Below, piece by piece: positions 1-64,000 of a DNA stretch of 64,000 bases. The notes under the pieces were generated by a model. It did not search any database. It saw nothing but the letters and a program-made list of their open reading frames with translations, and was not told where the DNA came from. Position 1 is the stretch's first letter, and every line of letters begins with the position of its first letter. The stretch is from Qipengyuania profundimaris (GTDB lineage: Bacteria; Pseudomonadota; Alphaproteobacteria; Sphingomonadales; Sphingomonadaceae): assembly GCF_030717945.1 (NCBI RefSeq), contig NZ_JAVAIM010000001.1:867131-931130 (forward strand), read 5' to 3'. Both the position numbers and the translations under genes were made by a program.

Positions 1-26
1 AAAAAGGGTCCCGTTAGGGACCCTTT
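1..26 (-). terminator. Intrinsic terminator, possibly an attenuator
   Basis: A perfect 10-bp stem (3-12 with 17-26, 4-nt loop) is followed on the minus strand by at least five T residues at the window edge. It lies 25 bp downstream of the stop codon of a tiny Trp/Phe-rich reading frame (52-87), so it may be an attenuator for a gene beyond the left edge. It could instead be the plain terminator of the EAL gene ending at 147. Confidence 0.8.
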
Positions 27-51
27 CATTCGCTTGGTTTCGTCACGGCGA

Positions 52-87
52 TCAGCCGGTGAAGAACCATCTCCAAATGCTCCACAT
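52..87 (-). CDS. Candidate 11-aa Trp/Phe leader peptide
   Basis: The frame reads MWSIWRWFFTG then TGA. Three of eleven codons are Trp and two are Phe, clustered as W-R-W-F-F near the stop. A consensus AGGAGG Shine-Dalgarno lies 7 nt before the ATG. The region from the W-F-F codons past the stop can fold on itself (GGTT/AACC and TCAC/GTGA arms between 37 and 69), and an intrinsic terminator follows. This is the layout of ribosome-mediated attenuators of aromatic-amino-acid operons (trpL type). The regulated gene would be off the window, and I could not find a convincing antiterminator pairing, so the assignment is inferred. Confidence 0.45.
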   Translation of the reverse strand: MWSIWRWFFTG

Positions 88-90
88 GGC

Positions 91-115
91 AATACCTCCT
101 GTTGGTAGAGGTATT
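91..115 (-). promoter_or_regulatory. Hairpin sequestering the leader ribosome site
   Basis: A perfect 8-bp inverted repeat (AATACCTC/GAGGTATT, 9-nt loop) places the Shine-Dalgarno of the leader peptide in its 3' arm. In RNA this stem would occlude ribosome loading on the leader. Seen directly; any function is inferred. Confidence 0.4.
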
Positions 116-146
116 AACTGCCATTAACCATAGATGTTTGTAAAGC

Positions 147-2510
147 CTAAACCATGTTTGCCAAGCGGCCTTCTGCGTTTTTCGCGTTATATTCCAGGAG
201 CTTGGATAAAGTAATCGGTCTGCTAAATACGAAGCCCTGAAGCTCATCGCAGCCCATTTCGTTAAGAATTTCAGCTTCTTTCATCGTCTCGACGCCCTCG
301 GCGACGACGGTGATTCGCGCCTGATGGCCCATCTCGACGATGCTCGACACAATTGCGCGCGCCTTGGGATCTTCGACGATCTTCGATACGAATAGGCGGT
401 CGATCTTCAATTCGTTGAACGGCAGTCCGAAAAAGGTTTCGAAATTGGCCGCACCGACACCGAAATCGTCGATCGACAGGCCGACGCCCAATTTGACCAA
501 TTCGTCCAGGATCGTCGCCGCCGCTTCCATATCCGCAATCCGCGCCGTCTCGGTAATCTCGAGGGTCAGATAGCCCGGGTCGAAACGGGTCGCCTGCAGC
601 GCATTGCGGACGAGGCCGACGATGCGCATATCCCTGAGCAGGGTCGCAGATATATTGACGGAGACTTTGAGCGGGGAATTGCGGAAATGCAGCAACTGTC
701 CGGCCGAGCAGGCGCTTTGTAGGACGTAGCGCGTGAGGTGCTCCATGCGACCTGCCTTCTCGCATTGCGCGACGAAATGCGTCGGTTCGATGAAGCCCTT
801 GGCCGGATCGTGCCAGCGTATCAGGGCTTCCACCCCGACGATGGCGCCGGATCCGCTGTCTATCTTGGGCTGATAGACGCAGTAAATCTCCCCTGCATCC
901 ATTGCTTCGTCGATCCGCGCACGGAGCGAGATGTCCCACAACAGGTCGGCATTCTCGCTGCTTTCCGCCAACTTGATGGGATCATGGGCTTCCGTGGTGT
1001 CCTCGGCAGCTGCAATGGCTGCCGGGACGCGGCCCCCAGGCTCGTTGTCGATCGCGGCAACGCCGAAGGTAATGCCGACGTCGATGGACACTTCGCCGAC
1101 ATGGACCGGTGCCGCGAAAATTGCGCGCAAGCCAGCAAGGTGCTCCGTCTGAGCGGAGCTATCCTCGATCGGTGAGTGCCACGCGACGTAGTGGCCTTCG
1201 GTAAAGACAGCCAGATCGGTATCGGCCGCGCGTAAACGGTCGATTAGCTTCAGCAGGTAAGTCGTGCGCTCTTCCGAGGCGAGGCTTTTGAGAATCCGCT
1301 CGTAGTTATGCACTTTGGCAACCACCACGTGTCCGGTTGTAACATTCTCACGGATGAGGCGGCTATCGAGTGCCTTGAGCGTCGGCAGTCCGGTTTCCTG
1401 GTTGGTCAGGGCGAGGCGGCGCTTCAGGCGCGTTCGGGATCGGAATACCGCGTAGATCGCAAAAAGCGCCAACGCATACGAAACCTCGAGACGGACACCG
1501 ATCCTGGCGGACGCTACCAGCATGGCGGGCACGAGCAGTACAAGTGCAGCATAGCCAAGCCAGCGCGTTCTTCGTGTAGGGCCAAGCAGGATGAGGCAGG
1601 CCAGGAGCGAAACGAAGATAGCGAGCGTGGCCATCGGGCCCAAATGACCAAGCCGCCCGCTTTTGAGCGTTTCTCCAGCGTAGATCGAAATATAACTTGG
1701 AGGGGCGTTCGTACTGTTCGGCACGATGAGATTGGAGCCAGAGCTGTTACGGTCATGACCGATGACGACTGTCTTGCCGGCGAAGTCTATACTCACCGGA
1801 GCATCGGGATCGCCAAGAAGCTCGGCTAGCGAAGTCGCCGCTATTTGCTGTCCCGAAAAACCATAGTCGATTTGGAACTTGCCCTTTTTGTCATCGCTCG
1901 TTTCCCCACCCAGCGAAGCAGCTAACGAAGGGATGCGGCGACCGCCGACGATGAAACCGTAGTCGGCTGTCCAAGCGATGCCGAAGAGGTTCATGTCGCG
2001 CCGATCGGCGACAACGCGCGAGGCCGAAGGCCCAAGACTGGAGTGGTTTCGTCTTAATTGCTGGCTGAAGTCCATATCTCCCACGAGTTGATCGACAAGG
2101 GCTATGCGGGGCCCGAGCCCCTCGATCGCAGCGTTCAAAGATGCATCATGCGGCGCAGCCGACGGCTTTTCGAAGACTATGTCGAGATAGACTTTGCCGA
2201 CGCCGCGCCGGTCCAGTTCCTCGAGAGCTTTGGCGAGCTGAAGTCGCCGATGGCCGGAGTTCGGGTCGTTGAGGATTTGGTCGCTACCGACGAAAACGAT
2301 ATCGCCGGAGGCTTTCTGCCCGGCAATCTTCGACTGGAACAGCCACAGAAACTGATCGATCGGTTCGAACAGCATCACGGCGAACAGGGGAATTACGAGA
2401 AGGACCGAGAATATCAGGTGCCGCAGGCGTTCTCCCACGCGCCGGGCACTCCTCAGCCGCAACCGCGCCGGGAGAAGCCGCTTTCCTGAAAAGGCGCGTT
2501 CGGTACCCAT
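147..2510 (-). CDS. CHASE2 sensor c-di-GMP phosphodiesterase (EAL)
   Basis: A 787-aa inner-membrane signalling protein. An N-terminal membrane segment (about 32-52) is followed by a periplasmic CHASE2-type sensor (about 60-275), further hydrophobic segments (about 290-355), a GGDEF-like domain (about 365-520) and an EAL domain (about 545-775). The GGDEF signature is degenerate (FTEGHYVA at the expected place), so diguanylate cyclase activity is unlikely. The EAL domain keeps its catalytic set: E of VEALIRW, N of NIS, ITE, DDFG, KIDR, AEGVE and QGF, so c-di-GMP hydrolysis to pGpG is expected. The ligand is unknown. The gene stands alone with about 250 bp of featureless sequence upstream (2511-2760). 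Confidence 0.88.
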   Translation of the reverse strand: MGTERAFSGKRLLPARLRLRSARRVGERLRHLIFSVLLVIPLFAVMLFEPIDQFLWLFQSKIAGQKASGDIVFVGSDQILNDPNSGHRRLQLAKALEELDRRGVGKVYLDIVFEKPSAAPHDASLNAAIEGLGPRIALVDQLVGDMDFSQQLRRNHSSLGPSASRVVADRRDMNLFGIAWTADYGFIVGGRRIPSLAASLGGETSDDKKGKFQIDYGFSGQQIAATSLAELLGDPDAPVSIDFAGKTVVIGHDRNSSGSNLIVPNSTNAPPSYISIYAGETLKSGRLGHLGPMATLAIFVSLLACLILLGPTRRTRWLGYAALVLLVPAMLVASARIGVRLEVSYALALFAIYAVFRSRTRLKRRLALTNQETGLPTLKALDSRLIRENVTTGHVVVAKVHNYERILKSLASEERTTYLLKLIDRLRAADTDLAVFTEGHYVAWHSPIEDSSAQTEHLAGLRAIFAAPVHVGEVSIDVGITFGVAAIDNEPGGRVPAAIAAAEDTTEAHDPIKLAESSENADLLWDISLRARIDEAMDAGEIYCVYQPKIDSGSGAIVGVEALIRWHDPAKGFIEPTHFVAQCEKAGRMEHLTRYVLQSACSAGQLLHFRNSPLKVSVNISATLLRDMRIVGLVRNALQATRFDPGYLTLEITETARIADMEAAATILDELVKLGVGLSIDDFGVGAANFETFFGLPFNELKIDRLFVSKIVEDPKARAIVSSIVEMGHQARITVVAEGVETMKEAEILNEMGCDELQGFVFSRPITLSKLLEYNAKNAEGRLANMV

Positions 2511-2760
2511 CCATGCGCTTATGGGCGTCTTAAGTTTAAGAAACCTTTGACGCGACCCGCGGGTTTTTGCGTCCAGCGCCGAATTGCGCGGGATCGGGTG
2601 GTTAAAGCGCGCTTAGCAATTGCGCTAGCCGATGGGCTATCAAACCGGGCCGAAGGATGGTGTCGGTCGGAAAAAGTCTACGATCTTGCAGGGTTGCGGG
2701 CTCCGAGCGGCAATTACCCGATTTGGTAAATGTCTACTCTGCGCCGGTGCGCGAGAAATT

Positions 2761-4134
2761 TTATACGATCGTCCCGAACAGATCGTGCGCGTCGCTGTCT
2801 TCGATCAGGGCAGATACGATGGCACCGGGCACCAGATCGGACGACGCATCTCGCAAATAGACGGCACCGTCGATTTCGGGCGCATCCGCCTGGCTGCGAC
2901 CGGTGGCCCCGACATCGCCGTCCTCGTCCGGCGCCCCGACCTCGTCGATGATGACCGGGATCGTCTTGCCCACTTTGGCCTCGAGCTTCGCAGCGCTGAT
3001 CCGCTCAGTCACTTCCATGACGCGGGCGAAGCGTTCTTCCTTGACCTCTTCAGGTACGGGATCGGGCAGGGCATTCGCCTGCGCGCCCTCCACCGGTTCG
3101 AAGCGGAACGCGCCGACGCGGTCGAGTTGCGCCTCTTCCAGCCAGTCGAGCAGATAGCGGAAATCGTCCTCGGTCTCACCCGGGAAGCCGACGACGAAGC
3201 TGGAGCGGATGGCGATTTCGGGACAGATGTCGCGCCAGCTTTTCAAGCGCTCGAGCACCTTGGCTTCGTTGGCCGGGCGCTTCATGGATTTCAGCACCTT
3301 CGGGCTGGCGTGCTGGAAGGGAATGTCGAGATAGGGCGTCAGCAACCCCTCTGCCATCAGCGGGATGACCGCGTCGACATGAGGGTAGGGATACACATAG
3401 TGCAGCCGCACCCAGGGCGGCATGCCGCCGCCGATGTCGAGCTGGCCGAGTTCGCGCGCGAGGTCGGTCATGTGCGCGCGCACTTCGCGGCCCTTCCAGC
3501 TACGGCTCTCGTGCCGCGTATCGACGCCATAGGCGCTGGTGTCCTGGCTGATGACTAGCAGTTCCTTGGTTCCCGCCGCGACCAGCTTCTCCGCCTCGCG
3601 CAGCACGGCATCGATCCGGCGGCTGGCCAGCTTTCCGCGCAGGTCGGGGATAATGCAGAAGGCGCAGGAATGATTGCAGCCTTCGGAGATCTTCAGATAG
3701 CTATAATGCCGCGGCGTTAGTTTCACGTCCGGCTGCGGGATGAGGTCGATATACGGGCCCTGGCTTGGCGGCGCATGCTCGTGGACGGCCTCGACCACGG
3801 CCTCGTACTGGTGCGCGCCGGTCACTGCGAGCACGCTGGGATGCGCGGCGCGGATGGCGTCGGCCTCCTCGCCCATGCAGCCGGTCACAATCACGCGGCC
3901 GTTCTCCGCAATCGCTTCGCCGATCGCCTGCAGGCTTTCTTCCTTGGCGCTGTCGAGGAAACCGCAGGTGTTCACCAGCACCACATCCGCGCCGGCATAG
4001 TCCGGGCTCATCGCGTAACCGTCGGCGCGCAGGCGCGTGAGGATACGCTCGCTGTCGACCAGGGCCTTGGGGCAGCCGAGGGAAACCATACCGACCTTCT
4101 TCTGGTCGGGGATCGAGGTGGTGGAGGTGCTCAT
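2761..4134 (-). CDS. rimO: Ribosomal protein S12 methylthiotransferase RimO
   Basis: A 457-aa radical-SAM enzyme that beta-methylthiolates an aspartate of ribosomal protein S12. The N-terminal UPF0004 domain carries the three cysteines of the auxiliary 4Fe-4S cluster (C21, C57, C86). The radical-SAM CxxxCxxC motif is at C153/C157/C160 ([10 protein letters not shown]), followed by the [12 protein letters not shown] segment typical of RimO rather than MiaB, and a C-terminal TRAM region. Length is normal for the family. The gene is divergent from a small membrane protein gene at 4200. Confidence 0.95.
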
Positions 4135-4199
4135 GTACCGATGTCCGTGAATTTCGCGGCCCCCTACACGAATGGCACCCGCGGCGCTAGGAGGCTTGC

Positions 4200-4565
4200 A
4201 TGGGACCGGTAGACTGGATCGCAGTGGCGCTGGCGTGGCTGGTCGCAGCTTTGCTCGGCGTCGCTTTCTACGGCAAACGCGCGACGCCGCGCGGCAATCT
4301 GGTGCTGCACGCGGTCGCCGCCCTGCTGCTTTTCGTCAGTGCGGCCATGCTCGGCCACATGTTCGCGCGGGTGGGCGAGGCAACGCTGGCGGCCAAACCC
4401 TGGCTCTATTTCATGATGGCGGGCGGGTTGGCGCTGACTTTTATCGGCCCGGCCCTGTTCATCACCGCTGTCAGGCGCGAAGAGCCGATCGGCAAAGCGC
4501 TGTTCGACTGGGGATACTGGCTGGCCGCCTATCTGGCGATGGGCGCGACTTTCTGGCTAGTCTGA
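4200..4565 (+). CDS. Small four-helix membrane protein, unknown function
   Basis: A 121-aa very hydrophobic protein with about four predicted membrane helices (roughly 6-24, 34-55, 68-90, 103-120) and short polar loops. A strong AGGAGG lies just before the ATG, supporting translation. I do not recognise the family. It is divergent from rimO with a short gap, and its last 9 bp overlap the 3' end of the opposite-strand channel gene. Confidence 0.7.
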
Positions 4566-5696
4566 GCCGACCGGGTAGGGCACCTGATCCTCATGGTCGT
4601 GGCCGTCGCCCTTGGTGGTGCCATTCGGAGTCGGGACGATCTCGACCACGATGTCGCCGGGCTGGAGGTTCTGGCATTCGTCCTCCCAAAACCCCAGCGC
4701 CTTGCCGTTGCGATAGACGCGCAGGCCGCGCCCGCCGGTGCGCAGCTCCGAGATAGCGCAGCCGCATTCCTCTTCGGTGATCTCGCGCTCGACCAGCTGG
4801 ACCCGGCCCGAAACCGAAGCGAGGTCGGCGAGGTAATCGGCGATGTGCTCGCCCTTGGCGCTGCCGGCGAGCAGCAGCCCGGTGAACCGTACCGGGTTGA
4901 TGACGTTGTTTGCCCCGGCCTGCCGCGCCAGCGATTCATTGTCGTCGGCGCGCACGACGGCGCTGATCGGCACAGTCGGTGCCAACGCGCGCACGGTCAG
5001 CGTGATGAGGATCGTGGTGTCGTCGCGCCCGGCGGACACCAGCACGTTCTGCGCTTGGTTGATCCGCACCGCTTTCAGCGTGGTATCGCGCGTGGCGTCT
5101 GCCGCCATGATATTGCAGCCGAGCGCTTCGGCGTCTGCCAAGCGGTCCTCGCTCGGGTCGATCACGACGATGCAGGTCGGGTCGACACCGCGCTCGATCA
5201 GCTCGGCGACCGCTTCTGAGCCGGAGATGCCATAGCCCAGCACCACGATGTGGTCCGAAAGCTGTTCCTGGATGCGGGCCATGCGCCATTTCTCCCAGCT
5301 GCGCTTGATGATGAAATTATACGCCGTGCCGACGAAGATGAAGAACACGGCAAAGCGGATCGGCGTCACGATGACGGCCTCGACCAGTCGCGCCCGGTCC
5401 GAGATCGGCGCGATATCGCCGAAGCCGGTGGTGGTGATCGAGATCATGGTGAAATAGATGACATCGAGGAAGCTGACCTCGCCGTCGAGATTGTCGACCA
5501 ACCCCTCGCGGTCCCACCAGTGGATCATTACCACGATAAAGATGAGAAACAGGGCGAGGCCGAGACGGATGCCGAGATCGCCCCAGACGGGGATCTTGAC
5601 CGCGCGGCGCAGCGGCTGGAACCGGGGGCCGCGAAAGACGCGCTGGGGTTCCTTCTGCGGGACGACCGTGTCGACCTGGCGATCCTTGCGGCTCAT
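4557..5696 (-). CDS. Two-TM potassium channel with RCK domain
   Basis: A 379-aa ion-channel protein. A first membrane helix (about 42-62), a pore loop with the potassium selectivity filter TTTGFGD (88-94) and a second helix (about 105-130) are followed by a cytoplasmic RCK/TrkA-N Rossmann domain starting at the GYGISG motif (154-159) and a TrkA-C-like C-terminus. The architecture matches MthK/Kch-like channels gated by ligands on the RCK ring. The gene starts 4 bp inside the upstream LysM/M23 gene, so it is the last gene of the serS-surE-nlpD-like transcription unit. Confidence 0.88.
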   Translation of the reverse strand: MSRKDRQVDTVVPQKEPQRVFRGPRFQPLRRAVKIPVWGDLGIRLGLALFLIFIVVMIHWWDREGLVDNLDGEVSFLDVIYFTMISITTTGFGDIAPISDRARLVEAVIVTPIRFAVFFIFVGTAYNFIIKRSWEKWRMARIQEQLSDHIVVLGYGISGSEAVAELIERGVDPTCIVVIDPSEDRLADAEALGCNIMAADATRDTTLKAVRINQAQNVLVSAGRDDTTILITLTVRALAPTVPISAVVRADDNESLARQAGANNVINPVRFTGLLLAGSAKGEHIADYLADLASVSGRVQLVEREITEEECGCAISELRTGGRGLRVYRNGKALGFWEDECQNLQPGDIVVEIVPTPNGTTKGDGHDHEDQVPYPVGSD

Positions 5697-6472
5697 TGCG
5701 CGCCTCTTCTGCCGATCAGCCGGGCCGGATCGACGGGCACATTGTCTTTGAGGATGTCGAAATGCAGCTCGGGCCGCGTCGCCTCGCCGCCCTGGCCGGC
5801 GATGCCGATGCGCTCGCCCGCCTGCACGAAGTCGCCCAGCTTCACGGTGACGCGCGCCAGATGGCCGTAGCGGGTGCGCCAGCCATTGCCGTGATCGAGC
5901 ACAACAAGCGGCCCGAAGCGGCCACTGTCTTCCTGCGCGTAGACGACCTTGCCACTGGCCGAGGCGCGGACCATGTCGCCGGTCTTCACCGCATAGTCGA
6001 TGCCTTCGTGGCCCTTGCCGTCGGCGGTGCGCTGGAAGCCGAGCAGTGCCGCGCCATCGTGCGGAGCGCGGAAGAACGGGCGGTCGCTCACGGGGGTGGG
6101 CGGGATCGGGCGGGCAGAGAAGGCCGGAATAATCAGTTTCTGGCCGACCCGGATATTGTAAGGCGGCTCCAGGCCATTCGCCACGGCGATCAGGTCGAAG
6201 GGCACGCCGTAATCGATCGCGATTGCGAAGCCGGTTTCGCCGCGCCTTACCACGTGGCTGCGCTGGCGCGGGATGGAGAGCACCTGCCCGACGCGAACGT
6301 CGTAGGGTTCGACCAGCCCGTTGGCCGCCGCGATCACCGTTGCCGGGACCTGCGCGCGCTCGGCGATGGCGCTCAGCGTCTCGCCCTTTTTCACGGTGTG
6401 CTCGGTCTCGGTCGCGGGATTGCCCGCTGCCATCAGCACGAACGCCGCAAGCGCGAGGGCGAGGCGCTTCAT
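5693..6472 (-). CDS. LysM/M23 envelope protein, NlpD-like
   Basis: A 259-aa exported protein: signal peptide (1-20), two LysM peptidoglycan-binding repeats (about 24-68 and 72-116) and an M23 LytM domain (about 132-255). Zinc ligands H155, D159 and H237 are present and so is H204, but the first histidine of the usual HxH motif is glutamate (E235). Altered LytM sites are typical of NlpD/EnvC proteins that activate amidases rather than cut peptidoglycan, and the surE neighbourhood also matches nlpD context. Whether this copy hydrolyses is unclear. It overlaps surE by 4 bp. Confidence 0.85.
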   Translation of the reverse strand: MKRLALALAAFVLMAAGNPATETEHTVKKGETLSAIAERAQVPATVIAAANGLVEPYDVRVGQVLSIPRQRSHVVRRGETGFAIAIDYGVPFDLIAVANGLEPPYNIRVGQKLIIPAFSARPIPPTPVSDRPFFRAPHDGAALLGFQRTADGKGHEGIDYAVKTGDMVRASASGKVVYAQEDSGRFGPLVVLDHGNGWRTRYGHLARVTVKLGDFVQAGERIGIAGQGGEATRPELHFDILKDNVPVDPARLIGRRGAQ

Positions 6473-7233
6473 CCCGCGTACCGCTCCGCCAGCGAACCGA
6501 GCGAGGAATGGTGCGTGAGGTCGAGCTGGAGCGGTGTCACCGACACATAACCTTCGTCGATCGCCTCCAGATCCGTTCCATGGTCGAGCGTATGCTCGAT
6601 CGCTTCCAGTCCGAACCAGTAATACTTGAAACCGCGCGGGTCACGTCCCTCGACCACGGTGCCGCGCGAATAATCGTGGAAACCCTGCCGCACGACGCGG
6701 ATGCCCTTCACCTTGCTTGGCGGAAGGGGCGGGAAATTCACATTGACCAGCGTGCGTTTGGGCAGAGGGGTGTCGAGCAGCGGCGCGAGCACTTTCGCGC
6801 CCCATTCCACTGCCGCGCCGAAGGGCACATCGTCGCCCGCGTTTTCCTTCGAATAGACCTGGCTCAACGCAATCGAGCGCACGCCTGCCAGCGCCCCTTC
6901 GATGGCGGCAGAGACGGTGCCGGAATAGGTAATGTCGTCGGCCAGGTTGGCGCCGCGGTTCACGCCGGAAAGGATTACGTCAGGCGGGCCGTCCATCGCC
7001 TTGCGCAGGCCCATAGTGACCGAGTCCGTCGGTGTGCCGGTCACCGAGAAGCGGCGCTCGTCATGCTGGCGTAGCCGTACCGGGCGCGTGAGAGTGAGGG
7101 CATGGCCCATGCCGGACTGCTCCTCGTCCGGCGCGCAAATCCAGATGTCGTCGCTGAACTGCCGCGCGATGCCCTCCAGCACCTCGAGGCCCTTAGCACG
7201 AATGCCGTCGTCATTAGTGAGGAGGATGCGCAT
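6469..7233 (-). CDS. surE: 5'/3'-nucleotidase SurE
   Basis: A 254-aa metal-dependent survival-protein phosphatase acting on nucleoside monophosphates. The metal-binding LTNDDG motif lies at the N-terminus, and the SGMGHALTL, GVNRGANLADD and YSGTVSAA blocks are all conserved. It sits between serS and the NlpD-like gene with single-base or 4-bp overlaps, the usual alphaproteobacterial arrangement, and is probably cotranscribed with serS. Confidence 0.95.
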   Translation of the reverse strand: MRILLTNDDGIRAKGLEVLEGIARQFSDDIWICAPDEEQSGMGHALTLTRPVRLRQHDERRFSVTGTPTDSVTMGLRKAMDGPPDVILSGVNRGANLADDITYSGTVSAAIEGALAGVRSIALSQVYSKENAGDDVPFGAAVEWGAKVLAPLLDTPLPKRTLVNVNFPPLPPSKVKGIRVVRQGFHDYSRGTVVEGRDPRGFKYYWFGLEAIEHTLDHGTDLEAIDEGYVSVTPLQLDLTHHSSLGSLAERYAG

Positions 7234-8642
7234 CAGTTCTTAGGCTCCAGCTTGGTAACCCCGCCCATATAGCTGTGCAGCGCCTCCGGCACATCCACGC
7301 TGCCGTCGGCGTTCTGGTAGTTCTCCATCACCGCCACCAGCGTGCGGCCGACCGCGAGGCCGGAGCCATTGAGCGTGTGGACGAATTGCGTCTTCTTCTC
7401 GCCTTCGGGGCGATAGCGGGCATTCATCCGCCGCGCCTGGAAATCGCCGGTGTTGGAGCAGGAGGAAATCTCGCGCCATGCGCTTTGCCCGGGCAGCCAG
7501 ACTTCGAGGTCGAACGTCTTGCGCGCGCCGAAACCCATGTCCCCTGTGCACAGCAGCATGCGGCGATAGGGCAGGTTAAGGGCTTCCAGCACGCCTTCGG
7601 CACATTTCGTCATGCGCTCATGCTCGGTCTCGCTGTCCTCCGGACGGCAGATGCTGACCAGCTCGACCTTCTCGAACTGGTGCTGGCGAATGAAGCCACG
7701 GGTGTCGCGGCCGGCAGACCCGGCTTCGGAGCGGAAGCACAGCGTATGAGCGGTGAGGCGCATCGGTTCGGCGAGGTCCGGCAAGATGTCGCCTGCAACC
7801 GAAAAGGTGAGCGGAACTTCGGAGGTCGGAACAAGCCAAAACTGTTCAGCGGTGTCAGCAACATCTAGCATTTCGCCGAGTTTTGTACGGAAGTCGCCCT
7901 CTTTGGTGTTTGCCATTTGCTGCTCGAAGTCGTCTGGCATCGCCTGCCAAAACAATTTCTCTCGAGTGCTCATGTCTGCCGCAAAGAAGCTATCCTCGGC
8001 GAACTTCGGCAGCTTGTCCGTACCGTACATCGCGTCGTCGCTCACCAGTACCGGCGGGTTGCATTCGGTGTAGCCGTTCTCGCGCGTCTGGCGGTCGAGC
8101 ATGAATTGCGCCAGTGCGCGGTGCAGGCGGGCGATGTCTCCGCGCAGGAATGTGAAGCGCGCGCCGGAGAGCTTCGCGCCGGTCTCGAACTCCATGCCGA
8201 GCGCCGGGCCGAGGTCGGCGTGTTCCTTCGGCTCGAAATCGAATGCGCGCTTCTCGCCCCACTGGTGAACTTCGACATTGTCGTCCTCGTCCGCGCCTTC
8301 GGGCACATCGTCGGCGGGGATGTTAGGCAGGGTCGCGAGCAGGTGGTCAAGCTCTTCGCCCGCAGTCCGCTCGGCCTTGTCCCATTCGGGCATCGAGGCC
8401 TTGATCTCGGCCACTTCGGCTTTCAGCGCTTCGGCCTTGTCCTTGTCGCCCTGGCCCATGGCCTGGCCGATCGCCTTGGAGGCTTCGTTGCGGCGGCTCT
8501 GAGCCTGCTGGACCTTGGTCGTGGCCTCGCGTTTCTTGGCGTCGAGCGTCACGATCCGGTCGGCCGCCGGCTCGGCTCCGCGCTTGCGCATCGCGGCGTC
8601 GAAACTCTCGGGATTGGCGCGGATGAAAGCGATATCGTGCAT
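7233..8642 (-). CDS. serS: Seryl-tRNA synthetase with an insertion
   Basis: A 469-aa class II aminoacyl-tRNA synthetase charging tRNA-Ser. The N-terminal coiled-coil arm spans about 30-105. Class II motif 2 surrounds [17 protein letters not shown] and motif 3 is near the C-terminus ([13 protein letters not shown]). The family is usually about 425 aa; the extra length comes from about 45 residues at about 221-265, between the LPKFAEDSF block and [12 protein letters not shown]. That DNA (about 7848-7982) is visibly less GC-rich than its surroundings. The frame stays open, so the enzyme should be functional. First gene of the serS-surE-M23-channel unit. Confidence 0.95.
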
Positions 8643-8704
8643 GGGGCGGGCGTATGCCTTGTCGCCGCGCGCTTGGCCAGAGGGATAGGGAATAGAGCCA
8701 TCGC

Positions 8705-10081
8705 TTGAGCTTTCACAGGCACATCTTTAGGCCCTGCACGTTCAGGGACGACCGGAACAGCTTGAAAGGCATAAGAGACTTGCAACGCCAGCCAATCGAG
8801 CCGCCACGGCGCACACGCTTTATCGATATTGCCGACAAGGTCGTCCGCGCAGGGCGGAAGATCGGTGCCGTTGCGCCTGCGCGGCTGGAGAAGGACTTCC
8901 TGCTCGAACAGGCCGCCGAAAAGACCGGCCTCGACGATTTCGGCGATCCGTGGTTCGAAAAGCCGTTCGAGGTGCTGCTCGACAGCGTGAAGCGCGAGGC
9001 GCGGCTCAACGCAGCGGGCGACTTTTCCGCCATGCAGCAGTTCCAGTACGTCCTGGAAAGCCGCCTCTATGCGCAGATGTGGTTCAAGCAGCACCTGGAA
9101 ATCCTCGCTCGCCCGATCCGCAATCCGGTGGTCATCGTCGGCCCCATGCGGTCGGGCACCACACGGCTCCATCGCCTGCTCGCGAGCGACAAACGTTTTG
9201 CGCACATGCGCAGTTTCGAGACGATCAGCCCGGTCCCGCGGCCCGGCTTCGAGGACGTGCTGGCGGGCGAGAAGGAGGATTTCCGTCCGAAACTCGCCGC
9301 GCGGATCATGAAGGTCGCACGCCTCGCCAATCCGCGCACGCTCTCGATCCACCCGACGGGCCCCTACGAGCCGGAAGAAGAGCTCGGCCTGCTGGTCGCA
9401 AGCATGTGGGGCATGAAGCACGATGCACAGTGGCAGGTGCCGAGTTATTCCGCCTGGTGCGCACAAGAGAGCGCCGTCCCCGCCTATCGCTACATGGCGG
9501 ACCTGCTGCGCCTGATCGGCTGGAGCCAGCAGGAAAGCAGCCTCAGGCCGTGGATCCTCAAGACGCCGCAGCATATGCTGGACCTGCCCGCGCTGCTCGA
9601 GGTCTTCCCCGACGCGCGGCTGATTTTCACGCACCGCGACCCCAAGCAGGTGGTTGGCAGCGCCGCCTCGCTTGCGTGGAACCAGACGATCATCTATTCC
9701 GACCATGTCGACCCCGATCGCATGGGCCAGACATGGCTCGACAAAACGGCCGAGATGATCGCCAGGATGCGTGCGGCACGCGATGCCATCCCGCCCGAGC
9801 GCATGATCGACGTGCATTACGACGACATGGAAACCGACTGGCGAGGCACGATGGAGCGGGTCTACCGCTTCCTCGAATTCGATATCGAACCCGCGTTGGA
9901 GCCCATGCAGGGCTTTCTCGACCGCTCGGCCAAGCTCAAGCGCCATCCGCACCGCTACAGCCTGGAGGAGTTCGGCCTGAGCGAAGGGCAGGTGCGCGAG
10001 CGTTTCGCAGATTACGTTTCGACCTACGGTGTCGCGACGGATCGTGAGGCGAGCGAAACGCGTCGCCGGATGTGGAAATAG
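8705..10081 (+). CDS. PAPS-dependent sulfotransferase family protein
   Basis: A 458-aa sulfotransferase-like protein. The 5'-phosphosulfate loop GPMRSGTT (about 152-159) and the 3'-phosphate region around [10 protein letters not shown] bind PAPS in this family. The acceptor is unknown. The first usable codon is TTG at 8705; a TTG at 8762 is also possible, so the N-terminus is uncertain by about 20 residues. It is divergent from serS and convergent with a TonB receptor, separated by a shared hairpin terminator. It is not related at sequence level to the Stf0-type gene at 62984. Confidence 0.8.
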
Positions 10082-10083
10082 AA

Positions 10084-10107
10084 AGGGCCGGCGTACAAGC
10101 CGGCCCT
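10084..10107. terminator. Bidirectional hairpin terminator
   Basis: A perfect 9-bp GC-rich stem (AGGGCCGGC/GCCGGCCCT) lies between two convergent genes. On the minus strand it is followed by TTCTATTTCC, so it best terminates the TonB receptor gene. It probably also serves the sulfotransferase gene. Confidence 0.75.
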
Positions 10108-10129
10108 CTCGTTCAATCCTGAGTTATCG

Positions 10130-12451
10130 TTAGAACTTGAACTCGCCTGTCACGAAAACCCGGCGCGGATCACCGTAGAAGCCGGTGAGGTTGCCCTCCA
10201 GCCCCAGCACCGATCCGGTCACGAAGTCGTAGCCGGCAACGATATACCGTTTGTCGAACAGGTTCTTGCCGTGGACGCCGATCGACCAGCGATCGCTGTC
10301 GGCGGTGTAGACGATGCTCGCATCCACCAGCGCGTAGGCATCCTGATCGAGCGGGCCGGGCAGTTCGAACTGGCTGGAATCGCCGCGCATCGAAACCGTG
10401 CCGATGAAATCGACGATGCCGCTGGCGACGGGCAGGCCGAGGTCGAAGCTGGCATTGGCGGTGAAGTCGGGTGTGTTCTGGAACACCCGCTGGTCTGCCA
10501 CATCGTTGCCGAACGGGTCGATGAAGGTGTTGTACTCGGCGTCGAGATAGCCGACAGCCCAGTTGAAGTTCAACCGGCTGCCAGCACCGGCGAAGTCCCG
10601 CCCGACCAGCGCGCTGCCTTCGAATTCGATGCCGTTGACATCGGCATCGCCCGCGTTGGAAGTCACGCCGACGAAGGTGTCGCTGACGCCGTCGCCATCG
10701 GTATCGACACCGACCGAGCCCGGGATCTGGATATTGGTGTAGTCGCCCTTGAAAATGGCGAGCGCGAGAAACAGCCGGTCTTCGAGCAGATTAGCCTTCC
10801 AGCCGAGCTCGTAGCTATCGACCTTCTCCGGTGCGAAGCGGAGGAACTCGAACTGATCATCGTAATCGACATCGCCGTCCTGGTCGATGTCCGGCGCCAG
10901 CGAGGTCTGGCCGCGCGGGTCGAAACCGCCGCCCTTGAAGCCTTTGGAATAGGTGAAATAGACCGTGTGGTTGTAGCTCGGCTTGTAAGCGATCGAGGCG
11001 CGCGGGGTAAATTCCTTGAACGTCTCGCTGCCGGTGAAATCGCTCGTCACGGCGATGGGGATGGCATCGGACGGCGGGAAAAGGTCCGAATAACCGCCGA
11101 TGAAGGTCGTGCGCAGGATGCGACTGGTCCGTTTGTCCCATGTGTAGCGTCCGCCGAGCGACAGGCTCAACTGGTCGGTGATATCGTAGGTGAAATCGCC
11201 GAAGATCGACCACGTCTCCGTGCCGACGTCGCCCAGGGTCTGTGCGTTCAGGCCGGGCAGGCCGACCAGCGCACCAGTGGTGAACAGCGCCACGTCGAAC
11301 GCGGTAAAGGCGTTGGCATCGAGATAATAGGCGCCAAGCACGCCGTTCAGGCGGTCGCTTTCATAGAGCAGCTGCAGTTCCTGACTGAACTGGTCGTTCT
11401 CGTAAATCGCCGGAACGTCGAGGTCGGCGGCGGGAAGGCTATCGAAATCGATCGGCGTGGTCGACTTGTCCTCGCGGTACCCTGTGATCGATTTCAGCGT
11501 GATCGTGTCGCTGACTTCATAGGCGATGGTCAGGCCGCCGCCGTAGGCTTCGACCTCCTGTTCGATCACGTCGAGTCCGGCCCGCGTGTCGTAGACGCTG
11601 TCGAGGATCGGTGCGCCGCTGAATTGGCCGACGAGCAAGCGGGCGCCCTGACGCGGATCGGAATTGTCTTTCACATAGTCGCCGGACAAGCGGATGAAGA
11701 GCGGACCGTTGTCGAACTCGAGCGTGCCGCGGGCGGCCCAGACGTCCTTGTTGTAGTTCTCGACGCCGTCCTGGACGAGGTTATCGCCGAAGCCCCCGCG
11801 CGAAAGGCGTGCGCCGCTGGCGCCGATCTTCAGCGTGTCGCTGATCGGCGTGGAAGCCGATACGATCAGGTCCGCCTGATCGTAATTGCCCAGCGTTCCG
11901 TGCACCTTGACCTGCGTTTCGTCGGGCAGCCGGGCGGTCACATATTTGATCGCGCCGCCGATGGTATTGCGGCCGTAAAGAGTGCCTTGCGGACCGCGCA
12001 GCACTTCGATTTGAGCCACATCGTACACATCCAGCACGGCAGCCTGCGGGCGGTTGATATAAACGTCGTCCACATAAAGGCCGACACCCGCCTCGAAGCC
12101 GGCGACCGGATCCTGCTGACCGACGCCGCGCACGAAAGCGCTGAGCGTGGTGTTGGTGCCGCGGCTGACTTCCAGCGTCACGTTGGGCACTTCCTGCGCA
12201 ATCTGGGTGAGGTCCTGCGTGCCACGCTTTTCCAGTTCTTCGCCGGAGATAGCAGTGACGGCCAGCGGAACGTCGGTAATACGCTCCGCCCGGCGACGCG
12301 CCGTAACGACGATCACATTATCTATCGCCCCCTGATCGTTATCGAGCATAACTTCATCGTCTATTTCCTGAGCGACGGCGGGTGTCGCCACCAATGTGGC
12401 CGTCGCCACTCCGGCAAGTAGGGCGCACATCGAAAGCCTGGTGCCACGCAT
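10130..12451 (-). CDS. TonB-dependent outer-membrane receptor
   Basis: A 773-aa outer-membrane active transporter. The start chosen (12451) has a GGAGGA site 7 nt upstream and gives a clean signal peptide ending at TPAVAQ. A TonB-box-like segment (NVIVVTARRR) precedes the plug domain, with DVPLAVTAISGEEL, YVDDVYINRP and EVLRGPQGTLYGRN blocks. The C-terminal beta-barrel ends with the expected phenylalanine (GEFKF). The substrate cannot be told from sequence. It is divergent from a TetR regulator, which probably controls it. An upstream in-frame extension to 12517 lacks a ribosome site. Confidence 0.92.
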   Translation of the reverse strand: MRGTRLSMCALLAGVATATLVATPAVAQEIDDEVMLDNDQGAIDNVIVVTARRRAERITDVPLAVTAISGEELEKRGTQDLTQIAQEVPNVTLEVSRGTNTTLSAFVRGVGQQDPVAGFEAGVGLYVDDVYINRPQAAVLDVYDVAQIEVLRGPQGTLYGRNTIGGAIKYVTARLPDETQVKVHGTLGNYDQADLIVSASTPISDTLKIGASGARLSRGGFGDNLVQDGVENYNKDVWAARGTLEFDNGPLFIRLSGDYVKDNSDPRQGARLLVGQFSGAPILDSVYDTRAGLDVIEQEVEAYGGGLTIAYEVSDTITLKSITGYREDKSTTPIDFDSLPAADLDVPAIYENDQFSQELQLLYESDRLNGVLGAYYLDANAFTAFDVALFTTGALVGLPGLNAQTLGDVGTETWSIFGDFTYDITDQLSLSLGGRYTWDKRTSRILRTTFIGGYSDLFPPSDAIPIAVTSDFTGSETFKEFTPRASIAYKPSYNHTVYFTYSKGFKGGGFDPRGQTSLAPDIDQDGDVDYDDQFEFLRFAPEKVDSYELGWKANLLEDRLFLALAIFKGDYTNIQIPGSVGVDTDGDGVSDTFVGVTSNAGDADVNGIEFEGSALVGRDFAGAGSRLNFNWAVGYLDAEYNTFIDPFGNDVADQRVFQNTPDFTANASFDLGLPVASGIVDFIGTVSMRGDSSQFELPGPLDQDAYALVDASIVYTADSDRWSIGVHGKNLFDKRYIVAGYDFVTGSVLGLEGNLTGFYGDPRRVFVTGEFKF

Positions 12452-12495
12452 AATGTAATCCTCCCACAGATGTTTTCTCGTTACGCCTTCGATAC

Positions 12496-12516
12496 TGAAA
12501 CCTGAACCACCTTTCA
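12496..12516. promoter_or_regulatory. Possible TetR operator
   Basis: An inverted repeat TGAAA-N11-TTTCA lies in the 123-bp gap between the divergent TonB receptor and TetR genes. The position suits an autoregulatory operator, but the half-sites are short and could occur by chance. Confidence 0.22.
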
Positions 12517-12574
12517 AGTTCGATCTTGCAGTCGATGCCGGTCGCGCTTAAAACGTCGGCGGAAGGGGCGGTGA

Positions 12575-13198
12575 ATGCAGCAACTTACGGACACGGCCGA
12601 TCGCGTCCCGCGGACCGAGCGCGGGCGCAAGACCTTGCGCAAACTGCTCGATGCCGCTGCGGCCGAATTTGCCGAGAGCGGCTTTCACGAAGCGTCAATC
12701 AGCGGGATCACCAAGCGCGCGGGTGTGGCCTTGGGGACCTTCTACACCTATTACGATAGCAAGGACGCGATCTTCCGTGCTCTCGTCGGCGACATGAGCG
12801 AGGCAGTCGGGGCCGCAGCGCGCGACGCGATCAAGCCGGACATGGACCCGCTCGCCGTGGAGCAAGCGGCCTTGCTGGCCTTTCTGGAATTCGCTGCCGA
12901 GCACAAGGAAGTCTACCGCATCATCGACGAGGCCGAGTTCGTCGATCCCGATAGCTATCGGGCACATTACGAGCGGATCGCAGATCGTATCGAGCAGCGG
13001 CTCAAGGCTGGTGGCGGGTCGGAAGACCTCCGCGCAGATTTGGGCGAGCCGGAAGCTTGGGCAGTGATGGGGATCAACGTGTTTCTCGGTTTGCGCTATG
13101 CGATCTGGGCGAAGGATGGCGATCCGGATGCAGCCACCGTAGCCGCGGCTGCAAACCGCCTGCTCCGCATTGGTATCGCAGGTCCGGACAGCGATTAA
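12575..13198 (+). CDS. TetR-family transcriptional regulator
   Basis: A 207-aa regulator. The N-terminal helix-turn-helix (about 18-62) has the family blocks LLDAAAAEFAESGFHEASI and GVALGTFYTYYDSKDAIF; the C-terminal ligand-binding half (about 75-200) is alpha-helical and of unknown specificity. Starts at ATG with a purine-rich region upstream. Divergent from the 773-aa TonB receptor, so it probably represses that gene and itself. Confidence 0.88.
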   Translation: MQQLTDTADRVPRTERGRKTLRKLLDAAAAEFAESGFHEASISGITKRAGVALGTFYTYYDSKDAIFRALVGDMSEAVGAAARDAIKPDMDPLAVEQAALLAFLEFAAEHKEVYRIIDEAEFVDPDSYRAHYERIADRIEQRLKAGGGSEDLRADLGEPEAWAVMGINVFLGLRYAIWAKDGDPDAATVAAAANRLLRIGIAGPDSD

Positions 13199-13250
13199 GC
13201 GTCGGAACGCGCGCGCCTTTCGCCCGTTGAGAGGGCAAAGGAGAATTCAT

Positions 13251-13511
13251 ATGATCGGCAAGGTAATCGGAGCATTCGTAGGCGACAGGATCGCCAAGCA
13301 GACCAAGGGCGTCGGTGGCGCGACGGGTGCGGCACTGGGTGTGGTGGCAACCACCATGCTTCGCCGTATGAGCCTGCCCGCGATGCTTGCGCTGGGCGCA
13401 GGCGGCTATGTCGCCAAAAAGTTCATGGACAAGAAGGATGCGGAAGATCGGCAGACACCGCCCGCCCCGTCGACCGCACCTTCCGCGACTACGACGACGA
13501 AGGCTGCATAA
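13251..13511 (+). CDS. Small Gly/Ala-rich hypothetical protein
   Basis: An 86-aa protein of unknown function. The ATG at 13251 has an AAGGAG site at a good distance, better than the longer in-frame extension. Residues about 1-60 are rich in Gly, Ala and Lys with a hydrophobic stretch (about 35-52), and the C-terminal 25 residues are low-complexity Pro/Thr/Ala. It may be membrane-associated. It follows the TetR gene by 52 bp and is closed by a strong terminator. Confidence 0.65.
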   Translation: MIGKVIGAFVGDRIAKQTKGVGGATGAALGVVATTMLRRMSLPAMLALGAGGYVAKKFMDKKDAEDRQTPPAPSTAPSATTTTKAA

Positions 13512-13529
13512 CCGCATCGGCAGATAACG

Positions 13530-13557
13530 AAAAAGCCGCCTCACCGGGCGGCTTTTT
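13530..13557 (+). terminator. Intrinsic terminator
   Basis: A 7-bp GC stem (AGCCGCC/GGCGGCT) with A residues before it and a run of Ts after it, starting about 20 bp after the stop of the 86-aa gene. Typical rho-independent terminator. Confidence 0.85.
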
Positions 13558-13564
13558 TGTGCCT

Positions 13565-13606
13565 GCTTCGAGGAACGGTGGTGGGGCTTCGAGGAACGGT
13601 GGTGGG
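13565..13606. repeat. 21-bp perfect tandem duplication
   Basis: GCTTCGAGGAACGGTGGTGG plus one further G is present twice in direct tandem (13565-13585, 13586-13606). The second copy runs into the CCA end of the tRNA fragment at 13600-13649. Probably a junction scar or slippage at the attachment site. Confidence 0.8.
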
Positions 13607-13649
13607 CGCGGCAAGGATTGAACTTGCGACCCCACCCGTGTGAAGGGTG
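13600..13649 (-). other. tRNA-Val(CAC) 3' fragment, likely att site
   Basis: On the minus strand these 50 nt form the 3' part of a tRNA: anticodon arm CACCC-TTCACAC-GGGTG (anticodon CAC, valine), variable loop, T arm GCAAG-TTCAATC-CTTGC, 3' acceptor strand CGCGCCC, discriminator A and encoded CCA. No D arm or 5' acceptor strand follows; the homology stops abruptly at the anticodon stem. Such 3' tRNA duplicates are the hallmark of integrase attachment sites, and a tyrosine recombinase gene begins 68 bp away. By the geometry this is the displaced chromosomal 3' end, so the intact tRNA gene should lie further right, on the minus strand. Confidence 0.75.
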
Positions 13650-13716
13650 GTTTTTGGACCATATGGACTTTCATGGAAATTCCAAATCACTGAATTATCA
13701 TAATTAAATTGACGGC

Positions 13717-14943
13717 GTGTCCACTGGCGTCCACCTAGTTTTTCATGGAAATTTCATGGACGGTGCGACCCAGATGACCGATCTAAGTAAGCTTGGACAT
13801 CGCGAAGCCTTGCGACCTCGCAAGGGCGATGAACCCCATTGGCAACGCCTAAGGCCGGGTTGTTTCTTGGGCTACCGGCCAGCTATGGCGGGAGGAGCCG
13901 GCAATTGGCTTGTCCGTGTCTACGAGCCGGAGAAGCGGAAATACGTTCGCAAGGCCTTGGGTTCCTATCCAGCATCGGCGCGAAATGAGGTTTTCGCAGC
14001 TGCAAAAAAGGATGCCGAAGCGTGGGCGGCTGAGGTGGACTGTGGCGGTGCCCTGCCTTCTGATATCGTTACCGTAAAGGATGCATGTGAGGCCTACCTA
14101 AAGGTCAAACCTGGGACGATTGCCGCGGGAGTGTTCCGGCGTCATGTGTATGATGATCCTATTTCTAGCCAAAAATTAGACAAGCTGCGACGCCACCACT
14201 TAGAAGCGTGGAGGGCGCGTTTAGAAGCTGCTCCGGCCCTGCTGAGCAGAAGCAAGAAGGGTCCAGCAGTAACAAAGGTCCGCGCGCCGAGTACCATCAA
14301 CCGAGATATGGTGCCCGTTCGAGCTGCGCTAAATCGTGTGCTGCCACATGGCCGACCAAACTCAGACGCAGCGTGGCAAGAAGCCCTCCGACCCATTCAA
14401 GGGGCGGACTCACGACGCACAACTTACCTCAACCGTGATGAGCGAGAGCTGTTGATAAACGCGATGCCCGAAGACGCTGGCAGGTTCTTTAAAGCGATGT
14501 GCGTTCTGCCTCTTAGACCGGGTGCTGTTGCTAGTCTCAATACTGGCGATTTTGAGCCACGTACCCGCACCCTGATGGTTCTTAAGGACAAAGCAAAGCC
14601 CAAGCGCCAAATCACGGTCCCCCCTAGCATTTCGGACTATCTGGCAGAACAGGTCGAAGGAAAGCGAGCCGACGAAGCGATTTTCACGCGAAGTGACGGG
14701 GCACGATGGACCAAGGACAAATGGAAGCACCCAATCAAGAATGCAGCCTCGATTGTCGATCTTTCCGAGGAGATAACCGCCTATACCCTGCGGCATTCCG
14801 CGATAACTGATCTAGTGATCGCTGGAGTGCCACTCATGATCATAGCTCAGATTTCAGGAACAAGCGTTACGGTGATCGAGAAGCACTATGCACACCTCAT
14901 CAGAAAAGTTGCCGAGGATGCACTAGATGGATTGGTTTTCTAG
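13717..14943 (+). CDS. int: Tyrosine recombinase (integrase)
   Basis: A site-specific recombinase of up to 408 aa. An N-terminal arm/core-binding region (about 60-220) is followed by a catalytic domain with the first arginine in LPLRPGAV, the LRHSAITDL block carrying R and H, and the tyrosine nucleophile in VIEKHYAH near the C-terminus. The start is uncertain: GTG 13717, ATG 13756 and ATG 13774 are all in frame without a clear ribosome site. AT-rich sequence just upstream carries repeated TTCATGGA motifs (13670, 13742, 13753), possible arm-type binding sites. Directly beside the tRNA-Val fragment, its probable target. Confidence 0.85.
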   Translation: MSTGVHLVFHGNFMDGATQMTDLSKLGHREALRPRKGDEPHWQRLRPGCFLGYRPAMAGGAGNWLVRVYEPEKRKYVRKALGSYPASARNEVFAAAKKDAEAWAAEVDCGGALPSDIVTVKDACEAYLKVKPGTIAAGVFRRHVYDDPISSQKLDKLRRHHLEAWRARLEAAPALLSRSKKGPAVTKVRAPSTINRDMVPVRAALNRVLPHGRPNSDAAWQEALRPIQGADSRRTTYLNRDERELLINAMPEDAGRFFKAMCVLPLRPGAVASLNTGDFEPRTRTLMVLKDKAKPKRQITVPPSISDYLAEQVEGKRADEAIFTRSDGARWTKDKWKHPIKNAASIVDLSEEITAYTLRHSAITDLVIAGVPLMIIAQISGTSVTVIEKHYAHLIRKVAEDALDGLVF

Positions 14944-15043
14944 CTCGTCCCAAGCCCAACTAAGAAAATTTTTTCAAAACGGCGCCGGAACTGCCCTCGA
15001 CCATTCTATAATGGAGATAAGCCAAATAGAACGGAGCTTATCA

Positions 15044-15268
15044 ATGTCAGACTATTCCGCCGCGGAAACTCCCAGAGGCAAGAGGCTACCGGCCTTTGCG
15101 TTCAGTGTTGCCGAAGTGGCCGAGATTACCGCTCTCTCCCGCTCAACTATATATGAGGCTATAATTACCGGTGAACTGCCTGCAAAAAAACGTGGCCGAC
15201 GAAGGTTGATCTTGGCTGGAGACCTTGAAACGTTCTTGAAGGGACTTCCATCGACGAACCCTGAGTGA
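15044..15268 (+). CDS. AlpA/excisionase-like HTH protein
   Basis: A 74-aa small DNA-binding protein. Residues about 20-68 form a MerR-like winged helix-turn-helix of the HTH_17/AlpA type (FSVAEVAEITALSRSTIYEA then KRGRRRLILAGDLETFL). Start at ATG 15044 with GGAG upstream. Such proteins act as recombination directionality factors or regulators of integrases, which fits its place 100 bp after the integrase gene. Function inferred from fold and context. Confidence 0.72.
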   Translation: MSDYSAAETPRGKRLPAFAFSVAEVAEITALSRSTIYEAIITGELPAKKRGRRRLILAGDLETFLKGLPSTNPE

Positions 15269-15534
15269 ACCTTGAAGCGGCTATAGGCAGCATAGGGTGT
15301 GCTGGTATCCGCGTAACTAGGCTGGTTATTGCCAATTTTCCCGTCAGCAATGCGCCCCAATTTTGGACGTACAGACGCTCTCTAAAAATACCTGAAAGCG
15401 GACTGGCGGCTTTGTCTTGGTCATGAGCATGCGAATGCCGGGTTATGGGTGCAAGGCGGACCGTCTGGTTTTGCAGGCAAAGTCAGAGAAACGGACATTG
15501 CTACTCAGTCGAGGTCGCCGCGGGGAGTACCGGT
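15269..15534. other. Gap with no recognisable gene
   Basis: About 265 bp between the excisionase-like gene and the convergent membrane-protein gene. Only short, unsupported frames are present and I see no RNA gene, repeat or clear terminator. It may be decayed element DNA. Confidence 0.5.
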
Positions 15535-16470
15535 TCACTCGGACGGTTCGTCGCTGGAATCCAGCCATCCTGGCGGGTCGTTCGACCATTCCTCACCGTG
15601 CTTGTATTCCAGCTCGCCAAGCTGCTGCGACTTTACCGCGTCGCGGATCGAGCGGAGAGCTTCCTCCCACTCGGCCCCATTCGCAAATGTAAACGCATCG
15701 AAGCGGACTTCATCACGGCCCCCGAAATCGAGAAGGCCGTGGGCGAATATCTGAGTGCCCGGTTCCTCGCATACGCTGACTTGGAACCAAGGGAAGTCAT
15801 CGCCTAGCCTGACATCACTTTGGATTGCCCAGTCGTTCGAGCGCTGAAACTCCTCGAGGAGCGCTTCGACCCTGGGCCACTGATCCTTCCCGGCGAGAAG
15901 GGTGAAGCCAGCATTTGGGCTGATCGAGGTGCCGCCATTTCTGAGCGGGTTGTGGCAACTTCTATCCATGGTGAGGCTGGTCGTGGTGAATGCTGCCACA
16001 AGTACGCAGGCAGCAGCGCACACTAGGACGGCCATGCGGACGTTGCCGACTTCCTCAGGATCGCCTCGACCACGAACAAGTGCCCAGAACACTGCGCCAC
16101 CTATCGCACCGGCGGCGCCAAAGGCGAGGACCATTCCGAGATTATTGAGCCGTCCAGCGCCTGTGTAAGTACCGCCAACCACTGTCGCGGTGCCGCCAAT
16201 GGAAGCATTATCCGCTGCTGGTCCAGTCAGCACCAGAAAAGCAGGAATGGCCGCACCTACAACGAACCCGGCGAGCGCCGCCGTCATCAACTTAACCTTA
16301 CTGGCGGAGCGCGCTGCCAAGTACAGAGGTAAGCCCAAGACAAATGCCAATACTGCTACGACCGCGAAGGTAAGCGGGAACAGACGTATTCCACCCATGA
16401 AGAGCGAAATCGCAGCAGCAACCAACCCGGCAGCGATAATCATGCTGCAAATGACGACGATGGTTTTCCG
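15535..16470 (-). CDS. Orphan multi-helix membrane protein
   Basis: About 311 aa, function not recognised. The N-terminal half has about five hydrophobic segments (numbered from the TTG start at 16470: roughly 4-24, 27-50, 59-80, 108-130, 143-165). The C-terminal half (about 170-311) is soluble and acidic, with two cysteines and no familiar motif. The TTG at 16470 is preceded by GGGAGGG and is preferred; a longer TTG start at 16515 is possible. It lies next to the integrase module and is probably accessory. The following gap (16471-16758) has no supported gene. Confidence 0.6.
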   Translation of the reverse strand, partial: RKTIVVICSMIIAAGLVAAAISLFMGGIRLFPLTFAVVAVLAFVLGLPLYLAARSASKVKLMTAALAGFVVGAAIPAFLVLTGPAADNASIGGTATVVGGTYTGAGRLNNLGMVLAFGAAGAIGGAVFWALVRGRGDPEEVGNVRMAVLVCAAACVLVAAFTTTSLTMDRSCHNPLRNGGTSISPNAGFTLLAGKDQWPRVEALLEEFQRSNDWAIQSDVRLGDDFPWFQVSVCEEPGTQIFAHGLLDFGGRDEVRFDAFTFANGAEWEEALRSIRDAVKSQQLGELEYKHGEEWSNDPPGWLDSSDEPSE

Positions 16471-16758
16471 CAAAGCGGTTCCCTCCCGGTTTCTCAAGTA
16501 GGGGCAGGATACCAAAAAGTTGTCAGCAGGATGCCACTCTATCCGCTTAACGGGAGCTTTCTTGATCCAAATCCGAACGGCAGCTTTGCGAACGGAGATG
16601 CCAGTCCAGGAACGTCCGCAATCGGGCCGCTTGCAGACTGTCAGCTTTTCAACTGATGGATTCGCAAACGGACGCTCTGCCCCAAAGATGTCGCTATTGG
16701 CACGCGCCTATTCGCAGCAGCTGCGCGATGCAGGAGATTCGCAGGGCTATCCTTAGCA

Positions 16759-18333
16759 TTACGTATCGGAGAGCGCCCTCCACTCACCATTGATGCGGGA
16801 AAGTTTAGGTCGCGCATCATCTCTTAAACGCTGAGGCAGGAGCACTGATGGTAGATCCTGGTACGAAACCGGTCGCAGGAACCGTCCTATGGCAAGCGTT
16901 CCGACAGAAGTGCTGCGTCCGTCGGAAGTGGCTGGGAATGGACCGCCATGGACCATGGCGTGGGTTACGTCGACACCGGTTGGCCAAGCATTGGCGATAA
17001 TCCGGCCGGCGCGTTGTTCGAGGATGGGCAGGAGCTTCGCCGCATCGTCGTAGTCTGCTTCGATCATATGCAGCGTTGTGGTGAGCTGGCCCTCGAGTTC
17101 GTCGAGAACCTGTGCAACCTCGCGGAGGTCCTTGCAGCGCACCACGATCGAACTGGGGCCAAAAATCTCCTGCTCGAAGGCAGGGTCCGCTAGGAAGTCG
17201 GAACCCGTCGCAGTGTAAACATGCGCGCGTCCGCAGGCCGATGAGCCCTCTTCGCCCACGCCTACCAGCTCAGCGCCCGACAGCCCGCCCAGCGTCTCGA
17301 TCCCGCTGCGGTAGGCGTCGCTGATGCCGCTGGTAAGCATGGTCTGCGCAGGAACCGCTCCAAGCGCGTCCTTTACGGCAACGAGGAAGCGGCTGGTCGC
17401 TTCGCTCTCAACCGTCAATAGGATACCCGGGTTGGTGCAGAACTGGCCTGCTCCCAGCGAAAGCGAGCCGACATAGGCCGATGCGAGTTCTTCTGCAGAT
17501 TGCTCCAGTTTGCCGGGCATCAGAACCACAGGATTGATGCTGCTCATTTCGGCGTAGACCGGGATTGGCACTTCTCGCTCCGCAGCGCGCTTCATCAGGG
17601 CCAGCCCACCCGCGCGCGAGCCCGTGAAACCGACTGCAGCGATCCGCGGGTCGCTCACCAATGCTTCGCCAAGCGCATAGTCCGTGCCACTCAGAACCGA
17701 GAAAGTGCCTGCAGGAAGGCCGCACTCGCTGACCGCCTCCGCAATCGCGCCCGCCACCAGTTCCGACGTGCCCGGATGAGCAGGGTGCCCCTTGACGACC
17801 ACGCAGCACCCGGCGGCAAACGCCGATGCGGTGTCGCCCCCCGCGACCGAAAAGGCGAGCGGGAAATTGCTCGCGCCAAACACGGCAACGGGGCCGACCG
17901 GTATCTTGCGCATCCTGAGGTCCGGCTTGGGCGGAGTACGGCTGGGGTCGGCATGATCGATGCGCAGGTCTTGCCACCCACCGTCCTCAACCTCTTCTGC
18001 GAACAGCCGCAGTTGGCCGACGGTCCGGCCGCGTTCCCCGGTCAGGCGCGCCTCGGGCAGGCCGCTTTCCGCCATAGCCCGCCGGGTGAGATCATCTCCG
18101 AGCGCATCGATCTTGTCGGCGGCGAGGCGAAGGAATTTTGCGCGTTCCGCCAAGGGCAGCGCGCCGAACACCTTCTGGGCTTCGGCGGCCGCGGCGCAGG
18201 CATCGGCGACGTCCTGCTTCGTAGCCTCGGCGAAGTCGGGGCCGAGCGCATCGCCGCTAGCGGCGTCGACGGCCGTGAAGGTCCCGTCACCGTTCCGCCA
18301 TTCGCCCGCGACTAAATTCTTGCCTGTCAGCAT
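16759..18333 (-). CDS. Alpha-ketoglutarate semialdehyde dehydrogenase
   Basis: A 524-aa NAD(P)-dependent aldehyde dehydrogenase of the 2,5-dioxovalerate dehydrogenase type, the last Weimberg step: alpha-ketoglutarate semialdehyde to 2-oxoglutarate. The VFGASNFPLAFSVAGGDTAS block and VVKGHPAHPGTS are characteristic of the subfamily, with catalytic Cys in GAGQFCTNPG and Glu in YAEMSSINP. Start at ATG 18333 with GGAG upstream; the longer frame to 18444 has no ribosome site and would cross the operator. Divergent from the sugar porter across a LacI-type operator. Confidence 0.9.
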   Translation of the reverse strand: MLTGKNLVAGEWRNGDGTFTAVDAASGDALGPDFAEATKQDVADACAAAAEAQKVFGALPLAERAKFLRLAADKIDALGDDLTRRAMAESGLPEARLTGERGRTVGQLRLFAEEVEDGGWQDLRIDHADPSRTPPKPDLRMRKIPVGPVAVFGASNFPLAFSVAGGDTASAFAAGCCVVVKGHPAHPGTSELVAGAIAEAVSECGLPAGTFSVLSGTDYALGEALVSDPRIAAVGFTGSRAGGLALMKRAAEREVPIPVYAEMSSINPVVLMPGKLEQSAEELASAYVGSLSLGAGQFCTNPGILLTVESEATSRFLVAVKDALGAVPAQTMLTSGISDAYRSGIETLGGLSGAELVGVGEEGSSACGRAHVYTATGSDFLADPAFEQEIFGPSSIVVRCKDLREVAQVLDELEGQLTTTLHMIEADYDDAAKLLPILEQRAGRIIANAWPTGVDVTHAMVHGGPFPATSDGRSTSVGTLAIGRFLRPVSYQDLPSVLLPQRLRDDARPKLSRINGEWRALSDT

Positions 18334-18405
18334 CCCGATTTCTCCAAAATTACATTCTTTGCATGATCTGAAAACGCAGCTTGCCAAGCCGCGAATTTCG
18401 GTGAA

Positions 18406-18419
18406 AGGTAGCGCTACCA
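18406..18419. promoter_or_regulatory. LacI-type operator (copy 1)
   Basis: AGGTAGCGCTACCA, differing in one end base from the perfect palindrome TGGTAGCGCTACCA. It lies between the divergent semialdehyde dehydrogenase and sugar porter genes, 73 and 43 bp from their starts, and could control both. Assigned to the LacI protein encoded at 38923 by shared motif and context. Confidence 0.8.
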
Positions 18420-18461
18420 TAACTGGACGATTGTGCAACAGCACGACGAGGGGAGAGAATT

Positions 18462-19865
18462 TTGGACAATGCGCATTCCGGCGCCAATATGGCGCTGATC
18501 ACCGCGATCGTGGCCGTTGCCACACTGGGCGGTTTCCTGTTCGGTTTCGATAGCGGCGTCATCAACGGGACGGTGGACGGCTTGCGGATCGCTTTCGATT
18601 CGGACGATGTCGGAACCGGCTTCAATGTCGCCTCCATGCTGCTCGGCTGCGCGGTCGGTGCATTCGTCGCGGGACGTCTGTCGGACATTCTGGGTCGCCG
18701 ACGGACACTGCTGATCGCGGCGGCCTTTTTCGTCATCAGCGCGTATGGGTCCGGGATTGCCGGTTCCTCGACCGAATTCGTGATCTATCGCATCATCGGC
18801 GGTTTCGCGGTCGGCGCAGCGAGCGTTTTGGCGCCTGCCTACATAAGCGAGGTCACTCCGGCGCATCTTCGCGGTCGGCTTTCCAGCTTGCAACAAGTGA
18901 TGATCATCGTCGGCCTGACGGCGGCGTTTTTGTCGAACTATCTGCTCGCCGAATACGCCGGTTCCTCGACCGAGGCGTTCTGGATGGGCTTCGAGGCGTG
19001 GCGCTGGATGTTCTGGATGGAGCTGATCCCGGCGATCATCTTCCTCGTTGCTCTGCTCTTCATCCCCGAAAGCCCGCGCTATCTCGTTACGCGAGGCGAA
19101 GGCGGCCAGGCACGTACCGTGCTCGAGCGCCTGTTCGGCGGCAATGTCGCGGCCCGCAAGGTCAGCGAGATCGAGACCTCGATTTCCAACGATCATGCTC
19201 CGCGCCTGTCCGACCTCGTCGACAAGACGAGCGGGAAGATCCGCACGATCGTCTGGGTGGGCATCGGGCTGGCCGTTTTCCAGCAGCTCGTCGGCATCAA
19301 CGTCGTCTTCTATTATGGCGCGGTTCTGTGGCAGGCGGTCGGCTTCAGCGAATCCGATGCACTCAAGATCAACATCCTGAGCGGTTCGATCTCGATCGGC
19401 TCGGTTATCCTTGCCATCGCCCTGATCGACCGGCTGGGGCGCAAGCCGCTGCTGCTGATCGGCTCGATAGGCATGGCGATCACGCTGGGGATCATGGCCA
19501 TCGCGTTCATGAGCGGCTCGCTTGTCGAAGGAACGCTTGAGCTGTCAGACAATGCCGGCCTCGCGGCGCTAATTGCTGCGAATGTATATGTGGCGTTCTT
19601 CAACTTCAGCTGGGGCCCGGTCATGTGGGTCATGCTGGGCGAGATGTTCCCCAACCAGATCCGCGGGTCCGGCTTGGCGGTGAGCGGATTTGCGCAGTGG
19701 ATCGCAAACTTCGGTATCACGATGACCTTTCCGATTATGCTGGCCGGTATCGGCCTTTCGGGGGCCTATGGTTTCTATGCGATCAGTGCTGCCATTTCGA
19801 TCGTGTTCGTCTGGGTGATGGTCCGCGAAACCAAGGGGCTGGAGCTCGAGGAAATGCAGGGTTAG
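18462..19865 (+). CDS. MFS sugar porter, XylE-like
   Basis: A 467-aa twelve-helix inner-membrane sugar:proton symporter, probably for D-xylose or a related pentose. Sugar-porter signatures are present: GGFLFGFDSGVING, GRLSDILGRRRTL, PAYISEVTPAHLRGR, PESPRYLV, QQLVGINVVFYYG and the C-terminal ETKG. Start is TTG at 18462, preceded by GAGGGGAGAG. First gene of a plus-strand operon with two halogenase-family genes, behind a LacI-type operator. Xylose specificity is inferred from the surrounding pathway. Confidence 0.88.
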   Translation: MDNAHSGANMALITAIVAVATLGGFLFGFDSGVINGTVDGLRIAFDSDDVGTGFNVASMLLGCAVGAFVAGRLSDILGRRRTLLIAAAFFVISAYGSGIAGSSTEFVIYRIIGGFAVGAASVLAPAYISEVTPAHLRGRLSSLQQVMIIVGLTAAFLSNYLLAEYAGSSTEAFWMGFEAWRWMFWMELIPAIIFLVALLFIPESPRYLVTRGEGGQARTVLERLFGGNVAARKVSEIETSISNDHAPRLSDLVDKTSGKIRTIVWVGIGLAVFQQLVGINVVFYYGAVLWQAVGFSESDALKINILSGSISIGSVILAIALIDRLGRKPLLLIGSIGMAITLGIMAIAFMSGSLVEGTLELSDNAGLAALIAANVYVAFFNFSWGPVMWVMLGEMFPNQIRGSGLAVSGFAQWIANFGITMTFPIMLAGIGLSGAYGFYAISAAISIVFVWVMVRETKGLELEEMQG

Positions 19866-19876
19866 GCCCTGTCCGT

Positions 19877-21409
19877 ATGAGCGAAGAAATGCCCGCAGGC
19901 CGCAGGAAAGTCCGCGTCGTCGTTCTCGGCGGCGGCACGGCGGGCTGGATGACGGCGGCGGGCATCGCGAAACTGCTGCCCGATCTTGCCGATGTCGCGC
20001 TCGTCGAGAGCGAGGACATCGGCATCGTCGGCGTGGGGGAGGCCACGCTGCCGCACATTCGCGGCTTCGTCGAAACGCTCGGCATCGACGAAGCGGCTTT
20101 CATGAAGGCCACCCATGCGACTTACAAGCTGGGCATCGACTTCCGCGATTTCGGGCGTATCGGCGAAAGTTATATCCACCCGTTCGGCTCCTTCGGCGAA
20201 GAGCTGAGGGGGGTCAGCTTCCATCACTACTGGCTCGAATTGCAGCGGCAAGGCCTTGCCCGCCCGCTGGGCGACTATTCGCTCGCCGTGGCCGCCGCGC
20301 AGGCCAACCGGTTTCGCCCACCGGCACAGGATACCAGTCTGGCCTCGACCTATGGCTATGCCTACCAGTTCGACGCGACGCTGTTCGGCCCCTTCATTCG
20401 CGAGTTCGGCCTGTCGATCGGGGTCGAGCGTCACGAAGGCAAGGTCACGTCGCTCGACCGCGATAGCGCGGATGGCGATGTAACTGCATTGGTGCTCGAA
20501 GATGGCCGCCGGATCGAAGGCGACCTGTTCGTGGACTGCTCGGGCTTCCGCTCGCTCCTGCTGGGGCAGGAATTGAAGGAAGAATGGGAGGACTGGACCC
20601 ACTGGCTGCCCTGCGACCGCGCGGCGGCAATGCCATGCAGCCATGTTACCGATGACATCCGACCCTATACCACGGCGACTGCCATGCCGGCCGGGTGGCG
20701 CTGGCAGATCCCGCTGCAGCACCGCATGGGTAATGGGTATGTGTTCTCCAGCGCGCAAATCTCCGAAGAAGAAGCCTGCGAGGCGATTATGGGAGCCGCG
20801 GAGGGTGAACCGCTGGCCGATCCGCGCATACTGCGTTTCCGCCCCGGTCGTCGACGCCATTCCTGGAGCCACAATGTCATCGGCGTGGGCCTGGCGAGCG
20901 GATTCCTCGAACCGCTCGAATCGACCTCTATATACTTGGCGCAAATGGCAATTACCTACCTGATCGAGCTGTTCCCGCAGGACGGCGCGATCGACCCGCG
21001 CGACCGGGCGGAATTCAACCGCCTGGTCGACATGGAATACGATCGCGTCCGCGATTTCCTGATCCTGCACTACCATGCGACCACGCGCGACGATTCCGAA
21101 TTCTGGAACCATGTGCGCACGATGACCGTGCCCGACAGCCTCGCCGATAAGCTGGAACTGTGGCGCAAGGCGGCCCGGATCGAGAAATATTCCGACGGGC
21201 TGTTTTACGATGCCAGCTGGATTGCGGTCTATGTCGGGCAGGGGATGCTGCCGGAACGGCACGATACGCGGCCTGCGCTCGGCAATCCGCAACAGCTTGC
21301 TCAGGCGACGGAGCGCCTTCGCGAAGCAGTCTTGCGGGAGGTCGGGGCCATGCCGAACCATCGCGAGTATTTGCGCGGAGAGGCCGCCCGCCTCGCGGAC
21401 GCGGCATGA
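19877..21409 (+). CDS. Flavin-dependent tryptophan-halogenase-like protein 1
   Basis: A 510-aa FAD-dependent halogenase-family protein. It has the dinucleotide motif GGGTAGW (18-24), the catalytic lysine position K84 (ATYKLGI), the halogenase signature WRWQIP (274-279) and the EPLEST block (345-350) holding the conserved glutamate. Members of this family linked to TonB receptors are common in sphingomonads and Caulobacter, but their substrates are largely unknown; tryptophan is only the family label. It starts 11 bp after the sugar porter stop and overlaps the next gene by 4 bp, so it is cotranscribed with a xylose-regulon transporter. A partner flavin reductase is not in the window. Confidence 0.87.
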   Translation: MSEEMPAGRRKVRVVVLGGGTAGWMTAAGIAKLLPDLADVALVESEDIGIVGVGEATLPHIRGFVETLGIDEAAFMKATHATYKLGIDFRDFGRIGESYIHPFGSFGEELRGVSFHHYWLELQRQGLARPLGDYSLAVAAAQANRFRPPAQDTSLASTYGYAYQFDATLFGPFIREFGLSIGVERHEGKVTSLDRDSADGDVTALVLEDGRRIEGDLFVDCSGFRSLLLGQELKEEWEDWTHWLPCDRAAAMPCSHVTDDIRPYTTATAMPAGWRWQIPLQHRMGNGYVFSSAQISEEEACEAIMGAAEGEPLADPRILRFRPGRRRHSWSHNVIGVGLASGFLEPLESTSIYLAQMAITYLIELFPQDGAIDPRDRAEFNRLVDMEYDRVRDFLILHYHATTRDDSEFWNHVRTMTVPDSLADKLELWRKAARIEKYSDGLFYDASWIAVYVGQGMLPERHDTRPALGNPQQLAQATERLREAVLREVGAMPNHREYLRGEAARLADAA

Positions 21410-22881
21410 GCGTGCCGCGTGACCCGTGTCGCCGCATCGTCGTCGTCGGTGGCGGGCAGGTCGGCATCCTCGCCGCCGCCGCGCTGCGCCAGGCCATGCC
21501 GGTCAGCCAGGTCGTGCTGGTGGGGCAGCAGCCGAATCCCGCTTCCTTCGCGGATTTCGCGCCGACGTCCCTGCCGAATTCCACCTCGATGCATGAGCGG
21601 CTGGGCCTGGAGGAGAGCGAGATAGTCCTGAAGGCAGGTGGCAGCTATCGGCTGGTTACGCGGTTTCAGGGATGGAGCGCCGCGGGCGAAGAGGGCCTCT
21701 TTTCCTATGGCGAAACGCTCGACCCGACGCTCAAGACCGCTTTCTCGCGCGAATGGGGCGCGACACGGCAGCTGGGCCGCACCGACCGGCGGCAGGGCTC
21801 GATCGCGCAAGTGCTGGCCGAAGCAGGCCGCTTCGCACCACCACCGCCCGACCAGCAGACGCCGCTGTCGGAGGTCGATTATGCGCTGCGCTGGAACCCG
21901 GCCGCCTATCGCGACCTGCTGATCGAGCGCGCGCAGGCATTGGGCGTCGACTACATCGAAGGTCAGATCGAGGCTGTCGAGGTCGGCGAGGGCGCATCGA
22001 TTGGGGCGATCCGGCTGGCCGGTCAGGGCCGGGTCGAGGCAGATCTGTTCGTCGATTGCAGCGGACCGGCCGCCACCCTGTCCGCCTCGCATCCCGATTT
22101 CGCCCTGATCGACTGGTCGGACACTTTGCCAACACGCATGGTATATGTCGGACGGCCTACCGATACGGTAATTGCTCTCGAAGACCGTGTTTCGCTGGTG
22201 GACACGGGTTGGGTGACGCAAGTTGCGGGCCGCGACGGTCTCCATACGATGCTGGGAACGGGCGAAGGCGTCGATCGCGACGCGGCGCTAGCGACACTTG
22301 GTGCGCCGGCACTGGCTGCGATCAATCTGAGTTCCGGGAGAATTGCCGAACCCTGGCTCGGCAACGTGATCGCGATCGGCGATGCCTGTGCGCGTTTCGA
22401 GCCTGTCGGTCCCTATCATCTCGACCTGGCGCACCGCCAAATCGAGTTGTTGCTGGAAATGCTGCCCGGTAAGCATATCGAACCCCTAGAACGTGACGAG
22501 TACAACCGCCGGTCGATCATGATGATGGAGGCGGTGCACGAAACGCTGGCAATCCATTTCGCCGCGACGCGCGCCCAGACGATTTTCGGCAAGCGACCGC
22601 TGCCGGGCCGTCTGGCGGACGAGCTCGATCAGTTCCGGCGTCGCGGTCGCATCCTGTTCCGCGAAGAAGACCCGCTGTTGGCGCAGGAGCGTTTCGCGCT
22701 GCTGGTCGCGCTGGGTTTCACGCCCGGTCTCCCGCCTGCGGCGCATAACGCTGATGCCGCCGTGGAAGAGCAAGCCCACCGCGACTTCGCTGCTCGGGCG
22801 CAAGCGGCAATCGATTTTGCGCCGCCCTATGCACAATGGCTCGCTTCGGTCAGCCAGCAGTCCCCAATGCGCGCCGGATAA
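21406..22881 (+). CDS. Degenerate halogenase paralogue
   Basis: A 491-aa protein related to the flavin-dependent halogenases but without their active-site markers. The FAD loop GGGQVG (15-20) and FVDCSG are kept. The catalytic lysine position is arginine (R82 in GSYRLVTR), the WxWxIP signature is absent, and the EPLEST block is replaced by FEPVGPYHLDL. The frame is intact, so it is a maintained but probably non-halogenating protein: perhaps a flavin monooxygenase, partner subunit or binding protein. ATG overlaps the preceding stop by 4 bp. Its last 32 bp overlap the convergent cupin gene. Confidence 0.78.
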   Translation: MSVPRDPCRRIVVVGGGQVGILAAAALRQAMPVSQVVLVGQQPNPASFADFAPTSLPNSTSMHERLGLEESEIVLKAGGSYRLVTRFQGWSAAGEEGLFSYGETLDPTLKTAFSREWGATRQLGRTDRRQGSIAQVLAEAGRFAPPPPDQQTPLSEVDYALRWNPAAYRDLLIERAQALGVDYIEGQIEAVEVGEGASIGAIRLAGQGRVEADLFVDCSGPAATLSASHPDFALIDWSDTLPTRMVYVGRPTDTVIALEDRVSLVDTGWVTQVAGRDGLHTMLGTGEGVDRDAALATLGAPALAAINLSSGRIAEPWLGNVIAIGDACARFEPVGPYHLDLAHRQIELLLEMLPGKHIEPLERDEYNRRSIMMMEAVHETLAIHFAATRAQTIFGKRPLPGRLADELDQFRRRGRILFREEDPLLAQERFALLVALGFTPGLPPAAHNADAAVEEQAHRDFAARAQAAIDFAPPYAQWLASVSQQSPMRAG

Positions 22882-23875
22882 GCCCGCGCATTTGAGCGAA
22901 CAGTTCCGGATTTGGCGGTCCGAGAATGCCTTTTGCCTGACCGGGCAAATGGGCTGCAGGATCGCCGGATCGCTCGAAAACATAATAGTCCAGCATCTCG
23001 CGCCAAACTGCGCGCTGGTCCGCCGGTAAATGCTTGAAGGCGAGCATGGCGTGTAGCAACGCATCATAGGGGCTGCCGACCCCGTCCGGCTTGCCCGGCG
23101 CCCACCAGTAATTGACGAGGATGCTCACCGGCTCGAGCGATTCGACGCTGTGCCACCAACCATAGGGGATGTAGATCGCATCGCCCGGCTCGAGCGTCGC
23201 GACCTCCGCCTCGCTCCAGGCATCGGCAAAGCGTGGAAACTCTTCGAGATCCGGTTCGGCGAGATCGACCATGCTCACCGGCGTCCCGGCAGGCGTCAGT
23301 TCGAAGGGGCCCGGATAAAGATCCGCGGTTCGCTGCGGGGGAAACAGCGTAAAGCGCCGCCGCCCCGCTACGCAACAGGCGACATTCTCCTTCGCATCGT
23401 AATGCGGCGCGACGCGGATGCGGTTGCCGATCCAGATGCGCGGCGCGACATCGGGGAGAAGCGCGAGCACGTTCTCCCGCGCGAAAGGCGGGGCAAGTGC
23501 CTCTACACTCTCCGACTGCACGGCCATTGCGGGCGGTGCATCGATCGTTTTCGCTTTCAGGAGATCGCCGAGAAATGCTGGTAAGGGCCCGCTCGCCTTG
23601 ACGAAGTTGAGCGACCGCAGGTCGTCGGTGTAGAAAAAGCGTCCTCCGGCTCTCGGCGGTGCCGCGATCGCATCGACAGGCCGACTGGCGGAGCGATCGA
23701 TCAAATACTGGCAGATGGCCTCGTCACTTCGCCGCGCCGCCTCGACTGCGGGCCATGACCCGACCAGCCCGCGCAAAATCACGGGGCGTGTTGCCGAGCG
23801 GATGTCTTCGAAAGCTTCGCGAGTGACTGGCGCTTCGATCTCGGGGATCGGCGCGGGCGCTGGCAGTTCGGTCAT
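22850..23875 (-). CDS. JmjC/cupin_8-type putative dioxygenase
   Basis: A 341-aa cupin-like protein of the JmjC fold. It has the Fe(II)-binding HxD pair H158/D160 (VAPHYDAKEN) and a distal histidine H242 (GWWHSVES), with GRRRFTLFPP and LEPGDAIYIP typical of factor-inhibiting-HIF-like 2-oxoglutarate oxygenases. The substrate is unknown; the family is repeatedly found beside tryptophan-halogenase-like genes and TonB receptors. ATG at 23875 overlaps the stop of the halogenase frame by 4 bp. Last gene of a minus-strand operon with two halogenases. Confidence 0.82.
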   Translation of the reverse strand: MTELPAPAPIPEIEAPVTREAFEDIRSATRPVILRGLVGSWPAVEAARRSDEAICQYLIDRSASRPVDAIAAPPRAGGRFFYTDDLRSLNFVKASGPLPAFLGDLLKAKTIDAPPAMAVQSESVEALAPPFARENVLALLPDVAPRIWIGNRIRVAPHYDAKENVACCVAGRRRFTLFPPQRTADLYPGPFELTPAGTPVSMVDLAEPDLEEFPRFADAWSEAEVATLEPGDAIYIPYGWWHSVESLEPVSILVNYWWAPGKPDGVGSPYDALLHAMLAFKHLPADQRAVWREMLDYYVFERSGDPAAHLPGQAKGILGPPNPELFAQMRGLIRRALGTAG

Positions 23876-25402
23876 GCGATACGGCGTTCTTCGGCTGCCA
23901 TCGCCCCACCACGCTGCTGCAGGAATTGGTCCTGCGTCGGCAATTGCTGCGTCGTCTGTGCGATTACGCCGCGTATATGCGCAAGCCGAGTCAGTGTTTC
24001 TTCGTCGTCCAGCACACGGGCGACGGGATGGTGACTTTGCGGCAGAATGCCCTGTCCCAGCATGACGGCAAGCCAGCTGGCCTCGGTGAAAAGCTCGTTG
24101 TTTTCGCGGAAAATACGGCCCGAGCTGCGGAACATCTCGATCTTTTCGCGTAAACCGTCGGGTGCCTCGAGGTTGCGGCAATAGCGCCAGAACTCCGAGT
24201 CATCGCGCTCCGTGGCGCTGTAATGGAGGACGAGGAAGTCGCGGATATCGGCATATTCGCGATCGGTTTCCGCATTGAACCGCGCGATCTCGACTTCGCA
24301 GAAGCTCTTGTCGGGAAACAGCGATAACAGCCGGGCAATCCCCGACTGAACCAGATGGATCGATGTCGATTCCAGTGGCTCGAGAAATCCTGCCGCAAGC
24401 CCCAGCGCGATCACGTTCTTTTCCCAAGCGCGCGCGGTGGCCTGCCTTGAAGCTGAGCTGGTTCGGCTCGGCCAAGGGTTCTCCATCGAGGTTGGCGAGC
24501 AGAAGATCGGTGGCTTTTGCGCGATCCATATGCTCGGAGGCGAAGACATGGCCGTTGCCGAGCCGGTGCTGGAGCGGAATGCGCCATTGCCATCCTGCAG
24601 CGCGCGCTGTGGATCGGGTCAGAGGCTCGTTTCTGCCGCCGAGGGAACAAGGCACCGCGACGGCACTGTCGCATGGAAGCCAGCGCGACCAGTCTTTAAA
24701 GGGGACGGCGAGCGTTTGCCCCAGCAAAAGCGAGCGAAACCCCGAGCAGTCGATGAACAGTTCGCCCTCGACCTTTTTGCCATGGTCGAGAGAAACGCCG
24801 GTTACGAAGCCGGTCTCGCCGTTTTGATGCACTTCGACCACGCGGCCCTCGATGCGCTCAACGCCGCTGCCCTCCGCCAAACTGCGCAGGAAGCTCGCAT
24901 AGCGGGCGGCATCGAACTGGAAGGCGTAGGCAAGCTTCGCCATCGGGGATTTGGTGTCGGGTCGCGGCCAGTCGAACTTGCCGGCCTTCCCGGCCATTGC
25001 AGCTATCGAATAGGCGTCGACCGGCGTTGTGTCACCGAGCTCGTTACCGCGGATCCAGAAGTGCTGGAATTCGATACCCAGCATGTCGAGGCCGTAGGTT
25101 CCGAAGGGATGGACATAGGAGTGCCCCGGCCGAAGCCAATCTACGAACTCGATCCCCAATTTATACGTCGCGCGGGTTTCCCGCACGAACTGCATCTCGT
25201 CGAGGCCGAGCATGCGGTTGAAACCGATAATTTGCGGGATTGTCGCCTCGCCGACGCCAACCGTGCCGATCGCCTCGCTCTCCACGAGGGTAATCGAGAA
25301 TCCGGGTAGTTTCCCCAAGACATGGGAAAGCGCGGCCGCGGCCATCCAGCCAGAGGACCCGCCGCCGACAATGACGACTTTCGCAACCGGGCCGGCAGTC
25401 AC
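23872..25402 (-). pseudogene. Tryptophan-halogenase-like gene 2, frameshifted
   Basis: A halogenase-family gene broken by one frameshift. Frame one (from 25402) encodes the FAD loop GGGSSGW, the lysine motif ATYKLGIEF, WQWRIP and continues to about residue 323. Homology then moves to another frame (EKNVIALGLAAGFLEPLEST onward) and ends normally at 23872. The break falls in a run of alternating G and C at 24428-24436. Adding 2 bp there restores the motif spacing seen in paralogues and gives a 510-aa protein, the same length as halogenase 1. As written, the product would be 400 aa with a scrambled tail. It overlaps both neighbours by 4 bp. Confidence 0.82.
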
Positions 25403-26970
25403 GAGGCAATGCTCGACAAGGGCGCGGCAAGTGGTTCGTCAAGATGCCACCCGTTCGATTGGCGAATAAAGGCTTCATGCGCTGGCAGCTTTTCCGCCGT
25501 TTCGCGATAGGCGGCACGCATTTGATGCATCGCTGCCGCGACCCGGTCGGGATCGAGCGAATCGGCAATGGCGTCGTAGCTTTCCGGCCAGATGTTTTGG
25601 CCCAGCATGACGGCAATCCAGCTATCGGCGACGAAAAGCTCGGCATTTTCGCGGAAAACGCGGCCATGCAATCGCCAAAGATCAATCTTCCGTGCCAGGC
25701 TTGCCGGTACTTCCATATCGCGCACGTATCGCCAGAATTCGGTGTCGCCGCGTTGCGTGGCCTTGTAGTGCAGAATGATGAAGTCGCGCACGTCTTCGTA
25801 GAGCTCGCGCATGCCGCGATTGTATTCGTCGCGCTCGATGGGGCTGACCGGGTTGTCGGGGAAGAGCGCGAACAGCCGCGCGATACCGTTCTGAATGAGA
25901 TGAATGCTGGTCGATTCGAGTGGCTCGATGAACCCCGACGACAAGCCGAGCGAGACGACATTGTGGCTCCAAGCTTTCTTTCGCATTCCGGTGCAAAAGC
26001 GCAGGGTTCGCGGTTCGGCCAGAGGTTCGCCGTCCAGGTTCGCCATGAGAATCTCCCGCGCCTCGTCCTCTTGCATATAGCCGCTGGAAAACACGTGACC
26101 GTTACCGGTTCGGTGTTGGAGCGGGATGCGCCATTGCCACCCGGCGCCATGCGCGGTCGAGCGCGTGAAGGGGGGCGGTGTTCCTACATTCCGTGACGGG
26201 ACTGCAATGGCGCGGTCCATCGGCAACCAGTGGCTCCAGTCTTCATAGCCGGCTTCAAGGGTGTCTTCGATCAGAAGGCCACGGAAGCCGGAACAGTCGA
26301 TGAACAGGTCGCCTTCTACTCTTGTATCGTTCTCGAGGACGACAGCTTGGACATCGCCGGATTCTCCATGGCGTTCGACGGTCTCGATCTTGCCCTCGAT
26401 GCGCCTTACACCTCGTTGTTCAGCCATTTTGCGCAGGAAAGCCGCATAGAGGCCGGCATCGAAATGGTAGGCATAGGCGATCTGGTTTACGACCGATTTC
26501 GCCCCCGGCGCCGGTCGCGCGAACTTTCCCGCCATGGCCGCCGCGGTGCTCATGGAATAATCGCCGATCGTGCCAGAGCCTGCACCTCGTGCCTGCTCGC
26601 GCAGGAACAGTTGATGGAAGGCGATACCGTGAAAGGATTGGCCATAGCTGCCGAACGGGTGGAAATAGCGGTCGCCTTGCCTGCCCCAGTTCACGAACTC
26701 GATGCCGAGCTTGTAGGTGCCGCGCGTCGCGCGCAGAAATTCATCTTCGCGAATGTCCAGCATCGCGTTGAAATTTGCGATCGGCGGGATGGTCGCCTCG
26801 CCAACTCCGACGGTCCCGATCGCATCGGATTCGACCAGCGTGATCCTGCGCCGCCCATCGTTGAAGAAGCGCGCCAGCGCCGCAGCAGCCATCCAGCCGG
26901 CGGTGCCGCCGCCCACGATTACGACCCGTTCGATCCGATTTACGTTACCGATACCATTCACCTGTCCCAT
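25399..26970 (-). CDS. Flavin-dependent tryptophan-halogenase-like protein 3
   Basis: An intact 523-aa halogenase-family protein: FAD motif GGGTAGW (20-26), catalytic-lysine motif GTYKLGIEF (K87), WQWRIP signature and EPLESTSIHL block all present. Substrate unknown. First gene of the minus-strand unit halogenase 3 - halogenase 2 (frameshifted) - cupin, divergent from the large TonB receptor across 170 bp that contain a LacI-type operator. Linkage suggests a role tied to polysaccharide uptake or to modification at the cell surface, which is inference. Confidence 0.87.
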   Translation of the reverse strand: MGQVNGIGNVNRIERVVIVGGGTAGWMAAAALARFFNDGRRRITLVESDAIGTVGVGEATIPPIANFNAMLDIREDEFLRATRGTYKLGIEFVNWGRQGDRYFHPFGSYGQSFHGIAFHQLFLREQARGAGSGTIGDYSMSTAAAMAGKFARPAPGAKSVVNQIAYAYHFDAGLYAAFLRKMAEQRGVRRIEGKIETVERHGESGDVQAVVLENDTRVEGDLFIDCSGFRGLLIEDTLEAGYEDWSHWLPMDRAIAVPSRNVGTPPPFTRSTAHGAGWQWRIPLQHRTGNGHVFSSGYMQEDEAREILMANLDGEPLAEPRTLRFCTGMRKKAWSHNVVSLGLSSGFIEPLESTSIHLIQNGIARLFALFPDNPVSPIERDEYNRGMRELYEDVRDFIILHYKATQRGDTEFWRYVRDMEVPASLARKIDLWRLHGRVFRENAELFVADSWIAVMLGQNIWPESYDAIADSLDPDRVAAAMHQMRAAYRETAEKLPAHEAFIRQSNGWHLDEPLAAPLSSIAS

Positions 26971-27110
26971 GGGGTGTCAGTCCTATCGCCTCTCGGAGTT
27001 GTTGGCAATTTGCCACAGTATTTCGGCAATCAGCCCATCTACCCTCTTGCCAAGCCCGACACATCCCGATAACTAAATTGGTCGAGGAAAAGCAAGCTGC
27101 CGCAATATAG

Positions 27111-27124
27111 TGGTAGCGCTAACA
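27111..27124. promoter_or_regulatory. LacI-type operator (copy 2)
   Basis: TGGTAGCGCTAACA, one mismatch to the palindrome. It sits 17 bp before the ATG of the TonB receptor. A possible -35 (TTGGTC, 27078-27083) and -10 (CAATAT, 27103-27108) lie just upstream, so a bound repressor would cover the transcription start. It is 141 bp from the divergent halogenase 3 start. Confidence 0.8.
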
Positions 27125-27140
27125 TGGGAGGGATGGTCTT

Positions 27141-30100
27141 ATGGCCAAGGCGATGTCCAGCCGCGGTATGCGTGCAGACGGACAAGACGTACTCAGAAAA
27201 TCGTTTTTGCGGACCGGGGCTTCGGCTCTTGTGGTGAGCAGTCTGATCTGCAGTTCGGGGGCTTTTGCGCAGGACATCGAGGAAGAGGCCGAGCCGGCCG
27301 AAGACAATGTGATTGTCGTTTCCGGCATCCGGCAGTCGCTGGCCAATGCGCAGGATATCAAGCGCGATGCCGACACGGTTGTCGATGCGATTACCGCCGA
27401 AGACATCGGCGCCCTGCCGGACCGCTCCGTCACCGAGGCGCTGCAGCGTGTCCCCGGTGTCGCGATCAACCGGTTCGCGGGTTCGAACGACCCCGACCAC
27501 TTCTCCGTCGAGGGTTCGGGCGTTGTCGTTCGTGGCCTCAACTTCGTTCGTTCGGAGTTCAATGGCCGCACGGCTTTCGCTGCCGGTGTCGGCGGTCAGG
27601 CGCTGAACTTCGCCGATGTCCCTTCGGAGCTGCTCGGCTCGGTCATCATCAGCAAGAACGCGACCGCCAACATGATCGAAGGCGGCCTTGCCGGCACGGT
27701 CAATCTCAATACGCGCAAGCCGTTCGACAGCAATTCCGACGACCTTAAGATCGCTCTGAGTGCGGAAGCCAATTACGGCGATTTCCGCAAGGAATGGACG
27801 CCGACGTTCTCGGGTTTGCTGAGCAAATCCTGGACCACCGATGCAGGTCGCTTCGGCCTGCTGATCAGCGGCGCCTATTCGCAGATCAAGAGCCGCGCTG
27901 ATGGTTTGCAGATTGCGAACTATCAGACGCGCGATGGCCAACTGGTGGCGATTGCCAATACCGCCGACCGGTTCGTTTGTCGCAATCCGTTGCCGTCGGG
28001 CACCGACACGACCACGCTGCCACCGCCAAATTCGGCCTGCGGCACGGAAGGCGCCGCAGGTGCCGATGGTTTCGCCGATTATGCCGATTATCGCGTTGCG
28101 CCGGTCGGCGGTCAGTTCCGCACCCAGGATTTCAATCGCAAGCGCGACGGTATCAGTGCCGCAGCCCAGTGGGAAAGCCTCGACGAGCGGACGCGGGTAA
28201 CTGCGGAATTCATCCGGTCGCACACCACCAACCGATGGGGTGAATACACCTACGAAACGGCTCCCGATCTTTCCGAATATTCGACCTATCCGATCGGTTG
28301 TCAGCAGAACGCCAACGGCCCGAACGTGATCGACAGCAATGGCGTGATCGATCCGAACGACGAAACGCCGCCGCGTGCCCAGTGCCCTGTCGGTGGGTTC
28401 ACCGACTACGTTTACGACGAAAACGGCCTGTTCCAGTCGGGATACATCGTCGACGCTTCGAACGGCTGGCGCGGCGACCCCGGTACGTCGCCCTTTGTTC
28501 CAATCGGCGGATCCCAGTTTTCACTGGCCCGTCGTCAGGTGCTCGATGAGACGACGAATGATGACTACAGCCTCAACCTCGAACACCAGCTGACCGATCG
28601 GCTGCAGGTCAGGCTCGACGCGCAGTATGCGACGTCGCGCAAGGAAAATCTCGATTTCAGCGTGTTCGGATCGAATTTCGCCGATCAGGAGCTGGATCTC
28701 ACCGGAGACTATCCGGTCATCATACCGCATCGTCCCCAATTCCTCGGCTATACCTGGTCGGCGCCGTCGGAAGCCTTGGCGAATGCGGACGATGCGCAAT
28801 ATTTCAGCGATCCGCGCTTCCAGTTCTGGCGTGCCGCGATGGACCACGCCGAGGATAGCGAAGGCGACCAGTTCGCCTTTGCAAACGACTGGGCGTATGA
28901 TTTCGACGAAGATTCGTTCATCCGTCGGGCACGTTTCGGCGGGCGTTTCCAGACCCGCGACCAGACGGTTCGCTACACCACCTATAACTGGGGTATGCTC
29001 AGCGAGACCTGGTCCGGTAGTCGCCCCGTCAATTTCGCGGATACGCCGGAAGGTGCTTCGGAACGATACGAATTCCCGAACTTCTTCCGCGGGGAAGTCC
29101 CCGGCCCTCCGGGTGCCTTCTACTACAGCGGCGACCTGATCGACGATTATCAAGGTTCGGTCGACTTCTTGCGATCGGTTCAGGACCGGGCAATCGAACT
29201 CGGCGCTGCTCCGACGTGGAATCCGCTGGCCGGCCGTGACGGTGCAATCGACGGTACGCCCTATCTGCCTTCCGACATCCAGACGGTTAAGCAGGACGAT
29301 TACGCGGCCTACCTCATGCTCGAGTTTGGCAGCGACAACCTGTTCGGCAATCTGCGGATGTCGGGCAATGTGGGTGTTCGGTACGTCAAGTCGGACATCA
29401 AGTCGGCGACCTTCCGGACCGCAGGCACGCGAGACGGCCTCGGTATCGCGCAAGACTTCGATGTGCGATGCGCTCCGCGTGCGCGACCCGAGGCTGCAGG
29501 TGGCGGTACCGCTATTCCTGGCGGTATCTGCAACCGAGGTCAGGAATTCTACGAAGGATTGCAGAATTTCGCCGACGGTGTGTTCATCTTCAACCAGGTC
29601 AATAACGAGTATGATTACTGGTTGCCCAGTGCCAACCTGCGCTTCGGAATTACCGATGATCTGATCCTGCGCCTCGCCGGATCGAAGGTGATGACGCGCC
29701 CCGAGAACAGCTACATCCGCAACTACTTCACGGCCAGCATCGACAATTCGGGCAACTTCACCGGAACGGCGGGTGCGCCCGATCTGCTTCCGGCGACAGC
29801 CTGGCAGTTCGATGCAAGTCTGGAATGGTACTTCGCCAGGGTCGGATCGTTGACGTTGAACGGCTTCTACAAGTCGGTCGAAAACTTCTTCTTCCAGTCC
29901 GTCCGTACGGAAACGATCACGAATGCCAGCGGGGAATCGCGCGATATTACCATTCGCGGCCCTGCCAACTTCGATGGCACCGGCAAGATCAAGGGCTTCG
30001 AGGTCGCATACCAGCAGACCTACGAGTTCCTCCCGGCGCCGCTCGATGGATTGGGAATGCAGGCGAACTATACCTACATCGACAGTTCGGGCCTGCCCAA

Positions 30101-30521
30101 TACCTTCCTGAACGGTGGCAACGTTCCGAACGATTCCACCGTTCCGCCCGGCAACTTGCCGTTGGAGCAGTTGTCGAAGCACAATGTGAACGTGGCTGGC
30201 TTTTACGAGAAGGGGCCGATCTCGCTCCGTGCAGCTTACAACTGGCGTTCGCGCTTCCTGCTGACGGCTTCGGACGTGATCTTCCCGTACTACTCGATTT
30301 TCAACGAGCCGACGGGACAGCTGGACGCCTCGCTGTTCATTAATCTCAAGAGCATTTTGGATCTCCCGGGCGATCTTCGGGTGGGCGTCCAGGGTGTGAA
30401 TCTGCTCAACGAGGTGACGAAGACCACGCAGGCGTACACGGGCAATCCGGACGATCTGGCACCGCGGTCCTACTTCATGAATGACCGCCGGTTCTCCTTC
30501 ATCATTCGCGGCAATTTCTAA
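27141..30521 (+). CDS. TonB-dependent receptor, Xanthomonas/Caulobacter type
   Basis: A 1126-aa outer-membrane transporter, probably for xylo-oligosaccharides. Signal peptide (about 1-43, ending SSGAFAQ), TonB-box-like NVIVVSGIRQ, then the plug block DADTVVDAITAEDIGALPD and EALQRVPGV, which is diagnostic of the large carbohydrate-linked TonB-Xanth-Caul class. The barrel ends in the terminal-phenylalanine sequence IIRGNF. A GGGAGGG site precedes the ATG. Monocistronic, behind a LacI-type operator and closed by a very strong terminator. Specificity is inferred from the adjacent GH10, GH67 and GH3 genes. Confidence 0.93.
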   Translation: MAKAMSSRGMRADGQDVLRKSFLRTGASALVVSSLICSSGAFAQDIEEEAEPAEDNVIVVSGIRQSLANAQDIKRDADTVVDAITAEDIGALPDRSVTEALQRVPGVAINRFAGSNDPDHFSVEGSGVVVRGLNFVRSEFNGRTAFAAGVGGQALNFADVPSELLGSVIISKNATANMIEGGLAGTVNLNTRKPFDSNSDDLKIALSAEANYGDFRKEWTPTFSGLLSKSWTTDAGRFGLLISGAYSQIKSRADGLQIANYQTRDGQLVAIANTADRFVCRNPLPSGTDTTTLPPPNSACGTEGAAGADGFADYADYRVAPVGGQFRTQDFNRKRDGISAAAQWESLDERTRVTAEFIRSHTTNRWGEYTYETAPDLSEYSTYPIGCQQNANGPNVIDSNGVIDPNDETPPRAQCPVGGFTDYVYDENGLFQSGYIVDASNGWRGDPGTSPFVPIGGSQFSLARRQVLDETTNDDYSLNLEHQLTDRLQVRLDAQYATSRKENLDFSVFGSNFADQELDLTGDYPVIIPHRPQFLGYTWSAPSEALANADDAQYFSDPRFQFWRAAMDHAEDSEGDQFAFANDWAYDFDEDSFIRRARFGGRFQTRDQTVRYTTYNWGMLSETWSGSRPVNFADTPEGASERYEFPNFFRGEVPGPPGAFYYSGDLIDDYQGSVDFLRSVQDRAIELGAAPTWNPLAGRDGAIDGTPYLPSDIQTVKQDDYAAYLMLEFGSDNLFGNLRMSGNVGVRYVKSDIKSATFRTAGTRDGLGIAQDFDVRCAPRARPEAAGGGTAIPGGICNRGQEFYEGLQNFADGVFIFNQVNNEYDYWLPSANLRFGITDDLILRLAGSKVMTRPENSYIRNYFTASIDNSGNFTGTAGAPDLLPATAWQFDASLEWYFARVGSLTLNGFYKSVENFFFQSVRTETITNASGESRDITIRGPANFDGTGKIKGFEVAYQQTYEFLPAPLDGLGMQANYTYIDSSGLPNTFLNGGNVPNDSTVPPGNLPLEQLSKHNVNVAGFYEKGPISLRAAYNWRSRFLLTASDVIFPYYSIFNEPTGQLDASLFINLKSILDLPGDLRVGVQGVNLLNEVTKTTQAYTGNPDDLAPRSYFMNDRRFSFIIRGNF

Positions 30522-30543
30522 GCCCCGCGATTGATCCTCCCGG

Positions 30544-30586
30544 AAAGGGCCGCGCTACCGCATCCGGTAGCGCGGCCCTTTCTTTT
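30544..30586 (+). terminator. Very strong intrinsic terminator
   Basis: A perfect 17-bp stem (30544-30560 with 30565-30581, 4-nt loop) followed by TCTTTTT, just after the TonB receptor gene. Its arm contains GGTAGCG by chance and is not an operator. Confidence 0.93.
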
Positions 30587-30657
30587 TCGCGTACTGTAAG
30601 CGACCGGCCGACAGTTCCGGCCGTTGCTAACGAGACGATACGTGTCGCTCACGCAGC

Positions 30658-30690
30658 AAAAGGCCGCGCCACTGCAAGAGTGACGCGGCC
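30658..30690 (-). terminator. Intrinsic terminator of the xylanase operon
   Basis: On the minus strand GGCCGCG/CGCGGCC with an inner CAC/GTG pair forms a GC-rich hairpin followed by TTTT, 28 bp after the stop of the GH10 gene. Convergent partner of the terminator at 30544. Confidence 0.8.
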
Positions 30691-30717
30691 CCTTTGTCCA
30701 AACCGTCTGTGTGCGAG

Positions 30718-31917
30718 TTAGGCTGCCTCGATCAGCGCCTGAGCGATAGCCGTCCGCATCGGTTTTGCTTCGTAGTCCGAGCTGTAGGGCGTGCCGCGGA
30801 CCTCCAGGCCGTCGGTCCGCTCGGCCGGATCGAAATATTGCAGCCAGTTGAATTTATCGACCATGCCCCAGGCAAGGATGTCGTCGAGATGTGCATCATA
30901 GTCGAGCATCACGTCGAAATAGCGCCGCGTATAATCGGCAATCTTGCGATCTCGCTCCGGGATGTCGGCAGGCAGGGCCTTGTCCTTCACATCGAACTCC
31001 GTGATGAGCAGCCGCAATCCCATGCCGGTAACTTCGTCCAGGAAACGGCGCCACTCGCGCTCCGCATAAGGACCAACCCCGGTCGCAGGGTCGATCTCGA
31101 ACATCTCGATATGCGATTGGATACCGAGTGCATCGACCGGGGTGCCGCGTTTCATCATCCCTTCCAGCAAGCGCAGGACGTCGTCGCAGTGCTCTCGGTG
31201 AGCAGGTTCCCAGCTCATGTAGTCATTGTAGACCAACTGACCGTTGGGGAGTTGCTCACGCGCCACGTGGAAGGCCAGGTCGATGACTGCCTCGGGGCTT
31301 CCCATCGCGCGTGACAGACTCGTTTCGATCGGCGCGTTGCGTTCGTGATCGATCGCCTCATTCACGACATCGTAGCTGGTGATGACGCCGCGGTAGCGGT
31401 CGGTCACTGCCCGAATATGCTCCGTGACCAGGCGTTCGGCCTCGGCGACGGGATTTGGGCCATAGTCGTAGTTGTTGAGCCATTCCGGAAACCACTGCGG
31501 CCGGTGCCACAAGAGGGTGTGGCCGCGCAGGGCCATTCCGTTCGTCCGCGCCCAGGCAGCAATATCGTCCATACGTGAGAAATCGAATGTATCGGGATCC
31601 GGCCGGACGGTCTGCCACTTCATCTCGTTTTCAGGGACAACCATGCCGCATTCGGCTTTGATCAAATCGGTATAGCGTGGGTTCTGGACCGATCCGGCGT
31701 CGGTACGTCCCGGCGTGGATGCGATCGCGCTGCCGAAATATCGCCCGCCGCGCTGCGCCAGCGCATTCAGCGACGGCTTGGGATAGCGCGTAGCCGCAGA
31801 AGCGGTGTCCATCGTGCCCGTTGCTGCATCCGATAGCCCGCCGGTACACGATACCAGCGGAAGTGCTGCCAGCCCCGCAAGGGCCTGGCGGCGCGAGACT
31901 TGGAAGTCGCTTGGCAT
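30718..31917 (-). CDS. GH10 endo-1,4-beta-xylanase lipoprotein
   Basis: A 399-aa secreted xylanase cleaving internal beta-1,4 bonds of xylan. The TIM barrel carries the acid/base E187 in DVVNEA and the nucleophile E307 in ITEFD; WHRPQWFP and HIEMFEID blocks are family-typical. The N-terminus has a twin-arginine motif (SRRQALAG) and a lipobox (PLVSC, C24), so it is probably Tat-exported and lipid-anchored. The ATG at 31917 follows AGGAG; the frame extends to 31947 without one. Last of three genes in the GH3-GH3-GH10 unit. Confidence 0.93.
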   Translation of the reverse strand: MPSDFQVSRRQALAGLAALPLVSCTGGLSDAATGTMDTASAATRYPKPSLNALAQRGGRYFGSAIASTPGRTDAGSVQNPRYTDLIKAECGMVVPENEMKWQTVRPDPDTFDFSRMDDIAAWARTNGMALRGHTLLWHRPQWFPEWLNNYDYGPNPVAEAERLVTEHIRAVTDRYRGVITSYDVVNEAIDHERNAPIETSLSRAMGSPEAVIDLAFHVAREQLPNGQLVYNDYMSWEPAHREHCDDVLRLLEGMMKRGTPVDALGIQSHIEMFEIDPATGVGPYAEREWRRFLDEVTGMGLRLLITEFDVKDKALPADIPERDRKIADYTRRYFDVMLDYDAHLDDILAWGMVDKFNWLQYFDPAERTDGLEVRGTPYSSDYEAKPMRTAIAQALIEAA

Positions 31918-31930
31918 TCTCTTTGCTCTC

Positions 31931-34318
31931 CTAGACGATTTGTACATCGATGGCTTGAAGCTCGGCGGAGCTGGCGCCGGCCGATAGCTTGACCGGGCCG
32001 GGCTCGTTCACTTCCTGCATCTCGCGATTCCAGATCGTGAGCTGGTCCGGCTCGATAGCGAAGGTGAGCGTCCGCTGTTCACCGGGCTGCAGCGTCACCC
32101 GCTCGAAACCCTTGAGCTCGAGCACGGGACGTGTGACCGAAACATCGGTTCGGGTGATGTAAAGCTGGACCACCTCGTCGCCTGCCCGCTCGCCGGTATT
32201 GCGGACATCGACTTCGACCCGGATGGCTTCGTTCAGCGAATAGGATGCCTTGCTCGTACGGGGCGGGGAAATGACGAACGAGGTGTAGGACAACCCGTGG
32301 CCGAAGGGAAACAACGGCCCCTTATTGTCGAACAGGTAACCCCGCCGTGCACTGGGCTTGTGGTTGTAGAAGTAGGGTATCTGTCCTTCGTTGCGAACGA
32401 CCGTCACCGGAAGCTTCGCCCCCGGATTGATATCGCCGAGCAGCGCTTCGGCCACGGCGATACCACCCTCCTGTCCCGGGTACCAGCATTCCAGGATCGC
32501 GTCGGCCTTTTCGACGACATTGGGCCAGCTGGGCGGGCGCCCGTTATAGGCAGCGACGATCAGCGGCTTGCCGAGTTCGGCCAGGGCATCGACCAGTTCG
32601 TTCTGCTCGCCGACGATGTCGATATCGGTGCGATCGCCAAGGTGGTTGGTGGCGAAACCTTCGCGGCTCGTCTGTTCGGTATCCCCGATCGCAAGGATGA
32701 TCGTATCCGCGGTCTTGGCGACTTCGACCGCCTCTTCGATGAGGCGCAGGTTTTCCTCTCGATCGGCGAGATAGACCAGGTCTTGCGAACGATCCTCGCT
32801 TGTCGTGATGAACACGCCCTGCGCGGTAACGAAGTCCGCTTCGGGTGCGACCTGCCGCAAGCCTTCGATAAGGCTGATCGTCTGCTTCGGGACACTCGAA
32901 TAGCCGCCAAGCCGGGCGATCGCGTGGTTGGGTCCGATTACGGCAACGCGGCCCATCCTCGCGCGGTCGAGTGGCAACGCGCCGCCTTTATTGGTCAGGA
33001 GGCAGACGCCTTTGCGCGCCGCCTCGAGCGCTAAGGCGCGTGCTTCGGCATTGCCGGTTAGGCGTTGCGAGAGCGCCGCATCGCCGTATGGATTTTCGAA
33101 CAGGCCGGCGCGAAATTTCAGGGTCAGCATCCGCGCGCAGGCCGTATCGACCAACGATTGCTCGACACGTCCTTCGTTCACCGCGTCGACCAGCGTCGCA
33201 AACGCCATGCCTTCGGGCAATTCGCTGTCGACCCCGGCAACGAGCGCCTGGCGCGCTGCGTCCTCGAGATCGTCGGCTACACCATGAAGTGTGGCCAGTT
33301 CGTGCACGCCGCCGTAGTCGCTGACGATTGCGCCATCGAAGCCCCATTCTCCGCGCAGGATCTCTCCCAGCAGCCAGATGTTGGCGTGGCTGGGAATACC
33401 ATCGATCTCGTTATAGCTCGGCATGACGCTGCGGATGGACGTACGCCGGACGATTTCGCGAAATGGGGGGAAGAAGTTCTCCCGCAGGTCACGCTCCGAA
33501 ATCTGGGCGGGAGCTACATTGTTGCCTGCCTCGGGCTGGCCGTGGCCGGTCATATGCTTGAGCGTTGCGAAGACCTTGCCATCGGCCAGCTTCTCGAACT
33601 TTCCTTTGCCTTGCAGACCCTCGACGGCGGCCACGCCCATTTCCCCGACCAGATAGGGATCCTCGCCCCAGGTCTCCTCGATCCGGCCCCAACGCGGGTC
33701 ACGGACGATGTCGACAACCGGGCTCAGGACCAGGGGTACCCCGCGCGAGCGAACCTCGCGCGCGGTTGTCGACTGAACCCGCCGCATCAGGTCGAGATCG
33801 AAACTGCCTGCGAGCGCAATTGCTTGCGGGAACATGGTTGCTTCGGTCGCCATGTAGCCGTGTAGCGATTCCTCATGCAGCAATACCGGAATGCCGAGGC
33901 GCGTGTCCTCCAGCGCCCAACGCTGAAGCGCATTGATGAACTCGACCGTCTGTTCGGGCGTGCGCCAGCGAGCAGCCGTGCCTCCTGCCGCTCCGCTGAT
34001 GCCGGGCACGCCGCGCTTGTCGCTGGGCCGGGTGACATGTCCGATCCCGTGCGGGAAGGCTGCACTCGCGCGCTCAGGAACGAATGCCAGATCGTCGATC
34101 ATGTCGCTTTTCGCTGCCCAGGCGGTGCGGATTTGCGCGACCTTTTCCTCCAGCGTCATGCGCGCCATCAGGTCGGCCACGCGGGCCGGGATCGGTGCCG
34201 CAGCGTCACGGTAGAGCGGCCCGGTTTGCGCAAAAGCGATCGGGGCCTGCGTTACCGCGATAGCGGACAGGCTACCCCCGGCAAAAAGCTTCAGCGCCGA
34301 GCGGCGACTGACGCTCAC
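31931..34318 (-). CDS. GH3 beta-xylosidase/beta-glucosidase, Tat-exported
   Basis: A 795-aa GH3 glycosidase. A Tat signal (SRRSALKLF, ending at IAFAQ) precedes the TIM barrel with HEESLHGY, KHMTGHGQPE and the nucleophile aspartate in IVSDYGG, then the GH3 C-terminal domain and a fibronectin-III-like end (GDEVVQLYI). It starts at GTG 34318, whose bases overlap the TGA stop of the upstream GH3 gene (GTGA). A tandem paralogue of that gene. Xylosidase activity is inferred from the GH10/GH67 context; glucosidase is possible. Confidence 0.88.
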   Translation of the reverse strand: MSVSRRSALKLFAGGSLSAIAVTQAPIAFAQTGPLYRDAAAPIPARVADLMARMTLEEKVAQIRTAWAAKSDMIDDLAFVPERASAAFPHGIGHVTRPSDKRGVPGISGAAGGTAARWRTPEQTVEFINALQRWALEDTRLGIPVLLHEESLHGYMATEATMFPQAIALAGSFDLDLMRRVQSTTAREVRSRGVPLVLSPVVDIVRDPRWGRIEETWGEDPYLVGEMGVAAVEGLQGKGKFEKLADGKVFATLKHMTGHGQPEAGNNVAPAQISERDLRENFFPPFREIVRRTSIRSVMPSYNEIDGIPSHANIWLLGEILRGEWGFDGAIVSDYGGVHELATLHGVADDLEDAARQALVAGVDSELPEGMAFATLVDAVNEGRVEQSLVDTACARMLTLKFRAGLFENPYGDAALSQRLTGNAEARALALEAARKGVCLLTNKGGALPLDRARMGRVAVIGPNHAIARLGGYSSVPKQTISLIEGLRQVAPEADFVTAQGVFITTSEDRSQDLVYLADREENLRLIEEAVEVAKTADTIILAIGDTEQTSREGFATNHLGDRTDIDIVGEQNELVDALAELGKPLIVAAYNGRPPSWPNVVEKADAILECWYPGQEGGIAVAEALLGDINPGAKLPVTVVRNEGQIPYFYNHKPSARRGYLFDNKGPLFPFGHGLSYTSFVISPPRTSKASYSLNEAIRVEVDVRNTGERAGDEVVQLYITRTDVSVTRPVLELKGFERVTLQPGEQRTLTFAIEPDQLTIWNREMQEVNEPGPVKLSAGASSAELQAIDVQIV

Positions 34319-36720
34319 GGCTGCACCGTAACAGTCACTTCCTGAAGGTCCTGCGAGTTCGGGCCGACCATGAGCGTGAATTCGCCGGGCTCGATGACAC
34401 GCTCCATTTCGCGGTTCCACAGCATGAAAGCGCGCGGTTCGATCGTGACATCGACCTGCTGCGTTTCGCCTGGCTGGAGGGTGACACGCTGGAAGCCGGC
34501 AAGTTCCTTGACCGGCCGCGTGACCGAGCTGATCTCGTCGCGCAGATAGACCTGCACGACCTCGTCGCCAGCCATATCGCCGGTGTTCGTGACCGACACG
34601 CGCACGGTGACGGGCGAGCCAGCGGTAATCGTGGACGCAGACGCGACCGGTTCTCCGAACTCGAACGTCGTATACGATAGGCCATAACCGAAGGGATAAA
34701 GCGGCGTCACCTCGTCGAAGAGGTAGCCGCGCCGCGCGCTCGGCTTGTAGTTATAGAAATTGGGCAGCTGGCCGACGTTGCGCGCCGTGGTGACCGGCAT
34801 CTTGCCGCCCGGATTGACCTCGCCGAACAGAGCCTTGGCGATAGCCGTGCCCTGCTGCTCCCCGGCATACCACGTCTCGAGGATGGCATCGGCCTCTTCG
34901 GCTACGGTCGGATAGCTCGGCGGCCTTCCATTCACGAGGACGACGACGATCGGCTTTCCGAGAGCCTTGAGCGCTTCGAACAGCTCGTTCTGTTCCCCGA
35001 CCAGGTCGAGGCTGGTGCGATCGCCGAGATGTTCGGGCGCCCAGCCTTCGCGGCTGGTTTTTTCGGTGTCGCCGACAAAAAGGAGAATAGTATCGGCGTC
35101 GCGGGCGACTTCGACGGCCTCGGCGATGCGGCGGCGATTTTCGACCGGATCGCCGAGTTCGACCTCGTCTTCCCACCAATCGTCATCGCCCTTGGTAATT
35201 TCGACGCCAAGCGCATGAACAATGTTGGCGCGGTCTCCTGCAAGAGCCCGAATACCTTCGAGCGGGGTGACGCTTGCGCGCGGTTCGCCGTAATATCCGC
35301 CAAGGCGGGCGACGTCCGCATTGGGCCCGATCACGGCAATTGTTGGTTTGTTCACCCCGCCAGTCGGTAGGTCAAGCGGAAGGACACCGTCGTTCTTGAG
35401 AAGAATTAGGGATTTCTCGGCAGCCTTCAGGGCGAGGGCGACACCCTCCGGACCGTTGGAGGTCTTGGCAAGCGCGAGATCCGGCCAGGGATTGTCGAAA
35501 ATACCGGCGTTGAATTTCATCGTTAGGAAGCGGCGGGTTGCAGTGTCGATCGCTTCCATCGAAACTCGCCCTTCACGAACGCTTTCGGCCAGATTTTCGA
35601 AGCCATCTCCTTCCGGCAGGTCGACATCTACGCCCGAGACCAAGGCGAGTTCGCCGGCCGCCTTGTAATCGGGGACGATCTGATGGAGCCGCGCCATGTC
35701 CTCGATTGCGTAATAGTCGGAAACGACCGCGCCCCTGTAACCCCATTCGCCGCGCAGCACGTCATTGAGGAGCCAGGAATTGGAGTGTGAGGGAATGCCG
35801 TCGATCTCGTTATAGCTCGCCATGACGGCGTCGATGGCAGTGCGGGACACAACCTGCTCGAACGGCGGGAAGAACATTTCGCGCAAGGTGCGTTCGCTGA
35901 TTTGTGCCGGTCCCACATTGGTGCCGCTCTCTGGCTGGCCGTGACCCGTCATGTGCTTGAGGGTGGCCATGACCTGGCCGTCGCGCAACTTGCGGTCGGT
36001 GCCGGGGCCGGTCAGCCCTTCTACCGAGGCAACACCCATTTCGCCGACAAGGTAGGGATCCTCGCCGAAGGTCTCTTCGATCCGGCCCCAGCGCGAATCG
36101 CGCGCGACGTCGACAACCGGGGAGAGGACCAGATGGACGCCGCGCGCGCGGACCTCGCCAGCAATCAGGTCGTTGATCTCGCGGACGAGATCGGGATCCC
36201 AGGTGCTGGCCAGGCCAATGGATTGCGGAAAAGCCGTCGCGTCTTTCGCCGCGAAACCGTGAAGCGATTCCTCGTGGAAGAGGACGGGAATGCCGAGACG
36301 GGTGTTCTCCATCGCCCAACGCTGTGCATCGATCACATACTGGATGCTGTCCTCGATGCTCCGGCGCGGCACTTCGCGCGGACTGGAGGGGCCGAGACGA
36401 TCGGAAGGACGCGCGATCTGACCGATCCCGTGGGGATAGCGTGCTGCCGCCTTTGCGGGATCGAACACATCGCCGTCGGCCTGGATCTCGTTCTTACTGT
36501 TCCAGACGGTGATGAGCTGAGCGACTTTCTCGTCCAGCGTCATTCGCGAAAGCAGGTCTTCGACGCGCTGTTCGACCGGGAGCGATGCGTCCCAGTAAGG
36601 CGCGTCGGCCATCGCCCGCTCGACCGCGACGTCCTGTGCCGAAGCAGCAGGTATCGCAATTGGTGCCAGCGCCGCCAGACAAAGACCGAGTGTAAGCGTC
36701 GTGCGCTTGAATTTCCGCAT
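34315..36720 (-). CDS. GH3 beta-xylosidase/beta-glucosidase
   Basis: An 801-aa GH3 enzyme with a Sec-type signal peptide (about 1-28, ending AASAQ). The barrel blocks HEESLHGF, KHMTGHGQPE and nucleophile motif VVSDYYA closely parallel those of the downstream GH3, with the same three-domain layout and fibronectin-III end (GDEVVQVYL). Strong GGGAGAGGGA ribosome site. First gene of the minus-strand GH3-GH3-GH10 operon, reading from the operator shared with the GH67 gene. Likely releases xylose from xylo-oligosaccharides in the periplasm. Confidence 0.9.
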   Translation of the reverse strand: MRKFKRTTLTLGLCLAALAPIAIPAASAQDVAVERAMADAPYWDASLPVEQRVEDLLSRMTLDEKVAQLITVWNSKNEIQADGDVFDPAKAAARYPHGIGQIARPSDRLGPSSPREVPRRSIEDSIQYVIDAQRWAMENTRLGIPVLFHEESLHGFAAKDATAFPQSIGLASTWDPDLVREINDLIAGEVRARGVHLVLSPVVDVARDSRWGRIEETFGEDPYLVGEMGVASVEGLTGPGTDRKLRDGQVMATLKHMTGHGQPESGTNVGPAQISERTLREMFFPPFEQVVSRTAIDAVMASYNEIDGIPSHSNSWLLNDVLRGEWGYRGAVVSDYYAIEDMARLHQIVPDYKAAGELALVSGVDVDLPEGDGFENLAESVREGRVSMEAIDTATRRFLTMKFNAGIFDNPWPDLALAKTSNGPEGVALALKAAEKSLILLKNDGVLPLDLPTGGVNKPTIAVIGPNADVARLGGYYGEPRASVTPLEGIRALAGDRANIVHALGVEITKGDDDWWEDEVELGDPVENRRRIAEAVEVARDADTILLFVGDTEKTSREGWAPEHLGDRTSLDLVGEQNELFEALKALGKPIVVVLVNGRPPSYPTVAEEADAILETWYAGEQQGTAIAKALFGEVNPGGKMPVTTARNVGQLPNFYNYKPSARRGYLFDEVTPLYPFGYGLSYTTFEFGEPVASASTITAGSPVTVRVSVTNTGDMAGDEVVQVYLRDEISSVTRPVKELAGFQRVTLQPGETQQVDVTIEPRAFMLWNREMERVIEPGEFTLMVGPNSQDLQEVTVTVQP

Positions 36721-36766
36721 TAATCGTCCCTCTCCCCTGCGCGGGACTTGACCGCCCGCGACTTTG

Positions 36767-36780
36767 TGGTAGCGCTACCA
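36767..36780. promoter_or_regulatory. LacI-type operator (copy 3, perfect palindrome)
   Basis: TGGTAGCGCTACCA, a perfect 14-bp palindrome between the divergent GH3 and GH67 genes. Its last base is the A of the first possible GH67 ATG. It would control both the xylanolytic GH3-GH3-GH10 operon and the GH67-lacI-xylD operon, making the repressor autoregulated. Confidence 0.87.
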
Positions 36781-38891
36781 TGATGAGGGGAAAGAGGCTT
36801 GTCAACAGACTTGCGACGCTGATCGCGATGATACTCGGGTGCCTACTGGCGGACGCATCAGCCAAGGCCGAGGACGGGTACGATTTGTGGCTGCGATATG
36901 CACCGCTGGAAGGCGAGGCGCTCGATCGTATCGCTGGCCTGCATGGGCCTGTCGCGGTGCTAAGCTCCGACGGTCCGGAGGAAGCGAGCGCGACCATGGA
37001 AGCCGCTCGCCGCGAACTGGGCGTAGGCCTAACGCGCCTCTCCCGCAATTCGGCTTCCTCGATGCGGAGCGGAGCCGAAGGCTATGTGAGGCTCGAATGT
37101 CCGGAAAATCGCGGTGATTCCGCTGTAGGATATTCCGTTCGCGCAGATGGCGCGGACATCCGCATTCGCGGAAGCAGCGACCTGGCGTGTCTTTATGGTG
37201 TTTTCGCGTTGCTACGTGAACTGTCGCTCGGGGTGGACCCGGTCCGCATCGACATTGCCTCGGAACCGGCCATGCCGCTGCGCATGCTCAATCACTGGGA
37301 CAATCCGGATGGGCATGTCGAGCGCGGCTATGCCGGGCGCTCGATTTTCGACTGGTGGCATCTGCCCGAGCGGCTCGACCAGCGAATGATTGATTATGCT
37401 CGTGCCAATGCCTCGCTCGGTATCAATGGCGTGGTGGTCAACAACGTCAACGCCCGGGCCTTCATGCTCGAACCGCGGTACATCGCCAAATACAAGCGAT
37501 TGGCCGATGCGTGGCGACCTTACGGTATTCGTCTCTACGTTTCCGTTCGGTTCAGCGCGCCGAAGGATATCGGCGGGCTCGATAGTGCCGATCCGCTCGA
37601 CCCGGAGGTCCGGGCATGGTGGCAGGCGAAGGCCGACGAGTTTTACGCCGCCGTTCCCGATTTCGGCGGCTTCCTCGTCAAGGCGAACAGCGAAGGACAA
37701 CCCGGCCCGCAGGACTATGGGCGTAGCCACGCTGATGGTGCCAATATGCTCGCCGAAGCCATTGGCAATCGGGGTACGGTGATCTGGCGCGCCTTCGTTT
37801 ACTCCGCAGAAGACGAAACCGACCGGGCCAAGCAGGCGTATGGTGAATTCGTGCCGCTTGACGGGCAATTTGCCGACAATGTGATCGTCCAGGTGAAGAA
37901 CGGCCCGATCGACTTCCAACCGCGCGAGCCGTTTCATCCGATGTTCGGCGCGATGCCGAATACAAAGCTGATGTTCGAAGCGCAAATCACGAAGGAATAT
38001 CTCGGCTTCGCGAGCCATTTGGCCTTCCTCGCGCCCTTGTGGGAGGAAGTGCTGGACCAAGAACCCGGTCGCGGCGGAAGGGTTGCCGAGGTCGTCCTTC
38101 CTGCGGGGATGGCAGGCGTGGCGAACACCGGTTCGGATCGCAACTGGAGCGGATCGCATTTCGACCAGGCCAACTGGTACGCCTTCGGTCGCCTCGCCTG
38201 GAATCCCGAACTGCCGAGCGAACAGATCGCACGTGAATGGACCGTCCAGACCTTCACGCGCGAGCCAGAGGCCATCGAAAAGATCGTTCGAATGATGATG
38301 CGGAGTCGCGAAGCCGTGGTCGGCTACATGACTCCGCTCGGCCTGGCGCATCTCATGAATACGGGCCATCACTACGGCCCGGCCCCATGGGTCTGCGACT
38401 TGCCGCGCCCGGAATGGAACCCGTGCTATTATCATCGCGCAGATGCCGACGGCATCGGGTTCGACCGGACGGAAAGCGGGTCGGATGCGCTGTCGCAATA
38501 TGCCGATAGTATAGCCAACCGTTGGGACGATCCGAACACGATCGATCCGCGGTTCCTGCTGTGGTTTCACCACATTGCCTGGACTGCGAAGCGCCCGTCC
38601 GGCCTGACGCTGTGGGAAGAGCTGGTGAGCGAATACGATTGGGGCGTGGCGGAAGTCGACGCCATGGCGCGCGAGTGGGCCGATCTTTCCGATGCCATCG
38701 ACCCGCAGCGCCACCGCGCCGTGACGGAAAGTCTGGCGATCCAACAACGCGAGGCGCGCTGGTGGCGCGATGCCTCGATCGCTTACTGGCAGTCGCTCAA
38801 TGGCTTGCCGCTACCGGAGAACGTAAGACCGCCGGCAGATCCGCTGGAGGCCTACATCGGCCGAACCTTCCCGGAGGCTCCGGGCCAATGA
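36780..38891 (+). CDS. aguA: GH67 alpha-glucuronidase
   Basis: A 703-aa enzyme that removes (4-O-methyl)glucuronic acid from the non-reducing end of xylo-oligosaccharides made by GH10. The N-terminal domain is followed by the TIM-barrel core with the conserved LRMLNHWDN, WWHLPERL and KANSEGQPGPQDYGR blocks (about 168-315). The N-terminus has a signal-like segment (about 10-28) containing a possible lipobox (ILGC). The start is uncertain: ATG 36780 and 36783 overlap the operator and lack a ribosome site, and ATG 36828 is also in frame. First gene of a unit with lacI and xylD. Confidence 0.92.
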   Translation: MMRGKRLVNRLATLIAMILGCLLADASAKAEDGYDLWLRYAPLEGEALDRIAGLHGPVAVLSSDGPEEASATMEAARRELGVGLTRLSRNSASSMRSGAEGYVRLECPENRGDSAVGYSVRADGADIRIRGSSDLACLYGVFALLRELSLGVDPVRIDIASEPAMPLRMLNHWDNPDGHVERGYAGRSIFDWWHLPERLDQRMIDYARANASLGINGVVVNNVNARAFMLEPRYIAKYKRLADAWRPYGIRLYVSVRFSAPKDIGGLDSADPLDPEVRAWWQAKADEFYAAVPDFGGFLVKANSEGQPGPQDYGRSHADGANMLAEAIGNRGTVIWRAFVYSAEDETDRAKQAYGEFVPLDGQFADNVIVQVKNGPIDFQPREPFHPMFGAMPNTKLMFEAQITKEYLGFASHLAFLAPLWEEVLDQEPGRGGRVAEVVLPAGMAGVANTGSDRNWSGSHFDQANWYAFGRLAWNPELPSEQIAREWTVQTFTREPEAIEKIVRMMMRSREAVVGYMTPLGLAHLMNTGHHYGPAPWVCDLPRPEWNPCYYHRADADGIGFDRTESGSDALSQYADSIANRWDDPNTIDPRFLLWFHHIAWTAKRPSGLTLWEELVSEYDWGVAEVDAMAREWADLSDAIDPQRHRAVTESLAIQQREARWWRDASIAYWQSLNGLPLPENVRPPADPLEAYIGRTFPEAPGQ

Positions 38892-38922
38892 TCGTACTTG
38901 CCGATCTTCCTGGCATGGGCCT

Positions 38923-40050
38923 ATGTCGATGCGCATGAGTGAAACAGGAGGGACGGCCAAGATCGGCCGCAAACGAAGCGCCAGGCGCAACTCTAACAGT
39001 GCGCCGACGATTGCCGATGTGGCGCGGGCTGCACATTGTTCGCCGATGACCGTAAGCCGCGTCATCAATGGCGAACAGAACGTGCGCGACAATACGCGCG
39101 AGCAAGTGCTCGCTGCGATCGAAAAGTTGAAGTATGTGCCCAACCGTGCAGCCCGCTCGCTGGCGGGCGGAGCGCAACTGCGGATCGCCTTGCTCTTCGA
39201 CAATCCATCGGCATCCTATCTCAGCGAATTCCTGATGGGGGCGCTCGAGGAAGCCAGCCGGCGCGATATCTATCTTGTCGTGCAGAGCACCGAGACGCAG
39301 CCCGATTACGGCGAACTCATCCGCCGTTTGATCGACGGCGGTATCGGCGGTTTCATCCTTCCACCACCTTTGTGCGACGACCAGTCGGTGCTCGATGAGA
39401 TCGAGGACGCGGGCGCAATCGCAGTGGCGGTTGGTCCGGGCCGCGCCAGCGGTTCGCACGGGGCCGTATTGATCGATGAATTCCAGGCCGCTTTCGACAT
39501 GACCCGTCACATCATCGGCCTTGGGCACGAACGCATCGGCTTTATCGTCGGCAATCCCGAACAGGTCGCCAGCGAGCGACGCCTCCAAGGCTACCGAGAG
39601 GCGATGGAGAATGCAGGTCTCCCAATCGACGAAGCCCTTATCGCGCAGGGACAATTCACATATCGCTCCGGCATGGTCGCCGCCGAACGCTTGCTCAACG
39701 CGAAAAGTCCGCCGACTGCAATTTTCGCGTCCAATGACGATATGGCGGCAGCCACAGTAGCGATGGCGCATCGACGGCACCTCGACGTGCCAAACGATAT
39801 AACGGTATGCGGTTTCGACGATACCGAACTTGCCAGCTCGATCTGGCCGGAACTCACTACGATCCGCCAGCCTATTCGCGAAATGACTGCCCAGGCGGTT
39901 TCCATGATTGCCAAAGCCTACAAAAAGGCCGGCCGGGGGAAGGAGAGTGCGGGCGAGCAGCTGACCCTTCCCTACAAGTTGGTCAGGCGCAATTCGGATG
40001 CGGGCCCCAGCCTCGCATCCTCTTTCAACAAACCGGAAAGCCGAGAGTGA
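38923..40050 (+). CDS. LacI-family repressor of the xylan/xylose regulon
   Basis: A 375-aa regulator. The helix-turn-helix and hinge (about 29-85) include TIADVARAAHCSPMTVSRVI and YVPNRAARSLAGG; a periplasmic-binding-protein-like effector domain follows (about 88-350). LacI-type repressors control xylose genes in Caulobacter. The six palindromic sites in this window have the CG-centred form expected for LacI proteins. The effector is probably xylose or a pathway intermediate (inferred). Start could be ATG 38923, 38929 or 38935. It overlaps xylD by 4 bp, so regulator and pathway gene are cotranscribed. Confidence 0.9.
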   Translation: MSMRMSETGGTAKIGRKRSARRNSNSAPTIADVARAAHCSPMTVSRVINGEQNVRDNTREQVLAAIEKLKYVPNRAARSLAGGAQLRIALLFDNPSASYLSEFLMGALEEASRRDIYLVVQSTETQPDYGELIRRLIDGGIGGFILPPPLCDDQSVLDEIEDAGAIAVAVGPGRASGSHGAVLIDEFQAAFDMTRHIIGLGHERIGFIVGNPEQVASERRLQGYREAMENAGLPIDEALIAQGQFTYRSGMVAAERLLNAKSPPTAIFASNDDMAAATVAMAHRRHLDVPNDITVCGFDDTELASSIWPELTTIRQPIREMTAQAVSMIAKAYKKAGRGKESAGEQLTLPYKLVRRNSDAGPSLASSFNKPESRE

Positions 40051-41831
40051 CCGAGAAGAACGGCCAGCGCAGACTGCGCTCGCGCGACTGGTTCGATAAC
40101 CACGAACGCATGGACATGACCGCCCTCTATCTCGAGCGGTTCATGAATTATGGTGTCACACCCGAGGAATTGCGCAGCGGCAAGCCGATCATCGGCATCG
40201 CCCAGTCGGGCAGTGATTTGTCTCCCTGCAACCGGATCCATATCGACCTTGCCAAGCGTACGCGCGATGGCATCCGCGATGCAGGCGGGATACCGATCGA
40301 GTTCCCTGTCCATCCCATTTTCGAAAATTGTCGCCGCCCCACTGCCGCGATCGACCGCAACTTGCTCTATCTCGGGCTGGTCGAGTTGCTGAACGGCTAT
40401 CCCATCGACGGTGTCGTACTGACCACGGGCTGCGACAAGACCACGCCAAGTCAGATTATGGCGGCGAGCACGGTCGATATTCCTGCCATCGTCCTGTCGG
40501 GAGGCCCGATGCTCGACGGCTGGCACGAGGGTGAACTGGTTGGCTCGGGCACGGTAATCTGGCGCAGTCGCCGCAAACTTGCGGCAGGCGAGATCGACGA
40601 AGAACAATTCCTCGATCGCGCGACCTCCAGCGCGCCAAGCGCAGGGCATTGCAATTCCATGGGAACGGCGAGCACCATGAATGCGGTGGCCGAAGCTTTG
40701 GGAATGTCGCTAACCGGCTGCGCCGCAATCCCGGCGCCCTATCGTGAACGGGGTCAGATGGCCTATCGCACGGGCTATCGGATCGTCGAGATGGTGCATG
40801 AAGATCTCAAGCCTTCCGACATTCTAACGCGCGAAGCATTCGAAAACGCCATCGCGGTGACCAGCGTGATCGGCGGTTCTTCCAATGCCCAGCCGCACAT
40901 AGTCGCCATGGCCCGGCATGCCGGCGTGGAGCTTGAACAGGAAATCTGGCAGGAGCACGGCTACGACCTGCCGCTGCTCGTCAACATGCAACCGGCCGGG
41001 GCTTATCTCGGCGAGCGTTTTCATCGCGCCGGCGGCGTGCCCGCAGCGATGTGGGAACTGCTCGAGGCGGGGGTTCTGCATGGCGATACTGCGACCTGCA
41101 CCGGCGCGACGATGGCCGAAAACCTTGCAGGCTGCGAGAGCAAGGATCGCGAAATGATTCGGCCCTTCGCCGACCCGCTGATGGAACGCGCCGGCTTCAT
41201 GGTGCTGTCGGGCAATCTGTTCGATTTCGGCATTCTCAAGACTTCGGTCATCTCGGACGAATTCCGCGAACGCTATCTGTCCCGGCCTGGGCGTGAAAAC
41301 GTATTCGAAGCGCGGGCGATCGTGTTCGACGGATCGGACGATTATCACCATCGCATCGACGATCCATCATTGAAAATTGACGAGGATTGCATCCTCGTCA
41401 TCCGCGGTTCGGGCGTGATCGGCTGGCCGGGCAGCGCAGAGGTGGTCAACATGCAGCCGCCGGAGCGGATGATCCGCGAAGGTAAACAATGGCTCCCGAC
41501 GCTGGGCGACGGGCGTCAATCGGGGACGAGCGATAGCCCGTCGATCCTGAACGTCTCTCCCGAAAGCGCGGTGGGTGGCGGACTTGCATGGCTGCGGACG
41601 GGTGACACAATTCGCGTCGATCTCAACGAGCGGAGCTGTAACGCCTTGGTCGAGGAGGACGAGATCGCCCGCCGCCTTGCCGAATATCCAGCGCCGGAGT
41701 TTCCCGAAAGCAATACACCCTGGGAGGAACTTTTCCGCGAAAAGACGGGCCAGCTGGGCGAGGGCGGTGTCATGGATTTCGCCGTCAAATATCGCGGCAC
41801 GTCGCGCAAACTACCGCGGCACAATCACTAG
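40047..41831 (+). CDS. xylD: D-xylonate dehydratase
   Basis: A 594-aa IlvD/EDD-family Fe-S dehydratase converting D-xylonate to 2-keto-3-deoxy-D-xylonate. Cluster cysteines lie in the SPCN and TTGCDKTTPS motifs, with SAGHCNSMGTAST and GGSSNAQPHI blocks also conserved. Length and context favour sugar-acid dehydratase over IlvD. It starts at GTG 40047, overlapping the lacI stop (GTGA); upstream in-frame sequence lies inside lacI and is not coding here. L-arabonate could also be a substrate. Confidence 0.9.
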   Translation: MTEKNGQRRLRSRDWFDNHERMDMTALYLERFMNYGVTPEELRSGKPIIGIAQSGSDLSPCNRIHIDLAKRTRDGIRDAGGIPIEFPVHPIFENCRRPTAAIDRNLLYLGLVELLNGYPIDGVVLTTGCDKTTPSQIMAASTVDIPAIVLSGGPMLDGWHEGELVGSGTVIWRSRRKLAAGEIDEEQFLDRATSSAPSAGHCNSMGTASTMNAVAEALGMSLTGCAAIPAPYRERGQMAYRTGYRIVEMVHEDLKPSDILTREAFENAIAVTSVIGGSSNAQPHIVAMARHAGVELEQEIWQEHGYDLPLLVNMQPAGAYLGERFHRAGGVPAAMWELLEAGVLHGDTATCTGATMAENLAGCESKDREMIRPFADPLMERAGFMVLSGNLFDFGILKTSVISDEFRERYLSRPGRENVFEARAIVFDGSDDYHHRIDDPSLKIDEDCILVIRGSGVIGWPGSAEVVNMQPPERMIREGKQWLPTLGDGRQSGTSDSPSILNVSPESAVGGGLAWLRTGDTIRVDLNERSCNALVEEDEIARRLAEYPAPEFPESNTPWEELFREKTGQLGEGGVMDFAVKYRGTSRKLPRHNH

Positions 41832-41842
41832 CGGCTACCAAA

Positions 41843-43189
41843 TCAGGACGGGCAGGGCGCCTCCAACCCGAGACATTTGCGATCGGCATGCGCATTGACC
41901 AGCGCGATCATCGAAGCGTCGCTGTCGAAATTCCCATACCAGCCCTGTGGCTCATGCGGGGGATCACCCATGTAAGCGAGGTCGCCGTCCTGGAACCTGA
42001 AGTCAGCATGGCGCGCGCGGGCCTCGCCGTTCCATGCCCAGAAGTTGCTGCCTTGCAAGGGACCGCCCGTGCGCCAACTTTTCTCGACCGCGTCGTAGAT
42101 CGTCCGGTAATAGCGCTCGCGATATTCGGTGGTCGTATCGGGTGAATAGGCTTCGTCGTCGCGCGGGAATCCGAACTCCTCGATCAGCAGGGGCTTGCCC
42201 ATATCTTCGGCAAGCCGGCTGTGGACAGCCAGGTAATCCTCGACCTTGGCCTTACCCGCTAGCCAAGTGCCGGGCAGATCGTCGCCTGCGACCCATCCCC
42301 AGTTGAGCGGCCAGATGTGAGCGGTGACGTAATCGACCGCCTCATGCGCCGCGACGACGAGTTCCTCGCTGCCGAAGGTGGCTTGCGTGCCCTCCTGACC
42401 GAGCGAGACCAGGTGATTGCCGTCGATCGAGCGGATAAGTTCCGCAGTCGAGGCGATCCAGTCGAGATAGGCCGAGCGGAATTGCGCGATGGCGTCGGCT
42501 CCACCGCCCGGGCGCGGTTCGTTCGCATGCTGCCAACTCATGATCGCGGGGTCCTGCGCATAGCGCTGGCCGGTAATGGAATTGGTCCGCCCGACGATTG
42601 CTGCGACATGCGCCCGGTAGCTCTCTATGGCTGCTTCGTTGGCATAGAAACCCGCTGTCGCATCGGCGAAGGCCGGCCACGGATGGTCCGGATCGCCCAT
42701 GTCGATGTATTGACCTGTCGCGCGGTAGAGCAGGGTCTGCAAACCGCCGGACCACTCCCAGAAATTGGACAGGACCAGCACAGCCGTCATACCCCGCTTG
42801 CCGATCTCCGCCATCGCGAAGTCGAGACCTTCCATCAGCGCAGGATTCGTGCCGCCATCGTCGCGGGTGAAGCCCGGCTTGATCGAATTGTTGAACGGCC
42901 CTTCTTCCGCTGCCGCCATGATCCGAAGGTTATTGAGGCCCATAGCCTGCAACCGATCCAGTTCGCGCATTAGCCGCGCCCGGTCGCCGTATTCGGCGTC
43001 GGCCCCAAGCCAGGCGGCGTACCACATGTTGGCGCCGACGATGCGATAGGGCTGGCCGTCGCGGAGGAATTGCGTCGCGCTTCTGCGGACGAAGCCGGGC
43101 GCTCTCGGGTAGGAACTAGTTGCGCATCCACCTGCCAGGATTGCCAGGGCGCAGGAAGCACCCGCCAGCATTGACCGGCGGTCGATCAT
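41843..43189 (-). CDS. GH5 beta-mannanase-like lipoprotein
   Basis: A 448-aa glycosidase with a lipoprotein signal (lipobox AGGC, C22). The GH5 barrel has the acid/base in QHANEPR and nucleophile in LLIEEFGFP, with NMWYAAWLG and LSNFWEWSGG blocks that resemble the endo-beta-1,4-mannanase group. ATG shares one base with the esterase stop. Last gene of the xylX-xylB-xylC-esterase-GH5 unit, convergent with xylD. Mannan, glucomannan or another beta-1,4 backbone are all possible. Confidence 0.83.
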   Translation of the reverse strand: MIDRRSMLAGASCALAILAGGCATSSYPRAPGFVRRSATQFLRDGQPYRIVGANMWYAAWLGADAEYGDRARLMRELDRLQAMGLNNLRIMAAAEEGPFNNSIKPGFTRDDGGTNPALMEGLDFAMAEIGKRGMTAVLVLSNFWEWSGGLQTLLYRATGQYIDMGDPDHPWPAFADATAGFYANEAAIESYRAHVAAIVGRTNSITGQRYAQDPAIMSWQHANEPRPGGGADAIAQFRSAYLDWIASTAELIRSIDGNHLVSLGQEGTQATFGSEELVVAAHEAVDYVTAHIWPLNWGWVAGDDLPGTWLAGKAKVEDYLAVHSRLAEDMGKPLLIEEFGFPRDDEAYSPDTTTEYRERYYRTIYDAVEKSWRTGGPLQGSNFWAWNGEARARHADFRFQDGDLAYMGDPPHEPQGWYGNFDSDASMIALVNAHADRKCLGLEAPCPS

Positions 43190-45096
43190 TATTTCTCTAC
43201 TTCCAGTTCGAAGCCCGGGATTGGCCGGTCACCTGCGTCGTAAAGGTTGACGATCGGCGCATCGGACCAGGCATGGCGAACTCGCGTAGCCAAGGCGCCA
43301 GCGGGCAGATCGATCACCAGGCGCTGACCATCGAGACTTGGGTAGACGAACCGGCAGCTGTCTTGTGTGGACTCGCAAAGCTCCACGCCTAGCGCTGTCG
43401 GCCCTCCGTAAGCGGTCAAGTCACCATCAAGGTCCTGAAAACCGACGATGACCCGGTCGCCTTCGCGAGAGGCGAAAGCGGGTTTCGGCATCGCTTGCCC
43501 GGCGAAAGCCTCCGCCAAGCGTAGCCCGAGAACGTTCTTGTTGGCCGGATGGATATCGGTTGGTTCTCCGATATCGATAGCGGTCACCAGATCGGCGTTG
43601 CCATCAGCCTGGACCGCGGCAAGCTGCTCCTGCCGCAATCGGGCCCAGCCGGACTCAACGGGCTCGGCAACCCGCTGGCCGAAGTCCGCCAATTGGACGA
43701 CCAGCATCTTCGCTTGCTCGCCGAACTGTGCCCGCCAGCCTTCGAACAGCGTGGTAAGTTTGCGGTCGTAGGCTGGCTGGCCGACATCGGACTCGCCTTG
43801 GTACCAGGCTATGGCTGCGAGCCGCATCGGGCCCAGCGGTGCTATCATGGCATTGTGCATCACACCGGCACCGGCGTTGGCATCCCATGGCGCGCGGGGA
43901 GGCACACCTCCGACGTCCGAGATCGCGTACTCCCAATCAGCGCCAAGCGGTATGGCCGCATCGCCATTACCCGGCGTGAAGAACAGCGGCTCTGGCCCGC
44001 CGAAAAAGCCGCCTGTATCCCACATGTTGTTGGCGGCGATCAGGATTTCATTCTCGCCTTCGCGCAGGAATCGCGTCGGCACGGTATAGGTCCGCTCGAC
44101 ACCCCAGCCGAAGGTGTATCCCACCGGTTCGCCATTCACGAAAGTAAGATCGAGATCGTCGATCGCACCGATCGACAGGGAACCGTCGCTATCGGCCTGT
44201 TCTTGCGTCAGCGTGACGGTTTGCCGCAACCACACATTGGCCCGTGGCTCGGTATCGAGACCGGTTCCTTCCCACTCGTTCCAGAAGGAGAATTGCGGGA
44301 TTGGAGCCCATTCGAGCTTGTCGGAATTCAACCAGGGCTCGCGGCCGCCGTCCTGCGCCCGCCACCATTCCTTCCAGCGCGGCACGAAAGCCCGGGTCGC
44401 AAGCAACGGGTCTTCGTCGTACGACCGCAGCAATTCCAGCACGTCGGCGCCCTCCATTGCCGACACACCTTCGGGCGTGAGCCAGGCGCGCGCAGCGCTT
44501 CCGCCCCAGTTGGAATGGATGAGGCCCACAGGAACGGAAGGTTCGAGCGCACGCAGGCGCTTACCCATGTAGAAGCAGGCTGCGGAAAATTCGGCCACGG
44601 TGTTGCTGTCGGCGGTGACCCAAGAGACGGGCTCTGCGAACCGCTTCGCAGGGACGGGCGCAGTCGCCTTCGGAACCCTGAACAAGCGGATGCCGTCATC
44701 GGCCGCTTGCTGTAACTGGTTATGGGTGTCGAGCGCTCGCGCAACCGAAAGCTCCATGTTCGACTGGCCCGAACACAGGATGACATCGCCGATCAGCACG
44801 TTTTCATAGCGGGTTTCACCCGTGCCGTCGCGCAAGGTCAGAGTGGCGCTGGTGGCGCTGGCGGAGCGGGCAGGCACGGCGAAACGGAACCTGCCCTCGG
44901 CATCCGCATTCGCACTGGCGCTCGCACCGTTGATCTCGGCCGTCACTGTCTCGCCGGGTGCGCTGCGGCCTTCGAGCACGATGGGTTCATCGCGCTGCAG
45001 AACCATACCTTCGCCATAGGCTGGTCCGAGAACGGGTGCCGCTGTTGCGCTGGCCGAGAGCGACAGGGCAAGCGTAGCGATCCCCCGGCGTATCAT
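43189..45096 (-). CDS. SASA-type carbohydrate acetylesterase
   Basis: A 635-aa SGNH-hydrolase-related esterase of the sialate O-acetylesterase family; in this setting it probably removes acetyl groups from xylan or its oligomers. Signal peptide 1-20. The catalytic serine is S112 in ILCSGQSNMEL, and the Asp/His dyad is in DIHPANK near the C-terminus. A beta-sandwich insert (about 255-360) separates the two halves of the catalytic domain. ATG overlaps the xylC stop by 4 bp. Sialic acid metabolism is not otherwise seen, so the family name is probably misleading here. Confidence 0.85.
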   Translation of the reverse strand: MIRRGIATLALSLSASATAAPVLGPAYGEGMVLQRDEPIVLEGRSAPGETVTAEINGASASANADAEGRFRFAVPARSASATSATLTLRDGTGETRYENVLIGDVILCSGQSNMELSVARALDTHNQLQQAADDGIRLFRVPKATAPVPAKRFAEPVSWVTADSNTVAEFSAACFYMGKRLRALEPSVPVGLIHSNWGGSAARAWLTPEGVSAMEGADVLELLRSYDEDPLLATRAFVPRWKEWWRAQDGGREPWLNSDKLEWAPIPQFSFWNEWEGTGLDTEPRANVWLRQTVTLTQEQADSDGSLSIGAIDDLDLTFVNGEPVGYTFGWGVERTYTVPTRFLREGENEILIAANNMWDTGGFFGGPEPLFFTPGNGDAAIPLGADWEYAISDVGGVPPRAPWDANAGAGVMHNAMIAPLGPMRLAAIAWYQGESDVGQPAYDRKLTTLFEGWRAQFGEQAKMLVVQLADFGQRVAEPVESGWARLRQEQLAAVQADGNADLVTAIDIGEPTDIHPANKNVLGLRLAEAFAGQAMPKPAFASREGDRVIVGFQDLDGDLTAYGGPTALGVELCESTQDSCRFVYPSLDGQRLVIDLPAGALATRVRHAWSDAPIVNLYDAGDRPIPGFELEVEK

Positions 45097-45968
45097 CCGA
45101 GCTTCACTTTCGCCTGGGCGAACCCTGCGACAGGTGCCTCGAAAGCGAACAGGCCCCCGGCGTCGGGATAGTCCGTCATATCGCTTGGCTCCATATTCTT
45201 GGTCGCGCTGGTCGCATAGCCGGTCCGCAGATCGCGGCCGCCAAAGGCCATCTTGGTGACGTCGCGGGCGGGAATGTCGATTGTCGCGTCGAGCTCGCCG
45301 TCGGGCGTAAATCGGGCAACTTTGCCGCCGAGATAGAGCCCGGTCCAAACATGGCCTTCGGCATCCACTACCGGACCGTCCGGATAGGCGTCCGGAAACA
45401 GGGCGCCGGTATCGGCAAAGGGTCGCGCCCCGCCAACTCCGGACGATGAAAGATCTGCCACGAAAATCTGCTGGGCGGTGGTGTCGGTGAAATAAATGCG
45501 GTCGCCTTCCGCGTTGACCGCCGGGCCGTTGGTGATCGTGATACCATCGGGTCCGGCGGGACGGATGGTGCCGCGATCGAAGACGTAAAACCTTCCGGAT
45601 GCAGTGCCTTCGCTATCGTCCATCGATCCGAACCAGACGCGGCCCCACGGATCGGTGCAGGCGTCGTTGAGCCGGTTGCCCGCGGGTTCGCCCGGGACGG
45701 CCATCAGCTTTTCGAAACGTTTTGCTTCGGGGTCGAAGGTATAGAGCCCGTCCTTCAGGCCACAGAGCAGGAGCCCGCCTTCCGCAGGTATAGCCCAGCC
45801 GATCTGGTCCGGCGCTTCGGCATAGGAATTGCTACCGGTGGCAGGATCGTAGTGCCACAACCGGTGGCGCTTGATGTCTACAAACCAGACGACTTCGCGA
45901 TCGGCATCCCAAAGCACGCCTTCGCCGAGCTTGCTTTGCGCTGCCAGAACCGTCCTTACCTCGACCAT
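45093..45968 (-). CDS. xylC: Xylono-1,4-lactonase, SMP-30 family
   Basis: A 291-aa six-bladed propeller lactonase hydrolysing xylonolactone to xylonate. Metal-site residues of the SMP-30/gluconolactonase family are in KLGEGVLWD (Glu), RLNDACTDPWGRVWFG (Asn) and FPDAYPDGPVVDAEG (Asp). The ATG at 45968 shares one base with the xylB stop; the longer frame lies within xylB. Function is set mainly by its place between xylB and other pathway genes. Confidence 0.9.
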   Translation of the reverse strand: MVEVRTVLAAQSKLGEGVLWDADREVVWFVDIKRHRLWHYDPATGSNSYAEAPDQIGWAIPAEGGLLLCGLKDGLYTFDPEAKRFEKLMAVPGEPAGNRLNDACTDPWGRVWFGSMDDSEGTASGRFYVFDRGTIRPAGPDGITITNGPAVNAEGDRIYFTDTTAQQIFVADLSSSGVGGARPFADTGALFPDAYPDGPVVDAEGHVWTGLYLGGKVARFTPDGELDATIDIPARDVTKMAFGGRDLRTGYATSATKNMEPSDMTDYPDAGGLFAFEAPVAGFAQAKVKLG

Positions 45969-46747
45969 CAGCGCCACCCTCCATCGACCCAGTAATTGTG
46001 CGCCGTGCAGAACCTCGCGTCGTCGGAGGCGAGAAACATTACCATTGCGGCGATATCCACCGGCTGAATACGCCCGTCGAGGCACTGTGCGGCAACGATC
46101 TCCGCCTCGCCTTCGGGCGTGTACCATTTCATCTGGCGCGGTGTCTGGACGTTGCCGGGGATCACCGTATTTACACGGATATTGTCCCGCCCCAACTCAC
46201 GAGCCAGGCTGCGGGTAAGCCCCTCGATCGCAGCCTTGGCAGTCTGGTAGAGCGTGAGGTCCGGCAGGCCCAGATGCCAGCTGATCGACCCCATATTGAC
46301 GATCGAACCGCCACCCGCATCGCGCATTGCCGGGACGACGGCTTGGGCAGCGAAGAACTGGTGCTTGAGATTGACGCTCATTCGCTCGTCCCAATAGGTG
46401 CTCGACACCTCGTCGAACTTGTGGCGGTCGTCGTTCGCCGCATTGTTCACGAGCACGTCGCACCCACCGAGAGCATCGATTATCTGCGCGATCTTGCCTG
46501 TGTAATCGTCGCAGTCGGTAATATCGCAGTGATGGAAGATCGGCTCGATCTCGGCGTCCGAGAGCCGTTCGATCAGGGCATGGCTCGGTTTTTCCATGAG
46601 ATCGACAAACGCGACCGCGGCGCCCTGCCGAGCGAACCCTTCGACAATACCTTCACCGATACCGGACGCACCGCCGCTGACGATAACCTTGCGGCCTCTC
46701 AGGCTGGGGTAATTCGCCTGCGCGGCATTCTCGCCATGATGGCCCAT
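45968..46747 (-). CDS. xylB: D-xylose 1-dehydrogenase (SDR)
   Basis: A 259-aa short-chain dehydrogenase oxidising D-xylose to xylonolactone with NAD+. It has the SGGASGIGEG cofactor loop, NNAANDDRHKF, the catalytic serine in GSISWHLGLPDL and the YxxxK motif in LYQTAKAAIEG. The NDDRHK, SISWHLGL, KWYTPEGEA and YWVDGGWR blocks are hallmarks of the Caulobacter XylB enzyme as I know it. ATG at 46747 is preferred over the TTG one codon upstream. It follows xylX by 60 bp in one operon. Confidence 0.93.
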   Translation of the reverse strand: MGHHGENAAQANYPSLRGRKVIVSGGASGIGEGIVEGFARQGAAVAFVDLMEKPSHALIERLSDAEIEPIFHHCDITDCDDYTGKIAQIIDALGGCDVLVNNAANDDRHKFDEVSSTYWDERMSVNLKHQFFAAQAVVPAMRDAGGGSIVNMGSISWHLGLPDLTLYQTAKAAIEGLTRSLARELGRDNIRVNTVIPGNVQTPRQMKWYTPEGEAEIVAAQCLDGRIQPVDIAAMVMFLASDDARFCTAHNYWVDGGWR

Positions 46748-46807
46748 CAACTCGTAGTCCTCGTCCCTCTAGGCGCCACCGGTCCATTGCCCCGGCAGTC
46801 GTGCCCG

Positions 46808-47932
46808 TCAAATTCTGTCGATCAAGCCACGCTCGGCCAGATTGGTTGCGAAAGCGGCAACGCCCATTCGCCAGGGCGTCGCCCTGGATGACAAAGTCAC
46901 CGTGTTACGCAGCGTCCCGATACGCTCCGAACTGATCGTGACGACGTCGCCAACTTTATGCGTGAACCCGGCGCCGGGCTCGTCCCGATCCTGCGTCGGC
47001 GCGAACAGCGTGCCGCAAAACAGAACGAACCCGTCCGGATAGTGGTGCTCCGACAGGCACTGGTCGACCAGATCCGTTGGATCGCGACTGATCTGCGACA
47101 TGTCGTTCGTCCCTTCGAGCCGGTACCCTTCCGGACCTTCGATGGTCAAATCCACACTGGCGGCACGGACATCGTCGAGCGCGAAACTCTCGTCGAAAAT
47201 GCGGATGAACGGGCCGATCGAGCAACTTGCCGTATTGTCCTTCGCCTTGGACAAAAGCAGGGCCGAGCGACCTTCGAAGTCGCGCAGGTTGACGTCGTTC
47301 CCCAAAGTCGCGCCGATAATCTCGCCAGCGCTGTCGCATACCAGCACGACCTCGGGCTCGGGATTGTTCCAATTGGAATCCGACCGCACGCCGATTTCTG
47401 CACCGTGGCCGACGGAAGACAGTACCGGCGACTTGGAAAAGATTTCCGCATCGGGCCCGATCGCCACTTCGAGATACTGCGACCACATTCCCTGATCGAT
47501 GAGCGCAGCCTTCAGCTGCATCGCCTCCTCGCTGCCCGGCACCACCGACCGGATGCCGGAGCCGACCTTATCTTCGAGCTGCGCGCGGATCACGGCCGCG
47601 CTGGCCGCATCGCCGCGGGCGCGTTCCTCTATCACTCTTTCGATTGCCGACAGGGCAAAGGTGACGCCGGCGGCCTTGATGCACTGAAGGTCGATCGGCG
47701 CGAGCAGCCTCCAGCCTTCCGGCAAGCCGTTCTCGACCGGCCCGAGCTTGATACCGCCGTCGAAATGCCGCCGCTCGATCGCTCCGGACATGGAGGCGGC
47801 CACTTCGGTGATGTCGTAGATCGTTCCCTTGCGGATAGCCAGGATCGACGGTCCGGCGGGCGTTTCCGCACGACCGAGAAACTGGCCGCTGGCATAGTCC
47901 GACGGCAAACCTTCAAGAATGTTCGTGGCCAT
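46808..47932 (-). CDS. xylX: 2-keto-3-deoxy-D-xylonate dehydratase
   Basis: A 374-aa FAH-superfamily dehydratase making alpha-ketoglutarate semialdehyde. The FAH core carries the metal-binding PEPEVVLV and LGNDVNLRD motifs, with the longer N-terminal domain typical of XylX/AraD-like dehydratases. A GAGGG ribosome site precedes the ATG. First gene of the unit xylX-xylB-xylC-esterase-GH5, 22 bp downstream of a LacI-type operator and divergent from a GH43 gene. L-2-keto-3-deoxyarabonate could also be a substrate. Confidence 0.9.
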   Translation of the reverse strand: MATNILEGLPSDYASGQFLGRAETPAGPSILAIRKGTIYDITEVAASMSGAIERRHFDGGIKLGPVENGLPEGWRLLAPIDLQCIKAAGVTFALSAIERVIEERARGDAASAAVIRAQLEDKVGSGIRSVVPGSEEAMQLKAALIDQGMWSQYLEVAIGPDAEIFSKSPVLSSVGHGAEIGVRSDSNWNNPEPEVVLVCDSAGEIIGATLGNDVNLRDFEGRSALLLSKAKDNTASCSIGPFIRIFDESFALDDVRAASVDLTIEGPEGYRLEGTNDMSQISRDPTDLVDQCLSEHHYPDGFVLFCGTLFAPTQDRDEPGAGFTHKVGDVVTISSERIGTLRNTVTLSSRATPWRMGVAAFATNLAERGLIDRI

Positions 47933-47954
47933 TTCTGGCTCTTGCCCTCCCTCG

Positions 47955-47968
47955 TGATAGCGCTACCA
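47955..47968. promoter_or_regulatory. LacI-type operator (copy 4)
   Basis: TGATAGCGCTACCA, one mismatch to the palindrome, between the divergent xylX operon (22 bp to its ATG) and the GH43 gene (47 bp to its ATG). Likely controls both. Confidence 0.82.
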
Positions 47969-48015
47969 TAGGAAAGCAATAGCGATGGGACAAGCCCAAA
48001 CAGGCGAGAGGATTG

Positions 48016-49668
48016 ATGAAGATGAAGGCAAGACGGACTCTGCTGGCGGGGCTCGCGCTCTCGGCGCTGACTCCGGGCGTGGCTCAGGGGCAGCCGATCG
48101 CCAGTTTCGACTATTTGGAGTACGAAGCCGTCGATTCCGACAGGCGCCAGACGGACGAATCCTACAACAATCCGGTCATTCCCGGATTCCACCCTGATCC
48201 TTCGCTCGTGAGGGTGGGCGAGGACTTCTACGCTGTCACATCCACGTTCAGCTGGTTCCCGGGCTTACCGGTTCTCCACAGCACCGACCTCGTGAACTGG
48301 CGACAGATCGGCAATGCGATCAACCGCTCGGGCCAGGTCGATTTCGGCGGTCTGGGCACCAATCGGGGCCTGTTCGCTCCGGCAATCACGTTCCACGACG
48401 GACTGTTCTGGATCGTTAATACCTGCATCGAATGCGGAAACAATTTTGTCATCACGGCCAAGGATCCAGCGGGACCATGGAGCGATCCCAAGTGGCTCGA
48501 TTTCGGCGGAATCGATCCCTCGCTCTATTTCGCGGACGATGGCACGACGTGGATCGTCTACAACGATGCGCCTCCCGGAGAGCCGCTGTACGAAGGGCAC
48601 CGCGCGATCTGGATGCAGCAGTTCGATCCTGAGGCGATGCAGGTCATGCCGGAACGTACGCTGCTGGTGAACGGCGGCGTCGATCTTTCGACCGAACCTG
48701 TCTGGGCGGAAGGGCCGCATATCTATCGTGTAGACGGCTGGTATTATCTTCTGACGGCAGAGGGTGGAACCGCGGACCAGCATTCGCAAACGATCTATCG
48801 ATCGCGCGAATTGCAGGGTCCGTACGAGCCCGGACCGTTCAATCCGATCCTCACGCAGCGGGACTTGCCCGCCGACCGGCAGGATCGCGTGGAGGCTACC
48901 GGACATGCCGATATCGTGAAGCTCGATGATGGCAGCTGGTGGGGCTTGTTCCTTGCAACGCGCCCCTTCGCCGGACAATCCACTCTCCTCGGGCGGGAAA
49001 CCTTTCTTCTGCCGCTCGAGTGGATCGATGGCTGGCCCCGCTTCCTCGACCGCGGCCAGCCGGTGCCGATGCAAACGGGCCGCCCCGATCTCCCGCCTGC
49101 GGAGCCGGTCGACTACGACAGCTGGCGCGACGAATTCATTTCGCCGCTCGGCCCGGAATGGATCGGTTTGCGTACGCCCGGCTACGTGCAGGACATCATG
49201 GTCGGAAATGGATCGCTACACGTGATCTCGGGGCCGAATGCGGCGGGAAGTCTGGAAAGACCGGCCTTCGCTGGGCGGCGCCTGCGGCATCATTCCGCCG
49301 ATTTTACCACGAAGGTCGCTTTCCAGCCCACCGGTGACAGCGACTTTGCCGGGTTGCTCGCACTGATGGACGAGGCTCATTTCCTTGCCGCAGGGATCGA
49401 GGGCGAACGGCTGGTAATTCGGCTGCGTACCGATCCCTCGCAGGACGAGCGGGGCGAGATAATCGCGGAGCAGCCGCTGACACGCGAGGGACCCGTGGAA
49501 TTCAAATTGGCCTTACGTGCCGGCGAGGCACGGGTTTCATGGCGCACCGCCGGGGAAGACAGTTGGCAGCGGCTTGGCGAGGCGATCGATGTCGAACCGC
49601 TCGCCTCGGTTCATGCGGGGCTTTTCACCGGGCTGGTCGTCGGACCCTATGCCTATTCCCAGCCATGA
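48016..49668 (+). CDS. GH43 beta-xylosidase/alpha-arabinofuranosidase
   Basis: A 550-aa exported GH43 enzyme. Signal peptide (about 1-25, ending AQGQ), five-bladed propeller with catalytic aspartate in GFHPDPSLVRV and acid glutamate in WAEGPHIYR, and a C-terminal beta-sandwich (about 350-550) as in two-domain GH43 xylosidases. ATG at 48016 follows GAGAGG; a TTG one codon upstream is less likely. Probably removes arabinose or xylose from xylo-oligosaccharides. Monocistronic, convergent with a GH5 gene. Confidence 0.88.
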   Translation: MKMKARRTLLAGLALSALTPGVAQGQPIASFDYLEYEAVDSDRRQTDESYNNPVIPGFHPDPSLVRVGEDFYAVTSTFSWFPGLPVLHSTDLVNWRQIGNAINRSGQVDFGGLGTNRGLFAPAITFHDGLFWIVNTCIECGNNFVITAKDPAGPWSDPKWLDFGGIDPSLYFADDGTTWIVYNDAPPGEPLYEGHRAIWMQQFDPEAMQVMPERTLLVNGGVDLSTEPVWAEGPHIYRVDGWYYLLTAEGGTADQHSQTIYRSRELQGPYEPGPFNPILTQRDLPADRQDRVEATGHADIVKLDDGSWWGLFLATRPFAGQSTLLGRETFLLPLEWIDGWPRFLDRGQPVPMQTGRPDLPPAEPVDYDSWRDEFISPLGPEWIGLRTPGYVQDIMVGNGSLHVISGPNAAGSLERPAFAGRRLRHHSADFTTKVAFQPTGDSDFAGLLALMDEAHFLAAGIEGERLVIRLRTDPSQDERGEIIAEQPLTREGPVEFKLALRAGEARVSWRTAGEDSWQRLGEAIDVEPLASVHAGLFTGLVVGPYAYSQP

Positions 49669-49684
49669 CTGCAGCCGCAGTCAT
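49665..49684. terminator. Palindrome over two convergent stop codons
   Basis: A perfect 8-bp inverted repeat (ATGACTGC/GCAGTCAT, 4-nt loop) in which each arm carries the stop codon of one of the two convergent genes. No T run follows on either strand, so termination is only possible, not shown. Confidence 0.35.
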
Positions 49685-50715
49685 TCGGGTTCGCTGAGTC
49701 CGAGTGCGTCCAGTAAACCGGGTTGCCAGCGCTCTTCCTCCAGATCGTAGAACGGAAAGGTATTGGCATAAGCCCACACGCACATGCCGATCCCCGTCGG
49801 CGCGAAGGCTTCGGTGATCGTGCGATGATAGGCCACCCGGTCGTCGAGAGAAATGTGTGCGTCGTACGCACCGACCTCACCCATGAAGGGCACTTTCCCC
49901 GTACGCGCCTTGTAGGCCTCGACTGCCAGCACATCTTTCGCGAGCTGGGCTGCATCCTCATGCGTTGGGAAGGTCCGGCCCACAGGCGGGATATCCGGCG
50001 CGGTCCAGCTTGCACCCTGATGAGTGTATGGGAACGGATCGTAATAATGAAAGGTCGGATGGACATTCGGATCGTCGAATAGCGGTAGCGTCGCAAGTGA
50101 ATCGATCCCGCTCCAGTTCTCACCGCCGATAATCACCGCACGGGTCGGATGGAGCGCGCGGACCGCCTCGAAGGATGGAGCGAGCGTTTCGAGCAGGTTC
50201 GAATGGTCGAAATTCTTGTGCGGTTCGTTCTCCAGCTCGAACCATAGCGTATCCTCCGGATAGCCCGCGAAGCGCTCCGCAATCTGCCGCCAAACCCCGC
50301 CATGCCAATCCGCCACGGCGAGCGGCGTTTCATGTATGGGGTCGAAATGGTGGCTGTTGAGGATCACGTTGAGGTCTGAGGCCAGTGCCCAGTCGACGAT
50401 CTGCTGAACCCGGTCCATCCAGGCATTATCGATGGTGTAGGGGGCTTCGCTGCTGGCTTTGTTGTGCCAGCGCACGGGAATGCGCACTGTCTCGAATCCT
50501 GCCGCCGCAATACGCTCGAAATCGGCCTTTCTCGCAGGCGCGCCGCCCCAAGCCCCCTCGGTCTCTGGCTCCAGCGTATTGCCGAGATTGATGCAGGTGC
50601 CGACTGGCAGGGGGGCGACCGTTCCTGCGTTGGTGGAGGCTTGCTGCGCCAAAACCGGCGCAGGTAACGCCGCGATCGACACAGCAAGCGCTGTCGCGAA
50701 ACCGAAGGACTGCAT
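49681..50715 (-). CDS. GH5 endoglucanase (cellulase-like)
   Basis: A 344-aa secreted GH5 enzyme. Signal peptide (about 1-24, ending PVLAQ). The barrel starts with GTCINLGNTLEP, has RIPVRW and NSHHFDPIH, the acid/base glutamate in FELENEPH and the nucleophile in FMGEVGAY. The ATG at 50715 follows GGGAGA and is preferred over ATG 50730. Expected to cut internal beta-1,4-glucan bonds of cellulose-like, mixed-linkage or xyloglucan chains. Last gene of the GH3-cupin-GH5 unit. Confidence 0.88.
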   Translation of the reverse strand: MQSFGFATALAVSIAALPAPVLAQQASTNAGTVAPLPVGTCINLGNTLEPETEGAWGGAPARKADFERIAAAGFETVRIPVRWHNKASSEAPYTIDNAWMDRVQQIVDWALASDLNVILNSHHFDPIHETPLAVADWHGGVWRQIAERFAGYPEDTLWFELENEPHKNFDHSNLLETLAPSFEAVRALHPTRAVIIGGENWSGIDSLATLPLFDDPNVHPTFHYYDPFPYTHQGASWTAPDIPPVGRTFPTHEDAAQLAKDVLAVEAYKARTGKVPFMGEVGAYDAHISLDDRVAYHRTITEAFAPTGIGMCVWAYANTFPFYDLEEERWQPGLLDALGLSEPE

Positions 50716-50757
50716 TCTTTTGTCTCCCATGTCTGGCCGTATTGACGGCGATTTTTC

Positions 50758-51777
50758 TCAAGTCGAAGAAAGAACCTGCAAGATGAACCTTCGCATTTGT
50801 TCATCGCGCTCAGGCGAGGCCGGACCATTCACGCCGCGGGCATGCAGCGGCAGATGATCCGCAGCTGTCGCCGACCCGGACCCGAAAACGAAATGGTCGA
50901 ACCAGACCCGCCATGCTTCCTTCTGCGCCTCGCTCTGTTCGCGAATGGCGAGCATGGCGTGTACCAGCGCCAGAAATCCGCCCCCTCGCGATGCGTCGTT
51001 GTGCCAGTAATTGACCAGGATATTGAGGGGCGCGTCGGCCGTGACATGGTGCCACCAGAGGGTCGGGATGTAGATCGCATCGCCAGGTTCGAGATCGGCG
51101 AATTGCCCCTTCGCCTCTGCCGCCTCGTATCTCGGAAAGCGCTGCCGGTCCGGCGCGAGTGGATCGACCATGCTGACAGGCTGCCCCGCCAGCGTGATGT
51201 TGAGCGGACCGACATAGAGATCGGGAGTCGCTTCGGGCGGGAATAACGTAAACCGGCGCCTGCCCAAAGCGACGACCGCGATGTTGTCGGAAAGATCGAA
51301 GTGCGTTGCAACCTGCGTTGCATTGCCCAGCCAGATCCGTGCGACCGCTTCCATGTCGTCTACCAGCGGCAATGGATGTCGTTCGGTGAAGCCCGGCAAG
51401 TGACGCACCGTCTCGGCTGCACCGGCATACATCGCCAGGGGCTCCGACATGAACGCGAGTTCGCGCAAGCGCTCGACGAGATGGGACAGCGAAGCCTGTT
51501 TACGGCTGAAATTGAAACCGCGCATGTCCGGACCGAAGAAGAACCGTCCCTTTTCGCTTGGCGGAGCGATCATGACATCCGTCGGAATTCCGCTATCCAT
51601 CTCCTCGACCGTCTGGAGCGCCGCATTGGCATCCGCCCGACCTGCTTTTACGATCTCCCAATCATCCGCGATCCCCCGCATCACGACAGGCCTGAAAGCC
51701 GGACGGATTTCATCCTCGAAGTGTTGCGCGTCGAAGCGCGCGATTTCGTCAACGGGTCGTATGGCGCACCCGATCAA
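50758..51777 (-). CDS. Second JmjC/cupin_8-type putative dioxygenase
   Basis: A 339-aa paralogue of the cupin gene at 22850. The HxD pair is H159/D161 (VATHFDLSDN) with a distal histidine in WWHHV; GRRRFTLFPP and LEPGDAIYIP are shared almost word for word with the other copy. Probably an Fe(II)/2-oxoglutarate oxygenase of unknown target. It lies between a GH3 and a GH5 gene, overlapping the GH3 by 4 bp, with no halogenase adjacent, so the cupin can be coupled to glycan operons independently. Confidence 0.82.
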   Translation of the reverse strand: MIGCAIRPVDEIARFDAQHFEDEIRPAFRPVVMRGIADDWEIVKAGRADANAALQTVEEMDSGIPTDVMIAPPSEKGRFFFGPDMRGFNFSRKQASLSHLVERLRELAFMSEPLAMYAGAAETVRHLPGFTERHPLPLVDDMEAVARIWLGNATQVATHFDLSDNIAVVALGRRRFTLFPPEATPDLYVGPLNITLAGQPVSMVDPLAPDRQRFPRYEAAEAKGQFADLEPGDAIYIPTLWWHHVTADAPLNILVNYWHNDASRGGGFLALVHAMLAIREQSEAQKEAWRVWFDHFVFGSGSATAADHLPLHARGVNGPASPERDEQMRRFILQVLSST

Positions 51778-54302
51778 TCACAAGGCGGTGTCACCTCTGC
51801 ATCCGTTCCAAGCCGAACCTCTCCGATCGCGAAATCGGCAGCGCCTTGGGTCTGCAGCACGAACGGCTGGGTCAGAGTGGTGACATCCGCACCCTTCGAC
51901 CGCAGGCATTTGAGCGATATGCCATAGCGTACGAAGTCGGGCGTCTCCGGCATCGCGAAGTCGGCGAAACCGCGACTGTCCTGACCGATCGCGCCGATGC
52001 GAGCGTTGTCGGGCGCATCCCATACCTTCATGGTCACCAGCAGGAGAATGTCCGCATTGGTTTCGCGATCGATGTTCACGGGCTCGAAATTGCGCAGCTG
52101 GACGCTGGCCATGCCCCCATCGATGGCGAAGCGACGCGCGCCTTCCTGTACCAGATAGTTCTCCGCCGTTACACGAGCACGACCGCCAAGAGCCTCCGCC
52201 GGAACCGTGGTGATCCGGGTCTGGTCGCCCGTGCTCTCGCCGGCGACAAGCAGCGACCAGCGCGCAGCCGGGGAGCCGGCGCTGAACCACAGGCGACTGT
52301 CTCCGGCGAGAGTGCTGGCATCGACTTCGGGAAGCTCCGCCCATTGGCTGACCGGGTCTGCGTACGACAGCCCATAGCCGTAATCGTAAAGGGTCCCATC
52401 GCTCATCAAGGTAGCCAAGGGCCATGCGGCCGGCAGCGTCCCGGTAAAATCGTAGCGCGGGTTGCCCTGCCGGTCGCCTACAAGGACGTCGGCAATGCCG
52501 CCTCCTTCGCTGCCCGGAAGCCAGGCCACGACGAATGCGTCGGCATCGTTGAGCGCCGGATTGACGTAGAGCGGGCGACCCGTGATCATCACGGCCACTA
52601 CCGGGATGCCCTGGGCTTTCAATTTTTCAATGGTCTCGAACGGCGTGGTAAGCTCCGGGTCGAGCACGAGCGCCGCACGGTCGCCCTGGAATTCCGCATA
52701 GGGCGTCTCGCCGAAGACCACGACTGCGGCGTCGGGCCTTGTCGTGAAGCTGCCGTCGGGCGACAGCTCGGCGCTTCCTCCGGCGGCCTCCACGGCCTGC
52801 GACAGACCTCCGAAAATAGAGGTAGCGCCGGGGAAATGGCTATTGTCCACGCCGGTACCTTGCCAGGTGAGCGTCCACCCACCGGATTGACGCGCGATGT
52901 CGTCCGCACCCTGACCGGCAACCAGCAGGCGACCGCCCGGTGCCAGCGGCAGCACGCCACTGTTCTTGAGCAGGACCAGCGACTTGCGCACGGCGTCACG
53001 CGCAACCTCACGGTGCTCGGGGGCGCCGAGGAGCTCATATTCGCCGGAATAGGGGCGGTCGGACGGTTTTCCCGCCTCGAACAATCCGAGACGGCCCTTC
53101 ACACGCAGGATTTGGGTCACCGCATCGTCGATCCGCGCCATCGGCAGCGTCCCGGCCCGCGCCCGTGCGAGCAGATCTTCGTAGATCGGTTTCCAGGTGT
53201 CCGGTGCCATGTACATGTCGATCCCGGCCGTCAGCGCCTGCGGGCAGCTTTCGTTGGTGCAGCCGGCCACCTGGCCGTGCGCATTCCAGTCCGAGACGAC
53301 GAAGCCCCCGAAATCCATGCGGTCCTTGAGCACACCGGTAACCAGCGACTTGTTGCCGGTCATCTTCTTGCCCTGCCAGCTGGAAAAACTGATCATGACG
53401 GTGGAGACACCTTCGGCGATAGCGGGGCCATAGGGCAACCCGTGAATATCGCGCAGCTCCTCTTCGCTGATCGAACTGTCGCCCTGGTCGACCCCGTTAT
53501 CTGTCCCGCCGTCGGCGAGGAAATGTTTGGTCGAGGCGATGACGTAGGGGCCGGCCAGCAGATTATCGTTGCTTGGCGGGCCCTGTAGTCCGCGGACCAT
53601 AGCGCCGACATAGGACGCTACCAGCTCCGGATCGGATGAGTAGCCTTCGTAGGCGCGCCCCCAGCGGAAATCCTGCGGCACGGCAACTGTGGGTGCGAAA
53701 GTCCATTCCTGGCCCGTCACGCGGATTTCCTTCGCGGTCACCTCGCCGATCTTCTCGATCAGAGCGGGGTCGCGCGCGGCGCCGAGCCCGATATTGTGCG
53801 GAAAGATGGTCGCGCCGATGATGTTGGAGTGACCGTGGACCGCGTCGGTCCCCCAGACGATCGGCACGCCGACACCGCCGTCGGTAGTGTCCACCGAAGC
53901 CTCGTAAAAATCGTCGGCTGCCTTCAGCCAGTCGGGCGCAGGAGAAAGGTCGTTACCGTTGGGACCACTGTTGCCGCCGACCAAGATGGAGCCGAGGTTA
54001 TAGGCCCTGACGTCTTCCGGAGTGACGCAACACAGGTCCGCCTGAACCAACTGGCCGATCTTCTCCTCGAGCGTCATGCGCGCCAGCAGTTCGGCGATAC
54101 GGGCCTCGTCATCTGGCTGTAGGGGGACCGGATAGTCATAGGCGGGCCAGATTTCGGGATTGGCAACGCCCGCCATCTCCCCGGCCTGTTCGGACTGAGA
54201 TGCCGGTGCGGTTGGCGCGTCGACCGTAGCCGCGGTTGCGCATCCCGCAAGGGCTGCGCCTGCACAAAGCGATACCCAAACACGACTAGACCAGCAGTTC
54301 AT
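51774..54302 (-). CDS. GH3 exo-1,3/1,4-beta-glucanase, ExoP-type
   Basis: An 842-aa lipoprotein GH3 enzyme. Lipobox AALAGC (C20). The barrel blocks WGTDAVHGHSNI, FPHNIGLGAA, KHFLADGGTDNG and nucleophile motif VVSDWNAHGQ identify the exo-beta-glucanase branch, and an extra C-terminal beta-domain (about 650-842) is present as in ExoP. Start at ATG 54302 with GGAGG 4 bp upstream; the extension to 54329 is not supported. First gene of the GH3-cupin-GH5 operon, 51 bp after a LacI-type operator. Confidence 0.9.
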   Translation of the reverse strand: MNCWSSRVWVSLCAGAALAGCATAATVDAPTAPASQSEQAGEMAGVANPEIWPAYDYPVPLQPDDEARIAELLARMTLEEKIGQLVQADLCCVTPEDVRAYNLGSILVGGNSGPNGNDLSPAPDWLKAADDFYEASVDTTDGGVGVPIVWGTDAVHGHSNIIGATIFPHNIGLGAARDPALIEKIGEVTAKEIRVTGQEWTFAPTVAVPQDFRWGRAYEGYSSDPELVASYVGAMVRGLQGPPSNDNLLAGPYVIASTKHFLADGGTDNGVDQGDSSISEEELRDIHGLPYGPAIAEGVSTVMISFSSWQGKKMTGNKSLVTGVLKDRMDFGGFVVSDWNAHGQVAGCTNESCPQALTAGIDMYMAPDTWKPIYEDLLARARAGTLPMARIDDAVTQILRVKGRLGLFEAGKPSDRPYSGEYELLGAPEHREVARDAVRKSLVLLKNSGVLPLAPGGRLLVAGQGADDIARQSGGWTLTWQGTGVDNSHFPGATSIFGGLSQAVEAAGGSAELSPDGSFTTRPDAAVVVFGETPYAEFQGDRAALVLDPELTTPFETIEKLKAQGIPVVAVMITGRPLYVNPALNDADAFVVAWLPGSEGGGIADVLVGDRQGNPRYDFTGTLPAAWPLATLMSDGTLYDYGYGLSYADPVSQWAELPEVDASTLAGDSRLWFSAGSPAARWSLLVAGESTGDQTRITTVPAEALGGRARVTAENYLVQEGARRFAIDGGMASVQLRNFEPVNIDRETNADILLLVTMKVWDAPDNARIGAIGQDSRGFADFAMPETPDFVRYGISLKCLRSKGADVTTLTQPFVLQTQGAADFAIGEVRLGTDAEVTPPCD

Positions 54303-54352
54303 ACGTCCTCCCCAGTCGGGTAATCCCAATCCCGAAATTCAGCCTCACTCTT

Positions 54353-54366
54353 TGTGAGCGCTATCA
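54353..54366. promoter_or_regulatory. LacI-type operator (copy 5, diverged)
   Basis: TGTGAGCGCTATCA. The GCGC core and right half match the consensus but the left half is diverged. It lies 51 bp upstream of the ExoP-type GH3 operon, in the divergent region with the BglX-type GH3 operon. Confidence 0.6.
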
Positions 54367-54491
54367 TTGTGCTATGCAAAGCTCAGAGGGGAGTCAATTG
54401 TCAGGCCTTGCATTTCGTAAACGGCCTACGGTAGCAATCCCGAAAAGTCCCGCGACGGACGGGATACTTTGGTGGGCGAGGGGGAAAGTTC

Positions 54492-56819
54492 TTGATCAGA
54501 CCCAGAATGATATCGCTACCATTAGCTTTTGCGGGGGCGGTGATAGTTGGTCTTTCGGCGGCGCAGGGGCAGGCGCAGGACGCCGACCACCGTCAGGCGC
54601 AAGTTGAAGGCGCATCCCACACCGACATCGACGCGCTTCTGAAGCGAATGACGCGGGCCGAAAAAATCGGACAGCTAGTGCAGCGGATGGGTGGCCGCTC
54701 CAAGGCCTTGAATTCGCGTCTTGGTCCCGAGGAACTGGACCGGGTCCGCCGGGGAGAGGTCGGCTCCTATCTCCATGTCGCGGGTGCCGGACCACTGCGG
54801 GAACTACAGCGAGTTGCAATCGAGGAAAGCCGGCTGGGCATCCCGCTGTTGTTCTCGATGGATGTCGTCCATGGGTATCGCACGATCTTCCCGGTGCCAC
54901 TCGCAATGGCGGCCAGCTGGAATCCTGAAGCGGCGCGTCTGCACGCGGAGATCGCCGCGCGCGAGGCGAGTGCGGCCGGGCTGCACTGGACCTTCGCCCC
55001 CATGGTCGACATCGCTCGCGACCCGCGCTGGGGCAGGATCGTGGAGGGGGCGGGGGAGGACGCTTATCTCGGCAGCCGGATGGCCGAGGCGCAGGTGCGC
55101 GGCTTCCAGGGCGGCGATTTGTCCGCCCGTGATACGATCATGGCCGGGACCAAGCACTTCGGCGCCTATGGCGCAGCCGAAGGTGGGCGGGACTATGCGG
55201 GCGCGGAGGCGGGCGAGCGCAGCATGCGCGAGGTCTATTTGCCGCCTTTCCGTGCCGCGGCGAACGCGGGAACTGCCAGCTATATGACCGCTTTCAACGC
55301 TGTCGACGGCGTGCCCACGACCGGCAACGCGGCCTTGCTGCGCTCCATGTTGCGTGACGAATGGGGCTGGGACGGGCTGCTACTGTCGGATTGGCGCGCG
55401 GTCGAGGAGCTGATGGCGCATGGCGTGGCGCGCGATCGTCAGGGGGCCGCAACATTGGCCCTGCGCGCGAGCGTCGACATGGACATGGTCGCAGACGTTT
55501 ATGCCGAGGATCTGTTAGCTGCACTGGAAACGGATCGATCGCTCGCGCCCCTGCTCGACGAAGCGGTCCGGCGCATCCTCAAGGTGAAACGCGATCTCGG
55601 CCTGTTCGACGATCCCTACAAATACCACGATTCCGCGCGCGAAACCGAGGTCATGCTGACTGCCGCGCACCGCGATGCGGCGCGGCGTATCGCCGAGCAA
55701 TCGATCGTGCTGCTGAAGAACGAGGGTCAAGTGCTGCCGCTTGCCCGGGACGCTGGGCGCATCGCGCTGGTGGGCGCGCTGGCCGATGACGCGCTCTCCC
55801 AACTCGGCTCGTGGCGCGCCCGGGGCGATGCCGCCGACGTCGTAACGCTTCGCGCTGCGCTGGAAGCAGCGCACCCCGACGTAGTGTATGCCAGCGGAGC
55901 TGACAGTCGTTCCGACGATGAGAGCGGCATCGCAGAAGCCGTGCGCGCCGCCGAAAATGCCGATATGGTGGTGCTGGCCATCGGCGAGGATTACGACTGG
56001 TCGGGCGAGGCGCGCAGTCGGTCCTCGCTCGAACTTCCGGGCGCGCAGCAGGCGTTGTTCGCTGCCCTCGAGGCGACCGGCAAACCCGTGGTCGTCGTGC
56101 TGACGGGCGGCCGCCCGCTTGCCATTCCCGAGGTGGCGGTGCGGGCCGACGCTGTGCTTGCAGCCTGGCTACTGGGGGTGGAAGCTGGTCCGGCCATTGT
56201 GAACACGCTGTTTGGCGCAAACAATCCCGGCGGCAAGCTACCGGTAAGTTTCCCCCGTGCGACGGGACAGGTACCGGTGAATTACGACCACCTGCCGAGC
56301 GGGCGACCCGCCGATCCCGATCTGTCGAAGGATACGGCGCGTTATATGGATGCCCCGGTCACGCCGCTCTACGCTTTCGGTTACGGCCTGAGCTACTCGA
56401 ATTTCGACTATGGCGAGGTGCGGCTGTCCGCCACCCGGATCCCGGCACAAGGCGGCGCGATCTCGGTCAGCATTCCGGTCACCAATACGGGCCCTGTGCC
56501 CGGTGACGAAGTGGTGCAGCTCTATACGCGCGATCCCGTCGCCAGCGTATCCCGGCCGGTCAAGCAATTGCGCGCCTTCGCTCGCATTGCCCTCGATGCC
56601 GGTGAGCGCCGCGAGGTTATGTTCACGCTCACATCGGATCAATTCGCGTTATGGAGCCTCGAGGACGACTGGCAGATCGAGCCTGGCACGATCGAACTGA
56701 TGGTCGGCAGCTCATCCGATGATATCCGCAAGCGCATATCGTTCGAGATTGCGGGGTCGGCCACGGGGAGCATCGCGCCAGCGGCCATCGCCAGCGACGT
56801 ATCGGTATCGGGAGAGTGA
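54492..56819 (+). CDS. GH3 beta-glucosidase, BglX-type
   Basis: A 775-aa periplasmic GH3 enzyme. Signal peptide (about 1-29, ending GQAQ). FSMDVVHGYRTIFP, MVDIARDPRWGR, KHFGAYG and the nucleophile aspartate in LLSDWRAVEE place it with BglX; the C-terminal domain ends with a fibronectin-III module (GDEVVQLYTRDP). TTG at 54492 follows GAGGGGGAAAG; ATG 54507 is an alternative start. First gene of an operon with GH31 and GH43. Likely removes terminal glucose from oligosaccharides. Confidence 0.9.
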   Translation: MIRPRMISLPLAFAGAVIVGLSAAQGQAQDADHRQAQVEGASHTDIDALLKRMTRAEKIGQLVQRMGGRSKALNSRLGPEELDRVRRGEVGSYLHVAGAGPLRELQRVAIEESRLGIPLLFSMDVVHGYRTIFPVPLAMAASWNPEAARLHAEIAAREASAAGLHWTFAPMVDIARDPRWGRIVEGAGEDAYLGSRMAEAQVRGFQGGDLSARDTIMAGTKHFGAYGAAEGGRDYAGAEAGERSMREVYLPPFRAAANAGTASYMTAFNAVDGVPTTGNAALLRSMLRDEWGWDGLLLSDWRAVEELMAHGVARDRQGAATLALRASVDMDMVADVYAEDLLAALETDRSLAPLLDEAVRRILKVKRDLGLFDDPYKYHDSARETEVMLTAAHRDAARRIAEQSIVLLKNEGQVLPLARDAGRIALVGALADDALSQLGSWRARGDAADVVTLRAALEAAHPDVVYASGADSRSDDESGIAEAVRAAENADMVVLAIGEDYDWSGEARSRSSLELPGAQQALFAALEATGKPVVVVLTGGRPLAIPEVAVRADAVLAAWLLGVEAGPAIVNTLFGANNPGGKLPVSFPRATGQVPVNYDHLPSGRPADPDLSKDTARYMDAPVTPLYAFGYGLSYSNFDYGEVRLSATRIPAQGGAISVSIPVTNTGPVPGDEVVQLYTRDPVASVSRPVKQLRAFARIALDAGERREVMFTLTSDQFALWSLEDDWQIEPGTIELMVGSSSDDIRKRISFEIAGSATGSIAPAAIASDVSVSGE
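54508..54521. promoter_or_regulatory. Candidate LacI-type operator (copy 6)
   Basis: TGATATCGCTACCA, two mismatches to the palindrome but a full match to the general form TGnTAnCGnTAnCA. It falls inside the first codons of the GH3 frame starting at TTG 54492 and begins one base into the ATG at 54507, so it may be chance coding sequence. The perfect site at 36767 overlaps a start codon in a similar way. Confidence 0.42.
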
Positions 56820-56821
56820 CC

Positions 56822-59629
56822 ATGGCGCGCACGATTCTCTTCGCACTGGCCGCGCTGCTAACCACTCCCGCCGTTGCGGGCGAAGCCGAGCAGGTCGCGC
56901 ATGGAATGATCGTGACCACCGATGCCGGCGAGAAGGTCCGTGTGCTTGCCTATGCCGATGGCACGTTCCGCGTGACGGTGGCCGACGAACTGCCCAAGGG
57001 TCGACCGACGACGATGGTGGTTGCCGAGCCGGACGGATCACCCGTCTTTTCGCGAGATGGAGAGACCGCGTATCTCCGCAGCGGTGGTGGCTTAACTGCA
57101 GTAAGCTTGGATGACGGTCGCCTGACCGTATACGATCGCAGCGGCAAGATCTTGCTCGACGAACACGCTCCCGCCCGCAGGATCGATCCGGTCGAGATCG
57201 CAGGCCAGCAGTGGTTCGAAACGCGGGTCCAGTTCAATCGCGGCACCGACGAGGGGCTTTACGGGCTCGGCCAGCATCAAAACCGTCAGATGAACTACAA
57301 TGGCGAGGATCTCGAGCTCGCCCAGCACAATATGGCGATTACCGTGCCCTACATGGTCTCGACCAAGGGCTATGGGATATTATGGGACAATGCGTCGATC
57401 ACGCGCGTGGGCGATCCGGAGCCATACGAGAAGCTCGCTCTCGATTGGCAGGCGCAGTATTACCTCGGCGATCGGCTGGTGCTGGACCGTTTGGAGCGGA
57501 CCATCGACTACCAGTATCTGAACGACCAGGAGCGCTGGCCTCAGGAAGCCAAAGCTGCGGTCGAAGCAGCGACGACCGGTCAGAATACGCAAGGCAATGC
57601 AGTCGAAACGCAGCGGGTCGTCTGGACCGGTAGCTTCACGCCGCGAGAAGCGGGGACGCACAAGTTCCGGCTCTATTCTTCGTCCTATGCGAAGGTTTTC
57701 GCGGGTGACGATCTGGTGCTCGACCGCTGGCGGCAGAACTGGAACCCGTGGTACCACAATTTCGAACTCGATCTTGCCGCGGGCCAGCCGATCGAGCTGC
57801 GGATCGAGTGGGATCCCAACCAGGGCTACATCGCACTCGAACATGCCGATCCTCTGCCATCGATGGATCGCAATTCGGTGAGCTTCGCCAGCGAGGCGGG
57901 CAAGGCGATCGACTATTACGTGGTGCAGGCACCGACAATGGACGAAGGCATCGCCGGATACCGCCGACTGACAGGCAAGGCTCCGATGATGCCGCGCTGG
58001 GTTTACGGTTTCTGGCAGTCGCGCCAGCGCTACAATACGCAGGCCGAACTGCTCGACGTGATGCAGAGCTATCGCGACCAGCGCATTCCAATCGACAATA
58101 TTGTGCAGGACTGGTTCTATTGGCCCGAGGATAGCTGGGGCTGCCACTGCTTCGACCCCAAGCGTTTCCCCGACCCCACCGCCATGGTGGAAAAAATACA
58201 CGAGCTCGACGGCCGGGTCATGATTTCGGTCTGGCCCAAGTTTTATCCCACGACCGCAAACGCCCGGGAACTGCGCGACAAAGGCTATCTCTACGAACGG
58301 CCGCTGGAAGCGGAGCAGCTCGATTGGGTCGGGCTGGGCTACCCCAACACTTTTTACGATCCCTACAGCGCCGAGGCGCGCGAGATCTACTGGCGCCAAA
58401 TGTCAGAAACACTCGCTCCGCTGGGCTTCGATGCGTGGTGGATGGATGCCACCGAACCCGATTGGCATTCCAACCTCTCAGTCGAGGAGCGCAAATACCA
58501 GATGACTTCGCCGGCGACCGGTGTGCCGGGTGCCGCGATCTTCAATTCCTATCCGCTCGTCCATGCTCAAGGCGTTTTCGAAGGGCTGCGGAAGGATCAG
58601 TCCGGGAAGCGACCGTTTATCCTCACCCGCAGCGGCTTCGGCGGTGTGCAACGTACCTCCTCTGCGCTCTGGTCCGGCGACGTCGCGGCGCGATGGGACG
58701 ATCTGCGCGATCAAATCAGCGCCGGACTAAACCTGAGCGTCGCGGGCGTGCCGAACTGGACGCACGACATCGGAGGTTTCTCGCTGGAGGATCGGTTCAG
58801 TCGGCAGGATCCCGAACACGTCCCCGAGTGGCGCGAACTCTATCTCCGCTGGTTCCAGTTCGGGGCCTTTACCCCGCTGTTCCGCAGCCATGGCGAGTTT
58901 CCTCAACGCGAGACCTACATCGTGAGCGAGGGCGATCCCGCCATGCGCGAAGGGCTGATCTACTATCATCGCCTGCGTTATCGCTTGATGCCCTACATCT
59001 ACACCGTAGCCGCGGGCACCCATTTCGAAGATGGCACGATCATGCGCCCGCTGGTCATGGATTTCGAGAACGACCGGACAGTGTGGGGCGTCGACGACCA
59101 GTATCTGTTCGGACCATCCCTGATGGCTGCGCCGGTGAGCGAATTCGGGGCCCGAGAGCGAGAGGTTTACCTGCCTGCCGGAGCGGACTGGTATGACGCG
59201 CTGAGCGGACGCAAATTTGCAGGCGGGCAAAGAATTGTCGCCTCGGCGGCGCGAGAACGGGTGCCGCTTTACGTGCGCGCGGGAGCGATCGTCCCGGCAG
59301 GGCCGGACGTCCAATGGACCGGGGAAAATCCGCAAGGGCCGCTGACGCTACATGTCTTCGCGGGATCGGATGGCAGCTTCACGCTCTACGAGGACGAGGG
59401 TACCGACATGGGTTATATCGATGGCGAGCACGCCCGGATACCGATGCGCTGGGACGACGAGACGCGGACGCTCACCATCGGCGAGCGGAAAGGAGACTTT
59501 CCCGGCATGGAAGAAACACGTGCAGTCAAGATCGTGCTGCATGATGGAAGCTGGACCGGCGATCTCTTCGAACGGCGATCCGGGCAGGAAATCCTCTATT
59601 CCGGTCAAACCGTAGAGCTGGCATTCTGA
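56822..59629 (+). CDS. GH31 alpha-xylosidase with PA14 insert
   Basis: A 935-aa GH31 enzyme. Signal peptide (about 1-20). The N-terminal beta-domain is interrupted by a PA14-like module (about 255-345: TGSFTPREAGTHKFRLYSSS then LVLDRW). The barrel carries the nucleophile aspartate in WWMDATEPDW and the acid/base in WSGDVAARWD. This arrangement matches Cellvibrio japonicus Xyl31A, which removes alpha-xylosyl side chains from xyloglucan oligosaccharides. ATG 56822 is preferred; GTG 56816 overlaps the GH3 stop. Between BglX-type GH3 and GH43. Confidence 0.9.
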   Translation: MARTILFALAALLTTPAVAGEAEQVAHGMIVTTDAGEKVRVLAYADGTFRVTVADELPKGRPTTMVVAEPDGSPVFSRDGETAYLRSGGGLTAVSLDDGRLTVYDRSGKILLDEHAPARRIDPVEIAGQQWFETRVQFNRGTDEGLYGLGQHQNRQMNYNGEDLELAQHNMAITVPYMVSTKGYGILWDNASITRVGDPEPYEKLALDWQAQYYLGDRLVLDRLERTIDYQYLNDQERWPQEAKAAVEAATTGQNTQGNAVETQRVVWTGSFTPREAGTHKFRLYSSSYAKVFAGDDLVLDRWRQNWNPWYHNFELDLAAGQPIELRIEWDPNQGYIALEHADPLPSMDRNSVSFASEAGKAIDYYVVQAPTMDEGIAGYRRLTGKAPMMPRWVYGFWQSRQRYNTQAELLDVMQSYRDQRIPIDNIVQDWFYWPEDSWGCHCFDPKRFPDPTAMVEKIHELDGRVMISVWPKFYPTTANARELRDKGYLYERPLEAEQLDWVGLGYPNTFYDPYSAEAREIYWRQMSETLAPLGFDAWWMDATEPDWHSNLSVEERKYQMTSPATGVPGAAIFNSYPLVHAQGVFEGLRKDQSGKRPFILTRSGFGGVQRTSSALWSGDVAARWDDLRDQISAGLNLSVAGVPNWTHDIGGFSLEDRFSRQDPEHVPEWRELYLRWFQFGAFTPLFRSHGEFPQRETYIVSEGDPAMREGLIYYHRLRYRLMPYIYTVAAGTHFEDGTIMRPLVMDFENDRTVWGVDDQYLFGPSLMAAPVSEFGAREREVYLPAGADWYDALSGRKFAGGQRIVASAARERVPLYVRAGAIVPAGPDVQWTGENPQGPLTLHVFAGSDGSFTLYEDEGTDMGYIDGEHARIPMRWDDETRTLTIGERKGDFPGMEETRAVKIVLHDGSWTGDLFERRSGQEILYSGQTVELAF

Positions 59630-59630
59630 T

Positions 59631-60626
59631 ATGCAGTCCAGACTCTCAAATCTGATCGTCACGATGCTGCTGCTGGGTGGGTGTAACGAGACTCTTCAGA
59701 AGGCATCCTTCGACTACACGGGCAATCCCATCGTGCGGGACCGTTTTACCGCCGATCCTGCCCCATTGGTCGTGGGCGACACGCTCTATCTTTATGTTGG
59801 CCACGACGAAGCTTCCGGCGATCAGATGTTCAACATCACCGAATGGCTGGCCTATTCGACCCGCGACATGCGTGAATGGACGGCTCATGGTCCGGTCATG
59901 GCGCCGACCGATTTTTCGTGGGCAATCCGCGACGCCTGGGCGAGCCAGGTGCATGAGAAGAACGGCAGATACTGGTTCTATACCGCGGTTGAACACGATC
60001 CTGCGCAGGGCTCGCGCGGCAAGGCGATCGGGGTCGCAGTTGCGGACAATCCGCTGGGACCGTTCCGCGACGCCAAGGGCAGTGCGCTCGTCCGCAACGA
60101 GGACACGGACGGCCCGCACCACTGGGACGATATAGACCCGACCGTCTGGACCGATCCGGATGGACAAAGCTGGCTGATTTGGGGCAACGGCAATTGCTAT
60201 ATCGCGCCTCTGTCCGAAGACATGATCAGTTTCTCAGGGCCGATCAGAACCATCGAACTGCCGGACTTCGAAGAAGGACCATGGGTCTTCAAACGCGGTG
60301 ATCTGTATTATCTGATTTATGCCAGTCGCGACGAAGCGATCCATCCGGATGAGCGAATTTCCTACGCGACGGCGCCCGCCATTGCCGGCCCCTGGACGTG
60401 GAGGGGCGAGGTGACCGGACCGGCAGCGAACAGTTTCACAATCCATCCCGGTGTCGCGCAGTTCAAAGATGAGTGGTACCTGTTCTACCACATCGGCACC
60501 TTGAATATCGGCGACCAAGCCGGCGGGCTGGGTCGCAGGGCGGTCGCCGTCGAACGGCTACGATTCGACGGCGAGGGAAGGATTCTGCCAGTCGCACAAA
60601 CACAAGCGGGAATCCTTCGCCCCTAG
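59631..60626 (+). CDS. GH43 glycosidase lipoprotein
   Basis: A 331-aa single-domain GH43 protein with a lipobox (LLGGC, C18). Catalytic motifs: FTADPAPLVV (base Asp), DDIDPTVWTD (Asp) and FEEGPWVFKR (acid Glu). Different from the two-domain GH43 at 48016. Probably an alpha-arabinofuranosidase or beta-xylosidase trimming side chains; exact activity unknown. It starts one base after the GH31 stop, so it is the third gene of that operon. Confidence 0.87.
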   Translation: MQSRLSNLIVTMLLLGGCNETLQKASFDYTGNPIVRDRFTADPAPLVVGDTLYLYVGHDEASGDQMFNITEWLAYSTRDMREWTAHGPVMAPTDFSWAIRDAWASQVHEKNGRYWFYTAVEHDPAQGSRGKAIGVAVADNPLGPFRDAKGSALVRNEDTDGPHHWDDIDPTVWTDPDGQSWLIWGNGNCYIAPLSEDMISFSGPIRTIELPDFEEGPWVFKRGDLYYLIYASRDEAIHPDERISYATAPAIAGPWTWRGEVTGPAANSFTIHPGVAQFKDEWYLFYHIGTLNIGDQAGGLGRRAVAVERLRFDGEGRILPVAQTQAGILRP

Positions 60627-60638
60627 CCCATCACCAGT

Positions 60639-60764
60639 TTTACACTGTACCATACTCGATGCGGGCGATGGGAAGCTGCGCCGGCCCGTAAGGATATTTC
60701 GCAGCCAGCTTCTCGTCGATACCGGCTCCATGACCGGGCGCTTTACCGCAGTCGAGTGTTCCGG
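60639..60764 (-). pseudogene. C-terminal remnant of an enolase-superfamily sugar-acid dehydratase
   Basis: Downstream of the Gfo/Idh stop, and in its frame, about 41 codons end in IEYGTV and a TAA at 60639. The stretch APGHGAGIDEKLAAKYPYGP resembles the C-terminal end of D-mannonate dehydratase (ManD/RspA) proteins. No start codon, catalytic domain or longer homology is present, so this is the tail of a deleted gene. Together with the Gfo/Idh and ROK kinase it hints at a former hexuronate module. Recognised from memory of the family, without a search. Confidence 0.6.
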
Positions 60765-60816
60765 CGGATATTCTGGTCCAGGCGTTGCGAACTTGCGCGG
60801 CCAAGCTGTCCGCCCG

Positions 60817-62007
60817 CTAGACCGGGATGTCTATTTTCACCACTGCGCCATTCTGATCGGCACTGGCATAGCACGCTTCCATGATGCGCATGTCGCGCAG
60901 GCCCATTTCGCCTGGCGTGCGCAGTTCCATCGCGCCGCGTGCTGCCAGAGAGAAACCGTCAACCTGCGCAGCGAACTGGCTCATCGCATCGCCTGCCTGA
61001 TAGGTGCGCGGGGCCGAGCCGCCGCTCTCCAATGTAATCTGGTTGAACCCGTAAGTCGTCGCAGGCTGCAGTTCGACACTGGCCTCGCTCCCGAAAAAGC
61101 GCTGGCGCGAAACGTAGGGGCTCCAGCAATAGGAAGACGATCCCTGTAGGTTGATCCCGCTCGCCATGGTCAGGCGGTAATCGATGGCGCCTTCGACCTC
61201 GGTAAAGCGAGGGTCGCCCTCTGGCGTGGCATAGGCCGCCGACACCCCTGTCACCCGGTCGCCCGGAAGCATCATCAGCGAAGTGTTGATGCCGTAGATG
61301 CCGATATCCCACAGCGAGCCTCCGCCGCCCAGAGCCTTCTCGAGACGCCATTTGTGCGGCGGGTAGTCGGGATTGGCGGAAAAGCCGTGCTCGGCCGAGA
61401 TGAAGCGCATCGTCCCGAGCGTGCCGCCGCGCACCTGGCCCAGGACATGGACATTGTTCGGTTCGAAATGGACGCGGTATGCGACGCCCAGCTTGCGCTG
61501 CGCTTCGGCTGCCGCGCGGACCATGGCTTCGGCTTCCTTCGCGCTCGTGGCCATCGGCTTTTCGCACAGCACATGCTTGCCTGCTTTAAGCGCGCGGATG
61601 GTATATTCGGCATGCAGACCCACCGGGAGGACGATATAGACGCAGTCGATCTCCGGATCTTCGGCGATGGAGTCGAAACTGGAGTAGTCATAATGACGCC
61701 CGACACCGTACCGCTCGCCCAAAGTCTGCGCCTTGTCCGAATTGCCCGACACGAAAGCGGTCATGCGCGAATGGCGCGCATTGGCGAAACCGGGAATGAC
61801 CTGTCCCACGCCGAATGTGCCGAGACCGACTATCGCCCAGCCCATCCGCTTGCGGGGCTCTTCGGGGAGGTCGGGATTGCCCATCAGCGGCTGACCTTCG
61901 GCGGTCTGCGCGGCCGCGCTACCCGCTGCGAACAGTGCTGCGGCGCTGGCCCCTCCGACCAGTGTCTCGCGCCGTGTGGGATGTCTGCGCTTGCCGGTCT
62001 TCTCCAT
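60817..62007 (-). CDS. Gfo/Idh/MocA oxidoreductase, Tat-exported
   Basis: A 396-aa NAD(P)-binding oxidoreductase like periplasmic glucose-fructose oxidoreductase. A twin-arginine signal (TRRETLVGG, ending AGSAAAQ) is followed by a Rossmann fold (VGLGTFG) and the catalytic EKP motif in VLCEKPMA, then a C-terminal alpha/beta domain. ATG 62007 is preferred over an upstream TTG at 62034. Substrate unknown; a sugar or sugar lactone in the periplasm is likely. Divergent from the ROK kinase. Confidence 0.86.
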   Translation of the reverse strand: MEKTGKRRHPTRRETLVGGASAAALFAAGSAAAQTAEGQPLMGNPDLPEEPRKRMGWAIVGLGTFGVGQVIPGFANARHSRMTAFVSGNSDKAQTLGERYGVGRHYDYSSFDSIAEDPEIDCVYIVLPVGLHAEYTIRALKAGKHVLCEKPMATSAKEAEAMVRAAAEAQRKLGVAYRVHFEPNNVHVLGQVRGGTLGTMRFISAEHGFSANPDYPPHKWRLEKALGGGGSLWDIGIYGINTSLMMLPGDRVTGVSAAYATPEGDPRFTEVEGAIDYRLTMASGINLQGSSSYCWSPYVSRQRFFGSEASVELQPATTYGFNQITLESGGSAPRTYQAGDAMSQFAAQVDGFSLAARGAMELRTPGEMGLRDMRIMEACYASADQNGAVVKIDIPV

Positions 62008-62117
62008 AATGCCTTGTCCTTCGATGCCCTCCAAACCGCTATGGCAAACATCGAGGCGGGTGACTAGGATAGCGGGGCCGAGGAAGAGGGGGACGGAAGA
62101 TCGCTGAGCAGGCCGGA

Positions 62118-62987
62118 TTGCTGGGCGGTATCGAAGCGGGCGGGACCAAGTTCGTGCTCGCGGCTGGCAGATCGCCCGCCGATATCGCCGCGCGCCACGT
62201 CATTCCTACGGGCGATCCTGCAAATACCTTGCGGGAAGCGGCAGACTGGTTCCGCGCGCAAGGCGCTCTCGCATCGCTCGGCATAGCCAGCTTCGGTCCG
62301 GTAGATCTTGACCCTGGATCGCTCACATGGGGCTATATCACCTCGACGCCAAAGCCGGGCTGGAGGAATTGCGATATTGCCGGTTTCTTCGCCAAAACGC
62401 TGTCCTGCCCGGTCGGCTTCGATACCGATGTCAATGCTGCTGCGCTCGCAGAATGGCGCGCGAGGGGAGCTTCGCGGCAGGCCTCGCTGGCCTATGTGAC
62501 CGTGGGAACGGGTATTGGCGGCGGCGTGGTTGCAGGTGGCGAGATTTTCGGCAGGCCCACCCATCCCGAGGTCGGACATATCCGCGTGGCACGGCATGAA
62601 GACGATGGAGAGTTCGCAGGCAGCTGCCCCTATCATGGCGATTGCTTGGAGGGGCTTGTCAGCGGCCCTGCCATTGTGGCGCGCTGGGGCAGACGGCTCG
62701 ATGAGTTGCAGGACGAAGGCACGCGGGAGGTGGTGGCCCATTACCTTGGCCAGCTATGCTTGGCGATGTTCTCGTTCTCGGCAGTGGAGCGAGTGGTGAT
62801 GGGCGGCGGGGTCATGGAAACCCCGGGCCTGCTCGAACGTGTCCGCGATAGTTTCGCAAAGCTCGACAATTGCTACCTGCCCGGTGGGGTCGACAGGAAG
62901 ATAGAAGGTCCCGCGCTTGGCGAGCGTTCGGGCATTACCGGAGCGCTGGTGTTGGCCGAAAACGCCCTCTCGCAGCAGGACGATTAA
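62118..62987 (+). CDS. ROK-family sugar kinase (fructokinase-like)
   Basis: A 289-aa cytoplasmic ATP-dependent sugar kinase. The ROK signatures are present: phosphate loop GGIEAGGTKF at the N-terminus, catalytic aspartate region FDTDVNAAALAE, GTGIGGGVV, and the zinc-type HxnCxxHxxC region (GHIRVA to CPYHGDCLEG). The sequence is closest to fructokinase (Mak/ScrK-type ROK). TTG start at 62118 fits the family N-terminus. Its last 4 bp overlap the convergent sulfotransferase gene. Confidence 0.88.
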   Translation: MLGGIEAGGTKFVLAAGRSPADIAARHVIPTGDPANTLREAADWFRAQGALASLGIASFGPVDLDPGSLTWGYITSTPKPGWRNCDIAGFFAKTLSCPVGFDTDVNAAALAEWRARGASRQASLAYVTVGTGIGGGVVAGGEIFGRPTHPEVGHIRVARHEDDGEFAGSCPYHGDCLEGLVSGPAIVARWGRRLDELQDEGTREVVAHYLGQLCLAMFSFSAVERVVMGGGVMETPGLLERVRDSFAKLDNCYLPGGVDRKIEGPALGERSGITGALVLAENALSQQDD

Positions 62988-63742
62988 TCGCTGCCACCCT
63001 CATATTGTTGGCGCCATTCGCGCGCTCCCGATTGCGACTGCTGCCTGATCCTCGGCACTTCTATCTCCGCTGCCGGGTCGAGCGCGACCGACAGATAGTC
63101 CGCCACAGCTGCCACTGCATCCGTGGGAGAGGCGACCACATCTTCGTACCACAGTACTAGTGGCGTGATCCCCATCTCACGGCACATCTGCGCCCATGCT
63201 TCGTCCTGCGCAGCGAGTTCGCGGCGGGCCCGATTCACCATATGTGCCGAATAGATAGGATCTGGGTCTTCCCCGTGTTCCTGCTCCGCGCGCCAGATCC
63301 CCGAGAGGCTTGCTCGGGCCAAAGAGATTGCGTGCGCGATTTCGTCTCTGCGTCGCAATTGCACCACCCGGCTTCCGTGTCCTTTCCCGAGAAGGAAGCG
63401 CATGGTTCTTGTGAGAAGCGAAGGGTTCTGGCTGCCCAAGACCTCCATCTGGAGCGGGAAGGCCTTCATCCCGAAAATGCCGTTGGGCGAGGTCCGGTGT
63501 GCGACGACATGCTCCCAGACAGCAGCCTGCCGGTCCGGCAAGCCGTTAGCCGAGCCGAAGGGGCCGGTGGCTTCGAAGTTCAGATATTCCAGCGGAGCTC
63601 CGAGGCAGCCTGTCTGCCATAGCAGATGGCTTAGGAATGTGCTGCCGCTTCTAGGCGTTGTCGCGAGCAAATAGGGTTTGGGTCGACCTTCATAAAGTGG
63701 CCAATCCAGCGTCTTTTCATAACCGGTCACAATAGGGCTCAT
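62984..63742 (-). CDS. Stf0-type sulfotransferase
   Basis: A 252-aa PAPS-dependent sulfotransferase of the Stf0 group (known members sulfate trehalose). The 5'-phosphosulfate loop is TTPRSGSTFLS, and GIFGMKAF, LRRRDEIAHAISL and LWYEDVVASP blocks follow the family. Acceptor unknown; a sugar is plausible from family and context. It stands alone on the minus strand at the right edge of the locus. Confidence 0.85.
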   Translation of the reverse strand: MSPIVTGYEKTLDWPLYEGRPKPYLLATTPRSGSTFLSHLLWQTGCLGAPLEYLNFEATGPFGSANGLPDRQAAVWEHVVAHRTSPNGIFGMKAFPLQMEVLGSQNPSLLTRTMRFLLGKGHGSRVVQLRRRDEIAHAISLARASLSGIWRAEQEHGEDPDPIYSAHMVNRARRELAAQDEAWAQMCREMGITPLVLWYEDVVASPTDAVAAVADYLSVALDPAAEIEVPRIRQQSQSGAREWRQQYEGGSD

Positions 63743-64000
63743 CGAATCCCTTCATAGTGGGCCGTAGCCGTCCGCGCACCCTCTGTAATTTGGCTCGTTC
63801 CCAGAGTAGGTTGCAGCACCACCGGCACCGGACAGTCGGCAATCGGCCCCAAAGCGGGCATTGTCAAAATAGCTTGTTAAGCAACCCTGGTTCGCTAGCC
63901 TCAGCCTTGCCCTGGTCTCTGCTATGGATAGACCGTGTTTATCTCCCCCGACCTTGTTGGCGCCTCAGATATTCAAGTTCTGCGAGTGACAAGCCCGCGT
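63743..64000. other. Right-edge intergenic region, possible gene start
   Basis: About 190 bp upstream of the Stf0 gene show no feature I can name. From GTG 63935 a plus-strand frame (beginning FISPDLVGAS) stays open to the window end and could be the start of the next gene, but there are only 22 codons and no clear ribosome site. Confidence 0.25.

Follow-up and report, generated by a model that had tools for sequence, protein, structure and literature searches.

Flavin-dependent halogenases of family PF04820 classically serve natural-product pathways; work on related enzymes in Xanthomonas and older notes of halogenase–receptor linkage exist, and for this reason the linkage described here is not claimed as unpublished. 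The solved relative BrvH halogenates in vitro, brominating free indole slowly and leaving tryptophan unmodified; its authors left its natural substrate open and likened its open active site to that of MibH, which acts on peptide-borne tryptophan (PMC5945002, available text). QhpG, another flavoprotein, dihydroxylates a peptidyl tryptophan (PMC7876137, available text). The word 'receptor' is absent from the main text of the BrvH paper (PMC5945002), and the available portions of the open-licence PMC literature, including PMC5945002, PMC8269204, PMC11337851, PMC11340318, PMC7876137 and PMC11897816, hold no tie of these halogenases to glycan receptors. Many bacteria that forage for sugars carry halogenase genes directly next to a gene encoding an outer-membrane sugar receptor; some of these loci also contain a halogenase copy that looks inactive and enzymes resembling protein hydroxylases.

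Organization of a xylan locus and its enzymes

The window, a stretch of 64,000 nucleotides from Qipengyuania profundimaris, holds the following features (window positions):

18406–18419, + strand: LacI-type operator, one mismatch, upstream of the porter/FDH-A/dFDH operon
18486–19865, + strand: sugar porter (MFS, XylE-like), first gene of that operon
19877–21409, + strand: FDH-A, putative intact flavin-dependent halogenase (PF04820, 596 bits; Pfam, alignment)
21406–22881, + strand: dFDH, degenerate halogenase-like paralogue (PF04820, 204 bits; Pfam, alignment)
22850–23875, − strand: Cupin_8/JmjC oxygenase-like protein (Cupin_8, 213 bits; Pfam)
23872–25402, − strand: FDH-B, putative halogenase split by a frameshift (Pfam; frames 24200–25402 and 23872–24549)
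25399–26970, − strand: FDH-C, putative intact flavin-dependent halogenase (PF04820, 643 bits; Pfam)
27111–27124, + strand: exact LacI-type operator, separating FDH-C from the divergently transcribed receptor gene
27141–30521, + strand: TonB-dependent receptor, TonB-Xanth-Caul (TIGR01782; NCBIfam)
36780–38891, + strand: GH67, part of the xylan locus (profile)
38923–40050, + strand: LacI-family regulator, part of the xylan locus (profile)
50758–51777, − strand: another Cupin_8 protein, lying 20 kb away from the receptor and adjoining a GH3 gene

The first-pass annotation had placed three halogenases, a degenerate paralogue and a JmjC/cupin oxygenase near the TonB receptor, and Pfam and NCBIfam bear this out: the receptor reaches 636 bits against TIGR01782 (cut-off 310), and FDH-A, both halves of FDH-B, FDH-C and dFDH all exceed the 21-bit Pfam cut-off of PF04820. 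The frameshift in one of the three, at about 24430–24450 and either real or an assembly error, had gone unmentioned; it follows from two frames that cover complementary parts of the PF04820 profile, positions 1–316 (24200–25402, 417 bits) and 314–457 (23872–24549, 195 bits), each sharing 66% identity with the intact copy present in L231, a locus of another genus of the same family in which the same arrangement is found again. The start codon of dFDH overlaps the stop of FDH-A, and XylE is the best match of the porter at 379 bits, below the model cut-off of 608. Neighboring genes encode GH10, GH3, GH3, GH67, LacI and an IlvD/EDD-type dehydratase, followed further along by a SASA-type esterase, GH43, GH5, GH3, GH3 and GH31. 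No SusD domain was detected in the 25 distinct stretches of the window that were scanned, in agreement with the earlier reading. The operator-like sequence TGNTANCGNTANCA, with at most one mismatch, occurs 10 times against 0.70 expected, a count reached in none of 100 shuffles; exact matches are at 27111, 36767, 47955 and 54508, and at least three of the 10 are intragenic (14061, 20644 and 26943). The LacI-type operator annotated ahead of the porter operon corresponds to the one-mismatch site at 18406, and the divergence of a halogenase gene from the receptor is found as FDH-C (−) and receptor (+), with the exact site at 27111 between them.

In alignment, FDH-A, FDH-C and FDH-B, the last read across both halves, keep the catalytic Lys, the Glu and the Trp-x-Trp motif. 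Among 161 high-scoring PF04820 rows (154 distinct), the Lys and both Trp are present in all and the Glu in 160. The nearest solved structures of FDH-C are 9luq, 6frl (BrvH) and 6y1w, and its lid loop aligns without gaps with all three, pointing, for FDH-C only, to a short lid and an open site. By sequence, all three enzymes belong to the PF04820 flavin-dependent halogenases of BrvH type, with putative activity. QhpG and LodB models match the halogenases weakly, far below their cut-offs. The Rossmann motif begins within about 20 residues of the start in the alignment, and the halogenases accordingly look cytoplasmic; any encounter with an exported protein would need to take place in the cytoplasm, which counts against the receptor as target.

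In dFDH the catalytic Lys is replaced by Arg and the second Trp of Trp-x-Trp is gone, and it is for this reason not classed as a halogenase. The label 'degenerate' is apt for the active site but less so for the gene, which belongs to conserved clades whose members mostly lack the catalytic Lys (kept in 4 of 29 low-scoring rows, or 4 of 26 distinct ones; the clade tree omits two of the 29, which are too short). With degenerate defined as below 330 Pfam bits, and leaving aside one fragment each of FDH-B and of a split halogenase match in G022, all 11 genes counted adjoin an intact halogenase; two degenerate-clade genes just above 330 bits (L220 and L221) are outside the 11. Compared with the L231 copy, dFDH shows dN 0.54 and dS 2.35, with codon-position differences of 0.42/0.35/0.64; as dS is saturated, the ratio is only a hint of constraint.

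The solved structures closest to the Cupin_8 protein at 22850–23875 are those of JMJD5, FIH and JMJD7, all protein hydroxylases, and an H-x-D...H motif aligns with JMJD5 as its predicted iron site. One weaker structural relative is C2orf60, a tRNA-modifying enzyme, so that a protein target is not certain. In related loci, five DUF6445 sequences share invariant H134, D136, H226, R244 and T246, forming an H-x-D...H...R-x-T pattern, which we take to be a 2-oxoglutarate oxygenase motif; as for a double-stranded beta-helix fold, the sole match in a profile search was a weak one to procollagen lysyl hydroxylase (E 0.15).

Linkage of halogenase and receptor genes

In the source genome, all three TIGR01782 receptors above the cut-off adjoin halogenases, one of them in a starch-type GH13/GH97 locus, and all eight PF04820 matches at E ≤ 1e-30 (seven genes) lie beside receptors; the one remaining match, a weak ninth (20 bits), is located elsewhere. 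The co-occurrence statistics proposed in the first-pass annotation likewise favor linkage: across 15 genomes, at least 110 of 137 PF04820 matches are within 10 kb of a listed TonB-Xanth-Caul receptor, against about 15 expected, a lower bound since the receptor list covers 150 of 177 matches and some candidates went unscored. Some receptors taken as unlinked, or halogenases taken as distant, may be mislabelled on the same grounds; ten of the genomes were picked for holding halogenases, which affects gene frequency and not distance to receptors. The oxygenase-like families Cupin_8 (17 of 26) and DUF6445 (8 of 17) also cluster at these loci. For 19 halogenase matches no listed receptor was present within 20 kb; in eight inspected regions, covering 11 of these, a strong receptor lies beside the gene in three (L232, L233 and L235), a weak receptor-like ORF (94 bits) in L234, and no receptor in four (L220, L236, L237 and L238). 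Among 66 pairs, 50 are on the same strand with the halogenase downstream, 12 are divergent, two have the halogenase upstream and two are convergent. In Caulobacter vibrioides, a xylan-type locus (L228) carries GH67, three intact halogenases, a receptor, GH10, GH43 and a shorter dFDH of 374 aa.

A receptor-like gene is present in 73 of 80 separately found halogenase loci (65 by a narrow profile, 73 by a wider one), in 71 of them within 2 kb; the 80 rank highest among 578 confirmed matches and so lean to close relatives of the query. The seven loci lacking it all end at a contig end, and two contain a member of a receptor-like cluster. Other neighbor clusters are rarer: LacI in 30 loci, GH13 in 23, and GH3, GH97 and Cupin_8 in 14 each (Cupin_8 in 15 by profile). 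One halogenase is followed by a flavin reductase gene. The low frequency of Cupin_8, in only 14 or 15 of 80 loci, and the 103 of 174 listed receptors with no listed halogenase within 10 kb, count against a module dedicated to the receptor. In 55 pairs, with the two-segment halogenase G022:C1:40090-45246 left out, halogenases and receptors are co-inherited (rho 0.220, within-genome permutation maximum 0.154), and the nearest partners correspond in 179 of 335 cases, compared with 54.7; this is not proof of action on the receptor, since genes moving as one locus are co-inherited anyway.

Candidate targets of the module

The tentatively preferred reading, to which we give somewhat less than even chances, is that the module is dedicated to the neighboring outer-membrane sugar receptor and modifies an aromatic protein side chain; support is best, though short of proof, for the receptor itself as target. 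From operators and gene order, we infer that a sugar would lift LacI repression, so that receptor, porter, glycosidases and modifying enzymes are produced together. The intact halogenases would take FADH2 from a flavin reductase, oxidize a halide and add the halogen, perhaps bromine, to an aromatic side chain of whichever protein enters their open site; the likeliest such protein is the receptor precursor, still cytoplasmic ahead of its export. dFDH may be a non-catalytic partner holding substrate or enzyme, and hydroxylation of a residue of the same target may fall to the JmjC/Cupin_8 protein, or in other loci to DUF6445 or a TPR-2OG protein, with a possible effect on glycan capture.

The proposal that these enzymes act on something needed for glycan capture holds insofar as they appear to serve the receptor, judging from the linkage and co-inheritance, but not for an aromatic group on xylan. 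Xylans can carry ferulate, and the window locus is a xylan locus; nevertheless, a ferulate- or lignin-like group on the glycan, or imported with it, is a very improbable target. All three receptors of the source genome adjoin halogenases, including the one in the GH13/GH97 locus, which leaves this reading unsupported, and GH13 or GH97 accompanies the enzymes in 28 of 80 loci against 11 with xylan-type GH10/43/67 (both in one). In the window stretches scanned, Pfam gave no match to a feruloyl esterase, only one SASA-type carbohydrate esterase, and the apparently cytoplasmic location of the enzymes also speaks against it. A small halogenated aromatic, such as an indole or tryptophan derivative serving as signal or competitor poison, with the receptor merely a co-regulated neighbor, would fit the natural-product character of the family and is rather unlikely overall: no biosynthetic family is prominent among the named neighbor clusters of the 80 loci, where receptors, LacI, glycosidases and MFS porters are common; co-inheritance is partner-specific; and a protein-hydroxylase-like Cupin_8 would not be expected. 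The bromination of free indole, and not of tryptophan, by BrvH favors such a product and counts against a receptor target, but the turnover is slow (PMC5945002, available text).

That another exported or surface protein is modified instead is unlikely; it would explain why no receptor residue follows halogenase linkage, but no other protein cluster is present in most of the 80 loci, and among 729 small ORFs lying no more than 4 kb from a halogenase, considered as hidden peptide substrates, no family occurs in more than three loci (the one reaching three is confined to Sphingomonas: L035, L036 and L063). In 15 phylogenetically independent pairs no receptor column separates linked from unlinked receptors, which counts against the receptor as target; the best reaches 6:0, a value also seen in the opposite direction. 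Residues S96 and R143 (window numbering) appeared to track linkage among 106 linked and 60 unlinked receptors and fail in these pairs, where the greater length and slightly higher Trp content of linked receptors vanish as well. A comparison with PHROGs gave nothing useful. Still less probable is that the flavoproteins act on an aromatic protein residue as monooxygenases, in the manner of QhpG on peptidyl tryptophan (PMC7876137, available text); the weak QhpG and LodB matches point that way, whereas the near-invariant Lys, Glu and Trp-x-Trp residues and the in vitro halogenation by BrvH (PMC5945002, available text) argue for halogenases.

A broader form of the preferred receptor reading is more doubtful: that in SusD-less Proteobacteria the outer-membrane glycan receptors are halogenated and hydroxylated at protein side chains by a dedicated complex, in which flavin halogenases join 2-oxoglutarate oxygenases and a halogenase partner without catalytic activity. 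This would amount to a pathway of receptor maturation and give BrvH-type enzymes a native role. The tie to sugar receptors across several proteobacterial groups indicates where a BrvH-type substrate should be sought; modification of the receptor would make this a novel type of receptor maturation, and otherwise production of some halogenated compound would accompany sugar foraging. A possible test organism is Caulobacter vibrioides, which has the module in its xylan-type locus.

Comparison with known systems

BrvH of Brevundimonas BAL3 (PDB 6FRL) resembles FDH-C (E 1.3e-152 over 491 residues), sharing the catalytic Lys and Glu and the short lid loop; it differs in having been studied alone, with a second halogenase gene noted beside its own (PMC5945002, available text). 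The tryptophan halogenases RebH and PrnA are of the same family by sequence, and the BrvH authors aligned the catalytic Lys and Glu of RebH with those of BrvH, but a long lid loop, lacking in BrvH, closes over free tryptophan in RebH (PMC5945002, available text). MibH acts on a lanthipeptide; the same authors likened the open site of BrvH to it. QhpG and LodB are flavoproteins required for the modification of protein-bound tryptophan (PMC7876137, available text), and their match here is far below the curated cut-off. JMJD5, FIH and JMJD7 are the closest structures of the Cupin_8 protein, yet remote (E 4e-19). With SusC/SusD polysaccharide utilization loci, the present locus shares a TonB-dependent receptor, glycosidases and a regulator; it differs in its LacI control, in having no SusD among the stretches scanned and in its halogenase module.

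Genes of the locus and its closest complete relative

The coordinates and gene list that the first-pass annotation gave for 19877-27124 are correct, and a frameshift in one halogenase gene is added to that description here.

Genes of the halogenase locus
18486, + strand: porter, 5' of FDH-A and co-oriented with it
First halogenase of 19877-27124, + strand: FDH-A, intact flavin-dependent halogenase gene (PF04820)
Next after FDH-A, + strand: dFDH, degenerate halogenase-like paralogue, its start overlapping the FDH-A stop
Between dFDH and FDH-B, - strand: Cupin_8/JmjC gene (oxygenase-like)
23872-25402, - strand: FDH-B, halogenase interrupted by a frameshift at about 24430-24450, in CG-rich sequence
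Last halogenase of 19877-27124, - strand: FDH-C
Start 27141, + strand: TonB-dependent receptor of the TonB-Xanth-Caul family (TIGR01782)

The closest complete relative (L231), from another genus of the same family, has LacI, one GH3, GH10, receptor, FDH-C, FDH-B, Cupin_8, dFDH, FDH-A and porter arranged relative to one another as in the window, and lacks the GH67 and second GH3 genes of the window. Both frames of FDH-B match the intact L231 copy (66% identity each), so the frameshift either arose recently or reflects an error in the assembly. Identity between the two loci is 83% for the porter and 78% for FDH-A, and dFDH, at 46%, has diverged fastest among the seven genes compared.

The module is surrounded by GH10, two GH3, GH67, LacI and IlvD/EDD-type dehydratase genes and, farther away, by a SASA-type esterase, GH43, GH5, two GH3 and GH31; a phage-integrase-family gene (13717-14943, + strand) borders the xylan locus. 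LacI-type operator-like sites precede the porter operon and other xylan genes and also occur in the interval separating FDH-C from the receptor; the pattern, with at most one mismatch, has 10 matches against 0.70 expected (0 of 100 shuffles reach 10), at least three of the 10 falling within genes.

Halogenase-receptor linkage and the glycan

The window genome contains exactly three TonB-Xanth-Caul receptors above the family cut-off, each with halogenases beside it. One of the other two loci (L027) carries two GH13, GH97, LacI, an MFS porter and DUF6445, and the second (L028) a LacI gene and a divergent halogenase followed directly 3' by a Flavin_Reduct gene (PF01613; L028 13126-13716, - strand), which is a likely source of FADH2. 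Across 15 genomes, at least 110 of 137 PF04820 matches have a listed receptor no more than 10 kb away, against about 15 expected as the sum of per-genome fractions; among the receptors listed, 103 of 174 have no listed halogenase within that distance. In a sample of the order (13 genomes, including the window's own), halogenases occur in five, all with a receptor, and two further genomes have the receptor without a halogenase.

The best 80 of 578 confirmed matches gave further loci, which, by genus, come from Alpha-, Beta- and Gammaproteobacteria and whose neighbour clusters were named from their representatives. A receptor-like gene is present in 73, within 2 kb of the halogenase in 71, and each of the seven loci without one ends at a contig edge. 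Of 66 close pairs, 50 have the halogenase on the receptor's strand and downstream of it, 12 are divergent and four have some other arrangement. In one genome (L222 13352-16958, + strand), the receptor adjoining the module is split over two frames. Glycosidases vary over the 80 loci, of which 28 carry GH13 or GH97, 11 xylan-type GH10/43/67 and one both; an aromatic group on xylan, one of the targets first proposed for the module, is therefore not supported, since the linkage is independent of the glycan and L027, in the same genome, is a GH13/GH97 locus.

Among 55 halogenase-receptor pairs from eight genomes and the window genome, the halogenase and receptor trees agree with a rho of 0.220 (maximum 0.154 over 2000 within-genome re-pairings), and 179 of 335 comparisons with another genome give matching nearest partners (54.7 expected). 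Loci moving as a block would show the same agreement, which thus speaks for a stable pairing and is no proof of contact.

Active sites, degenerate paralogues and oxygenases

In the high-scoring halogenase rows (n=161, 154 distinct), neither the catalytic Lys nor either Trp of Trp-x-Trp varies, and Glu is retained in 160. In the low-scoring rows (n=29, 26 distinct), Lys is retained in four, while 24 have Arg, Ser, Cys or Thr at that position and one has a gap. A midpoint-rooted tree separates two low-scoring clades, one of 22 proteins plus four intermediate (support 0.88) and one of five plus one (support 0.97), the five being from Gilvimarinus (one gene, counted twice), Marinimicrobium, Glaciecola and Aliiglaciecola. 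Over 15 genomes, all 11 degenerate genes counted directly adjoin an intact halogenase.

Two oxygenase families cluster at these loci: in 13 genomes, 17 of 26 Cupin_8 genes (0.7 expected) and eight of 17 DUF6445 genes (0.5 expected) have a halogenase within 5 kb. The solved structures nearest the window Cupin_8 are JMJD5, FIH and JMJD7, with C2orf60 next and weaker, and its H-x-D...H residues align with JMJD5. In DUF6445 (PF20043; L048 14829-15599, + strand, and relatives), an H-x-D...H...R-x-T pattern is invariant and is read here as a putative 2-oxoglutarate oxygenase signature; at one locus (L078), a TPR protein with a 2OG-FeII_Oxy_5 domain lies near the halogenase. The window genome has only two strong Cupin_8 matches, the module copy and a gene at 50758-51777 (- strand), 20 kb from the receptor and adjoining a GH3 gene. 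A Cupin_8 match with one in-frame TAG lies between a halogenase and a receptor at G016:C4:187390-188088.

Proposed function and known enzymes

The halogenase, receptor and Cupin_8 families were already known. The present analysis adds counts for a linkage that does not depend on the glycan, a degenerate partner that is conserved, two oxygenase families that cluster at these loci, and a hypothesis on the native substrate that can be put to the test; no publication joining these was found in the open literature, as judged from titles, the starts of abstracts and text passages. A lead on function comes from a freshwater Sphingomonas in which transposon insertions were screened for colony morphology, with one hit in a gene labelled 'tryptophan halogenase' (PMC11340318).

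The leading reading, a tentative one, is that the module modifies an amino-acid side chain on the receptor protein; it is favoured by the BrvH/MibH and QhpG precedents, by the protein-hydroxylase-like Cupin_8 and by the receptor being the one near-constant neighbour. No receptor alignment column tracks halogenase linkage over 15 independent pairs, and this must count against a single conserved modification site; the test is weak if the modified position varies from receptor to receptor, or if modification in trans reaches the unlinked ones. A search for a hidden conserved peptide near the halogenases found none.

The solved structures nearest FDH-C are 9luq, 6frl (BrvH, from Brevundimonas) and 6y1w, and its alignment with BrvH is ungapped across the short BrvH lid. 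In the BrvH report, tryptophan activity was not found, indole was brominated slowly, and the open active site was compared by its authors to that of MibH, which requires Trp borne on a peptide (PMC5945002). QhpG, a weak relative, is described as dihydroxylating protein Trp (PMC7876137).
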